Assembly (NCBI GenBank): GCA_021772915.1
Contig: JAJFLB010000026.1
Coordinates: 62,001-126,000, forward strand
Length of the DNA: 64,000 nucleotides
Source of the DNA: Gammaproteobacteria bacterium
GTDB lineage: Bacteria > Pseudomonadota > Gammaproteobacteria > Xanthomonadales > SZUA-36
Direction: 5' to 3'
The notes under the pieces are model-generated. The model ran no database searches. It saw nothing but the letters and a program-made list of their open reading frames with translations, and was not told the origin of the DNA. The position numbers and the translations under genes are program-made. Position 1 is the first letter of the stretch. Each line of letters starts with the position of its first letter. Shown piece after piece: positions 1-64,000 of the stretch.

Positions 1-942
1 CCTGCGAGCGCTAAAATCTGCTTGCTTGCCAATTTCCTTCAACCGTTCCATCAGGAAAAACACCCGTCGTAAGTTCCTGGAGGTTTCACCCGTGATAAGT
101 TTGCCGACACGTTCTGACTCTTCCACCAGCATGCGGTGCGGGTCATCACCATGTAGTTCCCACGCCTCGATTAGCTCAAAGGGTGCCGGATAGTGCCCGG
201 GGTTGGCTTTGGCTGATACCTGTTTGCGCATCATGCGCGCAAGCAGAGGTCTGATCGGGCCAAAATTCTGTAGGCGGGTCACGGAACCGGGTTGCCGGCT
301 CTTACGACCTTGTTTTATCGCCCGACGAGCCGCCCAGCGTAGTGATCCATGCGCACCCACCAATTCATCAACAAGCCCCATGGCCCTGGCCGCCTGGGGA
401 CGAAGGTTACGGCTGCTGAGCATCAGTGACATGGCCTTTGACGCGCCGATGCGCTGCACACTCCGTGCACTGCCACCAAAACCCGGGTAAATGCCGAGCT
501 GAATTTCAGGAAATCCAAGCCGGGTGTGCTCAACGCTACTTGCAATTATGTAATCAAAGGTCAACGCAAGCTCCAGTCCACCACCCAGACAATAGCCGTC
601 TATGGTGACCACGGTCGGGAAGGGCAGTGCTTCAATGCGGCCCAATAGCCGGTGCACGCGGCGAATGCCTTCGCTGGCAACGGAGGCATCGTCGTAGGCA
701 TCGAATTCTCGCACGTCAGCACCAACAACAAATGATCCTGGCTTTGCAGACTGTAAAACCAATCCGGCCGGCGCATCGGATTCCAGGGAGCCAACAATGG
801 TGTCGAGTTCGGCAAGCAACTCCAGCGACAGGCTGTTGACCCGTTCGCCCGCACGGTCAATGGACAGCCAAAGGACATTGTCGATATCGCTTGAAAGTTT
901 CCAGTGTTTAAATTGTCTGTCTTTGAGTGGCGTATTGTTCAT
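1..942 (-). CDS. FadB/FadJ-like multifunctional beta-oxidation protein, N-terminal part (cut by window edge)
   Basis: I translated this frame from the ATG at 942 and it stays open to base 1, so 314 residues are visible and the C-terminus lies outside the window. The visible part is a crotonase (enoyl-CoA hydratase) domain. It has an oxyanion-hole segment (SFVVGADVREF) and both catalytic glutamate positions, in GGGLELAL and PEIQLGIYPGFGG. The last residues (RRVFFLMERLKEIGK) match the linker that precedes the 3-hydroxyacyl-CoA dehydrogenase domain in FadB/FadJ. Those enzymes hydrate trans-2-enoyl-CoA and then oxidise the 3-hydroxyacyl-CoA. Which of the two subfamilies it belongs to cannot be settled without the missing dehydrogenase half. 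Confidence 0.85.
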   Translation of the reverse strand, partial: MNNTPLKDRQFKHWKLSSDIDNVLWLSIDRAGERVNSLSLELLAELDTIVGSLESDAPAGLVLQSAKPGSFVVGADVREFDAYDDASVASEGIRRVHRLLGRIEALPFPTVVTIDGYCLGGGLELALTFDYIIASSVEHTRLGFPEIQLGIYPGFGGSARSVQRIGASKAMSLMLSSRNLRPQAARAMGLVDELVGAHGSLRWAARRAIKQGRKSRQPGSVTRLQNFGPIRPLLARMMRKQVSAKANPGHYPAPFELIEAWELHGDDPHRMLVEESERVGKLITGETSRNLRRVFFLMERLKEIGKQADFSARR

Positions 943-1042
943 CGGGGTTCCGAATTTCCGGCCGGCACGGCCGATGTAGTGAGTTTAATGCAAAGATGAG
1001 GGCAAATCCTGCACATGCAACCGGGTTTCCACACGGGTTGAT

Positions 1043-1639
1043 TCATGGCAGCCGCAAGCCGGCATTTCGTAGCATGGTGGCCGTACGAATCAGGGGAAGC
1101 CCAATGATTGCGGTTGGGTCTTCGCTAACGATACGCTCGAATAACACGATTCCGAGTGACTCTGCTTTGAACGCGCCAACACAGTTGTAGGGTTTTTCCT
1201 TTAGCAAGTAACGCTCAATATCTATTGGGAGTAGCTTGCGGAAATGGACCTTGGTGCGATCAGTGTGCTGCTCTGAGAAGCCACGTGTAAGACATTGCAC
1301 ACTGACAGAAGTCAGGAATTCAACCATTTTTCCGCTACAGGACTCTAGCTGTTCCAGTGCAATATCATGAGTGCCGGGCTTGCCGATGACCCGCTCATCG
1401 AGCACTGCTACCTGGTCGGAGCCAATAACAACTGCATGTGGGTAGGTCCCGGTCACGGTCTTCGCCTTGAGCTTGGCCAGACGGGCAACCAGCCTGGCTG
1501 GCGACTCATCGGGGGCTGCAGTCTCATCAATTTGCGGGGAGTGGCAACTAAAAGGAATACCAAGACGCCCCAGCAGTAATTTACGATATTCACTGCTCGA
1601 GCCAAGCACCAGAGACTTCGGAGCTGGTTCGTTACTCAT
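1043..1639 (-). CDS. yceF: Maf-family nucleotide pyrophosphatase YceF (7-methyl-GTP pyrophosphatase type)
   Basis: A 198-residue Maf protein. The N-terminus has the Maf signature with bound-phosphate Ser/Arg (LVLGSSSEYRKLLL), then the acidic motif QIDETAAPDESP, and GSDQV with the catalytic Asp. The Maf-YceF subgroup hydrolyses m7GTP and related modified nucleotides to the monophosphate and pyrophosphate. The gene is divergent from yceD, which is the usual gammaproteobacterial arrangement at the head of the plsX-fab cluster. The assignment to YceF rather than YhdE rests on overall similarity and on this context. Confidence 0.93.
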   Translation of the reverse strand: MSNEPAPKSLVLGSSSEYRKLLLGRLGIPFSCHSPQIDETAAPDESPARLVARLAKLKAKTVTGTYPHAVVIGSDQVAVLDERVIGKPGTHDIALEQLESCSGKMVEFLTSVSVQCLTRGFSEQHTDRTKVHFRKLLPIDIERYLLKEKPYNCVGAFKAESLGIVLFERIVSEDPTAIIGLPLIRTATMLRNAGLRLP

Positions 1640-1799
1640 TTATATTGTAAAATGATGGGTTAGTTTGGCTCATTATTACCAGTTTCTGTAGTGTGGTCCG
1701 GGGTCGTTATTATATTTCACCGGGATGAATTATCGGTGAGTTATTTTTACTCTGGGGGTCATACCCAGTACAGATATCAATCTTTTGGAAGTGTGTGTT

Positions 1800-2345
1800 A
1801 TGTCGCGGGAGTACCCTGACTGGATTTCGCCGGATCGAGCCGCCGAAGGTAGGCGGATTTTCAGGGGAACAATTCCGCTAGTGCGGTTACAGCGTCTCGT
1901 GCCCCTGTTGGTTGACGCACAAGGCGAAGTTGCTTTCCAGGCGGCTTTTAGTCGTGATATGGACAAACGTGTACGCATAAATTTACAGGCAGAAGCTTCG
2001 TTGCCATTGGTTTGCCAGGCCAGTCTGGAAGTGTACGAGGAGCAAGTGAAGCGACAAAGTGAGCTGGTGGTCATAGAAGCCGACGGCGAACTTGATGAAC
2101 TTCCGGATCACTGTGAAGCTGTTAAAGTCGAGCATGGTCGAATCGCCATTGCCGACCTGGTAGAAGACGAACTGTTGCTGGGTTTACCACATTTTCCCCG
2201 TAAACCGGGGTTGCAGCAGATTGAGTATTCAACCAACACGGAGAGCTTGGTTAAGGCGGGGCACGATGATGTCCCACGGGCAAAGGATACAAAAAACCCG
2301 TTTGCCGTTTTGAAGGACATGCTGGATGACGGTAATGCGGATTAG
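1800..2345 (+). CDS. yceD: YceD family protein (DUF177), 23S rRNA accumulation protein
   Basis: About 181 residues, with the family hallmarks: an N-terminal IFRGTIPL strand segment, a central VCQASLEVYEEQV region, the acidic segment IADLVEDELLLGLP and the C-terminal NPFAVLKDML. YceD sits next to rpmF in most bacteria and is linked to 23S rRNA accumulation. The frame also allows a TTG start at 1785, but the ATG at 1800 has GGAAG about eight bases upstream and is preferred. The second Cys of the CxxC pair present in E. coli YceD is absent here. It is probably co-transcribed with rpmF 68 bp downstream. Confidence 0.88.
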   Translation: MSREYPDWISPDRAAEGRRIFRGTIPLVRLQRLVPLLVDAQGEVAFQAAFSRDMDKRVRINLQAEASLPLVCQASLEVYEEQVKRQSELVVIEADGELDELPDHCEAVKVEHGRIAIADLVEDELLLGLPHFPRKPGLQQIEYSTNTESLVKAGHDDVPRAKDTKNPFAVLKDMLDDGNAD

Positions 2346-2412
2346 CGAAACTGGTGTTCATCCGCACGGGTTCAGATATTTTTATTATTTTTTAGATCAG
2401 GAGTAAATTGTC

Positions 2413-2610
2413 ATGGCTGTACAAAAGAGCCGTAAAACCCCTTCGCGGCGTGGAATGCGACGTTCGCATGATTCGCTGAAGGCACCGACACTGTCGGTCG
2501 ATCCCACGACCGGCGAGACCCATTTGCGTCATCATGTCAGCCCTGAGGGTTACTATAAGGGCCGCAAAGTCATAGATACCCCGGTCGTCGAATTTGAAGA
2601 AGAGGAGTAG
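2413..2610 (+). CDS. rpmF: 50S ribosomal protein L32
   Basis: A 65-residue basic protein with the canonical L32 start [17 protein letters not shown] and the [18 protein letters not shown] segment. A gatcaggag Shine-Dalgarno precedes the ATG. The protein lies within the peptidyl-transferase side of the large subunit. The tail is acidic (VVEFEEEE). It is followed by a strong hairpin before plsX. Confidence 0.97.
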
Positions 2611-2634
2611 TCATTGCCCGTGTGAGGGGATGAT

Positions 2635-2658
2635 ACCGCCGGCTACACTGCCGGCGGT
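2635..2658 (+). promoter_or_regulatory. 9 bp GC-rich hairpin in the rpmF-plsX gap, occluding the plsX ribosome-binding region
   Basis: ACCGCCGGC (2635-2643) and GCCGGCGGT (2650-2658) pair perfectly around a 6-nt loop. The only plausible plsX start, GTG at 2662, begins three bases after the stem. The best Shine-Dalgarno-like bases (GGCGG) are inside the 3' arm. There is no U-tract, so it is not a typical terminator. It could limit plsX translation or stabilise the upstream mRNA end. Confidence 0.55.
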
Positions 2659-2661
2659 TTA

Positions 2662-3693
2662 GTGAGTACGAACCAGAAAACTACCCTGGCACTCGATGTT
2701 CACGGCGGTGATTTTGGCCCGGCGGTTACCATTCCTGCTGCCCTGGATATATTGGCCGTACATCCACAGCTGGAAATACTGTTATGCGGCATGGATGAGG
2801 ACATACGCCCTCTGCTTGAGCCGAAAGGCCACAGCCCCGGCAGACGTCCCTTGTTGCAGCGTATTCATATGGTAAGTGCCACCCATGTTTTGACGTCTGA
2901 TGCCCGACCAATTGAAGCGTTACGGCGTGGCAGTGGCAGCAGCTTACGTCTCGCCATGGAGCAGGTTTCGTGTGGCAGGGCAGTTGCCTGCGTCAGTGCG
3001 GGCAGTACGGCCGCAATGTTGGCGCTGGGCGTCAAAGTCCTGGGCATGCTGCCAGGTATCGAACGGCCCGCATTGATGTCACGAATTCCCTCAGCAACTG
3101 GCCACACCAGTGTACTTGACCTGGGCGCGAACCTGAATGTCAGTGCAACACAATTGGTACAGTTCGCCATAATGGGTTCTGTTGCCTGTACCACCAATGG
3201 AACGGGACCAGCAAAAATTGCTCTGCTCAATGTCGGACACGAGGACAGCAAAGGTGATGCGGGGGTACGCGCCGCTCACGCCACCTTGAGTGAGATGGCG
3301 ATCAACTACACCGGCTTTATTGAAGGACACGATATTTTTGCTGGTAAGGCCGATGTTGCAGTCTGTGACGGATTCTCTGGCAATCTGATCCTGAAATCCG
3401 GTGAGGGCCTTGCCAGGATGTTTTTTCGACACCTGGATTTGGCATTGCGATCCGGATGGTTGGCAAAGGCAGGCGCTCTGCTCGTGCGTTCTGCCTTACA
3501 GGGGACACTGGCACGTTTTGAACCATCCAAGCATAATGGCGCACCACTGCTGGGCTTGCGCGGCGTGGTCGTCAAGAGTCACGGCAGTGCAAATCGGGAG
3601 GCACTGGGTCTGGCAATTTTAGAGGCGGTGGCTGAAGCTGATCGACAGGTCCCAAAATTAATTGAGTCGAAGATAAAGGAATATTGGGGTTGA
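2662..3693 (+). CDS. plsX: Phosphate acyltransferase PlsX
   Basis: 343 residues. PlsX converts acyl-ACP plus phosphate to acyl-phosphate for phosphatidic acid synthesis at the inner face of the membrane. Family motifs are clear: LALDVHGGDFGP at the N-terminus, ACVSAGSTAAMLALG, LDLGAN, VCDGFSGN and GLRGVVVKSHG. The start is a GTG immediately downstream of a hairpin. No alternative start lies between it and the first conserved strand, so this start is well constrained. Usual neighbours are rpmF upstream and fabH 24 bp downstream. Confidence 0.96.
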   Translation: MSTNQKTTLALDVHGGDFGPAVTIPAALDILAVHPQLEILLCGMDEDIRPLLEPKGHSPGRRPLLQRIHMVSATHVLTSDARPIEALRRGSGSSLRLAMEQVSCGRAVACVSAGSTAAMLALGVKVLGMLPGIERPALMSRIPSATGHTSVLDLGANLNVSATQLVQFAIMGSVACTTNGTGPAKIALLNVGHEDSKGDAGVRAAHATLSEMAINYTGFIEGHDIFAGKADVAVCDGFSGNLILKSGEGLARMFFRHLDLALRSGWLAKAGALLVRSALQGTLARFEPSKHNGAPLLGLRGVVVKSHGSANREALGLAILEAVAEADRQVPKLIESKIKEYWG

Positions 3694-3717
3694 CACCACA
3701 CTGGTCGAGGTAGAGCT

Positions 3718-4686
3718 GTGAAAAAATCCAAAATCATAGGCACCGGTAGTTTCTTGCCGGAAAAAATTGTCACCAATGCCGACCTGGAAAAAATACTGGA
3801 CACGTCTGACCAGTGGATACGGGAACGCACGGGTATCCGTGAAAGACGGGTTGCGCATGATGATGAAACGGGTAGTGACATGGCGGAAATCGCCGCCCAA
3901 CGCGCCATGAAAGCTGCTGGTGTTGACCCCCAGGAAATAGGACTGATCGTGGTTGGAACAACGACGCCCGACGTGGTGTTTCCAAGTTCTGCCTGTCTTC
4001 TGCAGGCCCGGCTGAGCTTGCCGGATTGTGGAGCCATGGATGTTAACGCTGCCTGCTCAGGCTTTATGTATGCCCTGTCCATTGCAGACAAGTACATACG
4101 CTGTGGTGATGTTAAAAAAGCGCTGGTCATTGGTTTCGACAAACTGACGAGCATGTTGGACTGGAACGACCGTGGCACCGCAGTATTGTTTGCCGATGGT
4201 GCCGGTGCCGTGGTGTTGGAAGCAGCGGACGAACCGGGCATATTGTCTACCCATATCCATGCAGCCGGACGGCACAGCGACCTGCTGGGTGTGGATGTTG
4301 GCGTGGGAGTGGGCTTCAAGGAGGAAAAACGTGGAGGTGTCCGTATCAAGATGAAGGGCAACGAAGTCTTCAAAGTTGCGGTGCGGACCCTTGGACGCAT
4401 TGTTGATGAGACGCTCGAGCACAATAACATGGATAAGTCGGATCTCGACTGGTTGATTCCCCACCAGGCCAATTACCGCATCATCACGGCCACGGCAAAG
4501 AAACTGGGTTTGACCATGGACCAGGTTGTGGTCACCGTTGACAGACACGGCAACACATCGGCTGCATCGGTGCCGCTGGCGCTGGATGAAGCGATACGTT
4601 CCGGTAAGGTCAAACGTGGTGATTTATTGCTGCTGGAAGCATTTGGTGGTGGCTTTACCTGGGCGTCGGCGCTGATCAGGTACTAA
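3718..4686 (+). CDS. fabH: Beta-ketoacyl-ACP synthase III (FabH)
   Basis: 322 residues. FabH condenses acetyl-CoA with malonyl-ACP to start type II fatty acid synthesis. The catalytic triad is visible: Cys113 in [11 protein letters not shown], His249 in IPHQANYRI and Asn279 in [13 protein letters not shown]. The GTG start at 3718 is preceded by a gaggtag Shine-Dalgarno. fabD, which normally follows, is absent: the next gene (fabG) begins 31 bp after the stop. Confidence 0.97.
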
Positions 4687-4717
4687 GTGGCATTTGTGGA
4701 GCAAGCGAGGTTGGAAA

Positions 4718-5458
4718 ATGAGTAGTACCCCAGACAAGCAGGTCGCATTGGTCACCGGGGCCAGCCGGGGTATCGGTGCGGCTATCGCAGACAGACTGGC
4801 GGCTGACGGATTGCGTGTTTATGGTACGGCAACCACTGATGCGGGTGCCGTAACCATCAATGAGCGGGGCACCAGGGGTCTTACGGGCTTGGTCCTTGAC
4901 GTTAATGACACCCATGGTGTCGGTTCGTTAATGTCTGAGATCAACCAGCAAGCGGGTGCCCCCACCATCCTGGTCAATAACGCAGGTGTTACCCGCGACC
5001 AGCTTTTGATGAGAATGAGTGAGGAAGACTGGAAAACCGTGCTCGATACAAATCTTCGCTCCGTTTATCGCCTTTCCAAGGCCTGTTTGCGGGGTATGAT
5101 GAAATTACGCAGCGGGCGAATTATAAGTATTGCTTCTGTAGTTGCTTCATTAGGCAATGCGGGACAGGTAAACTACGCCGCTGCCAAGGCCGGGATGATG
5201 GGTTTTTCACGTTCACTTGCCCGAGAAGTCGGTTCAAGGGGCATAACAGTAAACGTTGTTGCGCCGGGTTTTATAGACACTGATATGACCCGGGGGTTGA
5301 ATCAGGAGCAGCGGGAGGCCATGTTACAGGACATCCCGTTGAAACGCCTGGGTGAAGCCAGTGATATCGCCGCGGCAGTCAGTTTTCTGGCCGCACCAGC
5401 CGCAGCTTACATTACCGGACAAACACTACATGTTAACGGTGGTATGTACATGACCTGA
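4718..5458 (+). CDS. fabG: 3-oxoacyl-ACP reductase FabG
   Basis: 246 residues from the ATG at 4718, chosen because GAGG lies seven bases upstream. The frame can be extended to a TTG at 4694, but that would add eight unsupported residues. It is a classical short-chain dehydrogenase with TGASRGIG for NADPH binding, LVNNAG, an active-site Ser in IISIASVVAS, and YAAAK with the catalytic Tyr and Lys. It reduces 3-ketoacyl-ACP in fatty acid elongation. It follows fabH directly, without fabD. Confidence 0.96.
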   Translation: MSSTPDKQVALVTGASRGIGAAIADRLAADGLRVYGTATTDAGAVTINERGTRGLTGLVLDVNDTHGVGSLMSEINQQAGAPTILVNNAGVTRDQLLMRMSEEDWKTVLDTNLRSVYRLSKACLRGMMKLRSGRIISIASVVASLGNAGQVNYAAAKAGMMGFSRSLAREVGSRGITVNVVAPGFIDTDMTRGLNQEQREAMLQDIPLKRLGEASDIAAAVSFLAAPAAAYITGQTLHVNGGMYMT

Positions 5459-5613
5459 AAAGGGGTTTGCAAGGATCTTAAGGAAGGGATGATCGGTAGA
5501 TTTAACCGGAGCCAGCGTTGGTATATACGATGGCAAGAAGCAATAAACTGGCAGAAGCGTCGCAGTTTCTTTAAAATTGCGTTTCTGTGTCACACTAAAG
5601 GAATCACTAAAAA

Positions 5614-5850
5614 ATGAGCAGCATCGAAGAACGCGTGCAGAAAATTGTCGTAGAGCAACTGGGTGTGAACGAGGAGGAAGTGACAGCCAACGCTTCTTTT
5701 GTTGACGACCTCGGTGCGGATTCTCTGGATACCGTTGAACTTGTTATGGCGCTTGAAGAAGAGTTTGAGTGTGAGATCCCTGACGAAGAGGCGGAAAAAA
5801 TTACCAGCGTTCAGCAGGCGATTGATTACGTTAATTCCACCACCAATTGA
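5614..5850 (+). CDS. acpP: Acyl carrier protein
   Basis: A 78-residue acidic protein with the phosphopantetheine attachment motif [10 protein letters not shown], giving Ser37 as the modified residue. It carries the growing acyl chain for the neighbouring Fab enzymes and for PlsX. The 155 bp gap before it is AT-richer than the flanks and probably holds a separate acpP promoter, although I cannot pick out convincing boxes. The Shine-Dalgarno is AAAGGAA. Confidence 0.98.
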
Positions 5851-5942
5851 AATCATGGAATATGTGATTGCGGCCGGCGTTTTGTCGGCCGTGATTCGTT
5901 TCAGATGACTATCTCAAGTTTTTTAGCACTGGAAATGTTTGG

Positions 5943-7187
5943 ATGTCGAAACGTCGCGTCGTAGTGACCGGTATGGGCATCAAGTCGCCCGTTGGCAGTA
6001 CGGTTGATACTGCCTGGGAGTCTATTTGCAATGGCCGCAGTGGAATAGGGAAACTGACAGCACTGGATCCCTCTCTGATGAAGACTCAAATCGCCGGTGA
6101 GGTCATTGACCTTGACGTGGCCGAGTACCTGACACCCCGTGATACAAAACGCATGGACAAGTTTGTCCATTATGGCTATGCAGCATCAGTTGATGCGCTT
6201 GAAGACGCCGGACTTTTGAATGAGAGCTCAAGCGTGGACCCAGAGCGCATTGGTTGTGCGCTTGGAGCCGGCATTGGTGGCCTCGAAACCATCGAAAGAA
6301 CGACCGAGGCCTATTTGAATGGAGGACCGCGAAAGGTTGGTCCATTTTTTATCCCCGGTTCAATTGTCAATATGATTGGTGGGTATTTATCCATCAGACA
6401 TAATCTGAAAGGCCCAAACATTGCCATCGTGACTGCTTGCAGTACCGCCACGCACAACATGGGCACGGCGATGCGCATGATCCAGTACGGTGAAGCGGAT
6501 GTAATGGTCGCCGGTGGTTCTGAATTTGCCACCACCGCCACCGCGATGAGTGGCTTTATCTCGGCACGCGCCATGTCTACCCGCAATGATGCACCACATA
6601 AAGCCAGCAGACCCTGGGACGATGCACGTGACGGCTTCGTGCTCTCCAATGGTGCTGGTGTGCTCGTACTCGAAGAGTTGCAGCACGCCACACAAAGAGG
6701 GGCGAAAGTTTACGGCGAAGTCATAGGTTATGGTATGAGCGGTGATGCATTTCACATGACAGCGCCGCCCGCAGATGGTGAGGGCGCTGCCCGTTGTATG
6801 CGTATTGCCTTGAAAGACGCGGGCTTAAACCCGCGGGACATTGACTATATCAACGCCCATGGGACCTCAACCCCCCTGGGTGATCTGGCCGAGACCATCG
6901 CTATCAAGACTAGCTTCGGCGATTATGCATACAAAATTCCGGTCAGCTCAACCAAGTCCATGACCGGGCACCTGTTGGGTGCAGCCGGAGGGGTCGAGGC
7001 CATTTTCAGTTTGCTTAGCATTCGCGATGGTGTATTACCCGCAACGATTAATCTCGACAACCCAAGTGCGGACTGCGATCTCGATTATGTCCCCAACACG
7101 GCACGTGAAGCGGTTGTGGAGACAGTGATATCCAATTCATTTGGATTCGGTGGAACTAACGGTAGCCTGATTTTTCGCAAGATCTAG
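5943..7187 (+). CDS. fabF: Beta-ketoacyl-ACP synthase II (FabF)
   Basis: 414 residues. The Cys-His-His catalytic set is visible: Cys166 in [10 protein letters not shown], His306 in [11 protein letters not shown] and His343 in [11 protein letters not shown]. FabF elongates acyl-ACP with malonyl-ACP. The C-terminus ([15 protein letters not shown]) has normal family length. The TAG stop lies inside a CTAG that forms the outer edge of an inverted-repeat element (7184-7316), so the element abuts fabF without truncating it. Confidence 0.97.
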
Positions 7188-7316
7188 GAGGCGTTCTCAC
7201 ACGCTAGGTTGCGCTGTTGCACCTGAAAATACGCCAGGCAAGGCGTGAGGAGAGAGGTTTGGTAACTCCAAATGAACGACGAACAACACAGTATGGCGTG
7301 TGAGAACGCCCCCTAG
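7184..7316. mobile_element. Short inverted-repeat (MITE-like) element between fabF and pabB
   Basis: The left arm 7184-7204 (CTAGGAGGCGTTCTCACACG followed by C) and the right arm 7296-7316 are inverted repeats matching at 20 of 21 positions. Both ends are CTAG, which suits a 4 bp target duplication around a 125 bp element (7188-7312). The interior has no ORF but can fold further. The fabF stop codon lies in the left end, and the only usable pabB start (GTG 7300) lies inside the right arm. This size, with terminal repeats and no transposase, is typical of a miniature inverted-repeat element mobilised in trans. The CTAG ends recall IS5-type targets, but the parent is unknown. Confidence 0.7.
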
Positions 7317-8679
7317 GGAACCTCCGATTTATTCTGACTGTAGCTGTTCGCGGGAATACCCTCACGACCTGCTGAGCATTGCGGCTGCACTGCCGCATCG
7401 TTACCCCTACTTGCTCGATAGTGCCACACCCGGACCCCTGGGGCAGTACAGTCTGCTACTCAGGAGCAGTGCTGAACAGTTGTGCCTGGCAGACAACGGG
7501 CAAATGAGTGGGCCAGGCAGCGGCAGCGCCTTTCTGGACCGTCTTGACGACTGGTACCGGCAAGACCGACGAGCTGAGGTCAGTACAAGCGACTTCCCAT
7601 TCGTCGGTGGCTGGTTTGTCTACCTCGGCTATGAGTTGACTGCGGAAATTGAACCAAAAGTGGCGTATCCGTTTGCCGGCGATGGTTTCCCCGTGGCCTT
7701 TGCGACACGCTGTCCCGGTGCAATCTACACCCGCACGGAGCAACCGGGAGTGCTGCACCTGGTTGCAGAGAATGCTGACGTGCTTAACGAAATGCAGCGT
7801 GAGCTCGAAGGCCTGCCGTCAGTGCCAGAATCTGAGCTTGCGGTGCTGACCAGCCTGAAGGCTGATCCGCCGGGCGCATTCAAGGATGCGGTTGAGCGAA
7901 TTCATGAATACATCCTCGAAGGCGATGTGTTCCAGGTAAATCTGTCACGAGGCTGGCAAGGTACGTTTGATCAGCCAGTGGATGCCATGGCGCTTTACCA
8001 ATCTTTGCGCAACAACAATCCCGCGCCATTTGCCGGAATGGTGCGATGGCGTGAGCACACTTTGATGAGTTCCTCACCCGAACGTCTTGTCAACACCAGG
8101 GGCTCCCTGGTTCAGTCAAGACCCATTGCCGGTACCCGCCCCCGCGGTCAGGATGATGACTCAGACGTCGCACTGAGCCGCGAATTGCTTGCGCATCCGA
8201 AAGAGCGTGCCGAACACATCATGTTGATAGATCTGGAACGCAATGATCTCGGTAAGGTCTGTGAGACGGGAAGCGTGGAAGTGGACGAGTTGATGGTTGT
8301 TGAGAGCTACGAGCATGTTCACCATATTGTTTCCAATGTACGGGGACGACTACGCAATGATGTAAGCCCAATAGACGTCATCAAGGCGGTTTTTCCTGGC
8401 GGAACCATCACCGGCTGTCCAAAAGTACGTTGTATGGAAATTATTGCCGAGCTGGAGGTGCAGGGCCGCAGTTTCTATACGGGTTCAGTTGGCTACCTTG
8501 GCCTTGATGGTAGGATGGATCTGAACATTTTGATACGCTCAATGCTGGTACACGGAAACCGGATCAGTTTCCGTACGGGAGCTGGCATTGTGGCAGACTC
8601 TAATGCGGATAGTGAAGTGCTAGAAACTGAGGACAAAGCCCGTGGACTGTTACGGGCATTGGAGTCGAAACGTGCTTGA
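7300..8679 (+). CDS. pabB: Aminodeoxychorismate synthase component I (PabB), chorismate-binding
   Basis: 459 residues of the chorismate-utilising family: GDVFQVNLSRGW, RPIAGTRPRG, HIMLIDLERNDLGKVC and FPGGTITGCPKVRCMEII. PabB makes 4-amino-4-deoxychorismate, the precursor of p-aminobenzoate for folate. Adjacency and 8 bp overlap with pabC support PabB over anthranilate synthase TrpE. However, the residue that is Lys in E. coli PabB (PIKGT) is Ala here, as in TrpE. The GTG start at 7300 lies in the terminal repeat of the upstream element, and no other standard start occurs before the first conserved segment. Confidence 0.85.
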   Translation: MRTPPREPPIYSDCSCSREYPHDLLSIAAALPHRYPYLLDSATPGPLGQYSLLLRSSAEQLCLADNGQMSGPGSGSAFLDRLDDWYRQDRRAEVSTSDFPFVGGWFVYLGYELTAEIEPKVAYPFAGDGFPVAFATRCPGAIYTRTEQPGVLHLVAENADVLNEMQRELEGLPSVPESELAVLTSLKADPPGAFKDAVERIHEYILEGDVFQVNLSRGWQGTFDQPVDAMALYQSLRNNNPAPFAGMVRWREHTLMSSSPERLVNTRGSLVQSRPIAGTRPRGQDDDSDVALSRELLAHPKERAEHIMLIDLERNDLGKVCETGSVEVDELMVVESYEHVHHIVSNVRGRLRNDVSPIDVIKAVFPGGTITGCPKVRCMEIIAELEVQGRSFYTGSVGYLGLDGRMDLNILIRSMLVHGNRISFRTGAGIVADSNADSEVLETEDKARGLLRALESKRA

Positions 8680-9484
8680 GTGCCTGGTAAACGGTGAGAT
8701 ATCAACATTTGTGACGGCCACGAACCGTGGGTTGGATTACGGTGACGGTCTTTTTGAGACCTTGTCTGTGCGCGACGGTCGTCCCAGCAGGTGGCAGGCG
8801 CATATGGACCGGCTTGGTGAAGGTTGTGAGCGGCTGGGTTTGGTTATGCCACCGCAGGCGGTCCTGTTGCGCGAAGTTCAGACGGTCAGCGCCGGCCTGT
8901 CCAAAACGGTGGTTAAAATTGTACTCATCCGTGATGGCAGAGGACGGGGGTATATGCCGGCCCAGAACGCAACCAGTTTGCGGATAGTCAGTGCCCACGC
9001 CTGGCCCGAGGGCATCGCTGACGTAGCGAGAAAAGGTATCAGAACCCGTGTTTGTACACTCCGCCTGGCGCTTCAACCTGCCCTGGGTGGTATTAAGCAC
9101 TTGAATCGGCTTGAACAGGTGCTGGCGAGTGCCGAACCGCAAACAAAGGAGGTTGCGGACGGTATCTTGCTGGATTGCGAAAATCATGTCATCAGTGCTA
9201 TCTCGGCAAATATTTTCCTGGTCGTGGACGATCGCATTCTCACACCACGGCTGGACCGTTGTGGTGTGCGCGGTATCGTGCGTGGTCAGATACTGTCCGT
9301 CTTCAGTGCACGTTGTGAACAGCGCCGAATACTGGTTGATATGCTGCCCGAAGCTGAGGAAGTATTTCTGAGTAATTCGATCCGGGGCATCGTGCCGGTC
9401 ACGGCAATTGACGAACACGATTATGCAATCGGCCCACTCACCCGCGAGTTACAGTCCTGGCTGCAAAATGGGTTGAAGCCGTGA
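8672..9484 (+). CDS. pabC: Aminodeoxychorismate lyase (PabC), class IV aminotransferase fold
   Basis: 270 residues from the GTG at 8672, chosen because GGAG lies seven bases upstream and the start overlaps the pabB stop, giving translational coupling. A more upstream GTG at 8642 would add ten residues within pabB. It has the fold-type IV PLP features: RGLDYGDGLFET near the N-terminus, the likely PLP lysine in GIKHLNRLEQVLA, and SNSIRGIVPV. It releases pyruvate from aminodeoxychorismate to give p-aminobenzoate. Its end overlaps mltG by four bases. Confidence 0.93.
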   Translation: MLECLVNGEISTFVTATNRGLDYGDGLFETLSVRDGRPSRWQAHMDRLGEGCERLGLVMPPQAVLLREVQTVSAGLSKTVVKIVLIRDGRGRGYMPAQNATSLRIVSAHAWPEGIADVARKGIRTRVCTLRLALQPALGGIKHLNRLEQVLASAEPQTKEVADGILLDCENHVISAISANIFLVVDDRILTPRLDRCGVRGIVRGQILSVFSARCEQRRILVDMLPEAEEVFLSNSIRGIVPVTAIDEHDYAIGPLTRELQSWLQNGLKP

Positions 9485-10506
9485 GACGACTTGCGGCAAT
9501 TGCCGTCGTCCTGTTGCTACTGGCAAGTGTGAGCATGGCGGGTGTGTGGCAACATTATCAGCGATTCCTGCAAACACCATTAAATGTTGAGACCAGCGGT
9601 CTGGTGATCGTGGTCAGCCCTGGTGGCAGCATCCGTACCGTGGTGGCAGACCTTGAACGCTCAGGCGTGACACACATGCACTGGCACTGGCGCTTATTGG
9701 CCCGATTACATCCACTGGTCATTAAAGCGGGAGAGTACCAGCTAACGCCCGGCCTAACGGCACCAGAGCTATTGCAGTTGCTGGCTTCCGGCAAAGTTGT
9801 CAGTTACCGATTTACCATCGTGGAGGGTTGGAGCCTGCAGAAATTGCTCGATGAGCTTGGTCAGGATCCTGTGCTGCGGCATAACGTACAAGGGAAAGCA
9901 GACCTGGCAAGTCAGGCGGAATTCCACGCAGGCAATCTGGAAGGCTGGTTTTTGCCGGAAACCTATGTCTTTGAACGTGGGGGGACGGTCCTGGAAATTC
10001 TCCAACGGGCTTATCTGGCCATGCAGCAGGCCCTGGAGGAAACCTGGGTCGGCAGGGATGATAAGCTTCCCTATGAAACACAAAATGAACTACTCACCAT
10101 GGCGTCTATCATTGAAAAAGAAACCGGACTCGATAGTGAGCGTGCGGCAATCGCAGGTGTCCTGGTGCGCCGCTTGAGAAAACACTGGCGACTTGAAACT
10201 GATCCCACTGTAATTTATGGAATGGGCGCATTATTCACTGGTAATATCTCCCGTCGTGACCTCAAGAACGACACGCCATACAACACCTATACACGCCATG
10301 GTCTGCCACCAACACCCATTGCCTTGCCCGGTAAGGCGTCACTGCTGGCGGCTGCACATCCAGCCACGGGTGAATCCATGTTTTTCGTTGCAAATGGAAA
10401 GGGTGGACATACTTTCTCGGTAACGCTGAAGGCCCACAATGAGGCCGTTAGGCAACTGATCAAAAGCCCAAAAAAGCCCAAAGACCAACAGGACAGCGGG
10501 AAGTGA
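9481..10506 (+). CDS. mltG: Endolytic transglycosylase MltG (YceG)
   Basis: 341 residues with an N-terminal membrane anchor (AIAVVLLLLASVSMAGVW) and a periplasmic YceG domain. The predicted catalytic Glu212 lies in MASIIEKETG, followed by ERAAIAGVLVRRL, and TDPTVIYG is also present. MltG cuts nascent glycan strands and probably sets peptidoglycan chain length. The GTGA overlaps at both ends (pabC upstream, tmk downstream) indicate one translationally coupled transcript. Confidence 0.95.
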   Translation: MRRLAAIAVVLLLLASVSMAGVWQHYQRFLQTPLNVETSGLVIVVSPGGSIRTVVADLERSGVTHMHWHWRLLARLHPLVIKAGEYQLTPGLTAPELLQLLASGKVVSYRFTIVEGWSLQKLLDELGQDPVLRHNVQGKADLASQAEFHAGNLEGWFLPETYVFERGGTVLEILQRAYLAMQQALEETWVGRDDKLPYETQNELLTMASIIEKETGLDSERAAIAGVLVRRLRKHWRLETDPTVIYGMGALFTGNISRRDLKNDTPYNTYTRHGLPPTPIALPGKASLLAAAHPATGESMFFVANGKGGHTFSVTLKAHNEAVRQLIKSPKKPKDQQDSGK

Positions 10507-11138
10507 GCTCAACGAAGAAAGGATTTTTCATCACTCTTGAAGGCGGCGAGGGTGCGGGAAAAAGCACCCAGCAGATGCGTATGGTTGAGTGGCTGAAGCG
10601 TCACGGCAAAACCGTGGTAGAGGCCCGTGAACCTGGTGGGACACACGTGTCTGAGCAAATTCGCCAATTGCTGCTTGATACCCATAACGACGGACTGGGC
10701 GCAACGACCGAATTGTTATTGATGTTCGCTGCCCGTTCCCAGCTATTGCAGCAGGTGATCCGGCCCGCTCTTGCAAGCGGTGATGTCGTTGTGTGTGATC
10801 GTTTTACCGATGCCAGTTACGCCTATCAGGGGGGTGGTCGGCAATTGGGTGCGGACGCGGTTGAAACCCTGGCAGAATTGGTCCATCACGATATACAAGC
10901 TGATTTGACACTATTGTTTGACATGCCCGTAGAACTGGGTATGTCGAGGGTTGCAGGGCGTGGTGCGGCAGACCGTATCGAGGTTGAGTCGGTCGCTTTT
11001 TTTCAACGGGTCCGGGACGCATACCTGGAGCGGGCCGCAAAAGACCCGCTGCGGTTCAGAGTGATTGACGCCAACAGGGATCAGGATCAAGTCTGGGAAC
11101 AAGTGCAATCCATTCTGGAGGCCGGGCTGGGGCTATGA
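10503..11138 (+). CDS. tmk: Thymidylate kinase
   Basis: 211 residues. The P-loop GGEGAGKSTQ is at residues 13-22, followed by AREPGGT, the DR motif in VVCDRFTDASYAYQGGGR, and a lid region with AADRIE. It phosphorylates dTMP to dTDP for DNA synthesis. The GTG start overlaps the mltG stop, and its end overlaps holB by four bases (ATGA). Confidence 0.97.
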   Translation: MSSTKKGFFITLEGGEGAGKSTQQMRMVEWLKRHGKTVVEAREPGGTHVSEQIRQLLLDTHNDGLGATTELLLMFAARSQLLQQVIRPALASGDVVVCDRFTDASYAYQGGGRQLGADAVETLAELVHHDIQADLTLLFDMPVELGMSRVAGRGAADRIEVESVAFFQRVRDAYLERAAKDPLRFRVIDANRDQDQVWEQVQSILEAGLGL

Positions 11139-12106
11139 GCGTTTCGGCCGACATTTACCCCTGGCTGCTTGAGCACTGGACATTCTTTTGCCAACGACTT
11201 GAACAGGATAAATTGGCGCATGCCATCATGCTCCAGGGCCCGGCGGGCAACGGCAAGTCAGTATTGGCCGATGCCATGGTTGCTAAATTGCTGTGCGTCG
11301 AGAATGAATCCGAGGGCCTGACGCGGGCATGTGGCTGGTGTCGTTCTTGCAAACTACTCGTCGGTGGGGCCCACCCAGACAGGTTTGATATCCAGCCAGA
11401 AGAAGACAGTCTGGTCATTAAAATTGACCAGATACGAGGCCTGATCTCTACACTTAATCTGACCACTTCAGTCAGTAAACGAAAGGTGGCGTACATCCAT
11501 CCCGCAGAGGCCATGACCAGGGCGTCCGCAAATGCGCTCCTGAAGAGTCTTGAAGAGCCTGTCGGTAACGCCGTATTGATTCTGGTCTGCAATGATGCCG
11601 GCGGTCTGCCGGTGACCATACGAAGCCGTTGCCAATCTATCCTGGTTCACCAGCCGGATTTTAAGCTGACCCTGGACTGGCTGATGCGCCGTTCCGGCGA
11701 ATCAAGGGATGCGGTGACCGCAGCACTGCAGGCAGCGGGGGGCAGCCCGGTACGGGGCGCTCATTTCCTGGCGTCTCCGGAGCAGGACTCATTTGATCAG
11801 ATACAAAAAGGCCTTGCCACGTTGATTACCCGGCCGGGCTCGGTATCGGCAATCGGTACCGAGTTATCCAAACTGAATCCAGATAATTTGTGGCGCTGGC
11901 TGTCCATATGCACAGCTGCGGCCGCGAAGTCTGCTATGGCAGGGGAGTCGTTAGACTGGTTGCCCGCAGATGCCGTAATGAAAATAAAAGTACTTCTACA
12001 TTTGCAGAAACGCGCAGACTTAAACCGGAAAATATCCACCTCTCCTGTACGCGGGGACTTACTTCTGCAGGATTGGCTGATAAGATGGGCGGAGCAAAAC
12101 ACTTAA
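11135..12106 (+). CDS. holB: DNA polymerase III subunit delta prime
   Basis: 323 residues of the AAA+ clamp-loader fold. Walker A is GPAGNGKSVLADA. A zinc-binding cysteine cluster follows (CVENES, then CGWCRSC). The SRC motif lies in TIRSRCQSILV, and the helical collar is at the C-terminus. Delta prime is the stator of the clamp loader that places the beta clamp on DNA. The 3' part of the gene is slightly more AT-rich, but the frame is intact. Confidence 0.95.
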   Translation: MSVSADIYPWLLEHWTFFCQRLEQDKLAHAIMLQGPAGNGKSVLADAMVAKLLCVENESEGLTRACGWCRSCKLLVGGAHPDRFDIQPEEDSLVIKIDQIRGLISTLNLTTSVSKRKVAYIHPAEAMTRASANALLKSLEEPVGNAVLILVCNDAGGLPVTIRSRCQSILVHQPDFKLTLDWLMRRSGESRDAVTAALQAAGGSPVRGAHFLASPEQDSFDQIQKGLATLITRPGSVSAIGTELSKLNPDNLWRWLSICTAAAAKSAMAGESLDWLPADAVMKIKVLLHLQKRADLNRKISTSPVRGDLLLQDWLIRWAEQNT

Positions 12107-12169
12107 AACCGGCGTAATGGAAAACCGGCACGAACCCGACCAAGCAAACCGGGGAACGAGGACAGGCAA

Positions 12170-12511
12170 ATGGTACAACAAGGTATACTTTCTCTATCGA
12201 TTAAGGACCGGCAAACGCTTTACAGCGCTTATATGCCCTTTATCAAAGGCGGTGGCTTGTTTGTTCAAAGCACCAAGCGCTATGCGCTGGAAGATGAGGT
12301 GTTTCTCCTGTTGACCATCCTGGAGTTGGAGGAACGATTGCCAATCCCGGGGAAAGTTATATGGATAACCCCACCGGGTGCGCAAGGTAACAGGCGTCCA
12401 GGAATCGGGGTGCAGTTTGCCGACACTTCTGACGGTGTGCATGCCAGGACGATCATAGAGACCCACCTGGCTCAATTATTGAGTGGTGAAAAAAGAACTC
12501 ATACAATGTGA
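12170..12511 (+). CDS. pilZ: PilZ domain protein of the type IV pilus class
   Basis: 113 residues. MVQQGILSLSIKDRQTLYSA, KGGGLFVQSTKRYALEDEVF and GKVIWITPPGAQGNRRPGIG match the PilZ protein found after holB in many gammaproteobacteria. This class lacks the RxxxR and D/NxSxxG motifs that bind cyclic di-GMP, and they are not visible here either. It supports type IV pilus assembly through PilB/FimX in studied species. The start is set by gaggacaggcaa before the ATG. It ends the housekeeping cluster; no tatD follows. Confidence 0.92.
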   Translation: MVQQGILSLSIKDRQTLYSAYMPFIKGGGLFVQSTKRYALEDEVFLLLTILELEERLPIPGKVIWITPPGAQGNRRPGIGVQFADTSDGVHARTIIETHLAQLLSGEKRTHTM

Positions 12512-12551
12512 TATAAATCAGTGTTATACAGTTCTTTATTAACTTTGATCA

Positions 12552-13700
12552 TTATATACATTTTTCAATTACCGACAACATTTTCTGGATAACACTGGCG
12601 GGCTGATAAAAGTGGGGTGAGAGCCGAATGGCATCACCGCGCAGTGCGCAGGTCAGGTGGTTGCGCATCAGCGAACGGTGGACTTCAGCCAGATTCCCGG
12701 CCGGAGCCCTGAAACTGATGATTCCGGAAGCTCTGTACGCATCAAAGGGACGAACCAGTTCGATTCCGGCAATATCCGCAATTCCAGTTGATAGCTCCAG
12801 CGAGTTAGCGGTAACCAGCGCTTCAATCTCATCCATCCCCACCTTCTGCAACAGGCCAATGGAAGCGTGCAGCGCCACCTCCCCGAGCATGTTGGGACTG
12901 CCCGCTTCATAGCGACTGGACGTACTTGTCGGAAGCCACGCATTGCGGTCAAATTGATACGGCTTGTCCACCATCCGCCAACCACGCTGGCTGAGTTGTA
13001 ACTGTTCCCGTATGGGTTCACGGCAATAGAAAACAGCGATACCTTCAGGCGCAAGCATCCACTTATGCCCGTCTGCAGCCAGAAAATCAACCCCGCAGGC
13101 CTGCACGTCTATTTGCATGGCACCAAGTTGCTGTATGGCATCAACAAAGAACAACACACCACTTTGTTGACAGGCAGCACCGAGGACTTCGAGTCGTAAG
13201 CGCAGACCATCCGTCCACTGCACCGCACTCACTGCGAGCAGACGGGTGCGCTCGTCCATACTTGCAAGCAGTGCCTGCTCCGGTTCAATCGTTGAGCGAA
13301 TGTCGACTTCCCGAATTTCCACACCCCGGTCTCGTAGAGCCAGCCAGGGTAAGCGGTTGGACGGAAACTCACCCGCGGGCAAGACGACATTATCCCCTTG
13401 CTGCCAGTCAACCCCGTTGGCCACCGTGCAGATGCCATCCGTGGTATTTTTGAGCAGTGCGATATCGTCTGCTGATCCCGCATTCAACAGATCTGCGAGC
13501 ATTTGGCGCAATTGGGCTTCACACAATAACCACCGTGAATATTTTTGCGGCCCGTTGGTACAGTTATCCTCGGCAAACTGTTTTACGGCCTCGGTTGTGA
13601 CACGCGGCCAGGGCGAGATTGCGGCATGGTTGGCGTACAGACCATGTTGCAAAATGGGAAACTGCTCGGGGGAGATGTGTGCTGCACTACCAGTATCCAT
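12552..13700 (-). CDS. Class V aminotransferase, cysteine desulfurase/kynureninase-like
   Basis: 382 residues from the ATG at 13700; an upstream start at 13736 would run into dinB's 5' end. It is a PLP-dependent fold-type I enzyme. An Asp in VDAIQQLGAMQID contacts the pyridine nitrogen, the PLP lysine is in AADGHKWMLAPEG, and a C-terminal GIISFRAP/HLTCALRGDAIRLSPH block follows. Substrate is uncertain: isopenicillin N epimerase-like, kynureninase-like and selenocysteine lyase-like proteins all share these features. It is convergent with pilZ and nearly divergent from dinB. Confidence 0.75.
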   Translation of the reverse strand: MDTGSAAHISPEQFPILQHGLYANHAAISPWPRVTTEAVKQFAEDNCTNGPQKYSRWLLCEAQLRQMLADLLNAGSADDIALLKNTTDGICTVANGVDWQQGDNVVLPAGEFPSNRLPWLALRDRGVEIREVDIRSTIEPEQALLASMDERTRLLAVSAVQWTDGLRLRLEVLGAACQQSGVLFFVDAIQQLGAMQIDVQACGVDFLAADGHKWMLAPEGIAVFYCREPIREQLQLSQRGWRMVDKPYQFDRNAWLPTSTSSRYEAGSPNMLGEVALHASIGLLQKVGMDEIEALVTANSLELSTGIADIAGIELVRPFDAYRASGIISFRAPAGNLAEVHRSLMRNHLTCALRGDAIRLSPHFYQPASVIQKMLSVIEKCI

Positions 13701-13705
13701 GTCGA

Positions 13706-13711
13706 TATAAT
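13706..13711 (+). promoter_or_regulatory. Consensus -10 hexamer TATAAT before dinB
   Basis: TATAAT lies in the 20 bp between the aminotransferase start (13700) and the dinB start (13721). Transcription from it would begin only a few bases before the dinB GTG, so the message would be almost leaderless. No good -35 is visible, so this is tentative. I see no convincing LexA box nearby. Confidence 0.3.
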
Positions 13712-13720
13712 GAGTCCATT

Positions 13721-14911
13721 GTGACTGCAAGCGCAAATTTTGAGACTCAGCCGCGGGCCATCATTCATGTAGACATGGATGCATTTTATGCATCTGTGGA
13801 GCAACATGACCAGCCAAAATACCGCAACCAACCAGTGGTAGTAGGCGGCGCTGGCGGCCGCGGGGTGGTCGCCGCAGCCAGTTACGAAGTTCGGAAGTTT
13901 GGTGTGCACTCGGCCATGCCGATGACACGTGCCCTGCGACTTTGTCCGCAGGCGGTCGTACTGCCGGTGAGAATGTCACGTTACAGGCAGGTGTCTGCTG
14001 AGGTCTTCAGTGTATTTCGTGAGTCAACCCCACAGGTGGAGGGATTATCCCTGGATGAAGCGTTTCTGGATGTCTCAGCAAGCCTGGCCCTGCTCGGCAG
14101 CGTCGAGACGATTGGCGCATCACTGCGGGCGGAAATACTTAAACGAACAGGTCTGCATGCTTCGGTGGGTATGGCGCAGAACAAGTTCCTGGCCAAGTTG
14201 GCATCAGATGTTGGCAAGCCCAAGGGATTTGTCCATGTTGCCGATGATGGTGTGCGGTCTTTTCTGGACCCAATGCCGGTGGCCAGAATTTGGGGGATTG
14301 GCAAGCAGACGCTGCCAAAAATCCAAAAACTCGGTATTTTGACCATCGGGCAGTTGCGCAAAGCAGATCCCGCAGTGCTAAAGCAGGTATTGGGAAAGCG
14401 AACCGAACACTTCCTTGCCCTGGCACGTGGTGAGGACGAGCGTGAAGTTGTTGCCAGCAGGCCGGAAAAGTCGATTAGCCGCGAAGTGACTTTCGAAAAG
14501 GATGTCAGCAAACCAAAAGTATTACTGGCTGAATTGCAAGCCCAGGTCGAATCGGTTACCGGACGTTTGCGTTCACAGGGGCTGCTTGCCCGCACTGTCC
14601 AGATCAAGGTCCGTGACCCCCGTTTTCGTACCGTTACCCGCAGCCTGACTCTGACCGCGCCCACGGCCAGCACCCAGGTCGTGTTCAAACAGGCACGGCG
14701 ATTACTGCAGAAGTGGTTAGGGGAGCATCTAAACACGCCACTCAGGTTGCTTGGCGTTGGTCTAGCAGGACTCGAGAGTAGCGCGGAACAGGGGGTTGAA
14801 ATTGATACGACGAAACAAAAAGCGCTGGACAAAACGTTGGATGCTATTAACCGTCGCTACGGCGATGGCAAAGCCACACGTGGACTGGCGATGAATATTG
14901 GAAAAAAATAG
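13721..14911 (+). CDS. dinB: DNA polymerase IV (Y family)
   Basis: 396 residues from the GTG at 13721. The palm motif VDMDAFYASVEQ carries the first metal-binding Asp18, and Phe22 is at the steric-gate position. SLDEAFLDVS carries the second acidic pair. GIGKQT marks the helix-hairpin-helix, and a little-finger domain follows. It performs error-prone translesion synthesis. The frame extends to 13619, but that would put the N-terminus inside the opposite gene, so the GTG is preferred. The C-terminus lacks an obvious clamp-binding QxxLF motif. Confidence 0.93.
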   Translation: MTASANFETQPRAIIHVDMDAFYASVEQHDQPKYRNQPVVVGGAGGRGVVAAASYEVRKFGVHSAMPMTRALRLCPQAVVLPVRMSRYRQVSAEVFSVFRESTPQVEGLSLDEAFLDVSASLALLGSVETIGASLRAEILKRTGLHASVGMAQNKFLAKLASDVGKPKGFVHVADDGVRSFLDPMPVARIWGIGKQTLPKIQKLGILTIGQLRKADPAVLKQVLGKRTEHFLALARGEDEREVVASRPEKSISREVTFEKDVSKPKVLLAELQAQVESVTGRLRSQGLLARTVQIKVRDPRFRTVTRSLTLTAPTASTQVVFKQARRLLQKWLGEHLNTPLRLLGVGLAGLESSAEQGVEIDTTKQKALDKTLDAINRRYGDGKATRGLAMNIGKK

Positions 14912-14939
14912 AGATTTTCAGTATTCAAGTACCTTGCTT

Positions 14940-16595
14940 CTACAGTTCCCGTAATTCCCTTCGCAATATTTTTCCGACATTGCTTTTTGGCAGGTCATCC
15001 ACGAATTCTATGTAATGCGGGCGTTTGTAACCGGTCAGGTTCTTTTTGCAATGCGCGAGCACTTCCTCCTTGGTCAAGCTTGCATCCCGTTTGACAATGA
15101 ACAGGCTGACAACCTCGCCGGAATGCTCGTCGGGCACACCAATGGCGGCCACTTCAAGGATCTTGTCGTGCATGGCGACCACGTCTTCGATCTCATTGGG
15201 ATACACGTTGAAACCAGACACCAGGATCATGTCCTTTTTACGATCGACAATCCTGAAGAACCCCTCGGCAGACATACAGGCGATATCACCCGTGTGCAGC
15301 CAACCATCCGCATCCAGAACCTCGGCTGTCGCATCCGGCCTTTGCCAGTACCCCTTCATGACCTGCGGACCACGTATGCACAATTCACCTATCTCACCAA
15401 CCGGCAGCAACTGCTTGCTATCATCCATGATGCAGGCGTCCGTTGAAGAGATCGGTAAACCGATGCAGCCGTTGTAGTCCTGCAGTGTCACTGGATTAAT
15501 ACAGGCACCGGGTGATGTCTCGGTCAAGCCGTAGGCTTCTAACAGGGTAACCCCGGTGACCTGCTTCCAGTGCTCGGCTACAGCCTGCTGCACAGCCATT
15601 CCACCACCCAACGACATCTTCAGTTCGGAGAAATCGAGCTCTGCAAAGCCGTCGGTGTGCAGCAACCCGTTGAACAAGGTGTTCACACCGGTGATCGAAG
15701 TGAATCGGTGACGACCCAGTTCTTTAACAAAGCCAGGCATGTCACGTGGGTCCGTAATCAGAATGTCGGTGCCACCCAGGTAGATAAAAGTTAGACAATT
15801 CGCTGTCAATGCAAAGATATGATAGAGCGGCAAGGCGGTGATGATCACCTCCTGCGAGTCATCCAGATGTGAGAACCACGCTCTTGATTGCAGCAGGTTC
15901 GCGACAATATTACGGTGTGTCAGCATGGCGCCCTTGGCGACGCCGGTGGTGCCACCGGTATATTGCAAAAATGCAACGTCCTCAAAAGTCAGGGTGACCG
16001 GTTTCAGAGGTAGCTTTATACCCCTGTCCAGTAATTGCTTAAAGCTGACCGAACCGGGCAGTGACCAACGGGGTACCTTCTTCTTGATATAACGCAATAC
16101 AAAATTGACCAGAGACGATTTTGGAAAATCAAGCAAATCACCTATGCCGGTTGTAATGACGTGTTCAAGTGGAACCTCATCCCGGATGCTGGCGAGTACG
16201 TGGGCAAAGTTCTCCACAACCACGATTGCCGTGGCGCCGGAATCTACCAATTGATGGCGTAATTCACGCGCGGTGTACATCGGGTTGGTATTGACGACGA
16301 CAAGCCCGGCCCGCAAGGCCCCCAGCAAGGCCACCGGGTACTGCAAAATATTGGGCATCATGAGCGCAATTCTGTCGCCCTGCTGCAGACCCATATCCTG
16401 CAGCACTGCCGCAAAATTTCTTGTCAGATAGTCGAGTTCGGAAAAACTGAGATCTGCGCCCATGTTGTGAAAGGCCACACGATCCTTGAATTTCTCACAG
16501 CTTTGCGCAAGCAAATCCACAATGGAATGGTAGCCACTGAGGTCTATGTGCGCCGGCACATCTGGAGGATAGTGATCGAGCCAGGGCCTTTCCAT
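14940..16595 (-). CDS. fadD: Long-chain fatty acid-CoA ligase
   Basis: 551 residues of the ANL superfamily. YTGGTTGVAKGAMLTHRN is the P-loop-like AMP motif, then EAYGLTETSPG, GWLHTGDIACM and the C-terminal lysine region KSNVGKILRRELREL. It activates free fatty acids to acyl-CoA at the inner membrane. The size matches FadD of gammaproteobacteria. Its start codon is only 17 bp from the end of the inverted-repeat element 16613-16872, so the promoter must lie within that element or beyond it. Confidence 0.92.
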   Translation of the reverse strand: MERPWLDHYPPDVPAHIDLSGYHSIVDLLAQSCEKFKDRVAFHNMGADLSFSELDYLTRNFAAVLQDMGLQQGDRIALMMPNILQYPVALLGALRAGLVVVNTNPMYTARELRHQLVDSGATAIVVVENFAHVLASIRDEVPLEHVITTGIGDLLDFPKSSLVNFVLRYIKKKVPRWSLPGSVSFKQLLDRGIKLPLKPVTLTFEDVAFLQYTGGTTGVAKGAMLTHRNIVANLLQSRAWFSHLDDSQEVIITALPLYHIFALTANCLTFIYLGGTDILITDPRDMPGFVKELGRHRFTSITGVNTLFNGLLHTDGFAELDFSELKMSLGGGMAVQQAVAEHWKQVTGVTLLEAYGLTETSPGACINPVTLQDYNGCIGLPISSTDACIMDDSKQLLPVGEIGELCIRGPQVMKGYWQRPDATAEVLDADGWLHTGDIACMSAEGFFRIVDRKKDMILVSGFNVYPNEIEDVVAMHDKILEVAAIGVPDEHSGEVVSLFIVKRDASLTKEEVLAHCKKNLTGYKRPHYIEFVDDLPKSNVGKILRRELREL

Positions 16596-16612
16596 CGTTA
16601 CTTTAGCCTAGT

Positions 16613-16872
16613 GTACTGCATCGTAGTTAATGGCACTTTCAGCCAGCTGCAATGCGGTTAGCCGCAAGGCATGTTCCCGCCGGGGTAGCCATTCTACCTC
16701 AAGGGGGCATAACACAGTGGATGACCGCATTGCGCGTGGCCCGAAGGGAGGCAACCTGTGGCTGCACTGCCGCGTTAGGCCGCTTGGAAAGGACCAGCCA
16801 TTCCCTGCGGGCCCCGCTTTGTATTGCGGCCACAGGGTGCCTCTGAAAGTACCATTAATTACGATGCAGTAC
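16613..16872. mobile_element. 260 bp inverted-repeat (MITE-like) element upstream of fadD
   Basis: The left arm 16613-16642 (beginning GTACTGCATCGTAGTTAATG) and right arm 16843-16872 (ending TTAATTACGATGCAGTAC) are 30 bp inverted repeats matching at 28 positions. A TA dinucleotide sits at both ends (16614-16615, 16870-16871), as expected for Tc1/IS630-type insertion. The interior carries three loosely similar direct units with a GC(A/T/C)-TGC(G)-GTTAG-GCCGC core, and encodes no plausible protein. It fills most of the fadD to GCS2-CBS gap. An open frame crosses it by chance on the plus strand. Confidence 0.7.
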
Positions 16873-17025
16873 AAAAGTATGCCCAGGGTCTGTGAGGGAC
16901 CCAATTTGAAACTATCATTCTTGCATGATACGGCACGCAGTGCAGTTGTTTTATGCATTTTGATTGCTGACATGCATGGCTGTGTTTATTATCAGTACAG
17001 GGACGGCTATTTAGGGCGATACCTG
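16873..17025 (+). other. Leader region of the GCS2-CBS gene
   Basis: These 153 bp separate the element from the ATG at 17026. A small hairpin (GGGTC/GACCC) lies near 16890-16908. A possible promoter TTGCTG-N17-TATTAT ends about 30 bp before the start codon. No conserved RNA is recognised. Confidence 0.3.
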
Positions 17026-18942
17026 ATGGGTGAACAAAACATCAAAGAACACGCTGACGAAACCACTCGGCAAGCGTTCATGAAGTCACTTCTTAATGAA
17101 GTGGTGGCACTTGAGACCATGCTAGACCGGGGTATGGTGGAATCCGGTGTCAGCCGAATCGGCGCTGAACAGGAAATGTTTTTGATTGACGGTGATCAGA
17201 AACCGACATTGACAGCTTTGGATGTATTGGCCCAGTTGGATGACGAACGGTTTACGCATGAGCTTGGTCTGTTCAACATCGAAGCCAATCTTTCGGTACA
17301 GGCGTTTGACTCGAATTGTCTTAGCCGTATGGAGTCCGAAGCGCAGGAAGTCTATGCAAAGGCCCGTAAAGCCGCCCATCTGTGTGATAGCGAAATTGCA
17401 CTGACAGGTATATTGCCAACCCTTACGAAAAAAAACCTCGGTCTGGATTCCATGGTGCCGACATCGCGCTATTACGCACTGAACGATGCCATCATGGCGC
17501 TACGCGGCGACGACTTACAGTTCACCATCAATGGCATAGACCAGCTGACCGTCTGCCACGATAACCTTATGCTGGAGGCCTGCAATACCAGTTTCCAGGT
17601 GCATTTTCAGGTCAGTCCTGACAATTTTGCGCGTTACTACAACATCGCCCAAACGGTAACCGGCCCCTTGTTGGCCGCCGCGGTCAACTCGCCGGTACTG
17701 CTGGGCAAGCGTTTATGGCATGAAACGCGGATTTCCGTTTTTGAGTATTCTGTCGACGCCCGTTCGGCAACGCATCAGACCCGTGGCCTGAAACCCAGGG
17801 TGCATTTTGGTGATCACTGGGTTGACCAGTCCGTGACTGAAATATTCAAGGAAGATATCGCGCGTTTCCGGGTGATTCTGACAACCGAAACCGAAACCGA
17901 CCCGGTAGCCATGGTGGAGCAAGGGATTGCGCCTAAACTGAAGGCGCTGTGTCTGCATAACGGAACTGTTTATCGCTGGAACCGGCCCTGCTACGGCGTA
18001 CATGGGGGCGTGCCGCACTTGAGAATCGAAAACCGTGTTATCCCCTCCGGCCCCACGGTTCTTGATGAAATTGCCAACACGGCGTTTTTTATCGGCATGA
18101 TGGCCGGAATGGGAGACGAAGTTGACGATGTGCGTGAGCTAATTCGCTTTGAGGAAGTTAAAGCCAACTTCATGGCGGCTGCGAGGGATGGTATTCGTGC
18201 ACAAATGAACTGGTTTGGCGACACCCACATGCCGGCCAGGGAGTTGATCCTCGAGCAGTTATTGCCACTTGCGGAAAAAGGATTGCGGAGCGCCAACGTC
18301 GACCAACCGGACATTGACCGCTATCTTGGGGTGATGAGGGACCGTGTGACCACCCGCAGAACTGGTGCGCGGTGGGCATTGGAGTCACTGAGTGACATGC
18401 AGGACCGCGGCACCAATGACCAGCGTTTACGCAGTCTGGTTGCCAGTATGGTCAAACAGCAATCAAGCGGACGTCCGATATCAGAGTGGGAATTGGCCGA
18501 ATTCAGTGAAACCCTGGACTGGCGGGCAAGTTATCTCAAAGTATCGCAGTTCATGGCCACGGACCTGTTTACCGTGCGCCCGGAAGATATCGTAGACTTC
18601 GCCGCAACCCTCATGGACTGGCGACATGTCAGACATGTTCCGGTAGAGGGTGATGACGGCGAGCTTGTGGGTCTGGTCACTCACCGTGCCTTGCTGCGAC
18701 TGGTAGCCACCGGACGGGGGGGCGAATCGCAAAAGGTCACGGTTGACGAAATCATGAGGCGGGATCCTGTCACCGTGACCTCAGATACCTCTACGGTAAG
18801 GGCTATACGTCTGATGCGTGAAGAACAGGTATCCTGCCTGCCGGTAGTTGATGAAGGCAAACTGGTTGGTTTGATCACTGAACATGACCTGATCATAGTT
18901 TCCTCCTACTTACTGGAGCGTTATCTGGACGAAGGGGAATAA
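17026..18942 (+). CDS. GCS2-family glutamate-cysteine-ligase-like protein fused to a CBS-domain pair
   Basis: 638 residues from the ATG at 17026, with AGGG nine bases upstream. The frame is open back to 16630, but that stretch is the inverted-repeat element and is not coding. Residues about 25-430 resemble carboxylate-amine ligases of the GCS2 type: GVSRIGAEQEMFLID, ELGLFNIEAN, CNTSFQVHFQV, and HLRIENRVIPSGPT. Residues about 505-635 are two CBS repeats (VRHVPVEGDDGELVGLVTHR and VSCLPVVDEGKLVGLITEHD). CBS pairs usually bind adenosine nucleotides and regulate the attached enzyme. The ligase reaction is inferred; the true substrates are unknown. A lipoprotein gene starts 8 bp after its stop. Confidence 0.8.
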   Translation: MGEQNIKEHADETTRQAFMKSLLNEVVALETMLDRGMVESGVSRIGAEQEMFLIDGDQKPTLTALDVLAQLDDERFTHELGLFNIEANLSVQAFDSNCLSRMESEAQEVYAKARKAAHLCDSEIALTGILPTLTKKNLGLDSMVPTSRYYALNDAIMALRGDDLQFTINGIDQLTVCHDNLMLEACNTSFQVHFQVSPDNFARYYNIAQTVTGPLLAAAVNSPVLLGKRLWHETRISVFEYSVDARSATHQTRGLKPRVHFGDHWVDQSVTEIFKEDIARFRVILTTETETDPVAMVEQGIAPKLKALCLHNGTVYRWNRPCYGVHGGVPHLRIENRVIPSGPTVLDEIANTAFFIGMMAGMGDEVDDVRELIRFEEVKANFMAAARDGIRAQMNWFGDTHMPARELILEQLLPLAEKGLRSANVDQPDIDRYLGVMRDRVTTRRTGARWALESLSDMQDRGTNDQRLRSLVASMVKQQSSGRPISEWELAEFSETLDWRASYLKVSQFMATDLFTVRPEDIVDFAATLMDWRHVRHVPVEGDDGELVGLVTHRALLRLVATGRGGESQKVTVDEIMRRDPVTVTSDTSTVRAIRLMREEQVSCLPVVDEGKLVGLITEHDLIIVSSYLLERYLDEGE

Positions 18943-18949
18943 AAGGCAG

Positions 18950-19387
18950 GTGAGAGCACCCGGCCTCGTTTTGGCGGTCCTGCTGTTGGTGGCCTGCGCC
19001 GGAAATCTCAGTACTGAGCAACAAATAATCGCTTCCTTGCACAGCATGGAAGAGGCGGCGGAAAGTGGCCGGCCATTTGGTTTTATGGAACATGTGGCAG
19101 ATGAGTTCAGTGCTCAAAAAGGGTCGATGAACCGTAAGGAGTTTCACCGATTCCTGCTTGTTCAGATTAACAAAAACCGGCGTTTACACGCGCAATTCCT
19201 GCCCATTTACGTCAAAGAAACAGACCCGGACCGTGCATCGGCCCGGTTCCGACTGCTCGTTACCGGTGGGAGTGGCCTGCTGCCTGAACGCGGACAAATA
19301 TATGCGGTTGAGACAGGCTGGAAACGTGTTGGTGGTGAGTGGCTTTTGTTGACCGCAAACTGGCAGCCGGTACAGTTCGACCTATAG
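18950..19387 (+). CDS. Small predicted lipoprotein, unknown function
   Basis: 145 residues from a GTG. The N-terminus is a lipoprotein signal with a short hydrophobic stretch and lipobox LVAC, so the mature protein begins at that Cys. The rest alternates helix and strand with FLLVQINKNRRLHAQFLPIY and a final GEWLLLTANWQPVQFDL. That resembles NTF2-like small periplasmic proteins, although I cannot confirm the fold. The 8 bp spacing from the GCS2-CBS gene suggests one transcript. Confidence 0.7.
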   Translation: MRAPGLVLAVLLLVACAGNLSTEQQIIASLHSMEEAAESGRPFGFMEHVADEFSAQKGSMNRKEFHRFLLVQINKNRRLHAQFLPIYVKETDPDRASARFRLLVTGGSGLLPERGQIYAVETGWKRVGGEWLLLTANWQPVQFDL

Positions 19388-19444
19388 ACAGGGCATCAAG
19401 GGTCCATTACCGGTTTTTGAGAAAGCCTTTGCTACAATCGGTGA

Positions 19445-22400
19445 ATGGCTGAGCATATTGTGAAGACTTGTTTACCTGAGCTGTTCCATCCCGCAGTCCA
19501 TGCCTGGTTTGCGCAGGCTTTCCCGGAGCCGACGCCGGTACAGACTGCTGCTTGGCCAAAAATTGCGACAACGCAACGGGTACTGATTGCAGCACCTACT
19601 GGAAGTGGTAAGACCCTTGCCGCATTCTTGGGTGCTATCAATAGTCTCGTATTGCAAAGCCGCCACGGTTTGTTGGAAGACCGGGTGCAGGTTTTGTACA
19701 TCTCACCTCTCAAGGCCCTTTCAAATGACGTAGAAAAGAACCTGCGAGAACCCTTGCAAGGTATCGCGGATGAGTTGGCCGCCGACGGAGAATCACCGCA
19801 CAACATCCGTGCGGCAGTCAGAACGGGGGACACACCCGCAGGTGAGCGTGCAAAGATGGCCAGACGGCCGCCGCACATTCTGGTCACCACACCGGAGTCA
19901 CTTTATTTGCTCTTGACGTCGGAATCGGGCAGAAACATGCTCGCTGGGGTCTCCACGCTGATCGTGGATGAAATTCATGCACTGGCAGGTAACAAGCGTG
20001 GTAGTCATTTATCGCTGTCACTGGCAAGACTGGACGCCCTGTGTGGATCTCAACCGGCGCGGATTGGTCTTTCCGCCACCCAAAAACCCATTGCCAGGAT
20101 TGCAGATTATCTTTCTGGCGGTCTGGAGTGCACCATTGTGGATACCGGACACAAGCGGCACATGGATGTCTGTCTGGAGTTGCCGGACTCACCCCTGACA
20201 CCGGTGTTGTCAAACGAGGTCTGGGAAGAGCTTTACGATCGACTGATGACTTACATCGTGGCGCATAAAACCACCCTGATATTCGTTAATACCCGTCGTC
20301 TTGCAGAACGTCTGGCCCGGCACCTGGCCGAGCGTTTGGCCAGTCAGTATGATGGCGATGCCGTCACGGCCCATCATGGCAGTCTGTCACGCAAGCACCG
20401 CCTGGAAGCGGAGCAGGCGCTCAAGTCCGGTCAATTGAAAGCGCTGGTGGCCACAGCCTCCCTGGAACTGGGTATCGATATCGGTCACGTGGATCTGGTA
20501 TGCCAGATGGGTACACCGGGTAGTATTGCGGCGTTACTGCAACGCATCGGTAGATCCGGTCACGGTGTGGGTGATACCCCCAAAGGACGTTTGTTTCCAC
20601 TCAGCCGGGATGACCTGGTGGAGTGTGTGGCCCTGCAAATGGCACTCGAGACAGGCGCGCTTGATGCCATAGTCATACCCACCGCACCAGTTGATGTTTT
20701 GGCCCAGCAAGTAGTGGCAGAAGTGGCAGCACGGGACTGGCAGGTCGACAAGCTCCATGCGGTCGTACGCACCGCCTGGCCGTATCACAGTTTGGAGAAG
20801 AAGAACTTTCTTGCTGTTGTTCGAATGCTGGCGGACGGATATTCAACACGCCGGGGTAGACGCTCGGCGCTGGTGTTTTACGATGCCATCAATGGGCAAC
20901 TACGGGGCCGGCCCGCAGCCCGTTTAACGGCACTGCAAAATGGCGGTGCCATTCCTGATCACTTTGATTATGAAGTCATCATGCTCCCACAGGGCCATCG
21001 CATCGGAACCCTGAATGAGGATTTCGCCTTCGAGAGCATTCCGGGTGATATTTTCCAACTCGGCAACACCAGTTATCGCATGCTCAAAATAGAACAGGGC
21101 AGGGTGCTGGTCGAGGACGCACACGGCCAGCCACCCAACATTCCTTTCTGGACTGGTGACAAACCCGGGCGCAGTGATGAATTGTCAGAGGCCGTATCCG
21201 GTCTGCGCGCTGAGATTGAGCAGGGACTCAAGGAACAGGACCCGGTTGCGGTCATTGAAAATCTTTGTGACCGGGGCGTTGCGCGTATCGCGGCCACACA
21301 ACTTGTCGATTACCTGCACGCCTCCCTGCTGGCTCTGGGTTGTCTACCCACTCAGAGAAAAATAGTCATGGAACGGTTTTTCGACGACTCCGGCGATATG
21401 CACCTGGTCGTTCATGCACCATTTGGCTCACGTCTCATGCGTGCCTGGGGTCTGGCTCTGCGCAAGAGATTCTGTCGACAGTTCAATTTCGAACTGCAGG
21501 CGTCGGCGCTGGAAGACTCGTTGATTCTGTCGCTGGGGGAAACACACAGTTTCGAACTGGGTGATGTGGCCGCTTACCTGAAGCCAGAAACGGTACGTGA
21601 TGTGCTGGTTCAGGCTTTACTGGATGCACCCATGTTCGAGCTACGTTGGCGTTGGAATGCCACCATAGCCCTGGCCGTACAGCGAATGCGCAATGGCAAG
21701 CGACTCCCACCCCAGTGGCAAAGAAATCAGGCCGAGGACCTGGTCGCGGTGGTCTTTCCTGACCAAATTGCCTGTCTCGAAAATATTCGTGGCGCACGCG
21801 AGATTCCTGACCACCCGCTGGTCAACCAGACCATTACTGATTGCCTGACGGATACGATGGATATCGTGGGCCTGGAGGGCCTGTTGACCCAAATTGTCAC
21901 TGGCGATGTTGAGGTGCATTGTCTTGATCTCGTTGGACCATCCCCCATGTCACGCGAAATCGTTAACGCACGCCCCTATGCGTTTCTCGATGACGGGGAA
22001 GCCGAAAACCGCCGCACCCGGGCCGTCAGCTACGAGGCTGATGATCTGTCTTCTGCGGCAACTTTAAGCATCATCAGCGTTGCAGCACGGACACAAGTCG
22101 GGGAAGAGGCCTGGATTCAGCCCCGAAATGCAGATGAATTGCATGATGGCCTGTTGCAACTGGGCTTTTTGACGCAGTCAGAGTTTACCAGCGGCAATTC
22201 CAGCTCAGGAATATCCGGCAATGCCGAACTGTGGGGTGGTTGGTTTTCTGCACTGGTGGACGAATTTCGCGTTTGCAGCATCGTCACAGAGAAAAACGGG
22301 CAGGGCGAGGTGGGACGTTGGTGGGTGGCCGCTGAAAGACTGCCGGAATGGCTGGCGATACATCCTGATTCCGAATTCTCTCCCGATCCGACTGCCATGC

Positions 22401-23794
22401 TGCCAGATTCACCCGTGTTTGAGCAGAAAGTAGCCCTCGCCACACTGCTCAGGAGCCGTCTGATCGGGCTGGGGCCCATAAACCGGTCCCAGCTGGCTGA
22501 TGATTTTGGAATGGACGAAGACACCATCCAGCGTGCACTGCAGGGTGTACAAAACGAGGGCTTTGCCATCCTTATGCAAGATGCCGCGACTGATAGCCTG
22601 TGGTGCGAGCGACGTTTGCTGGCCAGAATACACCGCTACAGCCGTGAACAACGACGTCGTGCAATCAAACCCGTATCCCCCGCTACGTACATGAACTTCC
22701 TGGTTCAATGGCACGGCATGGATGAAGCGGGTAACGACCTGGATCAGGCGCTCTCCTTGCTGCAAGGCTGGGCAGCACCGGCCGGCATGTGGGAGCATGC
22801 ATTGCTGACTTCACGGTGCAAGGATTATTTCCCCGCGCAACTGGACCAGCGTTTTCTGAGCGGGCAGCTGGCCTGGTTTCGGCCTCTATCTGCAACCGAG
22901 CAAACGAGCACGATCGTCTCGGCCACACCACTTGCCATCGTGTCGCGAGCCAGTATGAGTGATTGGTTAACAAGGCACCCGGCCATCGATACTATTTCAA
23001 GCTCCCAAGCCTGTGCAGTGTTGGACTTACTTGAAAAGCACGGTGCCATGTTCGCGTCCGACCTCGAACAGGAATCGGGTCTACTGGGCCCGCAACTGGA
23101 GCAGGCTCTAAAAACCCTGATCGCAGCTGGAGCCATCACATCAGATGCCTTCTCTCCTGTGCGGTGGTTGCTGCGGCCCGAGACACAAAAACTGCGTCAC
23201 TCGAGGATGGCAAAGCGGCATGCAGTTAATTTACCAGTCGGGCGCTGGAGTGTTCCAGCCAGGGGTATCAACAAAGACCAGACTGCTGGGGCAGCAAGTA
23301 ACGGGCAACAAAAGCTGGCCGTCATTTGCCAAGCCCTGTTGCGCCGCTACGGTGTCGTTTTCCGTGCAGTCATTCAAAGAGAGCCACTGTTACCCCCGTG
23401 GCGTGATTTGTTGAACTATTTGAGAAGAATGGAAGACCGTGGAGAAGTCCGTGGCGGTCGGTTTGTGGATGGCTTTTCCGGTGAACAATTTGCGTTGCCC
23501 GAAGCGCTGGGCTTACTCCGCCAACCTGCAGCATCCAGTGGCAAGCCCATATTCACCGTTATCAGTGCCTGTGACCCTTTAAATCTGGGTGGATTAATAA
23601 CACCCGGTGTAAAAACTCCGGCAACTCCGGGCAACCGTATATTGCTGGAGAATGGCTTACCAGTGGCCCGGGCATTAGGTGGGGAGTTGGACGAATTTGC
23701 GGGGATAAATATGCAGGCCAGTCGTGAGGCCAGACATCGGCTTCTGGTCGTGAGACCTTGGCCCACTTCTACCGTCAGAAAACCTGCGGGTTAA
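19445..23794 (+). CDS. lhr: Large helicase-related protein Lhr (ATP-dependent helicase)
   Basis: 1449 residues, full-length Lhr. The N-terminal SF2 core has a Q-motif-like FPEPTPVQTAAWP, Walker A APTGSGKT (residues 50-57), the DEIH box (175-178), SAT in GLSATQKPI, TASLELGIDIG and QRIGRSGHG. A long C-terminal region follows, as in E. coli Lhr (about 1538 residues). Lhr unwinds RNA-DNA and DNA forks 3'-5' and is tied to DNA repair. A TACAAT hexamer at 19433-19438 directly precedes the start but lacks a good -35. Confidence 0.95.
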   Translation: MAEHIVKTCLPELFHPAVHAWFAQAFPEPTPVQTAAWPKIATTQRVLIAAPTGSGKTLAAFLGAINSLVLQSRHGLLEDRVQVLYISPLKALSNDVEKNLREPLQGIADELAADGESPHNIRAAVRTGDTPAGERAKMARRPPHILVTTPESLYLLLTSESGRNMLAGVSTLIVDEIHALAGNKRGSHLSLSLARLDALCGSQPARIGLSATQKPIARIADYLSGGLECTIVDTGHKRHMDVCLELPDSPLTPVLSNEVWEELYDRLMTYIVAHKTTLIFVNTRRLAERLARHLAERLASQYDGDAVTAHHGSLSRKHRLEAEQALKSGQLKALVATASLELGIDIGHVDLVCQMGTPGSIAALLQRIGRSGHGVGDTPKGRLFPLSRDDLVECVALQMALETGALDAIVIPTAPVDVLAQQVVAEVAARDWQVDKLHAVVRTAWPYHSLEKKNFLAVVRMLADGYSTRRGRRSALVFYDAINGQLRGRPAARLTALQNGGAIPDHFDYEVIMLPQGHRIGTLNEDFAFESIPGDIFQLGNTSYRMLKIEQGRVLVEDAHGQPPNIPFWTGDKPGRSDELSEAVSGLRAEIEQGLKEQDPVAVIENLCDRGVARIAATQLVDYLHASLLALGCLPTQRKIVMERFFDDSGDMHLVVHAPFGSRLMRAWGLALRKRFCRQFNFELQASALEDSLILSLGETHSFELGDVAAYLKPETVRDVLVQALLDAPMFELRWRWNATIALAVQRMRNGKRLPPQWQRNQAEDLVAVVFPDQIACLENIRGAREIPDHPLVNQTITDCLTDTMDIVGLEGLLTQIVTGDVEVHCLDLVGPSPMSREIVNARPYAFLDDGEAENRRTRAVSYEADDLSSAATLSIISVAARTQVGEEAWIQPRNADELHDGLLQLGFLTQSEFTSGNSSSGISGNAELWGGWFSALVDEFRVCSIVTEKNGQGEVGRWWVAAERLPEWLAIHPDSEFSPDPTAMLPDSPVFEQKVALATLLRSRLIGLGPINRSQLADDFGMDEDTIQRALQGVQNEGFAILMQDAATDSLWCERRLLARIHRYSREQRRRAIKPVSPATYMNFLVQWHGMDEAGNDLDQALSLLQGWAAPAGMWEHALLTSRCKDYFPAQLDQRFLSGQLAWFRPLSATEQTSTIVSATPLAIVSRASMSDWLTRHPAIDTISSSQACAVLDLLEKHGAMFASDLEQESGLLGPQLEQALKTLIAAGAITSDAFSPVRWLLRPETQKLRHSRMAKRHAVNLPVGRWSVPARGINKDQTAGAASNGQQKLAVICQALLRRYGVVFRAVIQREPLLPPWRDLLNYLRRMEDRGEVRGGRFVDGFSGEQFALPEALGLLRQPAASSGKPIFTVISACDPLNLGGLITPGVKTPATPGNRILLENGLPVARALGGELDEFAGINMQASREARHRLLVVRPWPTSTVRKPAG

Positions 23795-23840
23795 CTTTGC
23801 CAGTTAAGATGACGTGACGCGCTGTTGTATCCGGTGGGTG

Positions 23841-24285
23841 CTACAGTTTTGGATCGCGTTTACCGAGTGCCTTGTCCATCGCTTCGCTATCCAGCGCCAT
23901 GAGCCCGTCAACGCAGTGCAGGGGCTGGCTCGTGCGCGTCAGGATTAACCTGATACTCACGCAAACCTGCGTCGCGTATGGCAGCTACTTCACCCGCTGT
24001 TTCCAGGTCAGCCAGTTTTTGGTAGTAACCACAAGGTATGCGCATCATACGGCTCCGTCGCTACGATTGTATTCAGCAGGTTTTCGCGTTAATGACCGAA
24101 AACGCCCGCTCTGGCATTAAAATAAAACCCGGAACCGGTTCCTGCCAGTGGGGTGGAGAGCAGATGGACGCTGACCTGGCGGGTTTGTGTATGTTGCAGT
24201 TGGAGTGAAGCGATAATCGGTACAAGTCCCGATCAAAATGTGGGCTTCATTCTCTTCGGTTTCGTATTTACCACTTCTTCCGTTC
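23841..24285 (-). pseudogene. Decayed gene of unknown family
   Basis: No intact ORF fills the 473 bp after lhr. Yet the minus strand reads protein-like if frames are joined: ETEENEAHILIG near 24265, then LVPIIASLQLQHTQTRQVSV, then TGSGFYFNARAGVFGH up to an in-frame TAA, then ENLLNTIVATEPYDAHTLWL, then KLADLETAGEVAAIRDAGLR, and finally LHCVDGLMALDSEAMDKALG ending at a TAG (23841-23843). That requires one internal stop and about three frameshifts. The 5' end overlaps the crotonase 3' end, and no start codon is apparent. I do not recognise the family. Confidence 0.4.
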
Positions 24286-25110
24286 GAGGTATGCCACTTT
24301 TTCCTCGGGGTTTAATTGGCTTTTTACCGATTTTTGTTGGTTTTTACCCAACAAAATCCTAATTTGGTAGTAGCTTTCCCTTGCGAGCATCAACCACTCC
24401 GCTTTTAGCCAGTTTTGGTGATAAAGTTTCTTCACGGCGGCAACCGCATCGGGGGAGCGATCCGTGATTTGCCCAACCAGCTGCATTGCCTGTTGCAGCG
24501 GGTCGTTACTTACATGGCTAACCAGTCCATAGTCCAAAGCAGCCTCTGCTGAAATGACTTCAGCGGTCATTACCAATTTCAAGGCAATATCTTTCGGGAG
24601 CAGTTCTCGCAGCGCCAAATTTGCGCCCATGTCCGGGATCAATCCCCATTTGCCTTCCATGATGGAAAATGAAGCAGCAGGCGTGGCAATTCGAAAATCA
24701 CCACCGAGTGCGATTTGTAAACCGCCACCCCAACAGCGTCCCTGGATCACCATGATCACTGGCACAGGGATTTTTCGCCAGTTGCAGGATACCCGTTGTG
24801 CCAAATTAGCCCGACCCGGCAACCACTTCCATAATAACGACAACGCAGAAGATTTTTGACTCATTACGGACTTGAGATCCAGCCCGGTGCAAAAGTCTTC
24901 GCCTTTTGCCTGCACAATGACCGCCCTGATTGACCGGTTTTGCCTTAGTCGACGGGAGATCTTGTCAATGGTTCTAAACATCAACATATCCAGAGCATTT
25001 CGTTTTTCAGCGCGGTTGAGAGTAACAAAGGCCAGGTGGTTCGAAATTTGCAGGGTAACGCATTCCTTATTCATCGTTATATCCGTTTCAGCTTGATTGA
25101 GGCTGTCCAT
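24268..25110 (-). CDS. Crotonase (enoyl-CoA hydratase/isomerase) family protein
   Basis: 280 residues. The crotonase fold is shown by NRAEKRNALDMLMF, GEDFCTGLDLKS, GRCWGGGLQIALGGDF and MEGKWGLIPDMG. Of the two catalytic glutamates of enoyl-CoA hydratase, the first position is Gln132 (GGGLQIA) and the second is Glu152. The reaction may therefore be isomerisation or another crotonase chemistry. The start may instead be the ATG at 25074 (residue 13). It lies 24 bp after baeR on the same strand, but functional linkage is not evident. Confidence 0.8.
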   Translation of the reverse strand: MDSLNQAETDITMNKECVTLQISNHLAFVTLNRAEKRNALDMLMFRTIDKISRRLRQNRSIRAVIVQAKGEDFCTGLDLKSVMSQKSSALSLLWKWLPGRANLAQRVSCNWRKIPVPVIMVIQGRCWGGGLQIALGGDFRIATPAASFSIMEGKWGLIPDMGANLALRELLPKDIALKLVMTAEVISAEAALDYGLVSHVSNDPLQQAMQLVGQITDRSPDAVAAVKKLYHQNWLKAEWLMLARESYYQIRILLGKNQQKSVKSQLNPEEKVAYLERKKW

Positions 25111-25134
25111 CCACGTTCTCGTTGTTTGTACAGG

Positions 25135-25809
25135 TCAAACAACTAAACGGTAACCGACACCATACACGGATTCGATGATTTCCTCTTTGGGACTGGCCAT
25201 GGCCAGTTTCTGACGCAGATTCTTGACATGGGTATCCACGGTGCGGTCACTGACGACACGGTAGTCTTTGTAGATCACGTTAATCAACTGGTCACGTGAA
25301 AATACCTGCCCGGGGTGTTGGGTTAGATAACTAAGTAACTCGAATTCCACCGGGGTGAGTGTCAGAGTCTGGCCGTTCAGGCTTGCGACCCGGCGCCCAC
25401 TGTCGGTGACCAGACCGCCGGGCAGTTGCAGCGTACCGCTGGCACGGCGCAGTACCGCCTTGACCCGTGCCACCACTTCCCGAGGGCTGAAGGGTTTGCA
25501 GATATAGTCATCAGCACCCAACTCAAGACCGAGCAAACGGTCAATTTCCTCAACCAGTGCGGTGATCATGATAACGGGCAGGCTACCGCGTGCCCGGATG
25601 GCCTTACACACCTCCAGGCCGTCCATACCCGGTAGCATAAGATCCAGCAACACCAGGTCTGGCGGTGTTGCATCGATTGCCTCCATGACTTCATCCCCAC
25701 GATTTACCCAACAGGTTTGGTAGCCACCGGTTTTTTCCAGGTAATCACGCAGAAGTGTCGCAATTTTTTCCTCGTCCTCGACAATCAATATGGTGGCTTG
25801 CTCTGTCAT
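25135..25809 (-). CDS. OmpR/BaeR-type response regulator
   Basis: 224 residues. The receiver domain has the acidic pair in VEDEEK, the phosphoacceptor Asp in LVLLDLMLPGMDG and the Lys in DDYICKPFS. The C-terminal winged helix ends SVYGVGYRLVV. It follows the histidine kinase by 2 bp and will be phosphorylated by it. Similarity and the divergent Spy/CpxP-like target suggest a BaeR-like envelope stress regulator; CpxR is the alternative. Confidence 0.88.
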   Translation of the reverse strand: MTEQATILIVEDEEKIATLLRDYLEKTGGYQTCWVNRGDEVMEAIDATPPDLVLLDLMLPGMDGLEVCKAIRARGSLPVIMITALVEEIDRLLGLELGADDYICKPFSPREVVARVKAVLRRASGTLQLPGGLVTDSGRRVASLNGQTLTLTPVEFELLSYLTQHPGQVFSRDQLINVIYKDYRVVSDRTVDTHVKNLRQKLAMASPKEEIIESVYGVGYRLVV

Positions 25810-25811
25810 GC

Positions 25812-27296
25812 TTACACCGGTAGTGTCACGATGATCTGAAGCCCACCCAGGCGGCCGGGCCGGGCCGTGATGATGCCGCCGTGCGCCGTCGCAATATTTT
25901 TACAAATGGCCAGGCCCAAGCCACTTCCACCCGAATTTCGGTTGCGGCTTACTTCCGGCCTGTAGAGACGTTCGAACAGTCTTTCGCATTCGTCTGCACT
26001 CACACCCGGGGTCGTGTCATTGATTTCGAGTGTTACCAGCGCCTTGACGCGTTCCAGGGTGATCGAGATTCCGCCGCCGGCGTCAGTGTAGCGAATGGCG
26101 TTTTCCAGCAGGTTACGCAGGAGTTGTCGCAGCCGCTGTTCGTCACCACTGATGATGCTTGTCGAGGTGGTAGCTTTAAAACCCAGTTCCAGATTCTTTT
26201 GCAGGGCCTGTTTTTTAAAAACGCCCACCTCTGACTCAACCAGTTCATTCAGATCAACAGCTTGCATCTTATAGGCCAACGCACCGGAATCAGTGAGCGC
26301 CAGGCTGTGCAAATCGGCCACCAGAATATTCAGGTGACCGACTTCTTCACGGACCGAGGCCAGTTGTTCCTCATTCATGGGCCGTACGCCGTCGGCCATG
26401 GCCTCCAGTTCGCCCGAGATGATGGCCAACGGGGTACGCAACTCGTGGGCAATATCCGCGGTCCAACGGCGCCGGGCCGACTCATGTTCGGTCAGGGCAG
26501 TCGCCAGTGTGTTCACGTCCTTACCCAGGCCGGCAATTTCATCATCACCGTGGGTCGTGACCCTGGTCTGATATTCCCCTTTCGCCAGTGATTTGATACC
26601 GCCTGCCACCGCTGAGACCGGACGGCTGAGATGTCTGGCCATCAGCCACGCGAGTATCGCAGCCAGGACGATGCCAATACCGAAGCTTGCTAGCAGGCCG
26701 TTACGCTGACGCCGGATAAAATCTGCCTCTTCCGGGGTGTTTAAGCCGCGGTTGCTTACCAATCCCAACCACCCTACAACAGTGCCAGAGACTTCAATGG
26801 GAAGCAGACCATCCCGGTCCGCATCGGGGGGCATGTGTCCAATAAGCGGGCTAAAGTTGGCTTCCAACAGGAAAACACGCCTCGGCAGCGGCTCTTCACC
26901 GGACCTCTGGCCACCGGGACCCGGCCGTCTGAGTGGAGCTGGCCCACGTGCCCGTTGGGATGGAGCTGGTCCACGTGCCCGTTGGGATGGAGTTGGCCCA
27001 CGCGCGGGTGGTCGCCGCGGTGGGCGGGTATTTTCGGGAGAGGCAGGCAGGATCGTGTCAATCATCCGGTGAAATCTTCTGGGGTCGCGTGCCAGGGCGT
27101 CCCAGCTACCATTTGATTCGTACCAGGTTATCAAGGAGGGCACCAGCGCCTCCACGCGGGATTGTTCTTGCTGCTGTAAAAAATCCTCAAATCCCCGACC
27201 GATACCCATACGCGTTAGCAGAATGATGAGTACCAATACCATCGCAGTACTGGCAAACAGCGCGAGCAGCAACTTATGTAAGAGTCGAAGTTTCAT
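25812..27296 (-). CDS. BaeS-type membrane sensor histidine kinase
   Basis: 494 residues from the ATG at 27296, chosen because the signal-anchor (KLLLALFASTAMVLVLIILL) starts at once and GGAAAA precedes it. Order: membrane helix, periplasmic sensor of about 150 residues, second helix (SFGIGIVLAAILAWLMA), HAMP, the H-box ADIAHELRTPLA with the phosphorylated His, the N-box LRNLLENAIRYTD, and GSGLGLAICKN. The sensor domain contains an Arg/Pro-rich low-complexity stretch made by a 27 bp DNA repeat. The D-box is NDTTPGVS, slightly altered from DxGxG. Confidence 0.88.
   Translation of the reverse strand: MKLRLLHKLLLALFASTAMVLVLIILLTRMGIGRGFEDFLQQQEQSRVEALVPSLITWYESNGSWDALARDPRRFHRMIDTILPASPENTRPPRRPPARGPTPSQRARGPAPSQRARGPAPLRRPGPGGQRSGEEPLPRRVFLLEANFSPLIGHMPPDADRDGLLPIEVSGTVVGWLGLVSNRGLNTPEEADFIRRQRNGLLASFGIGIVLAAILAWLMARHLSRPVSAVAGGIKSLAKGEYQTRVTTHGDDEIAGLGKDVNTLATALTEHESARRRWTADIAHELRTPLAIISGELEAMADGVRPMNEEQLASVREEVGHLNILVADLHSLALTDSGALAYKMQAVDLNELVESEVGVFKKQALQKNLELGFKATTSTSIISGDEQRLRQLLRNLLENAIRYTDAGGGISITLERVKALVTLEINDTTPGVSADECERLFERLYRPEVSRNRNSGGSGLGLAICKNIATAHGGIITARPGRLGGLQIIVTLPV
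26935..27006. repeat. 27 bp tandem repeat, about 2.6 copies, inside the sensor kinase gene
   Basis: Units at 26935-26961 and 26962-26988 differ at one base, and a partial third copy runs to about 27006. Each full unit encodes nine residues (ARGPTPSQR, ARGPAPSQR, ARGPAPLRR). Because the unit is a multiple of three, slippage would lengthen or shorten the periplasmic linker without breaking the frame. Confidence 0.8.
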
Positions 27297-27378
27297 GTGG
27301 TTTTCCGCTACGGTCCTATCCTGCACCAACAAGGTGGCCGTGGGCAATACTGCAATGCAATCTCCATACTTTCTTCAA

Positions 27379-27394
27379 TTTTTCTCCTAACTGG
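27379..27394 (+). promoter_or_regulatory. BaeR-box-like operator upstream of the Spy/CpxP-like gene
   Basis: TTTTTCTCCTAACTGG lies in the divergent gap between the kinase and the Spy-like gene, about 64 bp before the latter's ATG. The first nine bases equal the start of the E. coli BaeR box as I recall it (TTTTTCTCC), and the rest agrees if one base is deleted. This fits autoregulation or activation of spy by this two-component system. Confidence 0.45.
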
Positions 27395-27457
27395 AAGTTC
27401 ATAGTGCAATCTGCCGGTTCTCGAAAATCCGGTGGCACAAAACAGGAGAATACGATC

Positions 27458-27838
27458 ATGTATCGAACACTACTTACAATGGCGCTGATCAGTATGGTGT
27501 GTGGCACCGTCAGTGCAAAGTCCCATGGGTCTCACAGACCCATGCCGGGTCATAACCCGGCGACGCGATTAATTGAAGAACTCAATCTTTCACCGGAGCA
27601 GTCTGTAGAGGTGGAAGCCATCTTTGCTACGGCGCGGGAGCAACACGATGCTTCCAATAAACTGCAACGAGAAGAGCACTGCGCGATCAGGGCAGCGGTT
27701 GATGCGCAGTTAATGGAAGTCTTTACCACTTCACAACAGACCCAGTTTGAGGAACTCAAGCAGCATCGTGGGCGGCACCGGCCGGGCTCTCCAGGACGGG
27801 GAAAGGGTCGCCGTGGCCCACCACCTGGAGACTGCTGA
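27458..27838 (+). CDS. Spy/CpxP-like periplasmic chaperone/stress protein
   Basis: 126 residues from the ATG at 27458, set by AGGAG nine bases upstream. A cleavable signal peptide (LLTMALISMVCGTVSA) is followed by a helical domain with two LTxxQ-like motifs (LNLSPEQSVEVEAIF and VFTTSQQTQFEEL). The tail is basic and Gly/Pro-rich (GRHRPGSPGRGKGRRG). Members bind unfolded periplasmic proteins or inhibit the cognate sensor. Its divergence from a BaeSR-like system is the classic arrangement. Confidence 0.8.
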   Translation: MYRTLLTMALISMVCGTVSAKSHGSHRPMPGHNPATRLIEELNLSPEQSVEVEAIFATAREQHDASNKLQREEHCAIRAAVDAQLMEVFTTSQQTQFEELKQHRGRHRPGSPGRGKGRRGPPPGDC

Positions 27839-27893
27839 GACCCGGGCCGTGGTGGTTGTTGTTTTGGACGTACTGGAAGAGGAGAACGCAAAC

Positions 27894-29840
27894 GTGAATT
27901 ATCAAGTTAAAAACATCATATCTCTTGCCTTCACCATGGTCCTGCTACTGGTCACCAGCACGGCCGGTGCGGAAGGCCATTATCCAGAAGACGGATGGTG
28001 GTGGAACCCGGGGGCTTCAGGTCGTGGTTACTTTATAGAACGCCAGCAGGATGTCATGTTTGTAGCGGCGTTTGTCTACACCGAAAACGGGGCACCACAA
28101 TGGCTCAGTGCACAGGGTTCATTCGTCCCCGTCGATGATGTGGCCGGCCTGATCGGCAGCTACAGCGGTACGGTGTATTACAGCAGTGGCGGGCAGTGCA
28201 TCGGCTGTGCGTATACGACGCCGTTGACGGAAGAGTCAGCGCAAGGTCCGCTCACGATTAACTTTGCTGATAATCAAAATGGCAGCCTGGAGTGGTCCGG
28301 GGAAACCGTTCCCATCACGCGATTCAAGTGGTCCTGGTTTGACGCTGTCGACCAGCTTTCTGGTACCTGGTTATTGACCCAGGTTGACGGCATAAGCCCG
28401 TTAAGCCAGATCGTGAACATCACCGATGCCGGTGACTCCGGTTTCGCGCTGATCACAGACCGGTTTAATGACGCCGCGGTGGGCAGTGTGGAGTTGATGG
28501 GTGGGGACCTGGTGTTATCGCTCACAGACGCGAGTGAAGAAGTACTGCCTTTGATGATGCCCGAATCCAGGCGTTTTTACGCCGGTTTCAATGATGCCAA
28601 CACCCTGCAGGTCGTTGCGCTGCGTCTCGACGACATGCCGTTGGCAATCCTCGACAGCGGTACTACAGACGAGATCATGAGGTTCTCTATTGTAGATACC
28701 GGCCAGGTACTGTGCTACGACGAGCTGGGCATGGCGGCAACATGCCCCATCGTTGGTGAGCCCTTACACGGACAGGACGCCCAGTACGAAGGCAATAAGC
28801 CTGATTTCACCGACAACGGTGATGGAACCGTGTCTGACAATATTACCGGCCTGCTGTGGCAGCAAAGCCCCGATACCGACCTCGACGGCCACATTGATAC
28901 ATCCGATAAGCTGACCCATGTCCAATCCCAGACTTACTGTAGCAATCTGACATTGGCCGGGAATTCCGATTGGTGGCTTCCCGACATCAAGCAACTTTAC
29001 TCTCTGATAGATTTCAGTGGAATTGACATTGATGCCAGCCGAACTGATACGAACGGTCTGACGCCCTTTATTGATACGGCCTACTTCGATTTTGGATACG
29101 GTGATATCGGTGCCGGGGAACGCATTATTGACGCCCAGTACGCTTCAAGCACCCTGTATGTGTCCAATACGGCCAACGACGGTGGCGGTACGCTGTTTGG
29201 GGTCAACTTTGCCGATGGCCGCATCAAAGGCTATGGGCTCAGTCTGTCAGGCCAGGACAAGACCTTTTATGTCAGGTGTGTACGCGGCCGCGGCAACTAT
29301 GGCCAGAATGACTTTATTGCCAACGGCGACCTTACCCTCACCGACAAGGCCAGTGGTTTGATGTGGGCACAGGATGACAGTGTCGTCAGTCTTGACTGGC
29401 AGCAGGCCCTGGACTGGGTGGTGCAACAAAACGTCAGCAACTACCTGCGTTATAACGATTGGCGGCTGCCCAATGCCAAGGAATTACAAAGTATCGTGGA
29501 CTACACCCGGTCACCTGACACCACAAACTCCGCAGCCATAGATCCGTTATTCAATACCACGGACATTACCAACGAGGCAGGGTTGGCCGACTATGCCGCC
29601 TACTGGACCAGTACCACACATGTCAATAGCACAACATTCCCCGGTGCCGCCAGCGTGTACCTTAATTTTGGCCGGTCGATGGGTTATATGCGCAACTCAT
29701 GGGTAGATGTACACGGTGCAGGTGCACAACGCAGTGACCCGAAGACGGGTGATCCCGCCGATTACCCTACTGGTCGCGGTCCACAGGGCGATGCCATACG
29801 GATTTACAACCAGGTCAGACTTGTACGCGATGTCCGCTGA
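27894..29840 (+). CDS. Exported protein with two DUF1566 (Lcl C-terminal) modules
   Basis: 648 residues from the GTG at 27894, chosen for the strong GAGGAG just upstream and because a signal peptide follows (ISLAFTMVLLLVTSTAGA). The frame is open further upstream, but that overlaps the Spy-like gene and is not coding. Residues about 25-270 form a beta-rich unit starting with a GWWWNPGASGRGYFIERQ segment. The C-terminal half has two DUF1566 modules, each with a GLLWQQ or GLMWAQ box and a WWLPDIKQLYSLID or WRLPNAKELQSIVDY box. The function of DUF1566 is not established; proteins are often surface-associated. It lies 56 bp after the Spy-like gene, so it may share its envelope-stress regulation. 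Confidence 0.8.
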   Translation: MNYQVKNIISLAFTMVLLLVTSTAGAEGHYPEDGWWWNPGASGRGYFIERQQDVMFVAAFVYTENGAPQWLSAQGSFVPVDDVAGLIGSYSGTVYYSSGGQCIGCAYTTPLTEESAQGPLTINFADNQNGSLEWSGETVPITRFKWSWFDAVDQLSGTWLLTQVDGISPLSQIVNITDAGDSGFALITDRFNDAAVGSVELMGGDLVLSLTDASEEVLPLMMPESRRFYAGFNDANTLQVVALRLDDMPLAILDSGTTDEIMRFSIVDTGQVLCYDELGMAATCPIVGEPLHGQDAQYEGNKPDFTDNGDGTVSDNITGLLWQQSPDTDLDGHIDTSDKLTHVQSQTYCSNLTLAGNSDWWLPDIKQLYSLIDFSGIDIDASRTDTNGLTPFIDTAYFDFGYGDIGAGERIIDAQYASSTLYVSNTANDGGGTLFGVNFADGRIKGYGLSLSGQDKTFYVRCVRGRGNYGQNDFIANGDLTLTDKASGLMWAQDDSVVSLDWQQALDWVVQQNVSNYLRYNDWRLPNAKELQSIVDYTRSPDTTNSAAIDPLFNTTDITNEAGLADYAAYWTSTTHVNSTTFPGAASVYLNFGRSMGYMRNSWVDVHGAGAQRSDPKTGDPADYPTGRGPQGDAIRIYNQVRLVRDVR

Positions 29841-29860
29841 AACAACCGCCGCGAATTGTC

Positions 29861-30070
29861 TTACTGCGTAAAGAAATCAAAGATAGAACCGAGAGTTGAA
29901 CTTTTGCCCTTGTAAAATTCACTGTAGCTACATTTATCACAGGTAACTGCCGTATACCTACTGGCCTGCACATCAAATATCTTTGACCAGAATCCGCCGG
30001 CTACTCGGATTTCTCCGGTATTAAACTCATTATGCCTACACTTCGGGCAGCTCCAATTTCTATGTCGCAT
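29861..30070 (-). CDS. Small zinc-ribbon protein (COG3478/DUF2082-like)
   Basis: 69 residues from the ATG at 30070, with GGGAGA six bases upstream. Two CxxC knuckles (CPKCRHNEF and CDKCSYSEFYKG) should bind one zinc ion. The spacing, FFDVQ-like core (IFDVQASRYTAVTC) and C-terminal IFDFFTQ match the short nucleic-acid-binding Zn-ribbon family. The biological role is unknown. It is convergent with the DUF1566 gene, 20 bp apart. Confidence 0.75.
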   Translation of the reverse strand: MRHRNWSCPKCRHNEFNTGEIRVAGGFWSKIFDVQASRYTAVTCDKCSYSEFYKGKSSTLGSIFDFFTQ

Positions 30071-30163
30071 TAGTATCTCCCGACTTAGTAACAACTAATT
30101 GTTTCAATAACGGCCTCTGAAAAACGAGTGGCAGAGTGGTGCTAATTCAGTATTGCAGATGAT

Positions 30164-32833
30164 TCAGTCCTTTGCCAACTGTCTCAGCACGAAGTTCAGA
30201 ATACCGCCGTGGCGGTAGTATTCCACTTCTTTAGGTGTATCCAAACGGCTTTTGGCCTGGAATTGCTTGCTGCTGCCGTCAGCGGCGGTCGCGGTTACTG
30301 TCACCTGGGTTGCAGAACCATCACCCAAACCCTCGATGGCATAGGTCTCTGTACCATCGAGCCCCAGACTGTCAGCACTTTCACCGGCAATGAAGTTTAA
30401 AGGCAATACACCCATTCCAATCAGGTTAGAACGGTGTATACGTTCAAAGCTGGTGGTGATGACTGCCTTTACTCCCAGCAACTGTGTACCCTTGGCCGCC
30501 CAGTCACGTGAAGAACCGGTACCGTATTCAGTTCCGGCAATGACGACCAGTGGTGTGTCCTGCTGTTGGTATTGCATGGAGGCATCAAAAATTGTCATCT
30601 GCTCACCACCCGGTTGGAAAGTGGTCCATCCACCCTCCGTACCCGGGGCCATCTGGTTGCGCAGGCGAACATTGGCGAAGGTGCCACGCATCATCACCTC
30701 GTGGTTACCACGACGAGATCCATACGAATTGAATTCTGCGCGGGGAACACCTTTTGACTTGAGATAATCACCCGCCGGCGAGTCTTCAGCAATCGCACCG
30801 GCCGGTGATATATGGTCGGTGGTGATGGAATCGCCCAGTCTCGCCAGGCAGCGTGCACCGATAATGTCCCTGACCGACGGTACTTCCATACTCATGCCGT
30901 CAAAATAAGGTGGGTTGCGGATATAGGTGGAGTCGTCCTGCCAGTCAAACTTCTCACCCACGGGTGAATCAACAGCCTGCCAACGCTCGTCACCTGTAAA
31001 CACGCTGCTGTAGCTTTGTTTGAACATTTCAGCGTCAACACTATTCGCAATGCATTGCTGGATTTCGTGGCTGCTGGGCCAAATATCCCGTAAATAAACC
31101 GGCTTGCCCTCATGATCATTGCCGAGTGATTCGCTGCTAATGTCAACGTTCAGGTTGCCGGCAATGGCATAGGCAACCACCAACGGTGGTGAAGCCAGGT
31201 AATTCATCTTGATATTGGCGTGGATACGACCTTCAAAATTTCGGTTACCGGAAAGTACTGAGCAGGCGACCAGGTCATGCTTGCGGATCGCATCGCCAAT
31301 CGGCTCGGGCAATGGACCGGAGTTACCAATGCAGGTCGTGCAGCCATAACCCACCACGTAAAAACCCATGGCTTCCAGATCGTCCATCAAGCCTGCTTTG
31401 TTCAAATAGTCGGTCACCACGCGGGAGCCTGGTCCAAGAGAGGTTTTGACCCACGGTTTGACTTTCAAGCCCCTGGCGGCTGCATTTCGGGCCAGCAATC
31501 CTGCCCCCAGCATGACGGCGGGGTTTGACGTGTTGGTGCAGGATGTAATGGCTGCGATCACCACAGCCCCGTCTTCCAGTTCGAATTGCTCGCCGTTGTA
31601 ATCCACTGCAGCGCTACCTGCGCCCACACGTCCTGACGTGAATACATCTTTGTCCCGCAGGTATGCCTGGCTGGCTTCGGTGAGCAAAATTCGATCCTGT
31701 GGACGCTTGGGTCCCGCCAAACTGGGCACCACCGTCGACATATCCAGTTCCAGCACATCCGAGTACTGCGCCTGCGGGGACTCGGCGCCGTGGAACATGC
31801 CTTGTGCGCGTGTGTAAGCCTCAACCAGTTCGACCTGTTCTTCTGATCGTCCCGACAGCCGTAAGTAATTAAGACTTTCCTCATCAATAGGGAAGATGCC
31901 ACAGGTAGCACCGTATTCCGGTGCCATGTTGGCAAGTGTCGCACGATCGGCCAACGGTAGTCTTGAGAGACCGGCACCGAAGAACTCCACAAACTTACCG
32001 ACCACACCCAACTTGCGCAGCATTTGCACCACGACCAATACCAGGTCGGTCGCGGTAGCACCTTCAGGCAGTTCGCCGGTCAGTTTGAAACCGACAACCT
32101 GGGGTATCAACATGGTAATGGCCTGTCCCAACATCGCGGCTTCGGCTTCAATGCCGCCCACCCCCCAACCCAGCACACCAATGCCGTTAATCATGGTGGT
32201 GTGGGAATCCGTGCCGACCACGGTATCCGGGTATGCCATCCGTTCACTATCGCTCTCGGTTCCAAAAATGACACGTGCCAAACGCTCGAGATTGACCTGG
32301 TGAACAATACCGGTGTTGGGTGGCACCACGTTGAAGTTGCTGAATGCGCTTTTACCCCACTTCAGGAAGCTGTAGCGCTCCTGGTTACGTCCAAATTCAA
32401 TTTCGTTGTTGATCGCCAGTGCATCTTCACTGCCATAATGGTCAACCTGTACGGAGTGGTCAATAACCAGTTCAGCGGGAGACAAAGGGTTGATCAGTTC
32501 CGGGTTGCCACCGAGACGTTGCATGGCATCACGCATGGCAGCCAGGTCTACAACGGCGGGCACACCTGTGAAATCCTGTAACACGACCCTTGAAGGGGTA
32601 AATGCAATTTCAGTTTCCGGTTTTGCCGTTGGGTCCCAGTTCATCAGCGCTTCTATATCGGCACGTGTAATATCGACGCCATCCTCATGTCGAAGCAGAT
32701 TTTCCAGTAGAATCTTCAAAGAAAACGGCAGCTTGGAGACATCCTTGGTCGCGCTTAAAGCGGGCAAACTGAAATAGTTGTAATCATGCCCATTTGCTGA
32801 AAGCGAACGACGGACCGAAAAAGAATCTTGCAT
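30164..32833 (-). CDS. acnA: Aconitate hydratase A
   Basis: 889 residues from the ATG at 32833, which has GAGGAG eight bases upstream. It is an AcnA/IRP1-type aconitase: the cluster cysteines lie in [10 protein letters not shown] and [10 protein letters not shown], with [18 protein letters not shown] and a C-terminal swivel domain containing [16 protein letters not shown]. It interconverts citrate and isocitrate in the TCA cycle via a [4Fe-4S] cluster. It lies 52 bp downstream of hflD, in the position where purB sits in many gammaproteobacteria. Confidence 0.97.
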
Positions 32834-32884
32834 GTTAGTGCTCCTCAAATAGTCTAATTGCTGGTCAGCCCGTATCTGGCTGAC

Positions 32885-33490
32885 TCAGGGCAATAGTGTC
32901 AGTGCCTGTTCAAGCATTTTCTTTCGCCCAAACATCAAGCTAAAACGTCCACCACCGAGTTGTCGCCACAATACTGCTGAGCGCAAGCCGGCAAACAGAA
33001 GTGTTCGTATCCAATTAACAGTTCGTGGTACCTGCAGGTACTGCGGTCTTCCGTTCACCACAATGCGCGGCTTGATGGTGCTGATGGTCTTGCTGTACAG
33101 ACCGGCTATTTCCTCGGCCTGTTGATCGTATTTTTCATACGCTTCAAGTTCATCACCCAGACCCGCGATGGTCTGGAGTTTCTCGCCAATGTCTGATTGC
33201 ATCTCCGCCCGGTTGCGAAAACGAGTTTCCAATTGCATGATCGACACTGCGTAACCCAGACTTTCCATATAGCGGCGGTTCCCATCTAGTACGGAAATCA
33301 GTGTTTGCACACCCAGTCGCAGATCCTCACTGCCCCCATAAATGGTGTCAATTGAGTCCGCCTCAACTGCCAACAAACTGCGAAAACTGGCTTCCGCAGC
33401 GTAGCCGGACCAGGTGCCGTGGTTGGCGGCCTGTCTTACCAACTCGGTCGCTTGAAAAATACCGGCAAGTGCCATTGTACGGTCTTTCAT
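32885..33490 (-). CDS. hflD: High-frequency-lysogenization protein HflD (YcfC)
   Basis: 201 residues, mostly helical. [43 protein letters not shown] and [14 protein letters not shown] match the family throughout. In E. coli HflD associates with the inner membrane and binds phage lambda CII; its general role is unclear. It overlaps mnmA by four bases (ATGA), the conserved mnmA-hflD pairing. Confidence 0.93.
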
Positions 33491-34602
33491 ACCAATCCCT
33501 TCATCGGTGGTGTGTTCATGGATTCAATCACGCCTCCACCCAGGCATACATCGCCATCGTACAGGACAACCGACTGACCGGGTGTCACCGCCCACAGCGG
33601 CAGATTGAACTTGAGCCGCATGGACTCATCATCAATATCCTCAATTGTCACTGGCTGGTCCTGTTGACGATATCTTACCTTGGCAGTCAGCTTGTCAATC
33701 CTGTCTGGTGCAGCACCTGATACCCAGGCCAGTTGGTTCGCTTCCAGTTCAGTTGACAACAACCAGGGATGCTCGTGGCCTTGTCCGACATACAGTATAT
33801 TGTTCTCCATGTCCTTGTGCAGTACATACCACGGCGCTTCTGGAAACTCTTTGACCCCACCAATACCCAGACCCTGTCGCTGACCCAGGGTATGAAACAT
33901 CAAACCCTGATGTTCGCCAAGAACCTTCCCATCCTGGGTTTTAATATCACCAGGCACGGGCGGTATGTACCTACTCAGGAAGGCCGTGAAGTTACGTTCG
34001 CCGATAAAACAGATACCCGTGCTGTCCTTCTTGTCATGGACGGTGAAATTGGCCCTGTCGGCCAACTCTCTCACCGCAGGCTTTCTTAGTTCACCTACCG
34101 GAAACAGCGTTTTCGCGAGTTGTTGGTATCCGACCGCATACAGGAAGTAGCTTTGGTCCTTATTGTGGTCTGTTCCCCGCAAAAGACGGTGCTTGCCGTC
34201 TTTGCAATCGCTACGCACATAATGACCCGTGGCAATGGTCTCCGCACCCAGATCTTCGGCGTGCTCAAGAAAAGTCTTAAACTTGATTTCGCGGTTACAC
34301 AATATGTCAGGATTGGGGGTGCGTCCTGACCGATATTCACTAAGAAATTCTTCAAATACCCTGTCCCAGTATTCAAAGGAAAAATTGCGCTGGTGCAAGG
34401 TGATACCCAACGAGTCTGCTATATTGCCGGCGTCTTCAGCATCCTGTTCAGCCGCGCATTTGCCAAAACGGTCATCCTCTTCCCAGTTTTTCATGAACAT
34501 AGCGTCAATATCCAGACCTTGTCGCTGAAGCAGTAGTGCGGAGACTGAAGAATCTACTCCGCCAGACAAGGCCACCATGATTTTGCCACTCGGTTTACTC
34601 AT
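33487..34602 (-). CDS. mnmA: tRNA-specific 2-thiouridylase MnmA
   Basis: 371 residues. The PP-loop LSGGVDSSV adenylates the wobble uridine. The two catalytic cysteines are in [11 protein letters not shown] and [11 protein letters not shown]. It produces s2U34 in tRNA Lys, Glu and Gln using sulfur relayed from IscS/Tus. It is divergent from clpS with 66 bp between them; a TAGAAT hexamer near 34656 on the plus strand may serve clpS. Confidence 0.97.
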
Positions 34603-34668
34603 ACGGGTTAGATGGGGCCAAAGTTTTTAAGGTCAATTATTTGTGCACATTTGTACTAGAATACGCCT

Positions 34669-34989
34669 ATGGGTAATGAACTTGAATCACATCACAGTCG
34701 CGATCTGGCACTGGAAGAGGCCCGTCCAGAGGTCAAGCCGCCACCGATGTATAAGGTCGTGCTGCTGAATGACGACTTTACCCCCATGGATTTTGTCGTT
34801 GACGTCCTGCAGAGCTTTTTCGGACTCGGTCACGATCGGGCAACACAAGTCATGCTGCATGTGCATACACGCGGTAAGGGCGTGTGTGGCGTATTCACCT
34901 ATGAAATTGCGGAAACCAAGACAGTTCAGGTTAATGAATACTCACGCCAAAACGAACACCCGCTTAAGTGTGCAATTGAGAAAGCCTGA
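34669..34989 (+). CDS. clpS: ClpAP adaptor protein ClpS
   Basis: 106 residues with [36 protein letters not shown] and the closing [10 protein letters not shown]. The NDD/TPM loop and the His in HVHTRG form the N-degron pocket. ClpS delivers N-end-rule substrates to ClpA, whose gene begins 52 bp downstream. Confidence 0.97.
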
Positions 34990-35041
34990 ACCTGGCGGGC
35001 AGCGGCCTGTCAGAACCATTAGCTAAACCACGGAATGTCGC

Positions 35042-37345
35042 ATGCTCAGTAAAGAACTGGAAGTCACCATCACCCAGGCCTACCAGGAAGCCCGTACCGC
35101 CCGGCATGAGTTCCTGACAGTTGAACACCTGCTGCTGGCTTTGCTGGATAATAGTTCGGCTTTGTCCATTCTCAGTGCCTGCGACACGGATTTCACCGCG
35201 CTGGAGGCTGAGTTACGTACGGCTTTGGCTGAGACCGTCCCGGTGCTGGAAGATACAGACAGCCGTGATGCACAGCCAACCATTGGATTCACGCGCGTGC
35301 TGAAAAGGGCCTTGTACCATGTCCAGTCAGCAGGAAAACAGGAAGTTATCGGCTCCAATGTGCTGGTGGCCATCTTCAGTGAGAAAGACTCTTACGCCAC
35401 CTATTTGTTGAATAAGTATGATGTCACCCGCCTTGACGTGGTGGAGTACATTTCCCATGGCATATCGCCGCGGGACCACAATTCTGAGCAGGATGAAGAC
35501 GGCAACCACAGAGAAACAATGGAGGAAGAGCCCGAGCCCAGGAAGTCGGCGCTTGATAGCTTTACCACCAACCTGAATGAACGTGCCCGCGAGGGCAAGA
35601 TCGATCCTCTGATTGGACGTGACAGCGAGGTCCAGCGCACCATCCAGGTGTTATGCCGACGCCGCAAAAACAATCCTCTTTTTGCCGGTGAGGCCGGTGT
35701 CGGGAAAACTGCCATGGCGGAAGGGCTGGCATTGAGAATTGTCGAAGGGCAGGTTCCCGCCGTACTCGAGAGCGCGACCCTTTATGCCCTGGATCTGGGT
35801 GCCTTGTTGGCGGGCACCAAGTATCGTGGGGATTTTGAAAAGCGGCTTAAAGCGGTGATGGCAGAGTTACAGGAAATCGAAGGTGCCGTGCTGTTCATTG
35901 ATGAAATTCATACCATTATCGGCGCTGGTGCCGCATCGGGTGGTGTCATGGATGCATCTAACCTGATCAAGCCCGTACTGGCTTCCGGTGAACTTCGTTG
36001 TATTGGCTCGACCACCTTCCAGGAATTCCGGGGTGTGTTTGAGAAAGACCGGGCTCTTGCCCGTCGTTTTCAAAAAATTGACATCGTCGAACCCAGCATT
36101 GTGGAAACCATTGAGATTCTGCGTGGCTTAAAGTCCCGCTTCGAAGATCACCACCAGGTCAAGTACACCGATGAAGCACTGTGCGCTGCAGCAGAGCTGG
36201 CCGGCCGGCACATCAATGACCGGCATTTGCCCGACAAGGCCATCGATGTGATCGACGAGGCCGGGGCCAGGCAGCGCATGCGTCCGGAAGCTGAACGTAA
36301 GCAACTCCTGGACGAACACGATATTGAAATCATCGTGGCCCACATGGCGCGTATTCCACCCAAACAGGTATCACGCTCAGACCGGGATGCACTGCGCAAT
36401 CTGGAACGTGATCTGAAACTGACGGTTTTTGGACAGGATGAGGCCATCTCGGCACTGGCCACGGCGATCAAGATGTCCCGTTCAGGCCTGGGAGAAGAAG
36501 AGAAACCCATTGGTTCATTCCTGTTTGCAGGTCCAACCGGTGTCGGTAAGACCGAGGTCACCCGTCAGCTGTCACTGATCATGGGGATCGAATTGATCCG
36601 TTTTGATATGTCGGAGTACATGGAGGCACATTCGGTATCCCGTCTGGTGGGTGCACCACCGGGTTATGTCGGTTTTGACCAGGGCGGCCTGCTGACCGAG
36701 GCAGTGACCAGGAATCCGCATGCCGTACTTCTTCTGGATGAGATCGAAAAGGCGCACCCGGACGTCTACAACATACTGTTACAGATCATGGACCACGGGA
36801 AATTGACCGACACCAATGGTCGTGAAGCCGATTTTCGTAATGTCATCCTGGTGATGACCACCAATGCAGGTGCGCAGCAAAGCGCACGTCGCGCCATCGG
36901 TTTTTCGGGTCAGGATCATGTTTCAGATACCTCCGAGGCGATACGACGAACCTTTACACCTGAGTTTCGCAATCGTCTGGATGCGACTATTCAGTTCAAG
37001 GCGCTCGATTTCGCAATCGTATTGCAAATCGTTGACAAGTTTATCCTGGAGCTGGAAGCACAACTGGCTTTAAAGGATGTGGGTATCTCCGTTTCCGTGC
37101 CGGCACGCGAGTGGTTGGCCGAGCAGGGGTTTGACCCGGAAATGGGTGCCCGGCCAATGCAACGCGTCATTCAGGGCCAGATCAAGCGCAAACTCGCCGA
37201 TGATCTGTTGTTTGGTGACCTGGCAACAGGTGGGGAAGTGAATGTCACGCTGTCCAACAAGAACGGCCGTCAGTTGAAAATCCGAACGCGACCGCACAAG
37301 GAGACACAAAAGGCACTGCCTCCGGCAACGGAAAAAGAAAGCTGA
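35042..37345 (+). CDS. clpA: ATP-dependent Clp protease ATP-binding subunit ClpA
   Basis: 767 residues. The N-domain binds ClpS. D1 has Walker [14 protein letters not shown] and Walker B in [15 protein letters not shown]2 has [14 protein letters not shown] and [13 protein letters not shown]. The ClpP-docking IGF loop (RRAIGFSGQ) is present. It unfolds substrates into ClpP, whose gene is not in this window. The C-terminal tail is charged. It is convergent with infA, 38 bp apart. Confidence 0.97.
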
Positions 37346-37382
37346 GCTGGAATTTTGTTCGTGGCCTGGTGCGACCGGGTGA

Positions 37383-37601
37383 CTACTTCATTCGGTAGGT
37401 AATACGTCCCTTGGACAAATCATACGGAGTCAATTCAACCTTGACCATATCACCGGTGAGAATCCGGATATAGTGTTTTCGCATGCGACCGGAGATGTGT
37501 GCAGTCACCACGTGGCCGTTTTCGAGCTCGACTTTGAAGAGCGTATTGGGCAGGGTTTCGAGAACCGTACCTTCCATCTCAATTACATCTTCTTTCGCCA
37601 T
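37383..37601 (-). CDS. infA: Translation initiation factor IF-1
   Basis: 72 residues forming the single OB-fold: [59 protein letters not shown]-1 occupies the ribosomal A site during initiation. It is in its usual place after clpA, oriented convergently. Confidence 0.97.
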
Positions 37602-37651
37602 GTGTCCTCACGTCTTGTTCAGGTGGCGGTATTGTGCCACTCGTCCCACGG

Positions 37652-37679
37652 TTGACACAACAACTGATTTGCTTACAAT
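37652..37679 (+). promoter_or_regulatory. Sigma70 promoter of the tRNA-Gly/tRNA-Cys operon
   Basis: TTGACA (37652-37657), 16 bp spacer, TACAAT (37674-37679). The predicted start is near 37686, seven bases before the first tRNA. The discriminator is GC-rich (acgccacc), as seen in stringently controlled stable-RNA promoters. Confidence 0.8.
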
Positions 37680-37692
37680 ACGCCACCTTGAT

Positions 37693-37768
<76 letters not shown>

Positions 37769-37782
37769 GGTTTTATCCCCGA

Positions 37783-37856
37783 GGCCAGGTGGCAGAGTGG
37801 TTATGCTGCGGCCTGCAAAGCCGTCTACGCCGGTTCGATTCCGACCCTGGCCTCCA
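37783..37856 (+). tRNA. tRNA-Cys (anticodon GCA)
   Basis: A 74-nt cloverleaf. The acceptor GGCCAGG pairs with CCTGGCC, the anticodon loop is CTGCAAA, and the T-loop is GGTTCGATTCC. CCA is encoded. It follows tRNA-Gly by 14 bp, as in the E. coli glyW-cysT-leuZ operon, but no tRNA-Leu follows here. Confidence 0.97.
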
Positions 37857-37869
37857 GTTACTCAAGCGA

Positions 37870-37894
37870 GACGAATCAGGATCAACCTGATCGT
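37870..37894 (+). terminator. Hairpin after tRNA-Cys, possible terminator
   Basis: GACG-A-ATCAGG and CCTGATCGTC form a 10 bp stem with one bulged A around ATCAA. The following bases are C-rich then TTT, not a clean U-tract, so termination is plausible but unproven. Confidence 0.4.
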
Positions 37895-37913
37895 CCCCCT
37901 GTTCCCACTTTAC

Positions 37914-40900
37914 TCACCTAGGGTGACGACGACCCCATTGCCGGCTCTGGAAGAGCCGTAGACACCCAAGAAGCAACAGCACACTGGTCAGTAGCACCAT
38001 ACTCCAATCGGTCATTGACGGGATTGGGGCCGCAACTCCCGTTACCAGTAGGCTGCTGATTGCCTTACCGCTGTTACCCAGCGGCGAGGTAAGGTCACCG
38101 CTGGTGTTGACGTGGGTGCCGGGTAGGGTGGAGGTGACAGCCACGTCGATCTTGCAGCTGGCCGAGGCGGCGACAGTTCCACCCGCCAAAGTAATGACAT
38201 TGGTCCCCCCGGTTGCCGTCAAGGTGCCACCACAGGTATTGCTAACCACGGGTGGGGCGACCACGGTAACTGCCCCCGGCATGGTGTCGGTGAAAGCCAG
38301 CGGGGTAGCGGCCACGGTACTGCCGGTATTGTCGATGGTGAAGGTCAGCGTGCTGGTTGCCCCTTCGACAATGGCATTAGGTGCAAAGAGCTTGCTGAAA
38401 GGCGGCGCCGAGTTGACAGTCAGGGTGTCAGTCGCCGTGCTGCTCGTCCCCAGGGACGAGGTTAGGCTGCCACTGACATTGAGATGCGCACCAATGGTGT
38501 TACTGGTTACATCAACCCCAACCGTGCAGGCGGCTGAAGCGGCGACACTGCCACCGGTATAGGTGATCGTACCGCCAGCGGCCACGGCGGTCAGTGTGCC
38601 GCCTGTACATGTCGTAGAGGCATTCGGTGTACCGGCAACTACAACCCCCGCTGGAAGGCTGTCTGTGAAGTCAAGGGCTGTTGCGGTAACTGTGCTGCCG
38701 GTATTGTCGATGGTGAAGGTCAGCGTGCTGGTCGCACCGGGAACGATGGTATCAGACGCGAAGACCTTGGCAAATGCCGGTGGTGGTGGCGGAACGCCAG
38801 GTCCGCCCTGGTCAACTATGGTGCCATTCGCAGTCAGGTCGTCGTCCCCCAGACCACCATCGGTGACGCTGAAAGTGACCGTGCTGCCGGTCACCGTCGC
38901 GGGTATTTTATACCAGTGCGGGGTCGCGTTGGCCGCGGTGGGGCCGTATTTCCAATACTCCGTAGTGGCATCAGGTGGTGTTGGCAGCGTAAACGTAAAC
39001 GCGGCCGTAAAGCCCGGTGTACAGCCCGCAATGACAAAGCTCGCCAGGCCGTGCGGGAAGGTAAAGCCAGCCGGCGCGCTGCTGGCAGGTGGTGACTTGG
39101 CGTGGCCCTCAAGTGGAATATAGTCAAAGACGGTGTAACCACAACTTGTGCCTCCGCCCGTGAAGGTCAGTGTGGCACTCCCGCTGCCACTGCCGGTCGT
39201 GCCCGTGAAAGTCTTTGCAGGCAACACGGTAAGCGAGGCGGTAGCTGGACCAGTGACCGGCACACCAACTTCCTTAAGCGCGCTTGTTGTATTGGAATAG
39301 GTCCCCTGCGAACCTATTCCGGGTACCTGGAGCGTGACATCAAAAGTACAGGTGGCACCGGCCAGGAGGTTGCCGCCCGTGAGTAATATGACAGAGCCGG
39401 CCACTGAGAAAACAGATCCTGTGCCGCAGACATCGTTCTTGGGCAGACCGATCGGGATCAGACCCCCAACCACGGTGGCCAGATCGTCGGTGAAACCAAG
39501 CGTGGTCAAGGGGGTTGTTGAGGCCGAGTTGTCGATGGTGAAACTGAGCTTCACTGTGGTGCCCGCGACCGCGTCAGCGGCAAAGGACTTGGTGAACTTC
39601 ACCACATCAACCCGCAGGTCGCCAGACGCCGGGGTTCCCTTGACAGCAAGGCCACCCACTGTGCCGCTCACAGCGGTGGTGGTGTTGGTATAAGTGCCTT
39701 TCGCTGCTGCTCCCGGCACTGTTACCGAGACATCAAAGGTACAGGAATCTCCAGCCGAACCGGTCGCCGCCAGGCTGCCGCCAGAGAAGCTAAGGTTGGG
39801 AGCTAAGGTGCCACCGCAGACTGCTTTTGGCACACCGGTGGCTGTCAGACCTGCGAGGGCAGGAGCCAGGCTTGTTGTCAGGTCGTCGTCAAAGGCAATA
39901 GCCGAGGCCGCACCGGTAGCCAGATTGGTGAGTGTGAAACGCAGGTTGGCGGTACCACCTGGGGCGACCGGGTTGTTGGTAAATGCCTTGGTCAGCTGCA
40001 GGAGAGTTGAATTGACAATCAGGCCGTCACTGGCGGAAGCACCGGTGCCCAGGCTGGAAGTTACGCTGTCGGTCGTATTGACATGGGTGCCATCCGGGGC
40101 CGCAACCGGAACCAGAAGGCTGACGTCGAAAAAGCACGACGTGCCAGCAGCTACACTGCCGCCTGCGAAGATCAGATTGGTATCCAAAACAGAACCGGTG
40201 AGGGTGCCGCTACAAACGCTGAGTGGCAGACCGGTGGCCTTCAAACCCGGTAGAGCGCCCACGATGTTGGGTGGTATAGCGGCCGAGCCGCCCAGGTTAT
40301 CCGTGAAGGAAATGCTGGTGGCGGTGACTGCAGTCTGATTATTGAGCGTAAAACGCAGGTTCGCTATGCCACCGGCGATGACCGGATCGTCAGTAAATTC
40401 CTTGGTGAGTGTCAGGGTTGCAATCTGGAGGTCGTCTGACGCTTTGTTGCCGGTCGCTGTCACGCCGCTTACCGTAGCGCTGACAGCGCTGGTGGTATTG
40501 GTGTGGCTTCCCGGGGTGGCTCCGGCAGGCACGTTAAGGGTAACGCTGAATGTACATACCTGGCCGGGTGTTAGTGTGGCCCCGGAAAAGGTTAGTGAAG
40601 TCGTGCCACTCAGGGTGCCGTTACCAGTGCCACAGACGTCGTTAAGTGGTAAACCGGTTGCTGCCAGGCCTGCAATCGTCGGCACCAGGGTCGTCAGGTC
40701 GTCGGTAAAACCAACGGCCGTAGCATTACCCGCTGCGGTGGATGCATGGGTTAGTGTGAACTTGAGGGTGACGCTGCTGCTGGGATCAACCGGGTCGTTG
40801 GTGAACTCCTTGGCGAGGGTCGGTGGTGCCACTACCACCAGGTCATCACTGGCGGGGGACCCGCTGCGTGTGCTGCCGTCGACGGTGGCGGTAATTTCCT

Positions 40901-42506
40901 CGGTGGTGTTGATGTGGGTGCCGGCTGCGAGTCCCGCCGGGATGGTCAATGTAACATCGAAGGTACAAGTTGAGCCGGCTCCGGGTGCTGCGGTCAGGGT
41001 GCCACCAGTCAGCCGCAGGCCCTCACGATCGGTACCCATACTCACCTTGGACAGGGTTCCACCGCAAACCGGATTGGCAGGCAGGGCCACCGTAACCGGG
41101 AAGGGCAGGAAACCAAGCGTTGATCCGCCGCCACCCAGGGTGGATTTGGTTAACTCGTCATCAAATGCAATAGCCGTGGCGGCCGAGGTCATGCTGGTGT
41201 TTTCGATGGTGAAGCGCAGGGTGACCGTGTCACCGGTTCCTACCGGGTCACCGACGAAAAGCTTGGTCAATTTGGGTGCGGTAGTGACGACTAGCACATC
41301 CGTAGCGGTGTTGCCGGTAACCCCGGTGCCGTCAATAGTGGCCGTAATCGCAGTCGTGGTGTTGGTGTGACTGCCAAGGGTGGCCCCTCCTGGCACCGTC
41401 AGCGTGACGTTAAAGTTGCAGGAAGCGCCGCCTGCCAGGCTGCCACCGGCAAAGCTCAGCGTTGTCGTACCGCTGAGGGTCCCCCCACAAACCGTCGCCG
41501 GCAGTCCGGTCGCGCTGAGACCCGCTGGCAAGGGGTCAGTAAAGGCGATGGCGGTCGCGGTGTTGATCCGGTCTGGGTTCTGGATGGAAAACTTGAGGGT
41601 TACCGTGCCACCCGGTGCAACCGGGTCGTCGGTAAAGGATTTGACCAGGAAGTTAACCGGGACATTGAGCGCGGCGGTAGCAAAACCACCGGCGAGGGGC
41701 GTACTGTTGGTATTGCGCTCCAGGATGCCTGTTGTGTTGACAAAAACACCCGTGATTGTTGTGGTGACGTCAACGGAAATGGTACAAGTCGTCGATCCTG
41801 CACCTGCTGCCAGAGAAGCACCCGCAAGAGAAATTGTGCTTGCCCCGGAAACGGCTGTAAGGGCGCCGTTACAGGTATTGGCAGCATTGGCTGGCGTGGC
41901 GATGATCATTCCTGTGGGTAGAAAGTCAGCGAACCCCATGGATGACATCGCAGATTCGTCCTTGTTGGTGATTGTCAGCGTGAGTTTGCTGGTTCCGCCC
42001 AGGGGGATGGTCGCTGGTGCAAAACTCTTGGCGAACCCGGGTCTGCTGTTACTCACCGTGAGGGTTGCAGTTGCCGTGCCGCTGGTACCCAAACTGGATG
42101 TCAGAGTGCCACTGGTATTCGTCGCTGTCGCGGTACCTACTACGTTTACACTAACCGTGCAGGTTGCAGGGCTGGCGGGGAGTCGGCCGTCTGCCATGGT
42201 TATCGTGGTACCACCGTCCGCTGCGGTGACCCTGGCGTCGACACAGTCTGTGACGGCACTTGCCGGTGTGGCAAGGGTTATTCCCGCCGGCAGCACGTCG
42301 GTAAAAGCCAGGTCACTGGCGGGGGTGTTGCTTCCGGTGATGGTAAATGTCAGTTTGCTGGCGCTGCCCGGTCCAATGGTGCTGGGACTGAACACTTTAC
42401 CGAAGCCCATTCCATTTGCCAAAGCCAATCCGGGCAGTGCAAGTGCCAGCAAGACCATGGCTAAATAGTGTGTGAGAATTTGAAACCTGACAATCTTGTT
42501 ATTCAT
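37914..42506 (-). CDS. Giant repeat-built surface protein with IPTL-CTERM-like sorting tail
   Basis: 1530 residues from the ATG at 42506, where a signal peptide starts (FQILTHYLAMVLLALALPGLALA). Upstream codons open to 42746 lack protein character. The body is about ten units of 110-140 residues, each starting with a K-x-F box (such as AKSFAPATIPLG, VKSFTDDPVAPG, TKAFTNNPVAPG), then L-x-FT(I/L)-x-N, and a C-G(T/A)L turn, typical of DUF11-like immunoglobulin-fold repeats. One divergent unit (AKTFTGTTGSGSGSATLTFT) contains a Cys-Gly-Tyr segment. The C-terminus (IPSMTDWSMVLLTSVLLLLG followed by an Arg-rich end) fits an IPTL-CTERM sorting signal, processed by an exosortase-type enzyme not seen in this window. 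Probably a secreted, surface or matrix protein. Confidence 0.8.
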   Translation of the reverse strand: MNNKIVRFQILTHYLAMVLLALALPGLALANGMGFGKVFSPSTIGPGSASKLTFTITGSNTPASDLAFTDVLPAGITLATPASAVTDCVDARVTAADGGTTITMADGRLPASPATCTVSVNVVGTATATNTSGTLTSSLGTSGTATATLTVSNSRPGFAKSFAPATIPLGGTSKLTLTITNKDESAMSSMGFADFLPTGMIIATPANAANTCNGALTAVSGASTISLAGASLAAGAGSTTCTISVDVTTTITGVFVNTTGILERNTNSTPLAGGFATAALNVPVNFLVKSFTDDPVAPGGTVTLKFSIQNPDRINTATAIAFTDPLPAGLSATGLPATVCGGTLSGTTTLSFAGGSLAGGASCNFNVTLTVPGGATLGSHTNTTTAITATIDGTGVTGNTATDVLVVTTAPKLTKLFVGDPVGTGDTVTLRFTIENTSMTSAATAIAFDDELTKSTLGGGGSTLGFLPFPVTVALPANPVCGGTLSKVSMGTDREGLRLTGGTLTAAPGAGSTCTFDVTLTIPAGLAAGTHINTTEEITATVDGSTRSGSPASDDLVVVAPPTLAKEFTNDPVDPSSSVTLKFTLTHASTAAGNATAVGFTDDLTTLVPTIAGLAATGLPLNDVCGTGNGTLSGTTSLTFSGATLTPGQVCTFSVTLNVPAGATPGSHTNTTSAVSATVSGVTATGNKASDDLQIATLTLTKEFTDDPVIAGGIANLRFTLNNQTAVTATSISFTDNLGGSAAIPPNIVGALPGLKATGLPLSVCSGTLTGSVLDTNLIFAGGSVAAGTSCFFDVSLLVPVAAPDGTHVNTTDSVTSSLGTGASASDGLIVNSTLLQLTKAFTNNPVAPGGTANLRFTLTNLATGAASAIAFDDDLTTSLAPALAGLTATGVPKAVCGGTLAPNLSFSGGSLAATGSAGDSCTFDVSVTVPGAAAKGTYTNTTTAVSGTVGGLAVKGTPASGDLRVDVVKFTKSFAADAVAGTTVKLSFTIDNSASTTPLTTLGFTDDLATVVGGLIPIGLPKNDVCGTGSVFSVAGSVILLTGGNLLAGATCTFDVTLQVPGIGSQGTYSNTTSALKEVGVPVTGPATASLTVLPAKTFTGTTGSGSGSATLTFTGGGTSCGYTVFDYIPLEGHAKSPPASSAPAGFTFPHGLASFVIAGCTPGFTAAFTFTLPTPPDATTEYWKYGPTAANATPHWYKIPATVTGSTVTFSVTDGGLGDDDLTANGTIVDQGGPGVPPPPPAFAKVFASDTIVPGATSTLTFTIDNTGSTVTATALDFTDSLPAGVVVAGTPNASTTCTGGTLTAVAAGGTITYTGGSVAASAACTVGVDVTSNTIGAHLNVSGSLTSSLGTSSTATDTLTVNSAPPFSKLFAPNAIVEGATSTLTFTIDNTGSTVAATPLAFTDTMPGAVTVVAPPVVSNTCGGTLTATGGTNVITLAGGTVAASASCKIDVAVTSTLPGTHVNTSGDLTSPLGNSGKAISSLLVTGVAAPIPSMTDWSMVLLTSVLLLLGCLRLFQSRQWGRRHPR

Positions 42507-42814
42507 ACATCGTAACCTGTTGAGTTCAACCGATTGGCGAAGCCGCAGTGTACCTTGATCAGCACCACGGTTGCAGACTTTGACTGCTTGCCAACTTGTT
42601 CGATTACCGGTGGTGTACGCGCCCCCGCGTTCCCTGCTAACCTTAATCATAGCAAAACCATCGAAACCACTCCAACGTATAGTTGATTTATCTCCTATGT
42701 CTTCAATCATCAAGCTGACTCCAGGAACGGCGCATGTAATACTCAACGCAGGAACCTTATTGACGCCAGAGGTTCAAACTGAACTTGCCGGTTCCATGAT
42801 TGACAGTTAATAGG
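42507..42814. other. 308 bp divergent intergenic region
   Basis: It separates the giant repeat protein (minus) from the lipoprotein (plus) and must contain both promoters. I see no recognised riboswitch or clear promoter boxes. A short plus-strand frame ending at 42810 could encode a small peptide ending ELAGSMIDS, but it lacks a Shine-Dalgarno and is not called. Confidence 0.4.
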
Positions 42815-44788
42815 GTGCACTCAATTTCCGATTATTCACAACGCATGTTAGCGCTCATCCTGATACTGGCCTTCAGTTTTGTTGTCAGTGGTTGTGCAGG
42901 CACGGCTCAAGGTGTCGACACGTCCGTCTATTCTCGTCTGAAAGCAGATGAGGTTTTGGAGCAAGCACCTTCCGGCTCGTCCGCCATGGTGATTATTCGT
43001 TATCCGGCCATGATCCATGCCGATGCGGAAAACCTGTATGTGAGCTCTTTTGCAATTAATGCGATAGGTGGTGAGGTTCCGTACGCCGAGTACAGCAAAC
43101 CACAGACATCGAGAGTCGCGCAATCCGTCATTGAGAAATCCAGTTACTACGCGATGTCACTTTACAATGAACTGAAGAAAATTCTTCCCAAGGACTCTGT
43201 ATTACTTTCACCGCATATCGTGGTCTGGGACAAAGAGAGAAATCTGCACAGTCGTCCAATTCTCGCCACGGAACAGATACCCAGTGTATTAACCGTAGAT
43301 TTCAATATTTATTCCTACCCGGATGTTAACAAGTTAATGGATGCGCCCCCGGTCACTTTTGGAGACCTGGTGACACCAATGATTGTCGTCAAGAGCAATC
43401 GCTGGATCCAGCCGGCCCTGAACGGTCTGTTGATTTCCAGTCGCCCCTTGATCAGCTCGGCCTGGCGCCAGACTCAAAACGAAACTGAAAAAGCCCTTGC
43501 GATGCGGCTAGAGGATGTCATCCGGTATCAGCCTCCCTCACTGGATTTCATTGCTTTTTTGCGTGAGAGAAATGAGCAAAACACCACCTTGCCACTCAAG
43601 ACCAACGGCAAAGGCAACGGAATTAAAGCTGCCATTGAACCCTATTCAGTGGAAAAGATACAGATGAGCGGTGCTGCCATCACCAGGCTTCCGGAAGACT
43701 TCTCTGCAGATCCGTTCGTACCGGGTTTCGTGCGCGGAGCGAGTACACGCATAGTTGAAGTTCTGAACTCTATTGATCACAACCGGGCGACATTTTTTGC
43801 ACGACAAATTGCCTTGAATCGTTTTGATACCGAGTTGGCAAAGGTATTCTTTATCCAATCAACAGACGAGAGTATTCGGGCGCGCATGTTGCTGGCCGAT
43901 GCCCTGATTGGCGCAGAGCGCGAGTTTCTCGCCGCCCAGTCTGAGAGCATTTATGCCGGGACTTACACCGGCAACTATGGCTTGAAGATGCGCAGGATCA
44001 TTGCGGCTGAGTATCATATGCTTGAAGAGCGACGACAACTGGCCAGAACTCAGAATGTAACGACTGCCGTCGCGGTGATTGGTCTGGCAGGTGCCGTCTA
44101 CGGGGCGGCGGTGGCATCAACTGCGGCGAGTACCGCTGCTGTGGCAGCAGCCTCGGCAGGGGCTCTTACCGGATCCGTCTGGGCGATGCACAATGCCAGG
44201 GACATCAGGGCTGAATCCGGGGAAGTCAGCAGGTATTTTCTCGCCCGCATGGCGCCGGCTTTTGACCGGCAAATGTCTGTGCAAATGGAGTGGCTGGAGT
44301 CAAAGGAACTCATAACCGCACGTGGGTTCGCAGAATTCAGAAACAAAACGCTGAGCTTGTATCAGTCGCGAGTTAGATCCATGAGTATCAACGCCGAGCC
44401 GCAATGCCGGTTTACCCATCCGGATTTTGTGCAGGATGGACGTTGGTTTGGTGTCTGTGCCAATAACCGGGCTTCCGGCAGAGGTTATGGGCTGATTGTT
44501 GCTGATAATGGTGACTCACTTGAGTTTATCGGTGATGCCGAGCAGGGTTTGGCCTCCGGCCAGGGCGGCATGATCATTCGGCGCGGCAGGCAAGTTGCCA
44601 CGACCTATTACGAAGGTGGATTCAAGCAGGGCTTGCCCGATGGGGTTGTACGCATTCAAAAAACCGGGGCGCCCACACGCGTGAGGAAATTCAGCAACGG
44701 AGCTGATGTTGGCAAAGGCAATCCGGACGGACTGCGGCGACTTGAATTTGCCACCAGTACACCAGCGCAAAATTTGTCCATCCAATGA
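42815..44788 (+). CDS. Large predicted lipoprotein with C-terminal MORN-like region
   Basis: 657 residues if started at the GTG 42815, which gives an Arg before the hydrophobic signal; an ATG at 42845 is the alternative. The lipobox is VVSGC. Residues about 30-400 are an unrecognised alpha/beta region. A Gly/Ala-rich hydrophobic stretch near residues 420-455 (AGAVYGAAVASTAASTAAVA) could enter the membrane. The C-terminal 90 residues (ASGRGYGLIVADNGDSLEFI, FKQGLPDGVVRIQ) look like degenerate MORN repeats. It overlaps the next gene by four bases. Confidence 0.65.
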   Translation: MHSISDYSQRMLALILILAFSFVVSGCAGTAQGVDTSVYSRLKADEVLEQAPSGSSAMVIIRYPAMIHADAENLYVSSFAINAIGGEVPYAEYSKPQTSRVAQSVIEKSSYYAMSLYNELKKILPKDSVLLSPHIVVWDKERNLHSRPILATEQIPSVLTVDFNIYSYPDVNKLMDAPPVTFGDLVTPMIVVKSNRWIQPALNGLLISSRPLISSAWRQTQNETEKALAMRLEDVIRYQPPSLDFIAFLRERNEQNTTLPLKTNGKGNGIKAAIEPYSVEKIQMSGAAITRLPEDFSADPFVPGFVRGASTRIVEVLNSIDHNRATFFARQIALNRFDTELAKVFFIQSTDESIRARMLLADALIGAEREFLAAQSESIYAGTYTGNYGLKMRRIIAAEYHMLEERRQLARTQNVTTAVAVIGLAGAVYGAAVASTAASTAAVAAASAGALTGSVWAMHNARDIRAESGEVSRYFLARMAPAFDRQMSVQMEWLESKELITARGFAEFRNKTLSLYQSRVRSMSINAEPQCRFTHPDFVQDGRWFGVCANNRASGRGYGLIVADNGDSLEFIGDAEQGLASGQGGMIIRRGRQVATTYYEGGFKQGLPDGVVRIQKTGAPTRVRKFSNGADVGKGNPDGLRRLEFATSTPAQNLSIQ

Positions 44789-45546
44789 ATTACAAACTTA
44801 TTCTTGTGGGTCTTGTTTTTAGCACTTTCTTGAAGGCAAGCGGCGATACCCAAATGGAAACGTTCGACAGTCTTCCACCGGGTGAACAATACCGTCAACT
44901 TAGCCTCGTACTACTGATATCCGGAGACGCAAATCCGGGGCTGGTGGACACACTGCTGCCTTTTACCCGGGATAGTGCACAGAGCAAATTTGATCCTGAT
45001 GATTACAAGACGCCGCTGGCCCGCATTGTTGACCAACAGTCCATGCTTGCGGGTGCTGTATTTTTGTTGCAGTTTGCGCGAGATTCCCATGCTGAAATAC
45101 TGTCAAAACTAGCTTCCCTCATCAGAGATAATCCTGTTTTGATCAGCATGTTGGACGTTCATGCAATGACTGAGGACGCCATCATTATTCGTAACGCCAT
45201 AGCCGACAGTATCAGTTATGCAAACACCAGTGAAAATCCAAGCCTTACAGCGCAGGTGTTGGGCTATCGTACCCAAACAATACATCTGCGAAACATGCTG
45301 GAATATGAGCTCTTCAGCGCAGAACTGAAAAAAATAACCCACGAGGCTATCCTTACCCTGGGTGGCAAGCTGGATGCTTACCAGCGTATGTTTGATGAAG
45401 AAGTGGACACAAAGGAACATACCCGGAATTTTGACGCGGCACAGTTTATTTTTAATCGTTCCGAGAAATTTGACGAACATGCGGGCAAGCTAACCGAGGA
45501 GATCATGCGAAGTGTGATTTTGTCCCAAAGCCAGCCTGATTCTTAA
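44785..45546 (+). CDS. Predicted secreted helical protein, unknown function
   Basis: 253 residues. A short signal peptide (YKLILVGLVFSTFLKASG) is followed by an almost entirely helical body rich in Asp/Glu/Ser. I recognise no family. The ATGA overlap with the lipoprotein gene implies co-translation and a shared role. It is convergent with the minus-strand kinase operon, only 9 bp away. Confidence 0.6.
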   Translation: MNYKLILVGLVFSTFLKASGDTQMETFDSLPPGEQYRQLSLVLLISGDANPGLVDTLLPFTRDSAQSKFDPDDYKTPLARIVDQQSMLAGAVFLLQFARDSHAEILSKLASLIRDNPVLISMLDVHAMTEDAIIIRNAIADSISYANTSENPSLTAQVLGYRTQTIHLRNMLEYELFSAELKKITHEAILTLGGKLDAYQRMFDEEVDTKEHTRNFDAAQFIFNRSEKFDEHAGKLTEEIMRSVILSQSQPDS

Positions 45547-45555
45547 AGATGATGG

Positions 45556-46482
45556 TTAACCGTCGTCGTTCTCCTGTTCTTTGTTTTCATCGACTGGTGG
45601 CTCGCCAATGCCTCGCTCAACGATCACACCACGGGCGTTTACAAGGTCTTTAATCGCCAGGGTTCCGCCCGGCAAAACTAACTCCCCGGACACCTTTGAG
45701 TCGGTCTGTTGTTGGCCATTCGCGTGATTGCCACCGGTCAGAAATTCCAGGGCGTTCTGGGAGATACCCACGGTGGCGCTGGAATTGGATGCGGCGCTGG
45801 CATTCGGTGAGTAGCCGTCAACAGCGGTACTTTCACGACCCATATTTTGCTCCTGGCTTGCCTGGTCACCCGCGTTTTTGCCATCCCCTTTTCCGTTGTC
45901 AGCGTCTTCCCCGTGATCGCTTCCTTCACCCTGGTTGGTAGCGGATGCGGTCGCCGAGTTTGACCTTGTCGAATTTGCATAAATTTCTGCTTCACGCTGG
46001 TGGTACTCACCGAGCAATTCAGCCCATGCTTCCGCTTCGAGTTTTTGCAATGACTGGTTGGTACGCGCCGCTTCGCTGGGGGTATAGGGGTGATCCACCT
46101 GTTCATCTCCGGGTTTCCATTGCTCACCCTGCAGGATCACCTCCCGCAGTTGATTACGCAGATGCTTTTGAGAATCCTCGGGTAGCTCGTCGATCTTTTG
46201 CAGGTTTCCCTTAGGTTGGAATACTGTTTCGGGAATGAAATCCCTTTCCCGTTGCACGTCTTTGAGTTCCATAAAATGCCGGTAGGTATCTTCGGATACA
46301 TCCACTTCCCGGCTTGACGATTCAGACGGCTCCTCCGGTGTTTTCCCGGTATCAACCCCGGTATCAACCTTGCCCGCCTGAATCTCATCATCCTGCGTTG
46401 TTCCGGTCAACGGGAGCAGGACCCAGGCAATCAGCAATAGACTCAGAATGTGTGTTCGTTTGTTCATATTGGTCAAGTTCAT
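45556..46482 (-). CDS. Predicted exported acidic, low-complexity protein
   Basis: 308 residues. The start overlaps the kinase stop (ATGA at 46479-46482), which indicates translational coupling. An N-terminal signal (HILSLLLIAWVLLPLTG) is followed by an acidic segment, a helical part about residues 60-175, a Ser/Asn/Gly-rich disordered stretch about 175-255, and a final SGELVLPGGTLAIKDLVNAR. No family recognised. As the last gene of the operon it may be an exported substrate or accessory of the membrane complex. Confidence 0.6.
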   Translation of the reverse strand: MNLTNMNKRTHILSLLLIAWVLLPLTGTTQDDEIQAGKVDTGVDTGKTPEEPSESSSREVDVSEDTYRHFMELKDVQRERDFIPETVFQPKGNLQKIDELPEDSQKHLRNQLREVILQGEQWKPGDEQVDHPYTPSEAARTNQSLQKLEAEAWAELLGEYHQREAEIYANSTRSNSATASATNQGEGSDHGEDADNGKGDGKNAGDQASQEQNMGRESTAVDGYSPNASAASNSSATVGISQNALEFLTGGNHANGQQQTDSKVSGELVLPGGTLAIKDLVNARGVIVERGIGEPPVDENKEQENDDG

Positions 46483-48920
46483 TCTACTATCGAGCGGGCC
46501 AGCCTGAAACCCGTGAAATCATTACGATCACCATTGTTGAGGTTAAACCGGGCAGGCAGTCTGATCTCCTTGCTGCCGGTAATCCATGAGCCACCCCGGG
46601 TCATGTGCGAACTACACATTCCCCGACCCCAGGCGCTACCGTCCACGGGTGCGTCGAGATAGGACAGGTTCATGCAGTCTGAGGTCCACTCGGCAACATT
46701 GCCAATGACGTCAAATAGGCCAAATGCATTGGCTTTATAGTTACCCACCGGGGCGGTTCCCAGGGCCAGCCTGTCGCCACATTCCTTATGTTGCCAACGA
46801 AACCCCGTTTCACTGCCGGCGATGTTGCCGAATTCACATAAGCGGGTGGGATCACTGCCCAGCCACTCACTTTCTTCACCCGCCCGGGCGAAATATTCCC
46901 ATTCGCTTTCACTCGGCAAGCGATAGCTTTGACCCGTCTTCTCACTGAGCCAATGCACGTATTCCTCGGCGTCCGACCAGGAAACCATGATCACGGGTCG
47001 GTCGGCTCTACCCCAACCATTGTCCCCGGGTTTTGACTGACAGCCGCCGGCGTCAAAGCATGCATCCCACTCGGCCATGCTTACCTCATGAATACTGACC
47101 GCAAACGGTTGCTCTATGGCAACCAGTCTGCGTGGTTTTTCCATACCCAGTGCGTAGGGTGAAGAGTCATCAGAGCCCTGCCAGTACGTACCTGCCGGAA
47201 CCACCTTCAGTAGTGGGCAATCAGGACAGTCCCGGAAAGTTTTGCCCGGACGCAGGGTCAACTCATCCATATGCTCAAGTGCCGCCACGACCTGCGTGCC
47301 ACGTGGGAATGCGTCTATGTAGGCCTGGAACGCGTCTTTTGTGTTCAGTTTCTGTGCCGTCGTAAACGCTTTTTCGTCGTTGGACTGGTCCGTTAGTTCA
47401 CGGTGCATGCGTCTGGCATCAGCTAGATACAAACCCGTGGGCCATTCGGCTATGTACTGGTCCAGTGCCTCAATTGTTGCCGTGGTTCGCGCGTTTTCCC
47501 AGGCCAGCTTTTCCAGCCGCTCCTGCTCCAGCTGCTGTCGCTTCTTACGTGCTTCTTCCTGATTTATCGTGTCAATCCTGCGCATGGCTTCTTGCTGGTG
47601 AATCCCGTCAGGAAAGAACTCCAGATAGTCCGCATAGGCCACCACGGTGTCTTCGGCGGCCAACTCTTGCCAGTGCTTATCATCCAGCACATCCAACTGG
47701 ATTTGTGCCTGGTCAAGATAGATCGAAGTGGGGAAATCCGCCATGAAACGCCGGTAGGCAAGAATCGTGTCCGCCTTCAACGCGGTCTGCCATCGACTGG
47801 TTTCCCGGGTTGTTGGTTGTTGCACCACCGGGCCGGTGTCCTTCAGGTCCAACTCGACACCCTTATCCGGCGTGGAAACGACTGCGGACTGATCCGGTAT
47901 CCAATCGGTGAACAGATAAATGCCCATTCCGATCATGATGATTACAAAAGCGCTGAGCAGTATCAGGGGCAACCACTCCCGGTCCTCATGTGGATAGTCC
48001 CCAGTATCTGCTTCAGTGGTGACCGAATGTCGCCAATCCAGACTCTCGAGCGACATCCTCCATTGTTCTACGTCGCGCGGTCGGTCTTGCGGAAGAATTT
48101 TCAAGCCCGTTTCAATGGCATCCGCAAGGCCGCCGGAAGATTCCGTGCTGACCCGTTGCGAAAGTGGTTCCAGCGGATCCTCGGCACCTGTCTCGAATTC
48201 TGACCGCCTGGTCGTTGCGGGTACCGGGATAACCCCTGTAACACATCGATACAGCGTTGCCGACAGGGCATAAATATCCGTCCAGGGCCCCATACGGCCC
48301 TCCGGTGTGGATTGCTCCCACGCGGCATAGCCTTCACTGCCGAGCCTGGCAACACCCGCTTCACTGTCGTTGGCTTGTGCCGCTACACCGAAATCAAGCA
48401 ACAGGGGGGTGCCATCTTCACATAGATAAATATTGGCGGGTTTAATGTCCTGATGAACAACACCTTGCTGGTGGATATACTCAAGCCCGTCCATCATGGG
48501 CAACAGCACGGCCCGGGCTTGTTCGACCGTAAAAACGCCGTCTGACCTGAGTGCCTTATCCAGTGACCGGCCCTCGTAGTAGGGCATCAGGAAATAGGCG
48601 GTGTCATTGGCTTCAAAGTACCTCAAGACCTTGACGATATTTGGATGATCAAGCGTTGCAAGCAGGCGGGCTTCAGCGAGGAACTGTTTGAGCCCTGTTG
48701 CAAAGGCTATTTTCGCCGCGTCGTTCTTTGGTGCGATTCCGCCATCCTCGTCCCTGAGTACGTATTGCGCGGGCAAGTATTCCTTGAGTGCAAAAGTCGT
48801 TCCGATAGCAGGGTCGGAGACAAGGTAGGTGTTGGCAAAAGTGCCTTCGCCAAGAATGCTGCGGACCTGCAGGTCACCAATAAGGGATCCTGGCTGGAGG
48901 GTTTGGGACAGTTCGCTCAT
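46479..48920 (-). CDS. Transmembrane Ser/Thr protein kinase with C-terminal FGE/sulfatase-modifying-factor-like domain
   Basis: 813 residues. Kinase domain about 13-290: glycine loop GEGTFANTY, Lys46, Glu83, catalytic loop HQDIKPAN (Arg of HRD replaced by Gln), DFG at 176-178. One membrane helix (LPLILLSAFVIIMIGMGIYL) spans about 317-337. Then come helical repeats of the A-x-x-Y/F-x-x-FP-x-G type with a charged coiled coil. Residues about 575-813 form an FGE-like domain (VPAGTYWQGSDDSS, FGLFDVIGNVAEW, RGGSW, FTGFRLARS). The FGE catalytic cysteines are missing after RGGSW, so sulfatase activation is unlikely. It overlaps the FHA gene upstream by four bases. Confidence 0.88.
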   Translation of the reverse strand: MSELSQTLQPGSLIGDLQVRSILGEGTFANTYLVSDPAIGTTFALKEYLPAQYVLRDEDGGIAPKNDAAKIAFATGLKQFLAEARLLATLDHPNIVKVLRYFEANDTAYFLMPYYEGRSLDKALRSDGVFTVEQARAVLLPMMDGLEYIHQQGVVHQDIKPANIYLCEDGTPLLLDFGVAAQANDSEAGVARLGSEGYAAWEQSTPEGRMGPWTDIYALSATLYRCVTGVIPVPATTRRSEFETGAEDPLEPLSQRVSTESSGGLADAIETGLKILPQDRPRDVEQWRMSLESLDWRHSVTTEADTGDYPHEDREWLPLILLSAFVIIMIGMGIYLFTDWIPDQSAVVSTPDKGVELDLKDTGPVVQQPTTRETSRWQTALKADTILAYRRFMADFPTSIYLDQAQIQLDVLDDKHWQELAAEDTVVAYADYLEFFPDGIHQQEAMRRIDTINQEEARKKRQQLEQERLEKLAWENARTTATIEALDQYIAEWPTGLYLADARRMHRELTDQSNDEKAFTTAQKLNTKDAFQAYIDAFPRGTQVVAALEHMDELTLRPGKTFRDCPDCPLLKVVPAGTYWQGSDDSSPYALGMEKPRRLVAIEQPFAVSIHEVSMAEWDACFDAGGCQSKPGDNGWGRADRPVIMVSWSDAEEYVHWLSEKTGQSYRLPSESEWEYFARAGEESEWLGSDPTRLCEFGNIAGSETGFRWQHKECGDRLALGTAPVGNYKANAFGLFDVIGNVAEWTSDCMNLSYLDAPVDGSAWGRGMCSSHMTRGGSWITGSKEIRLPARFNLNNGDRNDFTGFRLARSIVE

Positions 48921-50413
48921 GTCGCTGCCGTCTTCGCGGTGACGGTCTTGATCTGCAAATGAAGATTCCCGAGCTGAATTTCGTCAGCAGGATCAATAAA
49001 CATGATCTCACCGGGCAAGCAGGGAATACCCCTGATAAAACTGCCATTGCTTGAGTTCAGGTCAGCAAATGTCAGAAAACCGTCCCTGCCTTCCAGACGA
49101 GCGTGACTTCGACTGATAGCTGGAGATTCCAGCTTGAGATCGGCACCGATTCTACCAATGACAATATCGAATTGTTCTGAATTAACCATGCAAAAACGTC
49201 TAAAGTGAACCTTATCGGCAAGACCCTCAAGCAAGACATAGCCGTCATATCCAGCGGGCAGCTTGTCCAGATTCGGTAGTTCGTCTGCTTCCGCACAGCT
49301 TGCCGCAGAATCAAGTAAAGGACTGTCTTCTGCAGATTGCAGCACCGCAGTACCCGGTTCATCCGAGTCAACCAACGGACGTACTGCATCGGTCAGGGAG
49401 TCCGATTGCCTGGAAGGTCTGGTGCTTCTGGAGAAAAATTTCATCGCAACCGTAACCATTGCTGCAACGACGATCAACGCAAGCAGTTGCTGCCATGGGG
49501 ATAAAAACGGCGCGGATTCGTCACCTGTAGCCACACTATAAACGGGTTCTTCATAATCCTTGGCGCTTGTGTCCAGGTCTGGTATGGATTCGGCCTTCTC
49601 ATCGGGCGTCAGCTCCGCTGGCCGTTCCTCGCTTACCGGGGCTGGTTCTTCAGTGGCTTTGGACCCGGTGGCACTGGCTGCTTCTTGCGACTCTGGAACG
49701 TCGGGGACCTGGTCTTGAGCAGGTGTATTACAACTGGCAGTAGATAAGCTGACGTTAACTGAATCAAGCACCCGCACCAGGTCAGCGAAAAAAACAGTGG
49801 TTGGGTTCTTGCTTGCATCCAGGCTTTGCTCGCCACGCGCCAGGTTCAACCCAAACAGCAGTCCACACTGATCAATAATCGCACCGGTCACATTGGGCAG
49901 GGGGGTTGCGGGCGAGGCTGAAGTTTTTCCGCTTGAGTCATGCTCAGTGACGGTTACCGGCACCCACAGTGGCTGCTCACCTGCGGCAATGCCCCTGGCT
50001 GGTGGAAATGCCGTCAGGTGCAGCACACGAGCCACTGGCAATTCATCATTTGTGTCAGTCTGTGACAATTCTACGGCCGGTCTGTTGAGGCCTTCGACCG
50101 CGAGCAACGCCAGCTCACCCGAGGACGAGTGTTTTACCACCCTTGCGGGTCGGCCATACCTGGAGATATCAGTACCACCATCGAGCACGACAATTTCATC
50201 ACTCTCGATGGCAAACCCCGCAGAGATGACGATTAGACCGGTATCCGACACGACCAGACCCGTAGTCGGCTTGACATGAGTTGCTGACACCAGTTTGAGG
50301 ACCAGCACAATCGAATCCGAACCTTGAACCGGCTCCTCAGCCATGACGGGCTGGGTAGATAACAGAATGATGCCCATTAGCAGCAACAGGCGTGAAGGGG
50401 ATCGGGCAATCAT
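48917..50413 (-). CDS. Membrane protein: trypsin-like pseudoprotease domain plus C-terminal FHA domain
   Basis: 498 residues. A signal peptide (LLLLMGIILLSTQPVMA) is followed by an HtrA/trypsin-like barrel. Where the active triad should be I read ISAGFAI (no His), GELALLAV (Glu for Asp) and VTGAIIDQCGLL (no GNSGG Ser), so it is probably inactive. An acidic/Pro-rich linker precedes a membrane helix (LLALIVVAAMVTVAMKFF, about 310-330). The cytoplasmic FHA domain about 405-490 has the phosphothreonine-binding residues in SPAISRSHARLEG and LNSSNGSFI. Located between kinase and channel genes, it likely links outside sensing to phosphorylation inside. Confidence 0.78.
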   Translation of the reverse strand: MIARSPSRLLLLMGIILLSTQPVMAEEPVQGSDSIVLVLKLVSATHVKPTTGLVVSDTGLIVISAGFAIESDEIVVLDGGTDISRYGRPARVVKHSSSGELALLAVEGLNRPAVELSQTDTNDELPVARVLHLTAFPPARGIAAGEQPLWVPVTVTEHDSSGKTSASPATPLPNVTGAIIDQCGLLFGLNLARGEQSLDASKNPTTVFFADLVRVLDSVNVSLSTASCNTPAQDQVPDVPESQEAASATGSKATEEPAPVSEERPAELTPDEKAESIPDLDTSAKDYEEPVYSVATGDESAPFLSPWQQLLALIVVAAMVTVAMKFFSRSTRPSRQSDSLTDAVRPLVDSDEPGTAVLQSAEDSPLLDSAASCAEADELPNLDKLPAGYDGYVLLEGLADKVHFRRFCMVNSEQFDIVIGRIGADLKLESPAISRSHARLEGRDGFLTFADLNSSNGSFIRGIPCLPGEIMFIDPADEIQLGNLHLQIKTVTAKTAAT

Positions 50414-50441
50414 TGGTTTTAGTGTAGCCAGTCTCCCCGCA

Positions 50442-51185
50442 TCAGGGAGAGTAGAGCCGGTTAATCAGGTTATCGAGGCAATATTGCCCCGCTTTGTTAA
50501 GTGAGTTCTCCTCTTTGCCCTGGATCATGTTTTGCAAAAAAACCAGGATGGCTGCCATGACCAGGGCGACCAGTGTTGTGCTGAACGCCACACCCAGTCT
50601 CTCCGTCACCTGGTACAACATTTCGGGGCTCTCCACATTGGCCCTGTCACCGGCGTAGTTCAACGCCAGCATGATACCTATGACAGTACCGATAAACCCC
50701 AGCGAAGGGATCAACCAGGTAATGTAGCGAATGATGTTGTAGCGCAGGTCGAGCTCGTGAAGGAACAACTCAAGACTGGAGTTCAGCAACGCATTGGTTT
50801 GGTCTACAGACTGGCCGAGGTTGAAATTGAGCACGCAGCGCTCGATCAAACGTGGCAGAAAACAGGTGCTACGGTACTTGCTGCTGCGTACCTTTTGGTA
50901 AATGGGTGTCATGTCATCACCGGGACGCAGTACGGTTGCTTCGTCCAGTGGCAGGTAATCCCGTTCAAACTGGCTTTCTTCCAGGCGGCTGGTGCGCCAG
51001 CGAATCGTCAATTCACCCAAACCGGCAAAAAAAGCCAGCCAGAGGATGTTCTGAACCGTAAATGGCCACGAAGCGCGTTTGATATCCAGCAAAATGGCGG
51101 CCGCATCGGCCGGTAAAACCCGAGCCAGCAAGGCGATCACCAATATTGCTGTGAGCAGGCTGACGAGGAGCGTTAGTTGACGCAT
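50442..51185 (-). CDS. MotA/TolQ/ExbB-family proton channel subunit
   Basis: 247 residues with four predicted helices: about 3-22, 40-60, 155-177 and 198-220. The last two carry the family signature, LIPSLGFIGTVIGIMLAL and ERLGVAFSTTLVALVMAAIL. A cytoplasmic segment of about 90 residues lies between helices 2 and 3. Such proteins form pentameric rings that turn around a dimer of ExbD/TolR/MotB-type subunits using proton or sodium flow. No ExbD/MotB gene is adjacent, but the two upstream VWA genes have suitable N-terminal helices. Confidence 0.85.
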   Translation of the reverse strand: MRQLTLLVSLLTAILVIALLARVLPADAAAILLDIKRASWPFTVQNILWLAFFAGLGELTIRWRTSRLEESQFERDYLPLDEATVLRPGDDMTPIYQKVRSSKYRSTCFLPRLIERCVLNFNLGQSVDQTNALLNSSLELFLHELDLRYNIIRYITWLIPSLGFIGTVIGIMLALNYAGDRANVESPEMLYQVTERLGVAFSTTLVALVMAAILVFLQNMIQGKEENSLNKAGQYCLDNLINRLYSP

Positions 51186-51204
51186 TGTTTTGACCTAAAA
51201 TAAT

Positions 51205-51618
51205 TCATTGCTTGTCTTCTTCTATTCTTCCCGTCACCAGGTTTCGTCTTGGTTTGTGGAGTAATGATTCTGGCTCCGACCAATCCGCGGACAATCCGCC
51301 TTGCTTTGCACGCCGTCGCAGGGAAAAGTGCTTGGGGCCAAGCCGGGCCTTGCTACGCTTTCCAAATACGGCAGTCAGGTGTTCCAAACTGACCTCTTTT
51401 TCTCCCATGCGGATGCGATCACCGATACACAGAGAGACCCGCTTGACCCTTATCCAGCCGTCGTTACGTTGCAAAAACGTCCCGTTGCTGGAATCGGCAT
51501 CAAGTAAGAAGACATGACCATCGTCAGCCAGTTCAATTTTGACATGAACACGGGATACGGTTGGGTCCTCAAGGACAAGATCACAGGTGGGCTCTCGTCC
51601 GGCAGTTTTGAGTTTCAA
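51205..51618 (-). CDS. FHA domain protein
   Basis: About 137 residues from the TTG at 51618, which has GGAG nine bases upstream. The same frame runs back to a TTG at 51765 inside the VWA gene, but no ATG or GTG is available, so the start is uncertain. FHA residues are in GREPTCDLVLEDPTVSRVHV and DADSSNGTFLQR, with Arg/Ser/Asn positions for phosphothreonine. The C-terminal 45 residues are basic (KARLGPKHFSLRRRAKQ). No membrane helix is seen, so it is probably cytoplasmic and reads out the operon's kinase. Confidence 0.75.
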   Translation of the reverse strand: MKLKTAGREPTCDLVLEDPTVSRVHVKIELADDGHVFLLDADSSNGTFLQRNDGWIRVKRVSLCIGDRIRMGEKEVSLEHLTAVFGKRSKARLGPKHFSLRRRAKQGGLSADWSEPESLLHKPRRNLVTGRIEEDKQ

Positions 51619-51703
51619 AAGGAGTGTCTCCGGTAGGTAGATGGGTTGCAGCCTGACGCCGATATGATAACACCGGCCGACGCACTTCCCCGTGCTGAAT
51701 AAT

Positions 51704-52642
51704 TCACTGTGCCAGCGCCAGAAATCCGCCGGAGTTGGCCCTTGCCAGGGCCTCCATGAATTCAACAGTACCCTTGTACTTGAAGTAATCCCCGACGGTC
51801 ACCGCATGAATTTCTTTCGACCCGGTATTCGCCTGCGTGATGTTCTGTACCAGTGCCCTGGGTGGCAGATCGTTATTGAAACTGGGGTTTGGAAGCCCGT
51901 CACTGAACAGGACAATGGCTTGCGCGGGGCTGTCGAAGGCCATTTTAAATGCACTTTGAAGTGATGACCCACCGGCAAACTTGCCGTTAAGCTGACGTAC
52001 AAAGCGCATGGCCTGTGTCTGGTTGGGGCGATTCATGGCGGCCAACCGGCCGTCCTCAGGCCAACGGTAATAGCGTGGGCCCGAGTCCAATTGCTGAAAG
52101 CCGAGGATTGCGAATTCGTAACCGGGTCGCAATGAATCCAGCACTCTTGCCACAGATTTGAACATCAACAGTTGGTGTGTCGACAGGTATTTATTCATGT
52201 CGATAAGTAAAATTAACCGGAGTTTGTCGGTCTTGAGCCCAAGGAATCTGAAGGTAACCAGATTACTCCCCAGTTCTTCTTCCGTTTCCACCGGTGCGGG
52301 TGGTGGCGAGGGTGGCTGTTTCTTACGTGCCTGCAGCAAGGCGAGAATTGTTTCCATTTCGCTGCTGACCAGGTCTTGTTCGGCTCGCAACTGTGATTGA
52401 CGTGTCTGTGCGTTATGCAAGGAGGCACGGGTATTGTCGAGCCCCAGGCGGGTGTCATCGAGTAAATCCTCTGTCTGGCCGGCCAACGACTCTATGTACA
52501 TCAGGTGCCCTTCCAGGCGCACCTCTTTTTGGTAATCCGGCATGAGAATTATGGTGATAACGATAAATGCACCCATCGCCGAGGCGAACAAATCAATTGC
52601 CGACAGTGAAAACACGCCCAGACTACGCAGTCGCGTTCTCAT
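51704..52642 (-). CDS. Membrane-anchored VWA protein with degenerate MIDAS (B subunit candidate)
   Basis: 312 residues. A short cytoplasmic tail leads into FSLSAIDLFASAMGAFIVIT, one membrane helix starting with Asp17. A coiled coil (about 45-108) and Pro-rich linker precede the VWA domain (about 125-312). The metal site DxSxS reads D148-M-N150-K-Y152, so metal binding is doubtful, although LFSDGLPNPS is kept. The N-terminus and layout are close to the next protein, so the two are paralogues. It overlaps that gene by four bases. Confidence 0.8.
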   Translation of the reverse strand: MRTRLRSLGVFSLSAIDLFASAMGAFIVITIILMPDYQKEVRLEGHLMYIESLAGQTEDLLDDTRLGLDNTRASLHNAQTRQSQLRAEQDLVSSEMETILALLQARKKQPPSPPPAPVETEEELGSNLVTFRFLGLKTDKLRLILLIDMNKYLSTHQLLMFKSVARVLDSLRPGYEFAILGFQQLDSGPRYYRWPEDGRLAAMNRPNQTQAMRFVRQLNGKFAGGSSLQSAFKMAFDSPAQAIVLFSDGLPNPSFNNDLPPRALVQNITQANTGSKEIHAVTVGDYFKYKGTVEFMEALARANSGGFLALAQ

Positions 52643-53568
52643 CTCGACACACCTACAAAATCTCCGCCATTTAGACGAGCCAGGGTTTGCATGAAAAGCA
52701 CCAGGTTGCGGTTATGCGTGTAATCGCCAATGGCCACTGTGTGTATTTCTGTACGCCGAAATTGGTTAAGCTTGGTAATGTTCTGGAGGATAAAACCCGG
52801 AGAGGAGTTTGGTTCACCGTCGGACATCAGAATGATCGCGCTTGATGGGTACTCCAAAGCCGCGTGCAAGGCAAAATGGGTAGGTGTTGAGCCGACAAAC
52901 TGGCGCGCCAATGACTGTGTAAAAGCAACCGCGGACTGAAGATTATCCGGGTTGGCAATCAACATGCTGGCATCGCTTGGGAATCTCCACAGAACGGGTT
53001 GTGGATTCCCATGGTAGCCAATAATGGCAAACTGATTGCTTGCATCCAGCGGTTGTAAAATTTCCAGCACCGAACGCACCATCAAGGCCTCGTATTGCAT
53101 CATGCTACCGGACATATCAATGACGATTACAAATGACTTTACCTCGGAGGCAAGACCCAGTATTGAGAATTTCACACCATCGGTCAGGGCCAGAACTTCC
53201 GGTTCAGGGGGTTGGATTTCGGTAGGCTCGGTGATGACAACAGGCAAGTCCGCCAGCTGGCTTTCAATATCAGCTATCTTCTTTCTTGACCTGGAAATGC
53301 TCTGTTCGGCCCCCTGGTTGAAAGCAGTAATTTGTGTCAGCTCCTTCTGTACTTTTTCCTGCTCAGCCTGGACCTCCTCAAGTTGGCCGGTCGTAAGCCG
53401 ACGTTTTTGAGTGATCTCCTGGGTTTTTGAAAACGCATCATTCGTGCCTGCGTGGCGATAGTAAGGAAATAGCAGCATGACCAGCAATATGAAAGCACCC
53501 AACGCTGAGGCGAACAAATCGATGGCAGAGGTCGAAAAAACAGCGATGTCTCTTGCAGGTAGTCTCAC
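52639..53568 (-). CDS. Membrane-anchored VWA protein with intact MIDAS (B subunit candidate)
   Basis: 309 residues from the GTG at 53568. FSTSAIDLFASALGAFILLV is the single membrane helix with Asp17 near its cytoplasmic start. A coiled coil follows (about 45-107). The VWA domain (about 130-309) has an intact DMSGSM (151-156), a Thr in STPTHFAL and LMSDGEPN. The layout (short tail, helix with Asp, periplasmic domain) copies ExbD/TolR/MotB. First gene of the minus-strand operon. Confidence 0.82.
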   Translation of the reverse strand: MRLPARDIAVFSTSAIDLFASALGAFILLVMLLFPYYRHAGTNDAFSKTQEITQKRRLTTGQLEEVQAEQEKVQKELTQITAFNQGAEQSISRSRKKIADIESQLADLPVVITEPTEIQPPEPEVLALTDGVKFSILGLASEVKSFVIVIDMSGSMMQYEALMVRSVLEILQPLDASNQFAIIGYHGNPQPVLWRFPSDASMLIANPDNLQSAVAFTQSLARQFVGSTPTHFALHAALEYPSSAIILMSDGEPNSSPGFILQNITKLNQFRRTEIHTVAIGDYTHNRNLVLFMQTLARLNGGDFVGVSR

Positions 53569-53610
53569 GGCACCAATGTTCGCTTAAATGAGTAAAAGTT
53601 GACAGCGCAA
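53569..53610. promoter_or_regulatory. Very short divergent promoter region between the VWA operon and the CHAT gene
   Basis: Only about 40 bp separate the two starts, and the sequence is AT-rich. A TTGACA (53599-53604) and a TATAAT (53631-53636) are visible on the plus strand, but 26 bp apart, too far to pair. Promoters for both sides probably overlap the 5' coding ends. Confidence 0.35.
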
Positions 53611-56600
53611 ATGCGATTTATGTTCAATATTATAATGACATTCAGATTAACAGGACCGGCACCGGCGATAGATACTCTACGGTCATCCACTTGCCTGATC
53701 CTGGGCTTACTATTTGCCCTCGCTGTGATGACGCAGTCCGTGGTGGCCCAGGAGAACAGCTCCCGCGAGCAGCAGGAGTACTTTGTCCATCAAAATGCGG
53801 ATGAGGCATTGTTGATCAGGATCAACACCTTCGAAGCCGATTTCGAAGTCAGCTTGCTCGATCCAGAGGGCAGACCATTGCTTGTCTCGAAAATTGGCAA
53901 CAGCCGTCTGGTTCCGGTATTTCAATTCGTTAACGCAGTCAGGAGTCCACGACAACTCGATATCAGGGTATTTTCCGACCAAAACACCCGTCGTAGCAAA
54001 TTCAGTCTTGGCCTTACCCGGATTACCATCTGGGACGACAGAAGTGAGCGACTGGCACAGGCATATCAGAATCTGTCTTTTGGAGCTGAGACACTCGTGA
54101 CGGAAACGCCGGCGAACTGGACGGTGAAAATCAACAGCCTAATCAAGGCAGCCGGTGTGTTTCAAAGCATGGGTATGAAGGAACTGGGTGCCTGGTCCAC
54201 GTACCTGGCTGCACACCTCATCCATTTTCACCTCCACGACTACAGCATCGCGCTTGACATGATCCGTGACATTTTGGCGGATCTCAAAGGGTCCCGGTGG
54301 CAGGAAATCATCCTGGCCACATTGCAATTGCAAAGTGACACACTCATCAAACTGCGGGAAGCAGGTTCTATGCGAGTTTCTGCATCTGGTGCGGACAAGG
54401 TTCAAACAGCTTTGTTGCAAGTAGCAGAACTCGCCAAGTCCATGGATTTTCAATACGAAAGAGCGCTTGCCATCAAAAAAAGCGGGGCAGAATATGCATC
54501 CCGATCAATGTATCCACAGGCCCTTGAGCAGTTTCAGCTGGCGCTGGAGATTGCTGAATCAATCGGTGATGACAAGCTGGCCACTGCGATTCGGGAAAGT
54601 ATCGTACAGGTGCATACAAACCAGGGGGACACGCCGGCATCAGGTACCGTTTTGCGGGAGATTGAGGCACAACTGACTACCCGGGAGGCCGGTGAAGCCC
54701 TGGCCGTTAACTTGCTGCAGCAGGGTCGCCTGTTGATGTCTGGTTACCAATACACGCAGGCAATCAACGTACTGTTGCAGGCACTGGAGCATGAAAATGA
54801 CAGTGCGACCCGTCGGCAAATCAATTTTGAACTGGCGAGGGCACTCTATGAATCCGGTGATTGGGGGCAATCCCTGGGCTACGTTCTTGCAGCACAAGTG
54901 TACCGTGGGCCGGGAATTGTCCAGCGGCCCAATTCTACAATTGATATTGGTGAAGGCTTGAGAATTCTGGCCAACATATACCGCACCCAGACAAATTTTT
55001 CGCAAATGAAGCAGGTCAGGAGGGCCCAGGGACAATTTATTCGATCCGGGTTGGGAACAACCGGAGACAACTATGCTGGTTACCTCTATGAGAAGGGGCT
55101 GGATGAACGCACTCAGGGGATCAGTGCGCGTGGGCGGGCACAAGCCTTGTTCCGGCAAAGTTACGAGGCAGCAGCCGGAGGTGGCTGGTCACCCCTGGAA
55201 CACCTGTCACGGTTACAGTTCTGTGCCTTAATGAGACCGGTAGACAAGGCGTTGGCGTTTTGCTCACCCACCGCTACACGCAAATCTTATGATGCACTCC
55301 ACGCCAACGGTTCGTTGAGACAGGTCGTCGAAGCCATGTACCTGCGGGCAAAATTCCTGGTAACACGCGGCAAACATAACCAGGCCATTACACTGCTGGA
55401 CGGGTTGGTTGCTGAAGTTCACTTCCTTCGCGACACACTCCCCGGGGGATTGGGCGCCTGGTATTGGCAACGGGCCGAGACGATTTTTGAGTTTTATCTG
55501 ACATTGCTGATGACCGCTGAAGAGCAGGGCGGTGTTCAGGATGAAATCAACGGTCTCCAGTCGCTCCTGGCGCTCAGCAGGATCAGGTTTGCCATGGGAC
55601 CTAGCCCGGCGCCGGGCGACCTCGCCGCGGAAGTTGAGCAATTAAGAGTTTCGTTAACGCAATCTGACGGCAGGAATCGCCCTGGAGACGCGAGCAGTAC
55701 AAAAAAACATGATGACAAACAGATGGAATCACTCCGTTCGCAGTTCAGACAGAGGTTCAGGTTCCTGTCTAAAACCGGCGTACAAAAACATGTGCGCGGT
55801 CTCAACAAGAATGAAGCCGTGCTCACTTATCATATTACCCCTTCAGCCGCCCACCTGTGGATCGCCGGCAAAGGCAGGATTACCCGCCGGCGGTTAGCTG
55901 GTGCACAAGCGATCCAGTCGACACTGCAGGCCGCACGTAACGGTCTGTCCGGAGTTGGCGGTGCAGCGTTCGAGCAACAAATTGGCCAGTTGGGCAAATA
56001 TTTGATCGCACCGGTTGCAGATTCGCTACCGGAGACCATCTACTTGATTCCGGCCGGTCCCTTGCTGGGTTTTCCGCTGGACGCCATACGACACGACGGG
56101 CATTACCTCGCCGAACACCACAATGTGGTTAACCTGATGTCTTTCCCGGCCCGACCCAGGCCGTCCGAATACTTACGTGTGGGTAGCACCAAACCACGTG
56201 AATTCTTCCTGGCCGGCCATCCACAGGACTACGTTGCCGGATACGCAAGTCAATTGGAGACCTCGACTGAGGTTCAGGCGGTAGCGCGTATATTTGTCGG
56301 TCCGGGTTTGCACATTGTTCAGGGCCGTGCCCTGCTGGCAGACGAATTTCACGACCCACGATTCCAAAGGGCAGACCTGGTTCATCTGGCGATGCCGGGG
56401 GTCATTGACCCGCAACATCCAGGACATTCAAGCCTGGAGCTTTCCGAGGCCGGCCGTGGTCTGGGCAGGGAAAGCATTGGCTCTGCAGATATCCAGAAAT
56501 TTGCATTGAAAGCAAACCTTGTTTTCCTGAGTGCAACCAGAATTGGGGCTGGCCCAAGTGGGAAGTTTGAGCATCGACTGGGGATTGTTTCCGGTTTTCT

Positions 56601-56805
56601 GGACGCCGGTGCCCAAGCCGTGGTCAGCAGCCTCTGGACCAGCGATGGTGATGTTGGCAAACAGTTTGTGGCGGACTTTTACCACCGTTTGAACACTTCT
56701 GGAAACATTGTCACAGCGCTGGCTGACACCAAGCGTCAGTACCTGGTAAACCCAGGGGTAGGCAAACCGGCTGACTGGGCTGGTTTACAGCTTTTTACCA
56801 AGTAG
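53611..56805 (+). CDS. Exported TPR-CHAT domain protein, probably catalytically inactive
   Basis: About 1064 residues. The start is uncertain: ATG 53611, ATG 53635 or TTG 53599; none has a good Shine-Dalgarno. A signal peptide (LILGLLFALAVMTQSVVA) implies export. A beta-rich N-domain about 40-150 is followed by TPR-like helical repeats to about 700 and a CHAT domain in the last 330 residues (LIPAGPLLGFPLDAIRHDG, ADLVHLAMPGVIDP, LVFLSATRIGAG). The usual CHAT His (H-G motif) is Pro and the nucleophilic Cys (S-A-C) is Thr, so protease activity is unlikely. Divergent from the VWA operon. Confidence 0.8.
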   Translation: MRFMFNIIMTFRLTGPAPAIDTLRSSTCLILGLLFALAVMTQSVVAQENSSREQQEYFVHQNADEALLIRINTFEADFEVSLLDPEGRPLLVSKIGNSRLVPVFQFVNAVRSPRQLDIRVFSDQNTRRSKFSLGLTRITIWDDRSERLAQAYQNLSFGAETLVTETPANWTVKINSLIKAAGVFQSMGMKELGAWSTYLAAHLIHFHLHDYSIALDMIRDILADLKGSRWQEIILATLQLQSDTLIKLREAGSMRVSASGADKVQTALLQVAELAKSMDFQYERALAIKKSGAEYASRSMYPQALEQFQLALEIAESIGDDKLATAIRESIVQVHTNQGDTPASGTVLREIEAQLTTREAGEALAVNLLQQGRLLMSGYQYTQAINVLLQALEHENDSATRRQINFELARALYESGDWGQSLGYVLAAQVYRGPGIVQRPNSTIDIGEGLRILANIYRTQTNFSQMKQVRRAQGQFIRSGLGTTGDNYAGYLYEKGLDERTQGISARGRAQALFRQSYEAAAGGGWSPLEHLSRLQFCALMRPVDKALAFCSPTATRKSYDALHANGSLRQVVEAMYLRAKFLVTRGKHNQAITLLDGLVAEVHFLRDTLPGGLGAWYWQRAETIFEFYLTLLMTAEEQGGVQDEINGLQSLLALSRIRFAMGPSPAPGDLAAEVEQLRVSLTQSDGRNRPGDASSTKKHDDKQMESLRSQFRQRFRFLSKTGVQKHVRGLNKNEAVLTYHITPSAAHLWIAGKGRITRRRLAGAQAIQSTLQAARNGLSGVGGAAFEQQIGQLGKYLIAPVADSLPETIYLIPAGPLLGFPLDAIRHDGHYLAEHHNVVNLMSFPARPRPSEYLRVGSTKPREFFLAGHPQDYVAGYASQLETSTEVQAVARIFVGPGLHIVQGRALLADEFHDPRFQRADLVHLAMPGVIDPQHPGHSSLELSEAGRGLGRESIGSADIQKFALKANLVFLSATRIGAGPSGKFEHRLGIVSGFLDAGAQAVVSSLWTSDGDVGKQFVADFYHRLNTSGNIVTALADTKRQYLVNPGVGKPADWAGLQLFTK

Positions 56806-56847
56806 TCACCCGACTGCGCTCCGTATATAGCTTGGCTGGAGGTTCCG

Positions 56848-58407
56848 TCAGGGCATCTGCTGCACGACAATCACCTCTATTAGCTGTGGCCCCGGGTCAG
56901 CCATTGCGGCACCAAACTGTTGGTGAAATTCCTCTGCTGTCGTAGCGCGTGTGGCCGGCACACCTAATCCCTTCGCCAGCTCAACCCAGTTGATATCCGG
57001 ACAGGAGAGGTCAAACATGGAGAGGGTCTTGGGGGTGGGCTTCCCGGCACCGACCCTGGCCAGTTCAATATTGAGAATCGCGTAACTGCGGTTATTCATG
57101 ATGACCACGGTGACATCGGTATTTTCCCTGGCCATGGACCACAGTGCCTGAACGGTATACATCGCGCTGCCGTCGGCCTGCAAAGCGATCACTTTGCGGT
57201 CTGGACAGGCGATGGCTGCGCCCAGACTCAGGGGTAGCCCCTGGCCAATGGCGCCACCGGTAATGGTCATCCAGTCATGTGGTGGCGCGTTCTGTGTAGC
57301 CGGAAACATGGCCAGACCACAAGTGGCTGCCTCATCTGAAACAATCGCGTTCCTGGGCATGAGTTGAGCCACAGTCAGGGCGATTGCCAGTGGGGTAAGC
57401 TCACCCGTAGGTGCAGGCTGTCGGGTGGCGGGCGCTGCTGTAATTGCGGGTTCGGTCGCATTGATTGCGACTGCCAGATCTGCAAGGGCAGTGCTTGTAT
57501 CCTGGTCAACTTCAGCCAGAGTAATGATGTCACACTGTTCCGGACTCAGCGTGCTTCTCAGCCCGGGATAGGCGAAAAATGATACCGGGGCGCTGGCACC
57601 GACCAGTATAAGTTGCTCGAGACCACTTAAAACTTCCATGGCCTGCTCGGCGAAGTAGGGTAATCGCTCGACGGCGACCCGCCCATTGCCACGTTGCAAG
57701 CGGGCCGGGAAGGTCTCACATATGATTCGTGTCCCGGTGGCCCTGGCGATACGTCCGGCGGCTTCAAGACTTTGTTCACGCAGGGCATGGCCACCCAAGA
57801 ACAGGGCCGTGGATTTGTCATTGGAAAGTAGACTGGCCACACTGGAAATGACCTGAGTGGATACCTCGTCCGGTTTTTCGGGGGCCATGGCAGCGTGAAC
57901 TTGTGTGGCCTCCTCCCAGGCATGATTGGCGGGTGCGACCAGGGTCGCCACCTTACCCCAACCCTGCAACGAGGCCTGCACGGCCCGCGCCCCGGCCGCA
58001 GCCAGATCATCGGCCGATTCAGACACCGCCACCCAGTCCGAAGCCAGTCTTGCGTGTGCGGGTACGTCCGAAGTCAATGGTGCGTCAAATTGCAAGTGAT
58101 ACGTGGCATGGTCGCCAACAATGTTGACCAGTGGGACGTGAGCCCGCTTGGCGTTGTGCTGGTTGGCCATGGAGTTGGAGAAGCCCGAGCCGACGTGCAA
58201 CAACGTCACCGCGGGTTTGTCGCGCATACGAGCGTATCCGTCGGCAGCGCCGGACGCCACACCTTCGAACAGGCACAGCACCGCACGCATTTCCTCACGT
58301 TTGCCAATGGCAGACACCAGCTGCATTTCAGAGGTCCCGGGATTGGCGAAACAAACTTTCACACCACTGTTAACCAAGGTTTCAAGCAGGCGTTCTGCAC
58401 CGTTCAT
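56848..58407 (-). CDS. Thiamine-diphosphate-dependent enzyme, benzoylformate decarboxylase/acetolactate synthase-like
   Basis: 519 residues in three domains. The N-terminal Pyr domain has NPGTSE, the activating Glu48 in LFEGVASGAADGYARM, and His71 in LLHVGSG, matching Glu47 and His70 of Pseudomonas benzoylformate decarboxylase. The C-terminal PP domain has ADGSAMYTVQALW and VVIMNNRSY binding the diphosphate and metal. It likely decarboxylates a 2-oxo acid to an aldehyde or ligates it. It overlaps the FAD oxidase gene by four bases, so it acts in the same pathway. Acetolactate synthase is the annotation it would often receive, but context favours decarboxylase. Confidence 0.82.
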   Translation of the reverse strand: MNGAERLLETLVNSGVKVCFANPGTSEMQLVSAIGKREEMRAVLCLFEGVASGAADGYARMRDKPAVTLLHVGSGFSNSMANQHNAKRAHVPLVNIVGDHATYHLQFDAPLTSDVPAHARLASDWVAVSESADDLAAAGARAVQASLQGWGKVATLVAPANHAWEEATQVHAAMAPEKPDEVSTQVISSVASLLSNDKSTALFLGGHALREQSLEAAGRIARATGTRIICETFPARLQRGNGRVAVERLPYFAEQAMEVLSGLEQLILVGASAPVSFFAYPGLRSTLSPEQCDIITLAEVDQDTSTALADLAVAINATEPAITAAPATRQPAPTGELTPLAIALTVAQLMPRNAIVSDEAATCGLAMFPATQNAPPHDWMTITGGAIGQGLPLSLGAAIACPDRKVIALQADGSAMYTVQALWSMARENTDVTVVIMNNRSYAILNIELARVGAGKPTPKTLSMFDLSCPDINWVELAKGLGVPATRATTAEEFHQQFGAAMADPGPQLIEVIVVQQMP

Positions 58408-59813
58408 GAAGTCGTCCCCGCTCCTGAATTCTGGCGAAAGATCTTTCCCGGATTGAGTATGCCCCTGGGGTCCAGAGCCCGTTTGAGGGTCCGCATCAGG
58501 GTGATCTCCGCCGGACTGCGGGAATATTTTAGGTAGGCCCGTTTGAACAGCCCGATGCCGTGTTCAGCTGAGACTACACCTGAGCACTGACCCAGTGCCT
58601 GGTAAATGATGCTCTCCACCGCCCGTGCGGTGGTTTCCTCAAGACTGCCGACAGTGATAACAAGATGGATATTTCCGTCACCGAGGTGTCCAAACACGAC
58701 CATTTTTGAATCTGGCCACTTTTCGCTTAGTTGCCTACGAACGTCACCGACATAGTCATCCATTTGCGATATGTCCAGGCTGATGTCGAAGGTCATTGGC
58801 GGATACAAGCCTTCCACCAGTCCCTCGATGTCATCACGGATGCCCCAGAGTGCATTACGTTGCTGTTTACTCTGGGCAATCGTCGCATCCACCAGCAGTC
58901 CTTCTCCCAATGCTTGCTCAAGGGCCGACTCGAACCGGGCCTGGTCGGCTTGCTGGTGACCACCGGTGGACTCGAGCAAGACGTAAAACTCGTGAGTCGG
59001 CTCCAGTGGTGTGCCGTGTTTCGATCCATCACCGATGACCAGCGTATAAAAATCATTCCACATCACTTCAAACGCACTGAGCGTCCCGCCCAATGCTGCG
59101 TCAATGTGGTGCAAAAATTGTCCCAGCTGGTCAAACTGTGCAATCGCAACCAGTGCCGTGTTGCAAGACCGGGGCAGGGGACGTAAGCGCAGAACGGCAC
59201 GGGTAATGACACCCAATGTGCCCTCCGAGCCAATGAACAGCTGTTTCAGGTCATAACCCGTGTTGTTTTTGAGCACTCCGGACAGAGAGGAAATGACCGT
59301 ACCATCTGCCAAGACCGCCTCGACACCCAACAATTGCTCACGTGTCATGCCGTAGCGTATGACACTGTTACCACCTGCGTTGGTGGCAATATTTCCACCA
59401 ATGGTGCAGCTGCCACGTGCGCCCAGATCCAAAGGAAATAACAAACCGGTAGCTTCTGCGGCTTCCTGGACCGTTTGCAAGGCTACGCCGGCCTCTACCC
59501 GCATGCTTCGATTGACCGTATCCACGGCTTCGATGGCACGCATCCGCTCCAGTGATAGCACAATGTCACGTGTGTCACAGATCGCACCACCCGCCAAACC
59601 GGTCAAACCACCATGGGTAACCACGGTCTGGCCAGTGGAGTGGCAAATTTTCAGTACTTCTGAAACTTCCTGTGTGCTTCCGGGGCGGACGATGGCTTTG
59701 GCCAGGCAGCCACTCGTCTGTGACCAGGAATCCACCCGTCCTGCAACATCCTCTCCCAGCAATATGCCTTTGGAGCCGACGATTACTTCGATTTGTTTTA
59801 GTATATTATTCAA
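58404..59813 (-). CDS. FAD-linked 2-hydroxy acid dehydrogenase (GlcD/D-lactate dehydrogenase-like)
   Basis: 469 residues. The PCMH FAD-binding half has VVTHGGLTGLAGGA and ARGSCTIGGNIATNAGGNSV. The C-terminal FAD-oxidase half has the metal/substrate His motif VFGHLGDGNIHLVI and SAEHGIGLFKRAYL. Family members oxidise D-2-hydroxy acids such as lactate, glycolate or 2-hydroxyglutarate to 2-oxo acids. It is preceded by the aldehyde dehydrogenase gene (4 bp gap) and overlaps the ThDP enzyme gene, defining a three-gene operon. Confidence 0.88.
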   Translation of the reverse strand: MNNILKQIEVIVGSKGILLGEDVAGRVDSWSQTSGCLAKAIVRPGSTQEVSEVLKICHSTGQTVVTHGGLTGLAGGAICDTRDIVLSLERMRAIEAVDTVNRSMRVEAGVALQTVQEAAEATGLLFPLDLGARGSCTIGGNIATNAGGNSVIRYGMTREQLLGVEAVLADGTVISSLSGVLKNNTGYDLKQLFIGSEGTLGVITRAVLRLRPLPRSCNTALVAIAQFDQLGQFLHHIDAALGGTLSAFEVMWNDFYTLVIGDGSKHGTPLEPTHEFYVLLESTGGHQQADQARFESALEQALGEGLLVDATIAQSKQQRNALWGIRDDIEGLVEGLYPPMTFDISLDISQMDDYVGDVRRQLSEKWPDSKMVVFGHLGDGNIHLVITVGSLEETTARAVESIIYQALGQCSGVVSAEHGIGLFKRAYLKYSRSPAEITLMRTLKRALDPRGILNPGKIFRQNSGAGTTS

Positions 59814-59817
59814 CTAG

Positions 59818-61272
59818 TTATTTCTTTAACTTAATAATTAAATTTAAGACTGTATCCGCCAATTTTCCATAGGGTGGTGCAAGATACTTCAATGCACTGA
59901 AGCCGGACTGGTAAAAAACCGGACGCAGCTTGGAGAAAGCAGCGAACCCCTCATAACCGTGATAGTGACCCATTCCACTGGAGCCCACACCACCGAACGG
60001 CAAATCGTGCTGTGCAGGGTGGAGCATCGCGTCGTTAATGCAGACACCACCGGACATGACATGCTTGAGGTAGAAGTTCTGTAACTCCCGGATATTTGTA
60101 AAGGTATAGAATGCCAGGGGACGTTCACGCTTGTTGACGTAGGCAAGTACGTCTGAGTGATCAGTATAGGCAATTATTGGGAGAATCGGACCAAAGATCT
60201 CCCGTTGCATCAGAATCATCTCATCCGATGGGTTCAAAACAAGCTGTGGCGGCAATTTCCGCATGTTCCGAGCGGTATCCTGGCCGGCTGCAAGTTCGAT
60301 CAGGGTCGCACCGTGCTGTTTTGCATCGGCCAGCGTAGCGATTAATCGCTCGTAAGACTTTTGATCAATAATGGAGGTGTAATCAGGGCTGTTAATATCG
60401 GGACAGTGTTTGCTTACCCAGGTTTTCGCCCGGTCCACAAATTCATCAAGCTTGTCCGCCGGAACAAACAGGTAGTCCACATCGACACAGACTTGTCCGG
60501 CATTAAACAACTTGGCGGCGATGATCCGCTCGACGGCTTTTTGTAACGGATAATCGGGGGCAATCACGGCCGGTGACTTGCCACCCAGTTCCAGTGTAAC
60601 CGGGGTCAGGTTTTTTGCCGCTGCCGCCATTACGGCCTTACCGGTGGTGGCGGAGCCCGTGAAGAGCAGGTGGTCAAACGGCAATTGCGAGAACTGGATA
60701 CCCACCTGTCCTGTCTCTTCAAAAATACGTAGTTTCTCCGGTGGGAAGTAGTTCGGTACCAGGTCGATTAGCAAACGGGTCAGGTGCCGGGAGTTTTCCG
60801 ACATCTTGACCATGGCCCGGTTGCCGGCCGCAAAAATGTAGATCAGGGGGGTAGCGCTGAGCTGGATAGGAAAGTTCCACGGCACGATAACACCTACTAC
60901 ACCAAGGGGTTGCGGTATCACACGGTTTTTTGCACCGGGATATAAACTGAAGTCAATTTTGCGGCGTTGGATCCTCATCCATTTTTTGAGGTTCTTCAGC
61001 GCAAATTTTAGACCGTCCATCACCATGATGAATTCACCCAGCAAGGTCTCGTGACGCGAACGATTGCCGTAGTCCTTATTGATGGCAGCAATGATTGCAG
61101 GGCGGTTTTCGGTGAGCATTCGCCGCAGTGCCGTCAAATCAGCCTTTCGCTGTACGTAATCCGGGTTTGGGGCCGCAAAGTAGGCTGTACGCTGTTGCTC
61201 GAGACAGCGTGTCAGCTCATCCGTGCTTGCAGATTTTGAGTTGACCTGCGGGTCCTGCACAAGGGTGCTCAT
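59818..61272 (-). CDS. Aldehyde dehydrogenase, coniferyl-aldehyde dehydrogenase type
   Basis: 484 residues from the ATG at 61272, with GAGGAG nine bases upstream. Asn133 is in PWNFP, the general base Glu228 in LELGGKSP, and the nucleophile Cys262 in NAGQVCVDVDY. The short form without a long N-terminus and a hydrophobic C-terminus matches the CalB/fatty-aldehyde group. It oxidises an aldehyde to the acid with NAD(P). As first gene of the operon it would complete the conversion begun by the other two enzymes. Confidence 0.88.
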   Translation of the reverse strand: MSTLVQDPQVNSKSASTDELTRCLEQQRTAYFAAPNPDYVQRKADLTALRRMLTENRPAIIAAINKDYGNRSRHETLLGEFIMVMDGLKFALKNLKKWMRIQRRKIDFSLYPGAKNRVIPQPLGVVGVIVPWNFPIQLSATPLIYIFAAGNRAMVKMSENSRHLTRLLIDLVPNYFPPEKLRIFEETGQVGIQFSQLPFDHLLFTGSATTGKAVMAAAAKNLTPVTLELGGKSPAVIAPDYPLQKAVERIIAAKLFNAGQVCVDVDYLFVPADKLDEFVDRAKTWVSKHCPDINSPDYTSIIDQKSYERLIATLADAKQHGATLIELAAGQDTARNMRKLPPQLVLNPSDEMILMQREIFGPILPIIAYTDHSDVLAYVNKRERPLAFYTFTNIRELQNFYLKHVMSGGVCINDAMLHPAQHDLPFGGVGSSGMGHYHGYEGFAAFSKLRPVFYQSGFSALKYLAPPYGKLADTVLNLIIKLKK

Positions 61273-61332
61273 TGAGTGCTGCTCCTCAAGAGATTAATCC
61301 AAAAAAAGAATAGAACGTAAGGCTAACATAAG

Positions 61333-61348
61333 ACTAATCATGATTAGT
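61333..61348. promoter_or_regulatory. Perfect 16 bp palindrome, likely operator
   Basis: ACTAATCATGATTAGT equals its own reverse complement. It lies about 60 bp upstream of the aldehyde dehydrogenase start and just before the divergent membrane-protein gene. Two TTAACG direct repeats follow nearby. No regulator gene is adjacent. Confidence 0.55.
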
Positions 61349-61388
61349 GATTAACGTCAGCTTAACGCTGCGTAAGTATGATGCGGCT

Positions 61389-62108
61389 GTGCACAGAACT
61401 GACCACTCAACCGGGCGTCAATCCCGGCAGCGCATAATTGGACGAAAAGCCACGATCTGGCTCGCGCTGGGTACTGCCATCGGATTGCACCTGATTATTT
61501 TGTCACTGCCGATATCCTGGCAATTCCCCGGTCAGAAAGGTTGGCCCGCGCAGATAGTGGTCCAGCTAACCACAATAGACCCCGTACACCCTCAACAACA
61601 ACCGGTTTTACCACCCGATAAGTCCGTTCCCGAGCCAACTTTCGTACCGGCTCCCCAAACTGTTGAGGCTGGACCGGTGGAAGCAGCAATTAAGTCCCCA
61701 GAATCATTGCTGCCGCCCGGTCAGGTCCGGCCACATGATCTGGAACATATGGACGCAGTGGAAAGAAGCCGCTTAACCAGCACCATCCTGTCCCGGCAAT
61801 TCATCACGGAAAAGTCCGTGGCGGACCGTATATTTGGCTTGCCGCTGGAACAACGCGACCCCGATGAGGGAAGGGGATTTCATTTTCCGCATAGGCAAGA
61901 CATGGTTTCCATGCTCGACCAGCCTTTGCCAAATATCCCGTTTGAATATTCACCCGGGCTGATTCATTTTGCCTATGACCCGGGTTTGAAGGGTGAATTA
62001 CAGCGATTCTGGGATGTTATTACGCCTGAGTTTGGGTGGACCACGAAGCATGGTACTGAGGTGAAGTGCATCTGGGTGCTGGTGATTGGGGGCTGTGGGT
62101 GGAAATAA
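61389..62108 (+). CDS. Proline-rich single-pass membrane protein, unknown function
   Basis: 239 residues from the GTG at 61389; a GTG at 61347 would start inside the palindrome and is less likely. A basic N-terminus precedes one membrane helix (IWLALGTAIGLHLIILSLPI), then a Pro/Gln-rich periplasmic linker and a globular end finishing EVKCIWVLVIGGCGWK. The layout recalls TonB-like energy transducers, but the C-terminal domain is not one I recognise. It is convergent with the MATE gene, 3 bp apart. Confidence 0.6.
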   Translation: MHRTDHSTGRQSRQRIIGRKATIWLALGTAIGLHLIILSLPISWQFPGQKGWPAQIVVQLTTIDPVHPQQQPVLPPDKSVPEPTFVPAPQTVEAGPVEAAIKSPESLLPPGQVRPHDLEHMDAVERSRLTSTILSRQFITEKSVADRIFGLPLEQRDPDEGRGFHFPHRQDMVSMLDQPLPNIPFEYSPGLIHFAYDPGLKGELQRFWDVITPEFGWTTKHGTEVKCIWVLVIGGCGWK

Positions 62109-62111
62109 TAC

Positions 62112-63470
62112 TCAATCTAAAGTCCTCCCAGGTGCTGTCCCTGTGTTCGCCCGGATGTGCCTGCCGAGCCATGCAAATGCAACGCTAGAGACAATGATAT
62201 TCGCGATACTGCTGGCTGCAAATAGACCGTCGAGCCCAAAAAGCCACCGCCCGGCAAACGCCAGTGGCAAAAACACAACCACCACCCTCAAGGTAGAAAT
62301 CACCACACTTGGCCTGGGCCTTCCGGAACCATTAAAGCTGGCATTGACTGACATCACCAGACCGTATGCACCCCAGCTCCAGGCTACCAGCCAAATGTAA
62401 TGTGAGGCGATCGTCTGGATGTTTTCCGAGTCGGTGAACAAGGCTGTCAGCGGTGTAGCCAGCAGGCTCACAATGACGGCGAGCAGCAAACCAGATGCCA
62501 GACAAAACCGTGTAATGATGCGGCGGGCCTCGAGTAAACGCTCAAAACAACCGGCCCCGAAATTTTGACCAAAAAACGGACTGGAAACTGCTGACAGGGC
62601 ATAGAACGGAATCAGCGCCATCGGCTCTATACGCATGGCGATACCGAAGCCGGCGACCGCATCAGCACCATAGCCTGCCACCATCGCCACTACTATGGCG
62701 CTGGACAGGGGGATTATCGCGTTGGTGATCATCGCCGGTATGCCGATCGCCAGCATGTGCTTCCAGGAGTCAAAAATATCCTGGAGAGGGGCAATAACAC
62801 TGGCGAACACATTCAGGCGCGTGTGCAGGTACCAGGTGGTGAACAGCAGCATGCAAATGTTGGAGATCAGCGTTGCGACCGCCGCACCCTGGATTTCGAG
62901 ACGTGGAAAACCCAGCCAGCCGAAAATAAACAGGGGATCCAGTATCAGGTTCAACAAGGCTGCAATGACAATGATCTTGCTTTCCAGTGCTGCATTACCA
63001 CGTGCCCGGATGGACGCGAGACAGGACCAAAGCGCGACATCAACTGGGGCGACCCAATACCACACGCTCATATAACGATCGATCTGCGGCATCAGTTCCG
63101 CGGGTGCCCGCAACAGGCCGAAAACCGGATTGATGGATGCCAGACCAATGAAACACAATATCAGTGCTACCAGTGCGGCCAGCACCGCAGTGTCAGTTGT
63201 CAGGCGGCGGGCGAGGTGTTGCTGATCACTCCCGACAGCACGGGAAACACAGGAGGCAGCCCCGGCTTCGAATCCAATCCCAATACCGTAAATCAACCAG
63301 ATTACAGGCAATGTGAACCCGATCGCGGCCAGTGGTGCATCCCCCAGTTGGCCAATAAAAAACAGGTCAACGGCCTCGAAGGAAAAAATTGCCAGCAGAC
63401 CAAAAGCAAACGGTGTCCCCTGCCGGCGCAAGTTCCGTGCAACCGAGCCTTGGGTCAGGTCAAGTGTCAT
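62112..63470 (-). CDS. MATE family efflux transporter
   Basis: 452 residues with about twelve hydrophobic helices in two halves, starting ATG at 63470. VDLFFIGQLGDAPLAAIGFT is the typical first MATE motif, and VSPFFGQNFGAG is the repeat of the second half. MATE proteins export cationic drugs or metabolites in exchange for Na+ or H+. Substrate cannot be inferred. Confidence 0.9.
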   Translation of the reverse strand: MTLDLTQGSVARNLRRQGTPFAFGLLAIFSFEAVDLFFIGQLGDAPLAAIGFTLPVIWLIYGIGIGFEAGAASCVSRAVGSDQQHLARRLTTDTAVLAALVALILCFIGLASINPVFGLLRAPAELMPQIDRYMSVWYWVAPVDVALWSCLASIRARGNAALESKIIVIAALLNLILDPLFIFGWLGFPRLEIQGAAVATLISNICMLLFTTWYLHTRLNVFASVIAPLQDIFDSWKHMLAIGIPAMITNAIIPLSSAIVVAMVAGYGADAVAGFGIAMRIEPMALIPFYALSAVSSPFFGQNFGAGCFERLLEARRIITRFCLASGLLLAVIVSLLATPLTALFTDSENIQTIASHYIWLVAWSWGAYGLVMSVNASFNGSGRPRPSVVISTLRVVVVFLPLAFAGRWLFGLDGLFAASSIANIIVSSVAFAWLGRHIRANTGTAPGRTLD

Positions 63471-63574
63471 GTCTCATCTGAAATATTGGTCATATATTTG
63501 TCCACAATAACGATCTGCTATAGTTACCCTGGTTCAACTTTGAATGATTCTTGCTTAAGCTCGGGAGATACGCA

Positions 63575-64000
63575 ATGTCCTACGTAGACTGGATGATCCG
63601 CACCAAACAACTCGGAACCTGTAGTTGTGACTACGGTTGTCCATGCGAATTCAATGCCGCGCCTACGCGGTTGCCCTGCGAGGGTGTTATGGCCATGGAA
63701 ATCACCGAGGGATATTTCGGTGACGTACGGCTCGACGGTCTGCGTGTGGCCGGCGTGTACCGCTGGCCGGGACCGGTCCACGAATGTGACGGCACCTGGT
63801 GGAGCATCATCGACAAAGCTGCCTCGGAAGAACAGGTGGAGGCGCTCTTCAAGATTCTGGGTGGTGAGGAGCAGGAACCCAATACCGGTTTTGCCATTTA
63901 CGGCGCCACTGTCGAGCACGAACCCGAACCCCTGTTTGCAGACATTGAATTTGAATGGGACATCGAGGGTCGGACAGGTCGTTTCCTTGTGGACGGTGTG
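63575..64000 (+). CDS. DUF1326-like protein, N-terminal part (cut by window edge)
   Basis: 142 residues are readable from the ATG at 63575 to the window end without a stop; GGGAG precedes the start. The N-terminal cysteine cluster GTCSCDYGCPCEFNA, the GVYRWPGPVHECDGTWWSII segment and FDIE-type strand (ADIEFEWDIEG) match DUF1326 proteins, whose function is unknown. Metal binding by the clustered cysteines is plausible. Confidence 0.75.
   Translation, partial: MSYVDWMIRTKQLGTCSCDYGCPCEFNAAPTRLPCEGVMAMEITEGYFGDVRLDGLRVAGVYRWPGPVHECDGTWWSIIDKAASEEQVEALFKILGGEEQEPNTGFAIYGATVEHEPEPLFADIEFEWDIEGRTGRFLVDGV

Follow-up and report, generated by a model that had tools for sequence, protein, structure and literature searches.

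A gene cluster in the window, the 64,000-nucleotide stretch of DNA analysed here, probably encodes a small proton-driven envelope motor of the 5:2 class, which would have a heterodimer of two VWA proteins, bearing adhesion-type heads, as its axle and would be tuned by a kinase where a kinase is present. The first-pass annotation called the machine undescribed. That no longer holds, because a motor with VWA helices in a TolQ pentamer and with heterologous pairs was printed in June 2025: AF3 models of TPH-vWA motors (Mol Biol Evol, PMC12204202) have vWA heterodimers as axles in TolQ-like pentamers. Like our cluster, these motors have a TolQ-like gene next to genes for helix-tethered vWA proteins in heterologous pairs and lack tolR/exbD; the helix Asp faces a Thr ring, and rotation of an axle inside the pentamer is proposed to transduce force. 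The general motor idea is thus already published. The kinase-linked version with exchangeable heads is not found in the published description of the Idiomarina-seeded family, which may be either this system or the paralogous system 2. In the main text of that paper the words kinase, SUMF1 and PEGA are absent and 'FHA' matches FhaC only, section 8 has neither a head swap nor a MIDAS asymmetry, and the text consulted yields no subfamily with a kinase, FHA, PP2C, a periplasmic FGE-fold domain or a non-VWA head.

The predicted seven-gene run on the minus strand, the divergent CHAT gene and the convergent gene pair at 42800-45546 agree with the open reading frames (Table 1). The run had been described as an overlapping operon, which is correct in part: three junctions overlap by 4 bases, short gaps separate fha from motA and motA from protFHA, and vwaB and fha overlap only if a distant TTG start is used. 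The real start of the FHA protein is probably downstream of this TTG, because the alignment of most homologues begins near residue 50. Pfam identifies VWA_3 in the two VWA proteins (3.5e-9 and, short of the curated cut-off, 3.7e-5), FHA (1.6e-14 and 2e-8), MotA_ExbB (1.5e-13), a kinase (2.3e-37) and CHAT (1.3e-30), and finds no ExbD, OmpA-type, TolA, TonB or Pal domain in the ten cluster proteins. Counts in related loci refer to the best 80 of 187 relatives, many of which end at contig ends.

Table 1 Features of the cluster in the window
Feature	Coordinates	Strand	Evidence
vwaA, putative B subunit 1	52639..53568	(-)	ORF list, Pfam, alignments, hydropathy
vwaB, putative B subunit 2	51704..52642	(-)	ORF list, Pfam, alignments, hydropathy
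Asp17 codon in vwaA, putative proton-binding residue	53518..53520	(-)	counted from ORF start; invariance
Asp17 codon in vwaB, putative proton-binding residue	52592..52594	(-)	counted from ORF start; invariance
Small FHA protein, phosphothreonine reader	51205..51765	(-)	Pfam, synteny
motA, MotA/TolQ/ExbB-family A subunit, putative pentamer wheel	50442..51185	(-)	Pfam, profile alignment, hydropathy
Protease-like FHA protein: degenerate trypsin-like domain, TM helix 310-328, cytoplasmic FHA	48917..50413	(-)	
Cytoplasmic Ser/Thr kinase, TM helix 319-337, periplasmic FGE/SUMF1-fold domain 573-809	46479..48920	(-)	
Acidic exported protein without Pfam match	45556..46482	(-)	homologue by BLAST in 40 of best 80/187 loci
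lipo2, small, exported-looking, without lipobox	44785..45546	(+)	homologue in 25 of best 80/187 loci
lipoMORN lipoprotein, Cys32	42800..44788	(+)	homologue in 42 of best 80/187 loci
Pseudo-CHAT protein, divergent, weak TPR matches	53599..56805	(+)	21 of best 80/187 loci

The channel signature reported earlier is borne out by Pfam. The A subunit is a 247-residue protein with no long tail that scores 51 bits against PF01618 (cut-off, 22.9). It has strong hydrophobic segments at residues 6-24, 157-175 and 199-217, and a weaker one near 45-62. Residues T167 and T204 are invariant in 60 A-subunit sequences. The A-subunit profile matches TolQ chains (E 6.6e-4) and aligns T167 with T145 and T204 with T178, the threonines that ring Asp23 of TolR and to which D23 bonds (PMC12583513).

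vwaA consists of a basic N-terminus, a candidate axle helix (Asp17, TM about 16-34), a long charged linker, judged by eye to be a coiled coil, and a periplasmic VWA domain, at the edge of which hydropathy gives one further borderline peak (132-150). The AIDLFASA segment with Asp17 is present in the translations of both vwaA and vwaB, as first read. With the Asp masked, a helix model finds 129 helices in the best 80 of 187 related loci, and the masked column is Asp in 129/129. Three further helix genes (L102, L114, and L128) were clipped by the ORF caller after the Asp column; their upstream frame has the Asp. Asp17 is kept in 18/18 VWA or head-swapped proteins, the other 17 being 17-75% identical to vwaA. 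Helix genes lie on the strand of the A gene in 131/132 cases, and exactly two helix proteins are encoded in 62 of the best 80/187 loci. As a control, four of the other VWA_2 proteins of the window's genome (L189, L191, L192, and L193) have no Asp-led first helix like that of Asp17. L191 has an Asp two residues ahead of its helix.

Profile-profile comparison of the helix with known B subunits gives nothing significant (TolR/ExbD probability 0.5%, MotB 2.1%, signal-peptide control 2.5%), and homology to them by this route is left unproven, with scores at about the control level. The best match of the head-swapped set (A6) is ZorB, with D24 on Asp17, at a non-significant E of 0.22, and a PDB search with the helix profile returns nothing but insect odorant receptors (E 1.5 and worse), matches that are evidently due to chance. 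The proposal that the VWA pair supplies the B dimer is nevertheless upheld by the masked Asp, the gene strand, the Thr ring, and the co-occurrence of unlinked genes; helix profile similarity gave it no support.

Close orthologues of the channel are present in 9/9 other genomes of the genus searched, in 19/27 of the family, and in 0/24 of the remaining genomes of the order, 3/24 of which have only a distant channel paralogue. Synteny is kept gene by gene in relatives; the cluster is real and conserved. Among 274 genomes of the class, the close channel and the close helix are confined to the same six, and in G091 and G328 the two lie on different contigs. A search with vwaA only had already given these six genomes and three unrelated or system-2 genomes. 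The co-occurrence E-values are inflated, because the models include rows from these genomes (A1, 4/6; A5, 5/6); genomes having one part without the other would still show.

System 2 (G000:C52, L029, and relatives) resembles the cluster in having a MotA-like protein, an FGE protein, and two VWA proteins with a leading Asp. Its helix is homologous to the cluster helix (hhalign 97.7%, 1.6e-12), and in profile comparison reaches 7.6% with TolR/ExbD, the two Asp residues being aligned, against 1.3% with MotB and at most 1.7% with controls. It differs in its A subunits, which are about 30% identical, in an FGE protein with PEGA domains and no kinase, in a 422-residue protein encoded between the A and VWA genes, and in its other lipoprotein-like genes. 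At the level of system 2, the class sample has A in 14 genomes and the helix in 15, of which 10 are shared (A only: G146, G157, G238, and G271; helix only: G076, G101, G241, G269, and G313). G101 and G241, listed as helix-only, do have an adjacent A gene. In a second sample of 398 genomes, A is found in 15 and the helix in 14, all 14 shared; 12 of these belong to one family, and all except the window's genome have only system 2. Four A loci that look uncut lack a helix gene. Two of them (L103 and L138) have the helix elsewhere in the genome. The genomes of two A loci on short contigs, L140 and L141, have no detectable helix.

The VWA proteins could instead be side-bound transducers like TolA/TonB, with an ExbD/TolR protein encoded elsewhere as the axle. 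Such transducers make up the first vWA family described in PMC12204202, which has an SHLS motif and lies beside tolR-like genes, and ExbD-type genes occur in the window's genome next to other channel genes. We consider this quite unlikely. At 1e-4, no tolR/exbD/motB-like gene is near the locus in 75 of the best 80/187 loci; the remaining five (L078, L082, L084, L086, and L089) have an ExbD-type gene 8-10 kb off, with its own ExbB-type gene, and each ExbD-type gene seen adjoins its own A subunit. The ten cluster proteins contain no ExbD or OmpA-type domain, the VWA helix has an invariant Asp and, as read off the alignments, no SHLS-like motif, and A and helix share the same six genomes out of 274.

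The two heads are unequal. The VWA domain of vwaA has intact MIDAS residues; in the VWA-like head of vwaB the MIDAS serines and threonine are replaced and both Asp residues are kept. The MIDAS columns read D 61, S 60, S 62, T 60, and D 62 in 62 vwaA-type proteins. In 63 vwaB-type proteins both Asp columns are D 63, the serine positions are N in 49 and C or Y in 52, and the threonine position is M or L in 59. The grouping follows the best BLAST match to either vwaA or vwaB of the window; helix proteins that do not align through the head, seven in all, are kept separate. One protein of each type is present in 55/70 loci having a helix gene. In addition, the same helix carries different heads, including another VWA type and a non-VWA beta-sandwich. 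The beta-sandwich has no confident family; its best lead is DUF2135 (best E 0.0076, in 2/6 members), and that of L183 has no match at 0.01.

The kinase was first described as a transmembrane kinase, which is right for the kinase domain and the TM helix and overlooks an FGE-sulfatase (SUMF1-like) domain that follows the helix (E 1e-45, eight conserved Cys). In formylglycine-generating enzyme, a catalytic Cys pair follows RGGSW. RGGS[WFY] is present in 54/59 FGE matches, and 0/54 have a Cys among the 22 residues that follow. The other membrane protein, annotated as pseudoprotease-FHA, does have the FHA domain; Pfam detects no trypsin domain in the window's copy, a relative of the same layout (L054) has a Trypsin_2 match (9.7e-30), and homologues of the trypsin-like domain lack the Ser.

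Together with the motor, a kinase is found in 37, FHA in 43, and PP2C in 11 of the best 80/187 loci, and all three are present on branches deep in the A-subunit tree. This tree leaves out four MotA fragments shorter than 230 residues, and the labels of L051, L054, and L058 were assigned manually; L051 is labelled as having a kinase, which does not hold, as no kinase was found there. A 33-tip alphaproteobacterial group has no kinase, FHA, or PP2C by BLAST and keeps the motor, with an FGE match in 31/33 tips. Kinase, FHA, and PP2C are therefore not the core mechanism. The suggested gating by the kinase through FHA proteins is plausible for loci that have them, and dispensable, since this group does without it.

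A related possibility is a mechanosensor or signalling device, in which strain on the heads would open or turn the channel and the kinase/FHA branch would read this out, the kinase not driving the motor. The kinase and the FGE domain form one polypeptide across the membrane, which fits such a sensor, and so does the recurrence of kinase, FHA, and PP2C with the motor, down to the deep branches. The 33-tip group, however, keeps the motor and mostly the FGE match without kinase or FHA, which argues that a kinase read-out is not the core function, and we consider the sensor unlikely.

CHAT proteases have a catalytic His and Cys motif. In the 18 readable of 21 homologues of the divergent protein, the Cys is found in 0/18 and Pro replaces the His in 18/18. 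The protein called CHAT is thus CHAT by Pfam and is a pseudo-CHAT, and within the best 80/187 loci its occurrence is confined to close gammaproteobacterial relatives of the window. Of the supposed lipoprotein pair, the first carries a VSGC lipobox, whose Cys32 does not vary across 39 aligned rows, and the second has no lipobox. lipoMORN also has a hydrophobic segment near 420-438 and an end that looks MORN-like by eye, where Pfam is silent. In Alphaproteobacteria its gene lines up with those of the motor.

An adjoining divergent CHAT gene, a weak match of the channel to the ZorA2 model (1.5e-5), and matches of the kinase to PD-T4-6 and MAD6 models would suit an anti-phage or cell-suicide system, in which a Zorya-like motor works with a CHAT effector. 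This is very unlikely: the 18 readable CHAT homologues lack the catalytic residues, and no CHAT is found in 59 of the best 80/187 loci, many of which end at contig ends. Defence islands are usually patchy in distribution, and the channel, by its presence in the genus and family, is less so. PADLOC returns generic kinase models and weak ZorA models but no further defence system. Zorya has a ZorB with an OmpA-like domain, a long ZorA tail, and ZorC/D or ZorE. ZorAB is like the cluster in being a 5:2 motor with an essential Asp; in contrast to Zorya, the cluster has no OmpA-type domain, a short A subunit, and no match to ZorC, D, or E models.

We return to the envelope motor. With TolQ-TolR and ExbB-ExbD, the cluster shares the A-subunit family, the Thr ring, and a single Asp helix as axle; it differs in that the B head is a VWA or other fold and in having no TolA/TonB/Pal domain. 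None of the Tol-Pal/Ton set (TolR/ExbD-type B, TolA or TonB, Pal or transporter) is among its ten proteins. Gliding in Myxococcus also uses one A and two different B proteins (AglR-AglQ/AglS) and FHA; the GltG model matches the FHA domains of the cluster in that region only, and VWA axle subunits are not found for AglR-AglQ/AglS in the part of the 5:2 motor review consulted. GldLM with GldK/PorK of type IX secretion likewise joins a motor to an FGE-fold partner. The GldK model matches the FGE domain at 7e-19 and the PvdO model far better (1.8e-50); no other T9SS model matches the ten proteins, save GldJ weakly on the FGE domain. MotA and TolQ are unmatched in the accessible text of a conflict-system paper (PMC7159879), as is vWA in that of a MotAB evolution paper (PMC12505986).

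From the sequences we propose the following mechanism. Five copies of the MotA/TolQ-like protein would form a wheel in the inner membrane, around a heterodimeric axle of the N-terminal helices of vwaA and vwaB. Asp17 of both VWA proteins would exchange protons with the Thr167/Thr204 ring, and proton flow would turn wheel against axle and thereby move or strain two unequal periplasmic heads, one a predicted metal-binding VWA and the other a VWA with a degenerate metal site. As a guess from synteny, the heads would most likely act on the periplasmic FGE-fold domain and on the conserved lipoprotein, through which force may reach the outer membrane. Where present, the membrane-spanning kinase-FGE protein and the two FHA proteins, joined in relatives by PP2C, would tune the motor via phosphothreonine.

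A broader reading, which we hold tentatively and at slightly less than even weight, is that of a phospho-wired 5:2 class, in which the axle helix is a standard mount for periplasmic tools (metal-binding VWA, degenerate-site VWA, another VWA type, and beta-sandwich) and the commonest axle is asymmetric by design, with a live head and a degenerate one, each half-turn presenting a different arm to the partner in the envelope. Algimonas arctica KCTC 32513 and Litorimonas cladophorae KCTC 23968 have the kinase-free form of the cluster; therefore, a deletion phenotype is within reach in named strains. Such motors are mostly depicted as symmetric, and the MIDAS asymmetry offers a concrete case of a heteromeric axle that can be put to the test. 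If the reading is true, motors of the MotAB/TolQR type would be a general chassis on which periplasmic heads can be exchanged, and one that bacteria have coupled directly to Ser/Thr phosphorylation.

The two VWA proteins of the cluster, which share an N-terminal axle helix with Asp17, are well supported as the B subunit that the first-pass annotation had taken them to be. The Asp column was masked in a ten-row helix model, which was then searched against 5871 ORFs from 80 related loci. All 129 matches at E < 1e-10 have Asp at the masked column. In addition, the A subunit (the MotA/TolQ/ExbB-family channel; E < 1e-100) and the helix (E < 1e-15) occur in the identical six of 274 class genomes (the window's genome G000, G091, G094, G149, G272, and G328), as the proposed co-occurrence check called for. 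Because an earlier vwaA-only search had found these genomes, four of them contributed rows to the A model and five to the helix model, which inflates the E-values, but a genome with one part only would still show. The two parts lie on separate contigs in G091 and G328. In a sample of 398 phylum genomes, A is found in 15 and the helix in 14, with 14 in common. A single family accounts for 12 of the 14, and all the shared matches except that in the window's genome are at the level of system 2, a paralogous system in G000. The system 2 helix is homologous to that of the window (hhalign 97.7%), but it is combined with a different VWA pair, a PEGA-bearing FGE protein, and other partners. The 422-aa protein of system 2 between the channel and VWA genes has no Pfam match.

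At E < 1e-3, at least one helix gene is present in 70 of the 80 loci, and exactly two in 62. Of the ten helix-less loci, six end at a contig end beside the channel gene (L083, L090, L094, L095, L096, and L101), two have the helix elsewhere in the genome (L103 and L138), and two (L140 and L141) gave no helix in a search of their genomes; six further genomes in the same search yielded only already known genes. The helix gene is on the strand of the A gene in 131 of 132 cases. Three vwaA orthologues (Table) show no ATG, GTG, or TTG upstream of the axle helix in the stretch of frame inspected, and translation may begin at CTG or some other rare codon.

The pore chemistry is consistent with this assignment. 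Residues T167 and T204 of the A subunit are invariant across 60 aligned sequences, system 2 included. When the A profile is compared with PDB sequences, TolQ chains rank first (E 6.6e-4); GFIGTV aligns with GLFGTV and AFxTT with ALIAT, placing T167 on T145 and T204 on T178. The polar ring of T145 and T178 binds Asp23 of TolR in TolQR (PMC12583513), and D24 of ZorB is packed against a similar ring (PMC11890865). What counts against the assignment is that profile comparison of the helix with TolR/ExbD and MotB gives no significant similarity; the sole suggestive match, Asp on Asp, is to ZorB, at E 0.22 only.

The two arms are unequal. The 62 vwaA-type proteins retain their MIDAS residues almost throughout (D 61, S 60, S 62, T 60, D 62). 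The 63 vwaB-type proteins keep only both Asp (63 and 63); their serine positions hold N (49/63) and C or Y (52/63), and their threonine position M or L (59/63). One protein of each type is present in 55 of the 70 helix-bearing loci, the rest being single, same-type, or other. The heads are also exchangeable: the same helix carries other VWA versions in L054, L104, and L182 (and, by eye, in L123 and L149), and a head without recognizable VWA, judged by eye to be beta-sandwich-like, in L052, L055, L100 (two), L111, L115, and L183.

Close channel orthologues are found in 9 of 9 other genus genomes searched and 19 of 27 family genomes, and in none of 24 genomes from the rest of the order. The same gene set in the same order is found again in relatives, of which a scan of named genomes gave 187. 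The best 80 of these, analyzed here, include gammaproteobacterial MAGs near the window, Alphaproteobacteria (including Hellea, Algimonas, Litorimonas, Robiginitomaculum, and Kiloniellales), Thiomargarita, Parabeggiatoa, and Latescibacterota. BLAST with the window's own proteins and one PP2C from L051 (Pfam PP2C_2 9e-15) matches, as lower bounds since many loci are cut by contig ends, vwaA in 72 and vwaB in 72 (not independent, each matching the other), FGE in 59, fha in 43, lipoMORN in 42, the acidic protein in 40, the kinase in 37, the FHA of the protease protein in 32, its protease domain in 27, lipo2 in 25, CHAT in 21, and PP2C in 11. In the two alphaproteobacterial loci examined in full (L125 and L132), one strand carries, in line, lipoMORN, a small gene, the VWA pair, the channel gene, and the FGE gene, which ties the convergent pair lipoMORN/lipo2 to the system.

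The annotated gene list proved correct in outline: ten genes, seven minus-strand and three plus-strand, were confirmed, most by family models; the acidic protein, lipoMORN, and lipo2 match no Pfam family above the Pfam cut-off. The main gap concerns the kinase, which was recognized but whose second half was overlooked: in this 813-aa protein, a TM helix (319-337) is followed by a domain of the FGE/SUMF1 fold in the periplasm (PF03781 1e-45). Among NCBIfam models, PvdO fits it best (1.8e-50), and GldK also matches (7e-19). Eight Cys of this domain are each retained in 53-57 of 59 aligned homologues, and the catalytic Cys region is absent. Ser is missing from the protease-like domain in all 24 readable homologues (27 in all); distant relatives keep GNSGGP, and one, in L054, matches Trypsin_2 (9.7e-30). 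All 18 readable CHAT homologues (21 in all) lack both the Cys and the His. For CHAT, trypsin, and FGE alike, the residues compared are those we take to be the standard catalytic ones.

Features and loci with coordinates
Feature	Location	Strand	Remark
Seven-gene run	45556-53568	-	
vwaA	52639-53568	-	
vwaB	51704-52642	-	
A subunit	50442-51185	-	
lipoMORN	42800-44788	+	
lipo2	44785-45546	+	
CHAT	53599-56805	+	
Large repeat protein	37914-42746	-	ORF of 1610 aa; about 60% GC vs 51-55% around; C-terminal hydrophobic segment preceded by IPxxxxW-like motif, possibly akin to IPTL-CTERM sorting signals
tRNA-Gly, tRNA-Cys	37693-37856	+	adjacent; just past repeat protein
System 2 (L029)	G000:C52:36000-52000, about 2229-14385		MotA + FGE(PEGA) + two VWA; M48-like protease gene (name by eye) at end
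vwaA orthologues	L102 4129; L114 7612; L128 8039		
Unlinked systems	L052 (G091), L055 (G328)		helix genes on contigs other than the channel gene's; L052 helix gene neighbours PP2C-like, protease-FHA, and kinase genes
ExbB/ExbD-type sets	L078, L082, L084, L086, L089, about 0.2-1.4 kb		5/80 loci; 8-10 kb from motor, beyond CHAT gene

The proposed gating by kinase and FHA is plausible for part of the family. Loci with kinase, FHA, and PP2C occur on the deep branches of an 83-tip FastTree phylogeny of the A subunit, and kinase and FHA persist among relatives of the window. BLAST finds none of the three in a group of 33 alphaproteobacterial tips, and the only FGE protein scanned from this group (L125, 519 aa) lacks a kinase domain. 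Support for this group itself is low (0.369) and that for its union with the window's relatives is 1.0. Judged from this distribution, kinase/FHA control is therefore probably old, and it is dispensable, although the genomes of the 33-tip group may encode a kinase elsewhere. Readable kinase copies mostly keep Lys (31/36), the catalytic Asp (30/35), and the DFG Asp (32/35); in several copies among the 37 kinase-matching loci, the catalytic Asp or Lys is gone (for example, LSIAPEQ and ALSPEN replace the HxDxKPxN loop), which hints that kinase activity has been lost in steps.

The proposal that the machine is undescribed is not supported. From AF3 models, a June 2025 report (PMC12204202) already proposes that helix-tethered vWA proteins, mostly heterologous pairs with no tolR/exbD close by, serve as the axle inside a TolQ-like pentamer, their Asp turned towards a ring of Thr. 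A word search of its main text finds neither kinase nor SUMF1 nor PEGA, and 'FHA' only within FhaC. The phospho-wired subfamily, MIDAS asymmetry, head swap, and FGE/lipoprotein partners were not found in searches of one open-access library. The core of our finding is thus independent support for a printed prediction. The A subunit would form a pentamer around a VWA-helix heterodimer, which is well supported as its axle; the alignment suggests proton exchange at Asp17 and the Thr ring, and, as a guess from synteny, the unequal heads may pass strain or rotation to the FGE domain and the lipoprotein. Kinase, FHA, and PP2C would tune the motor where they occur.
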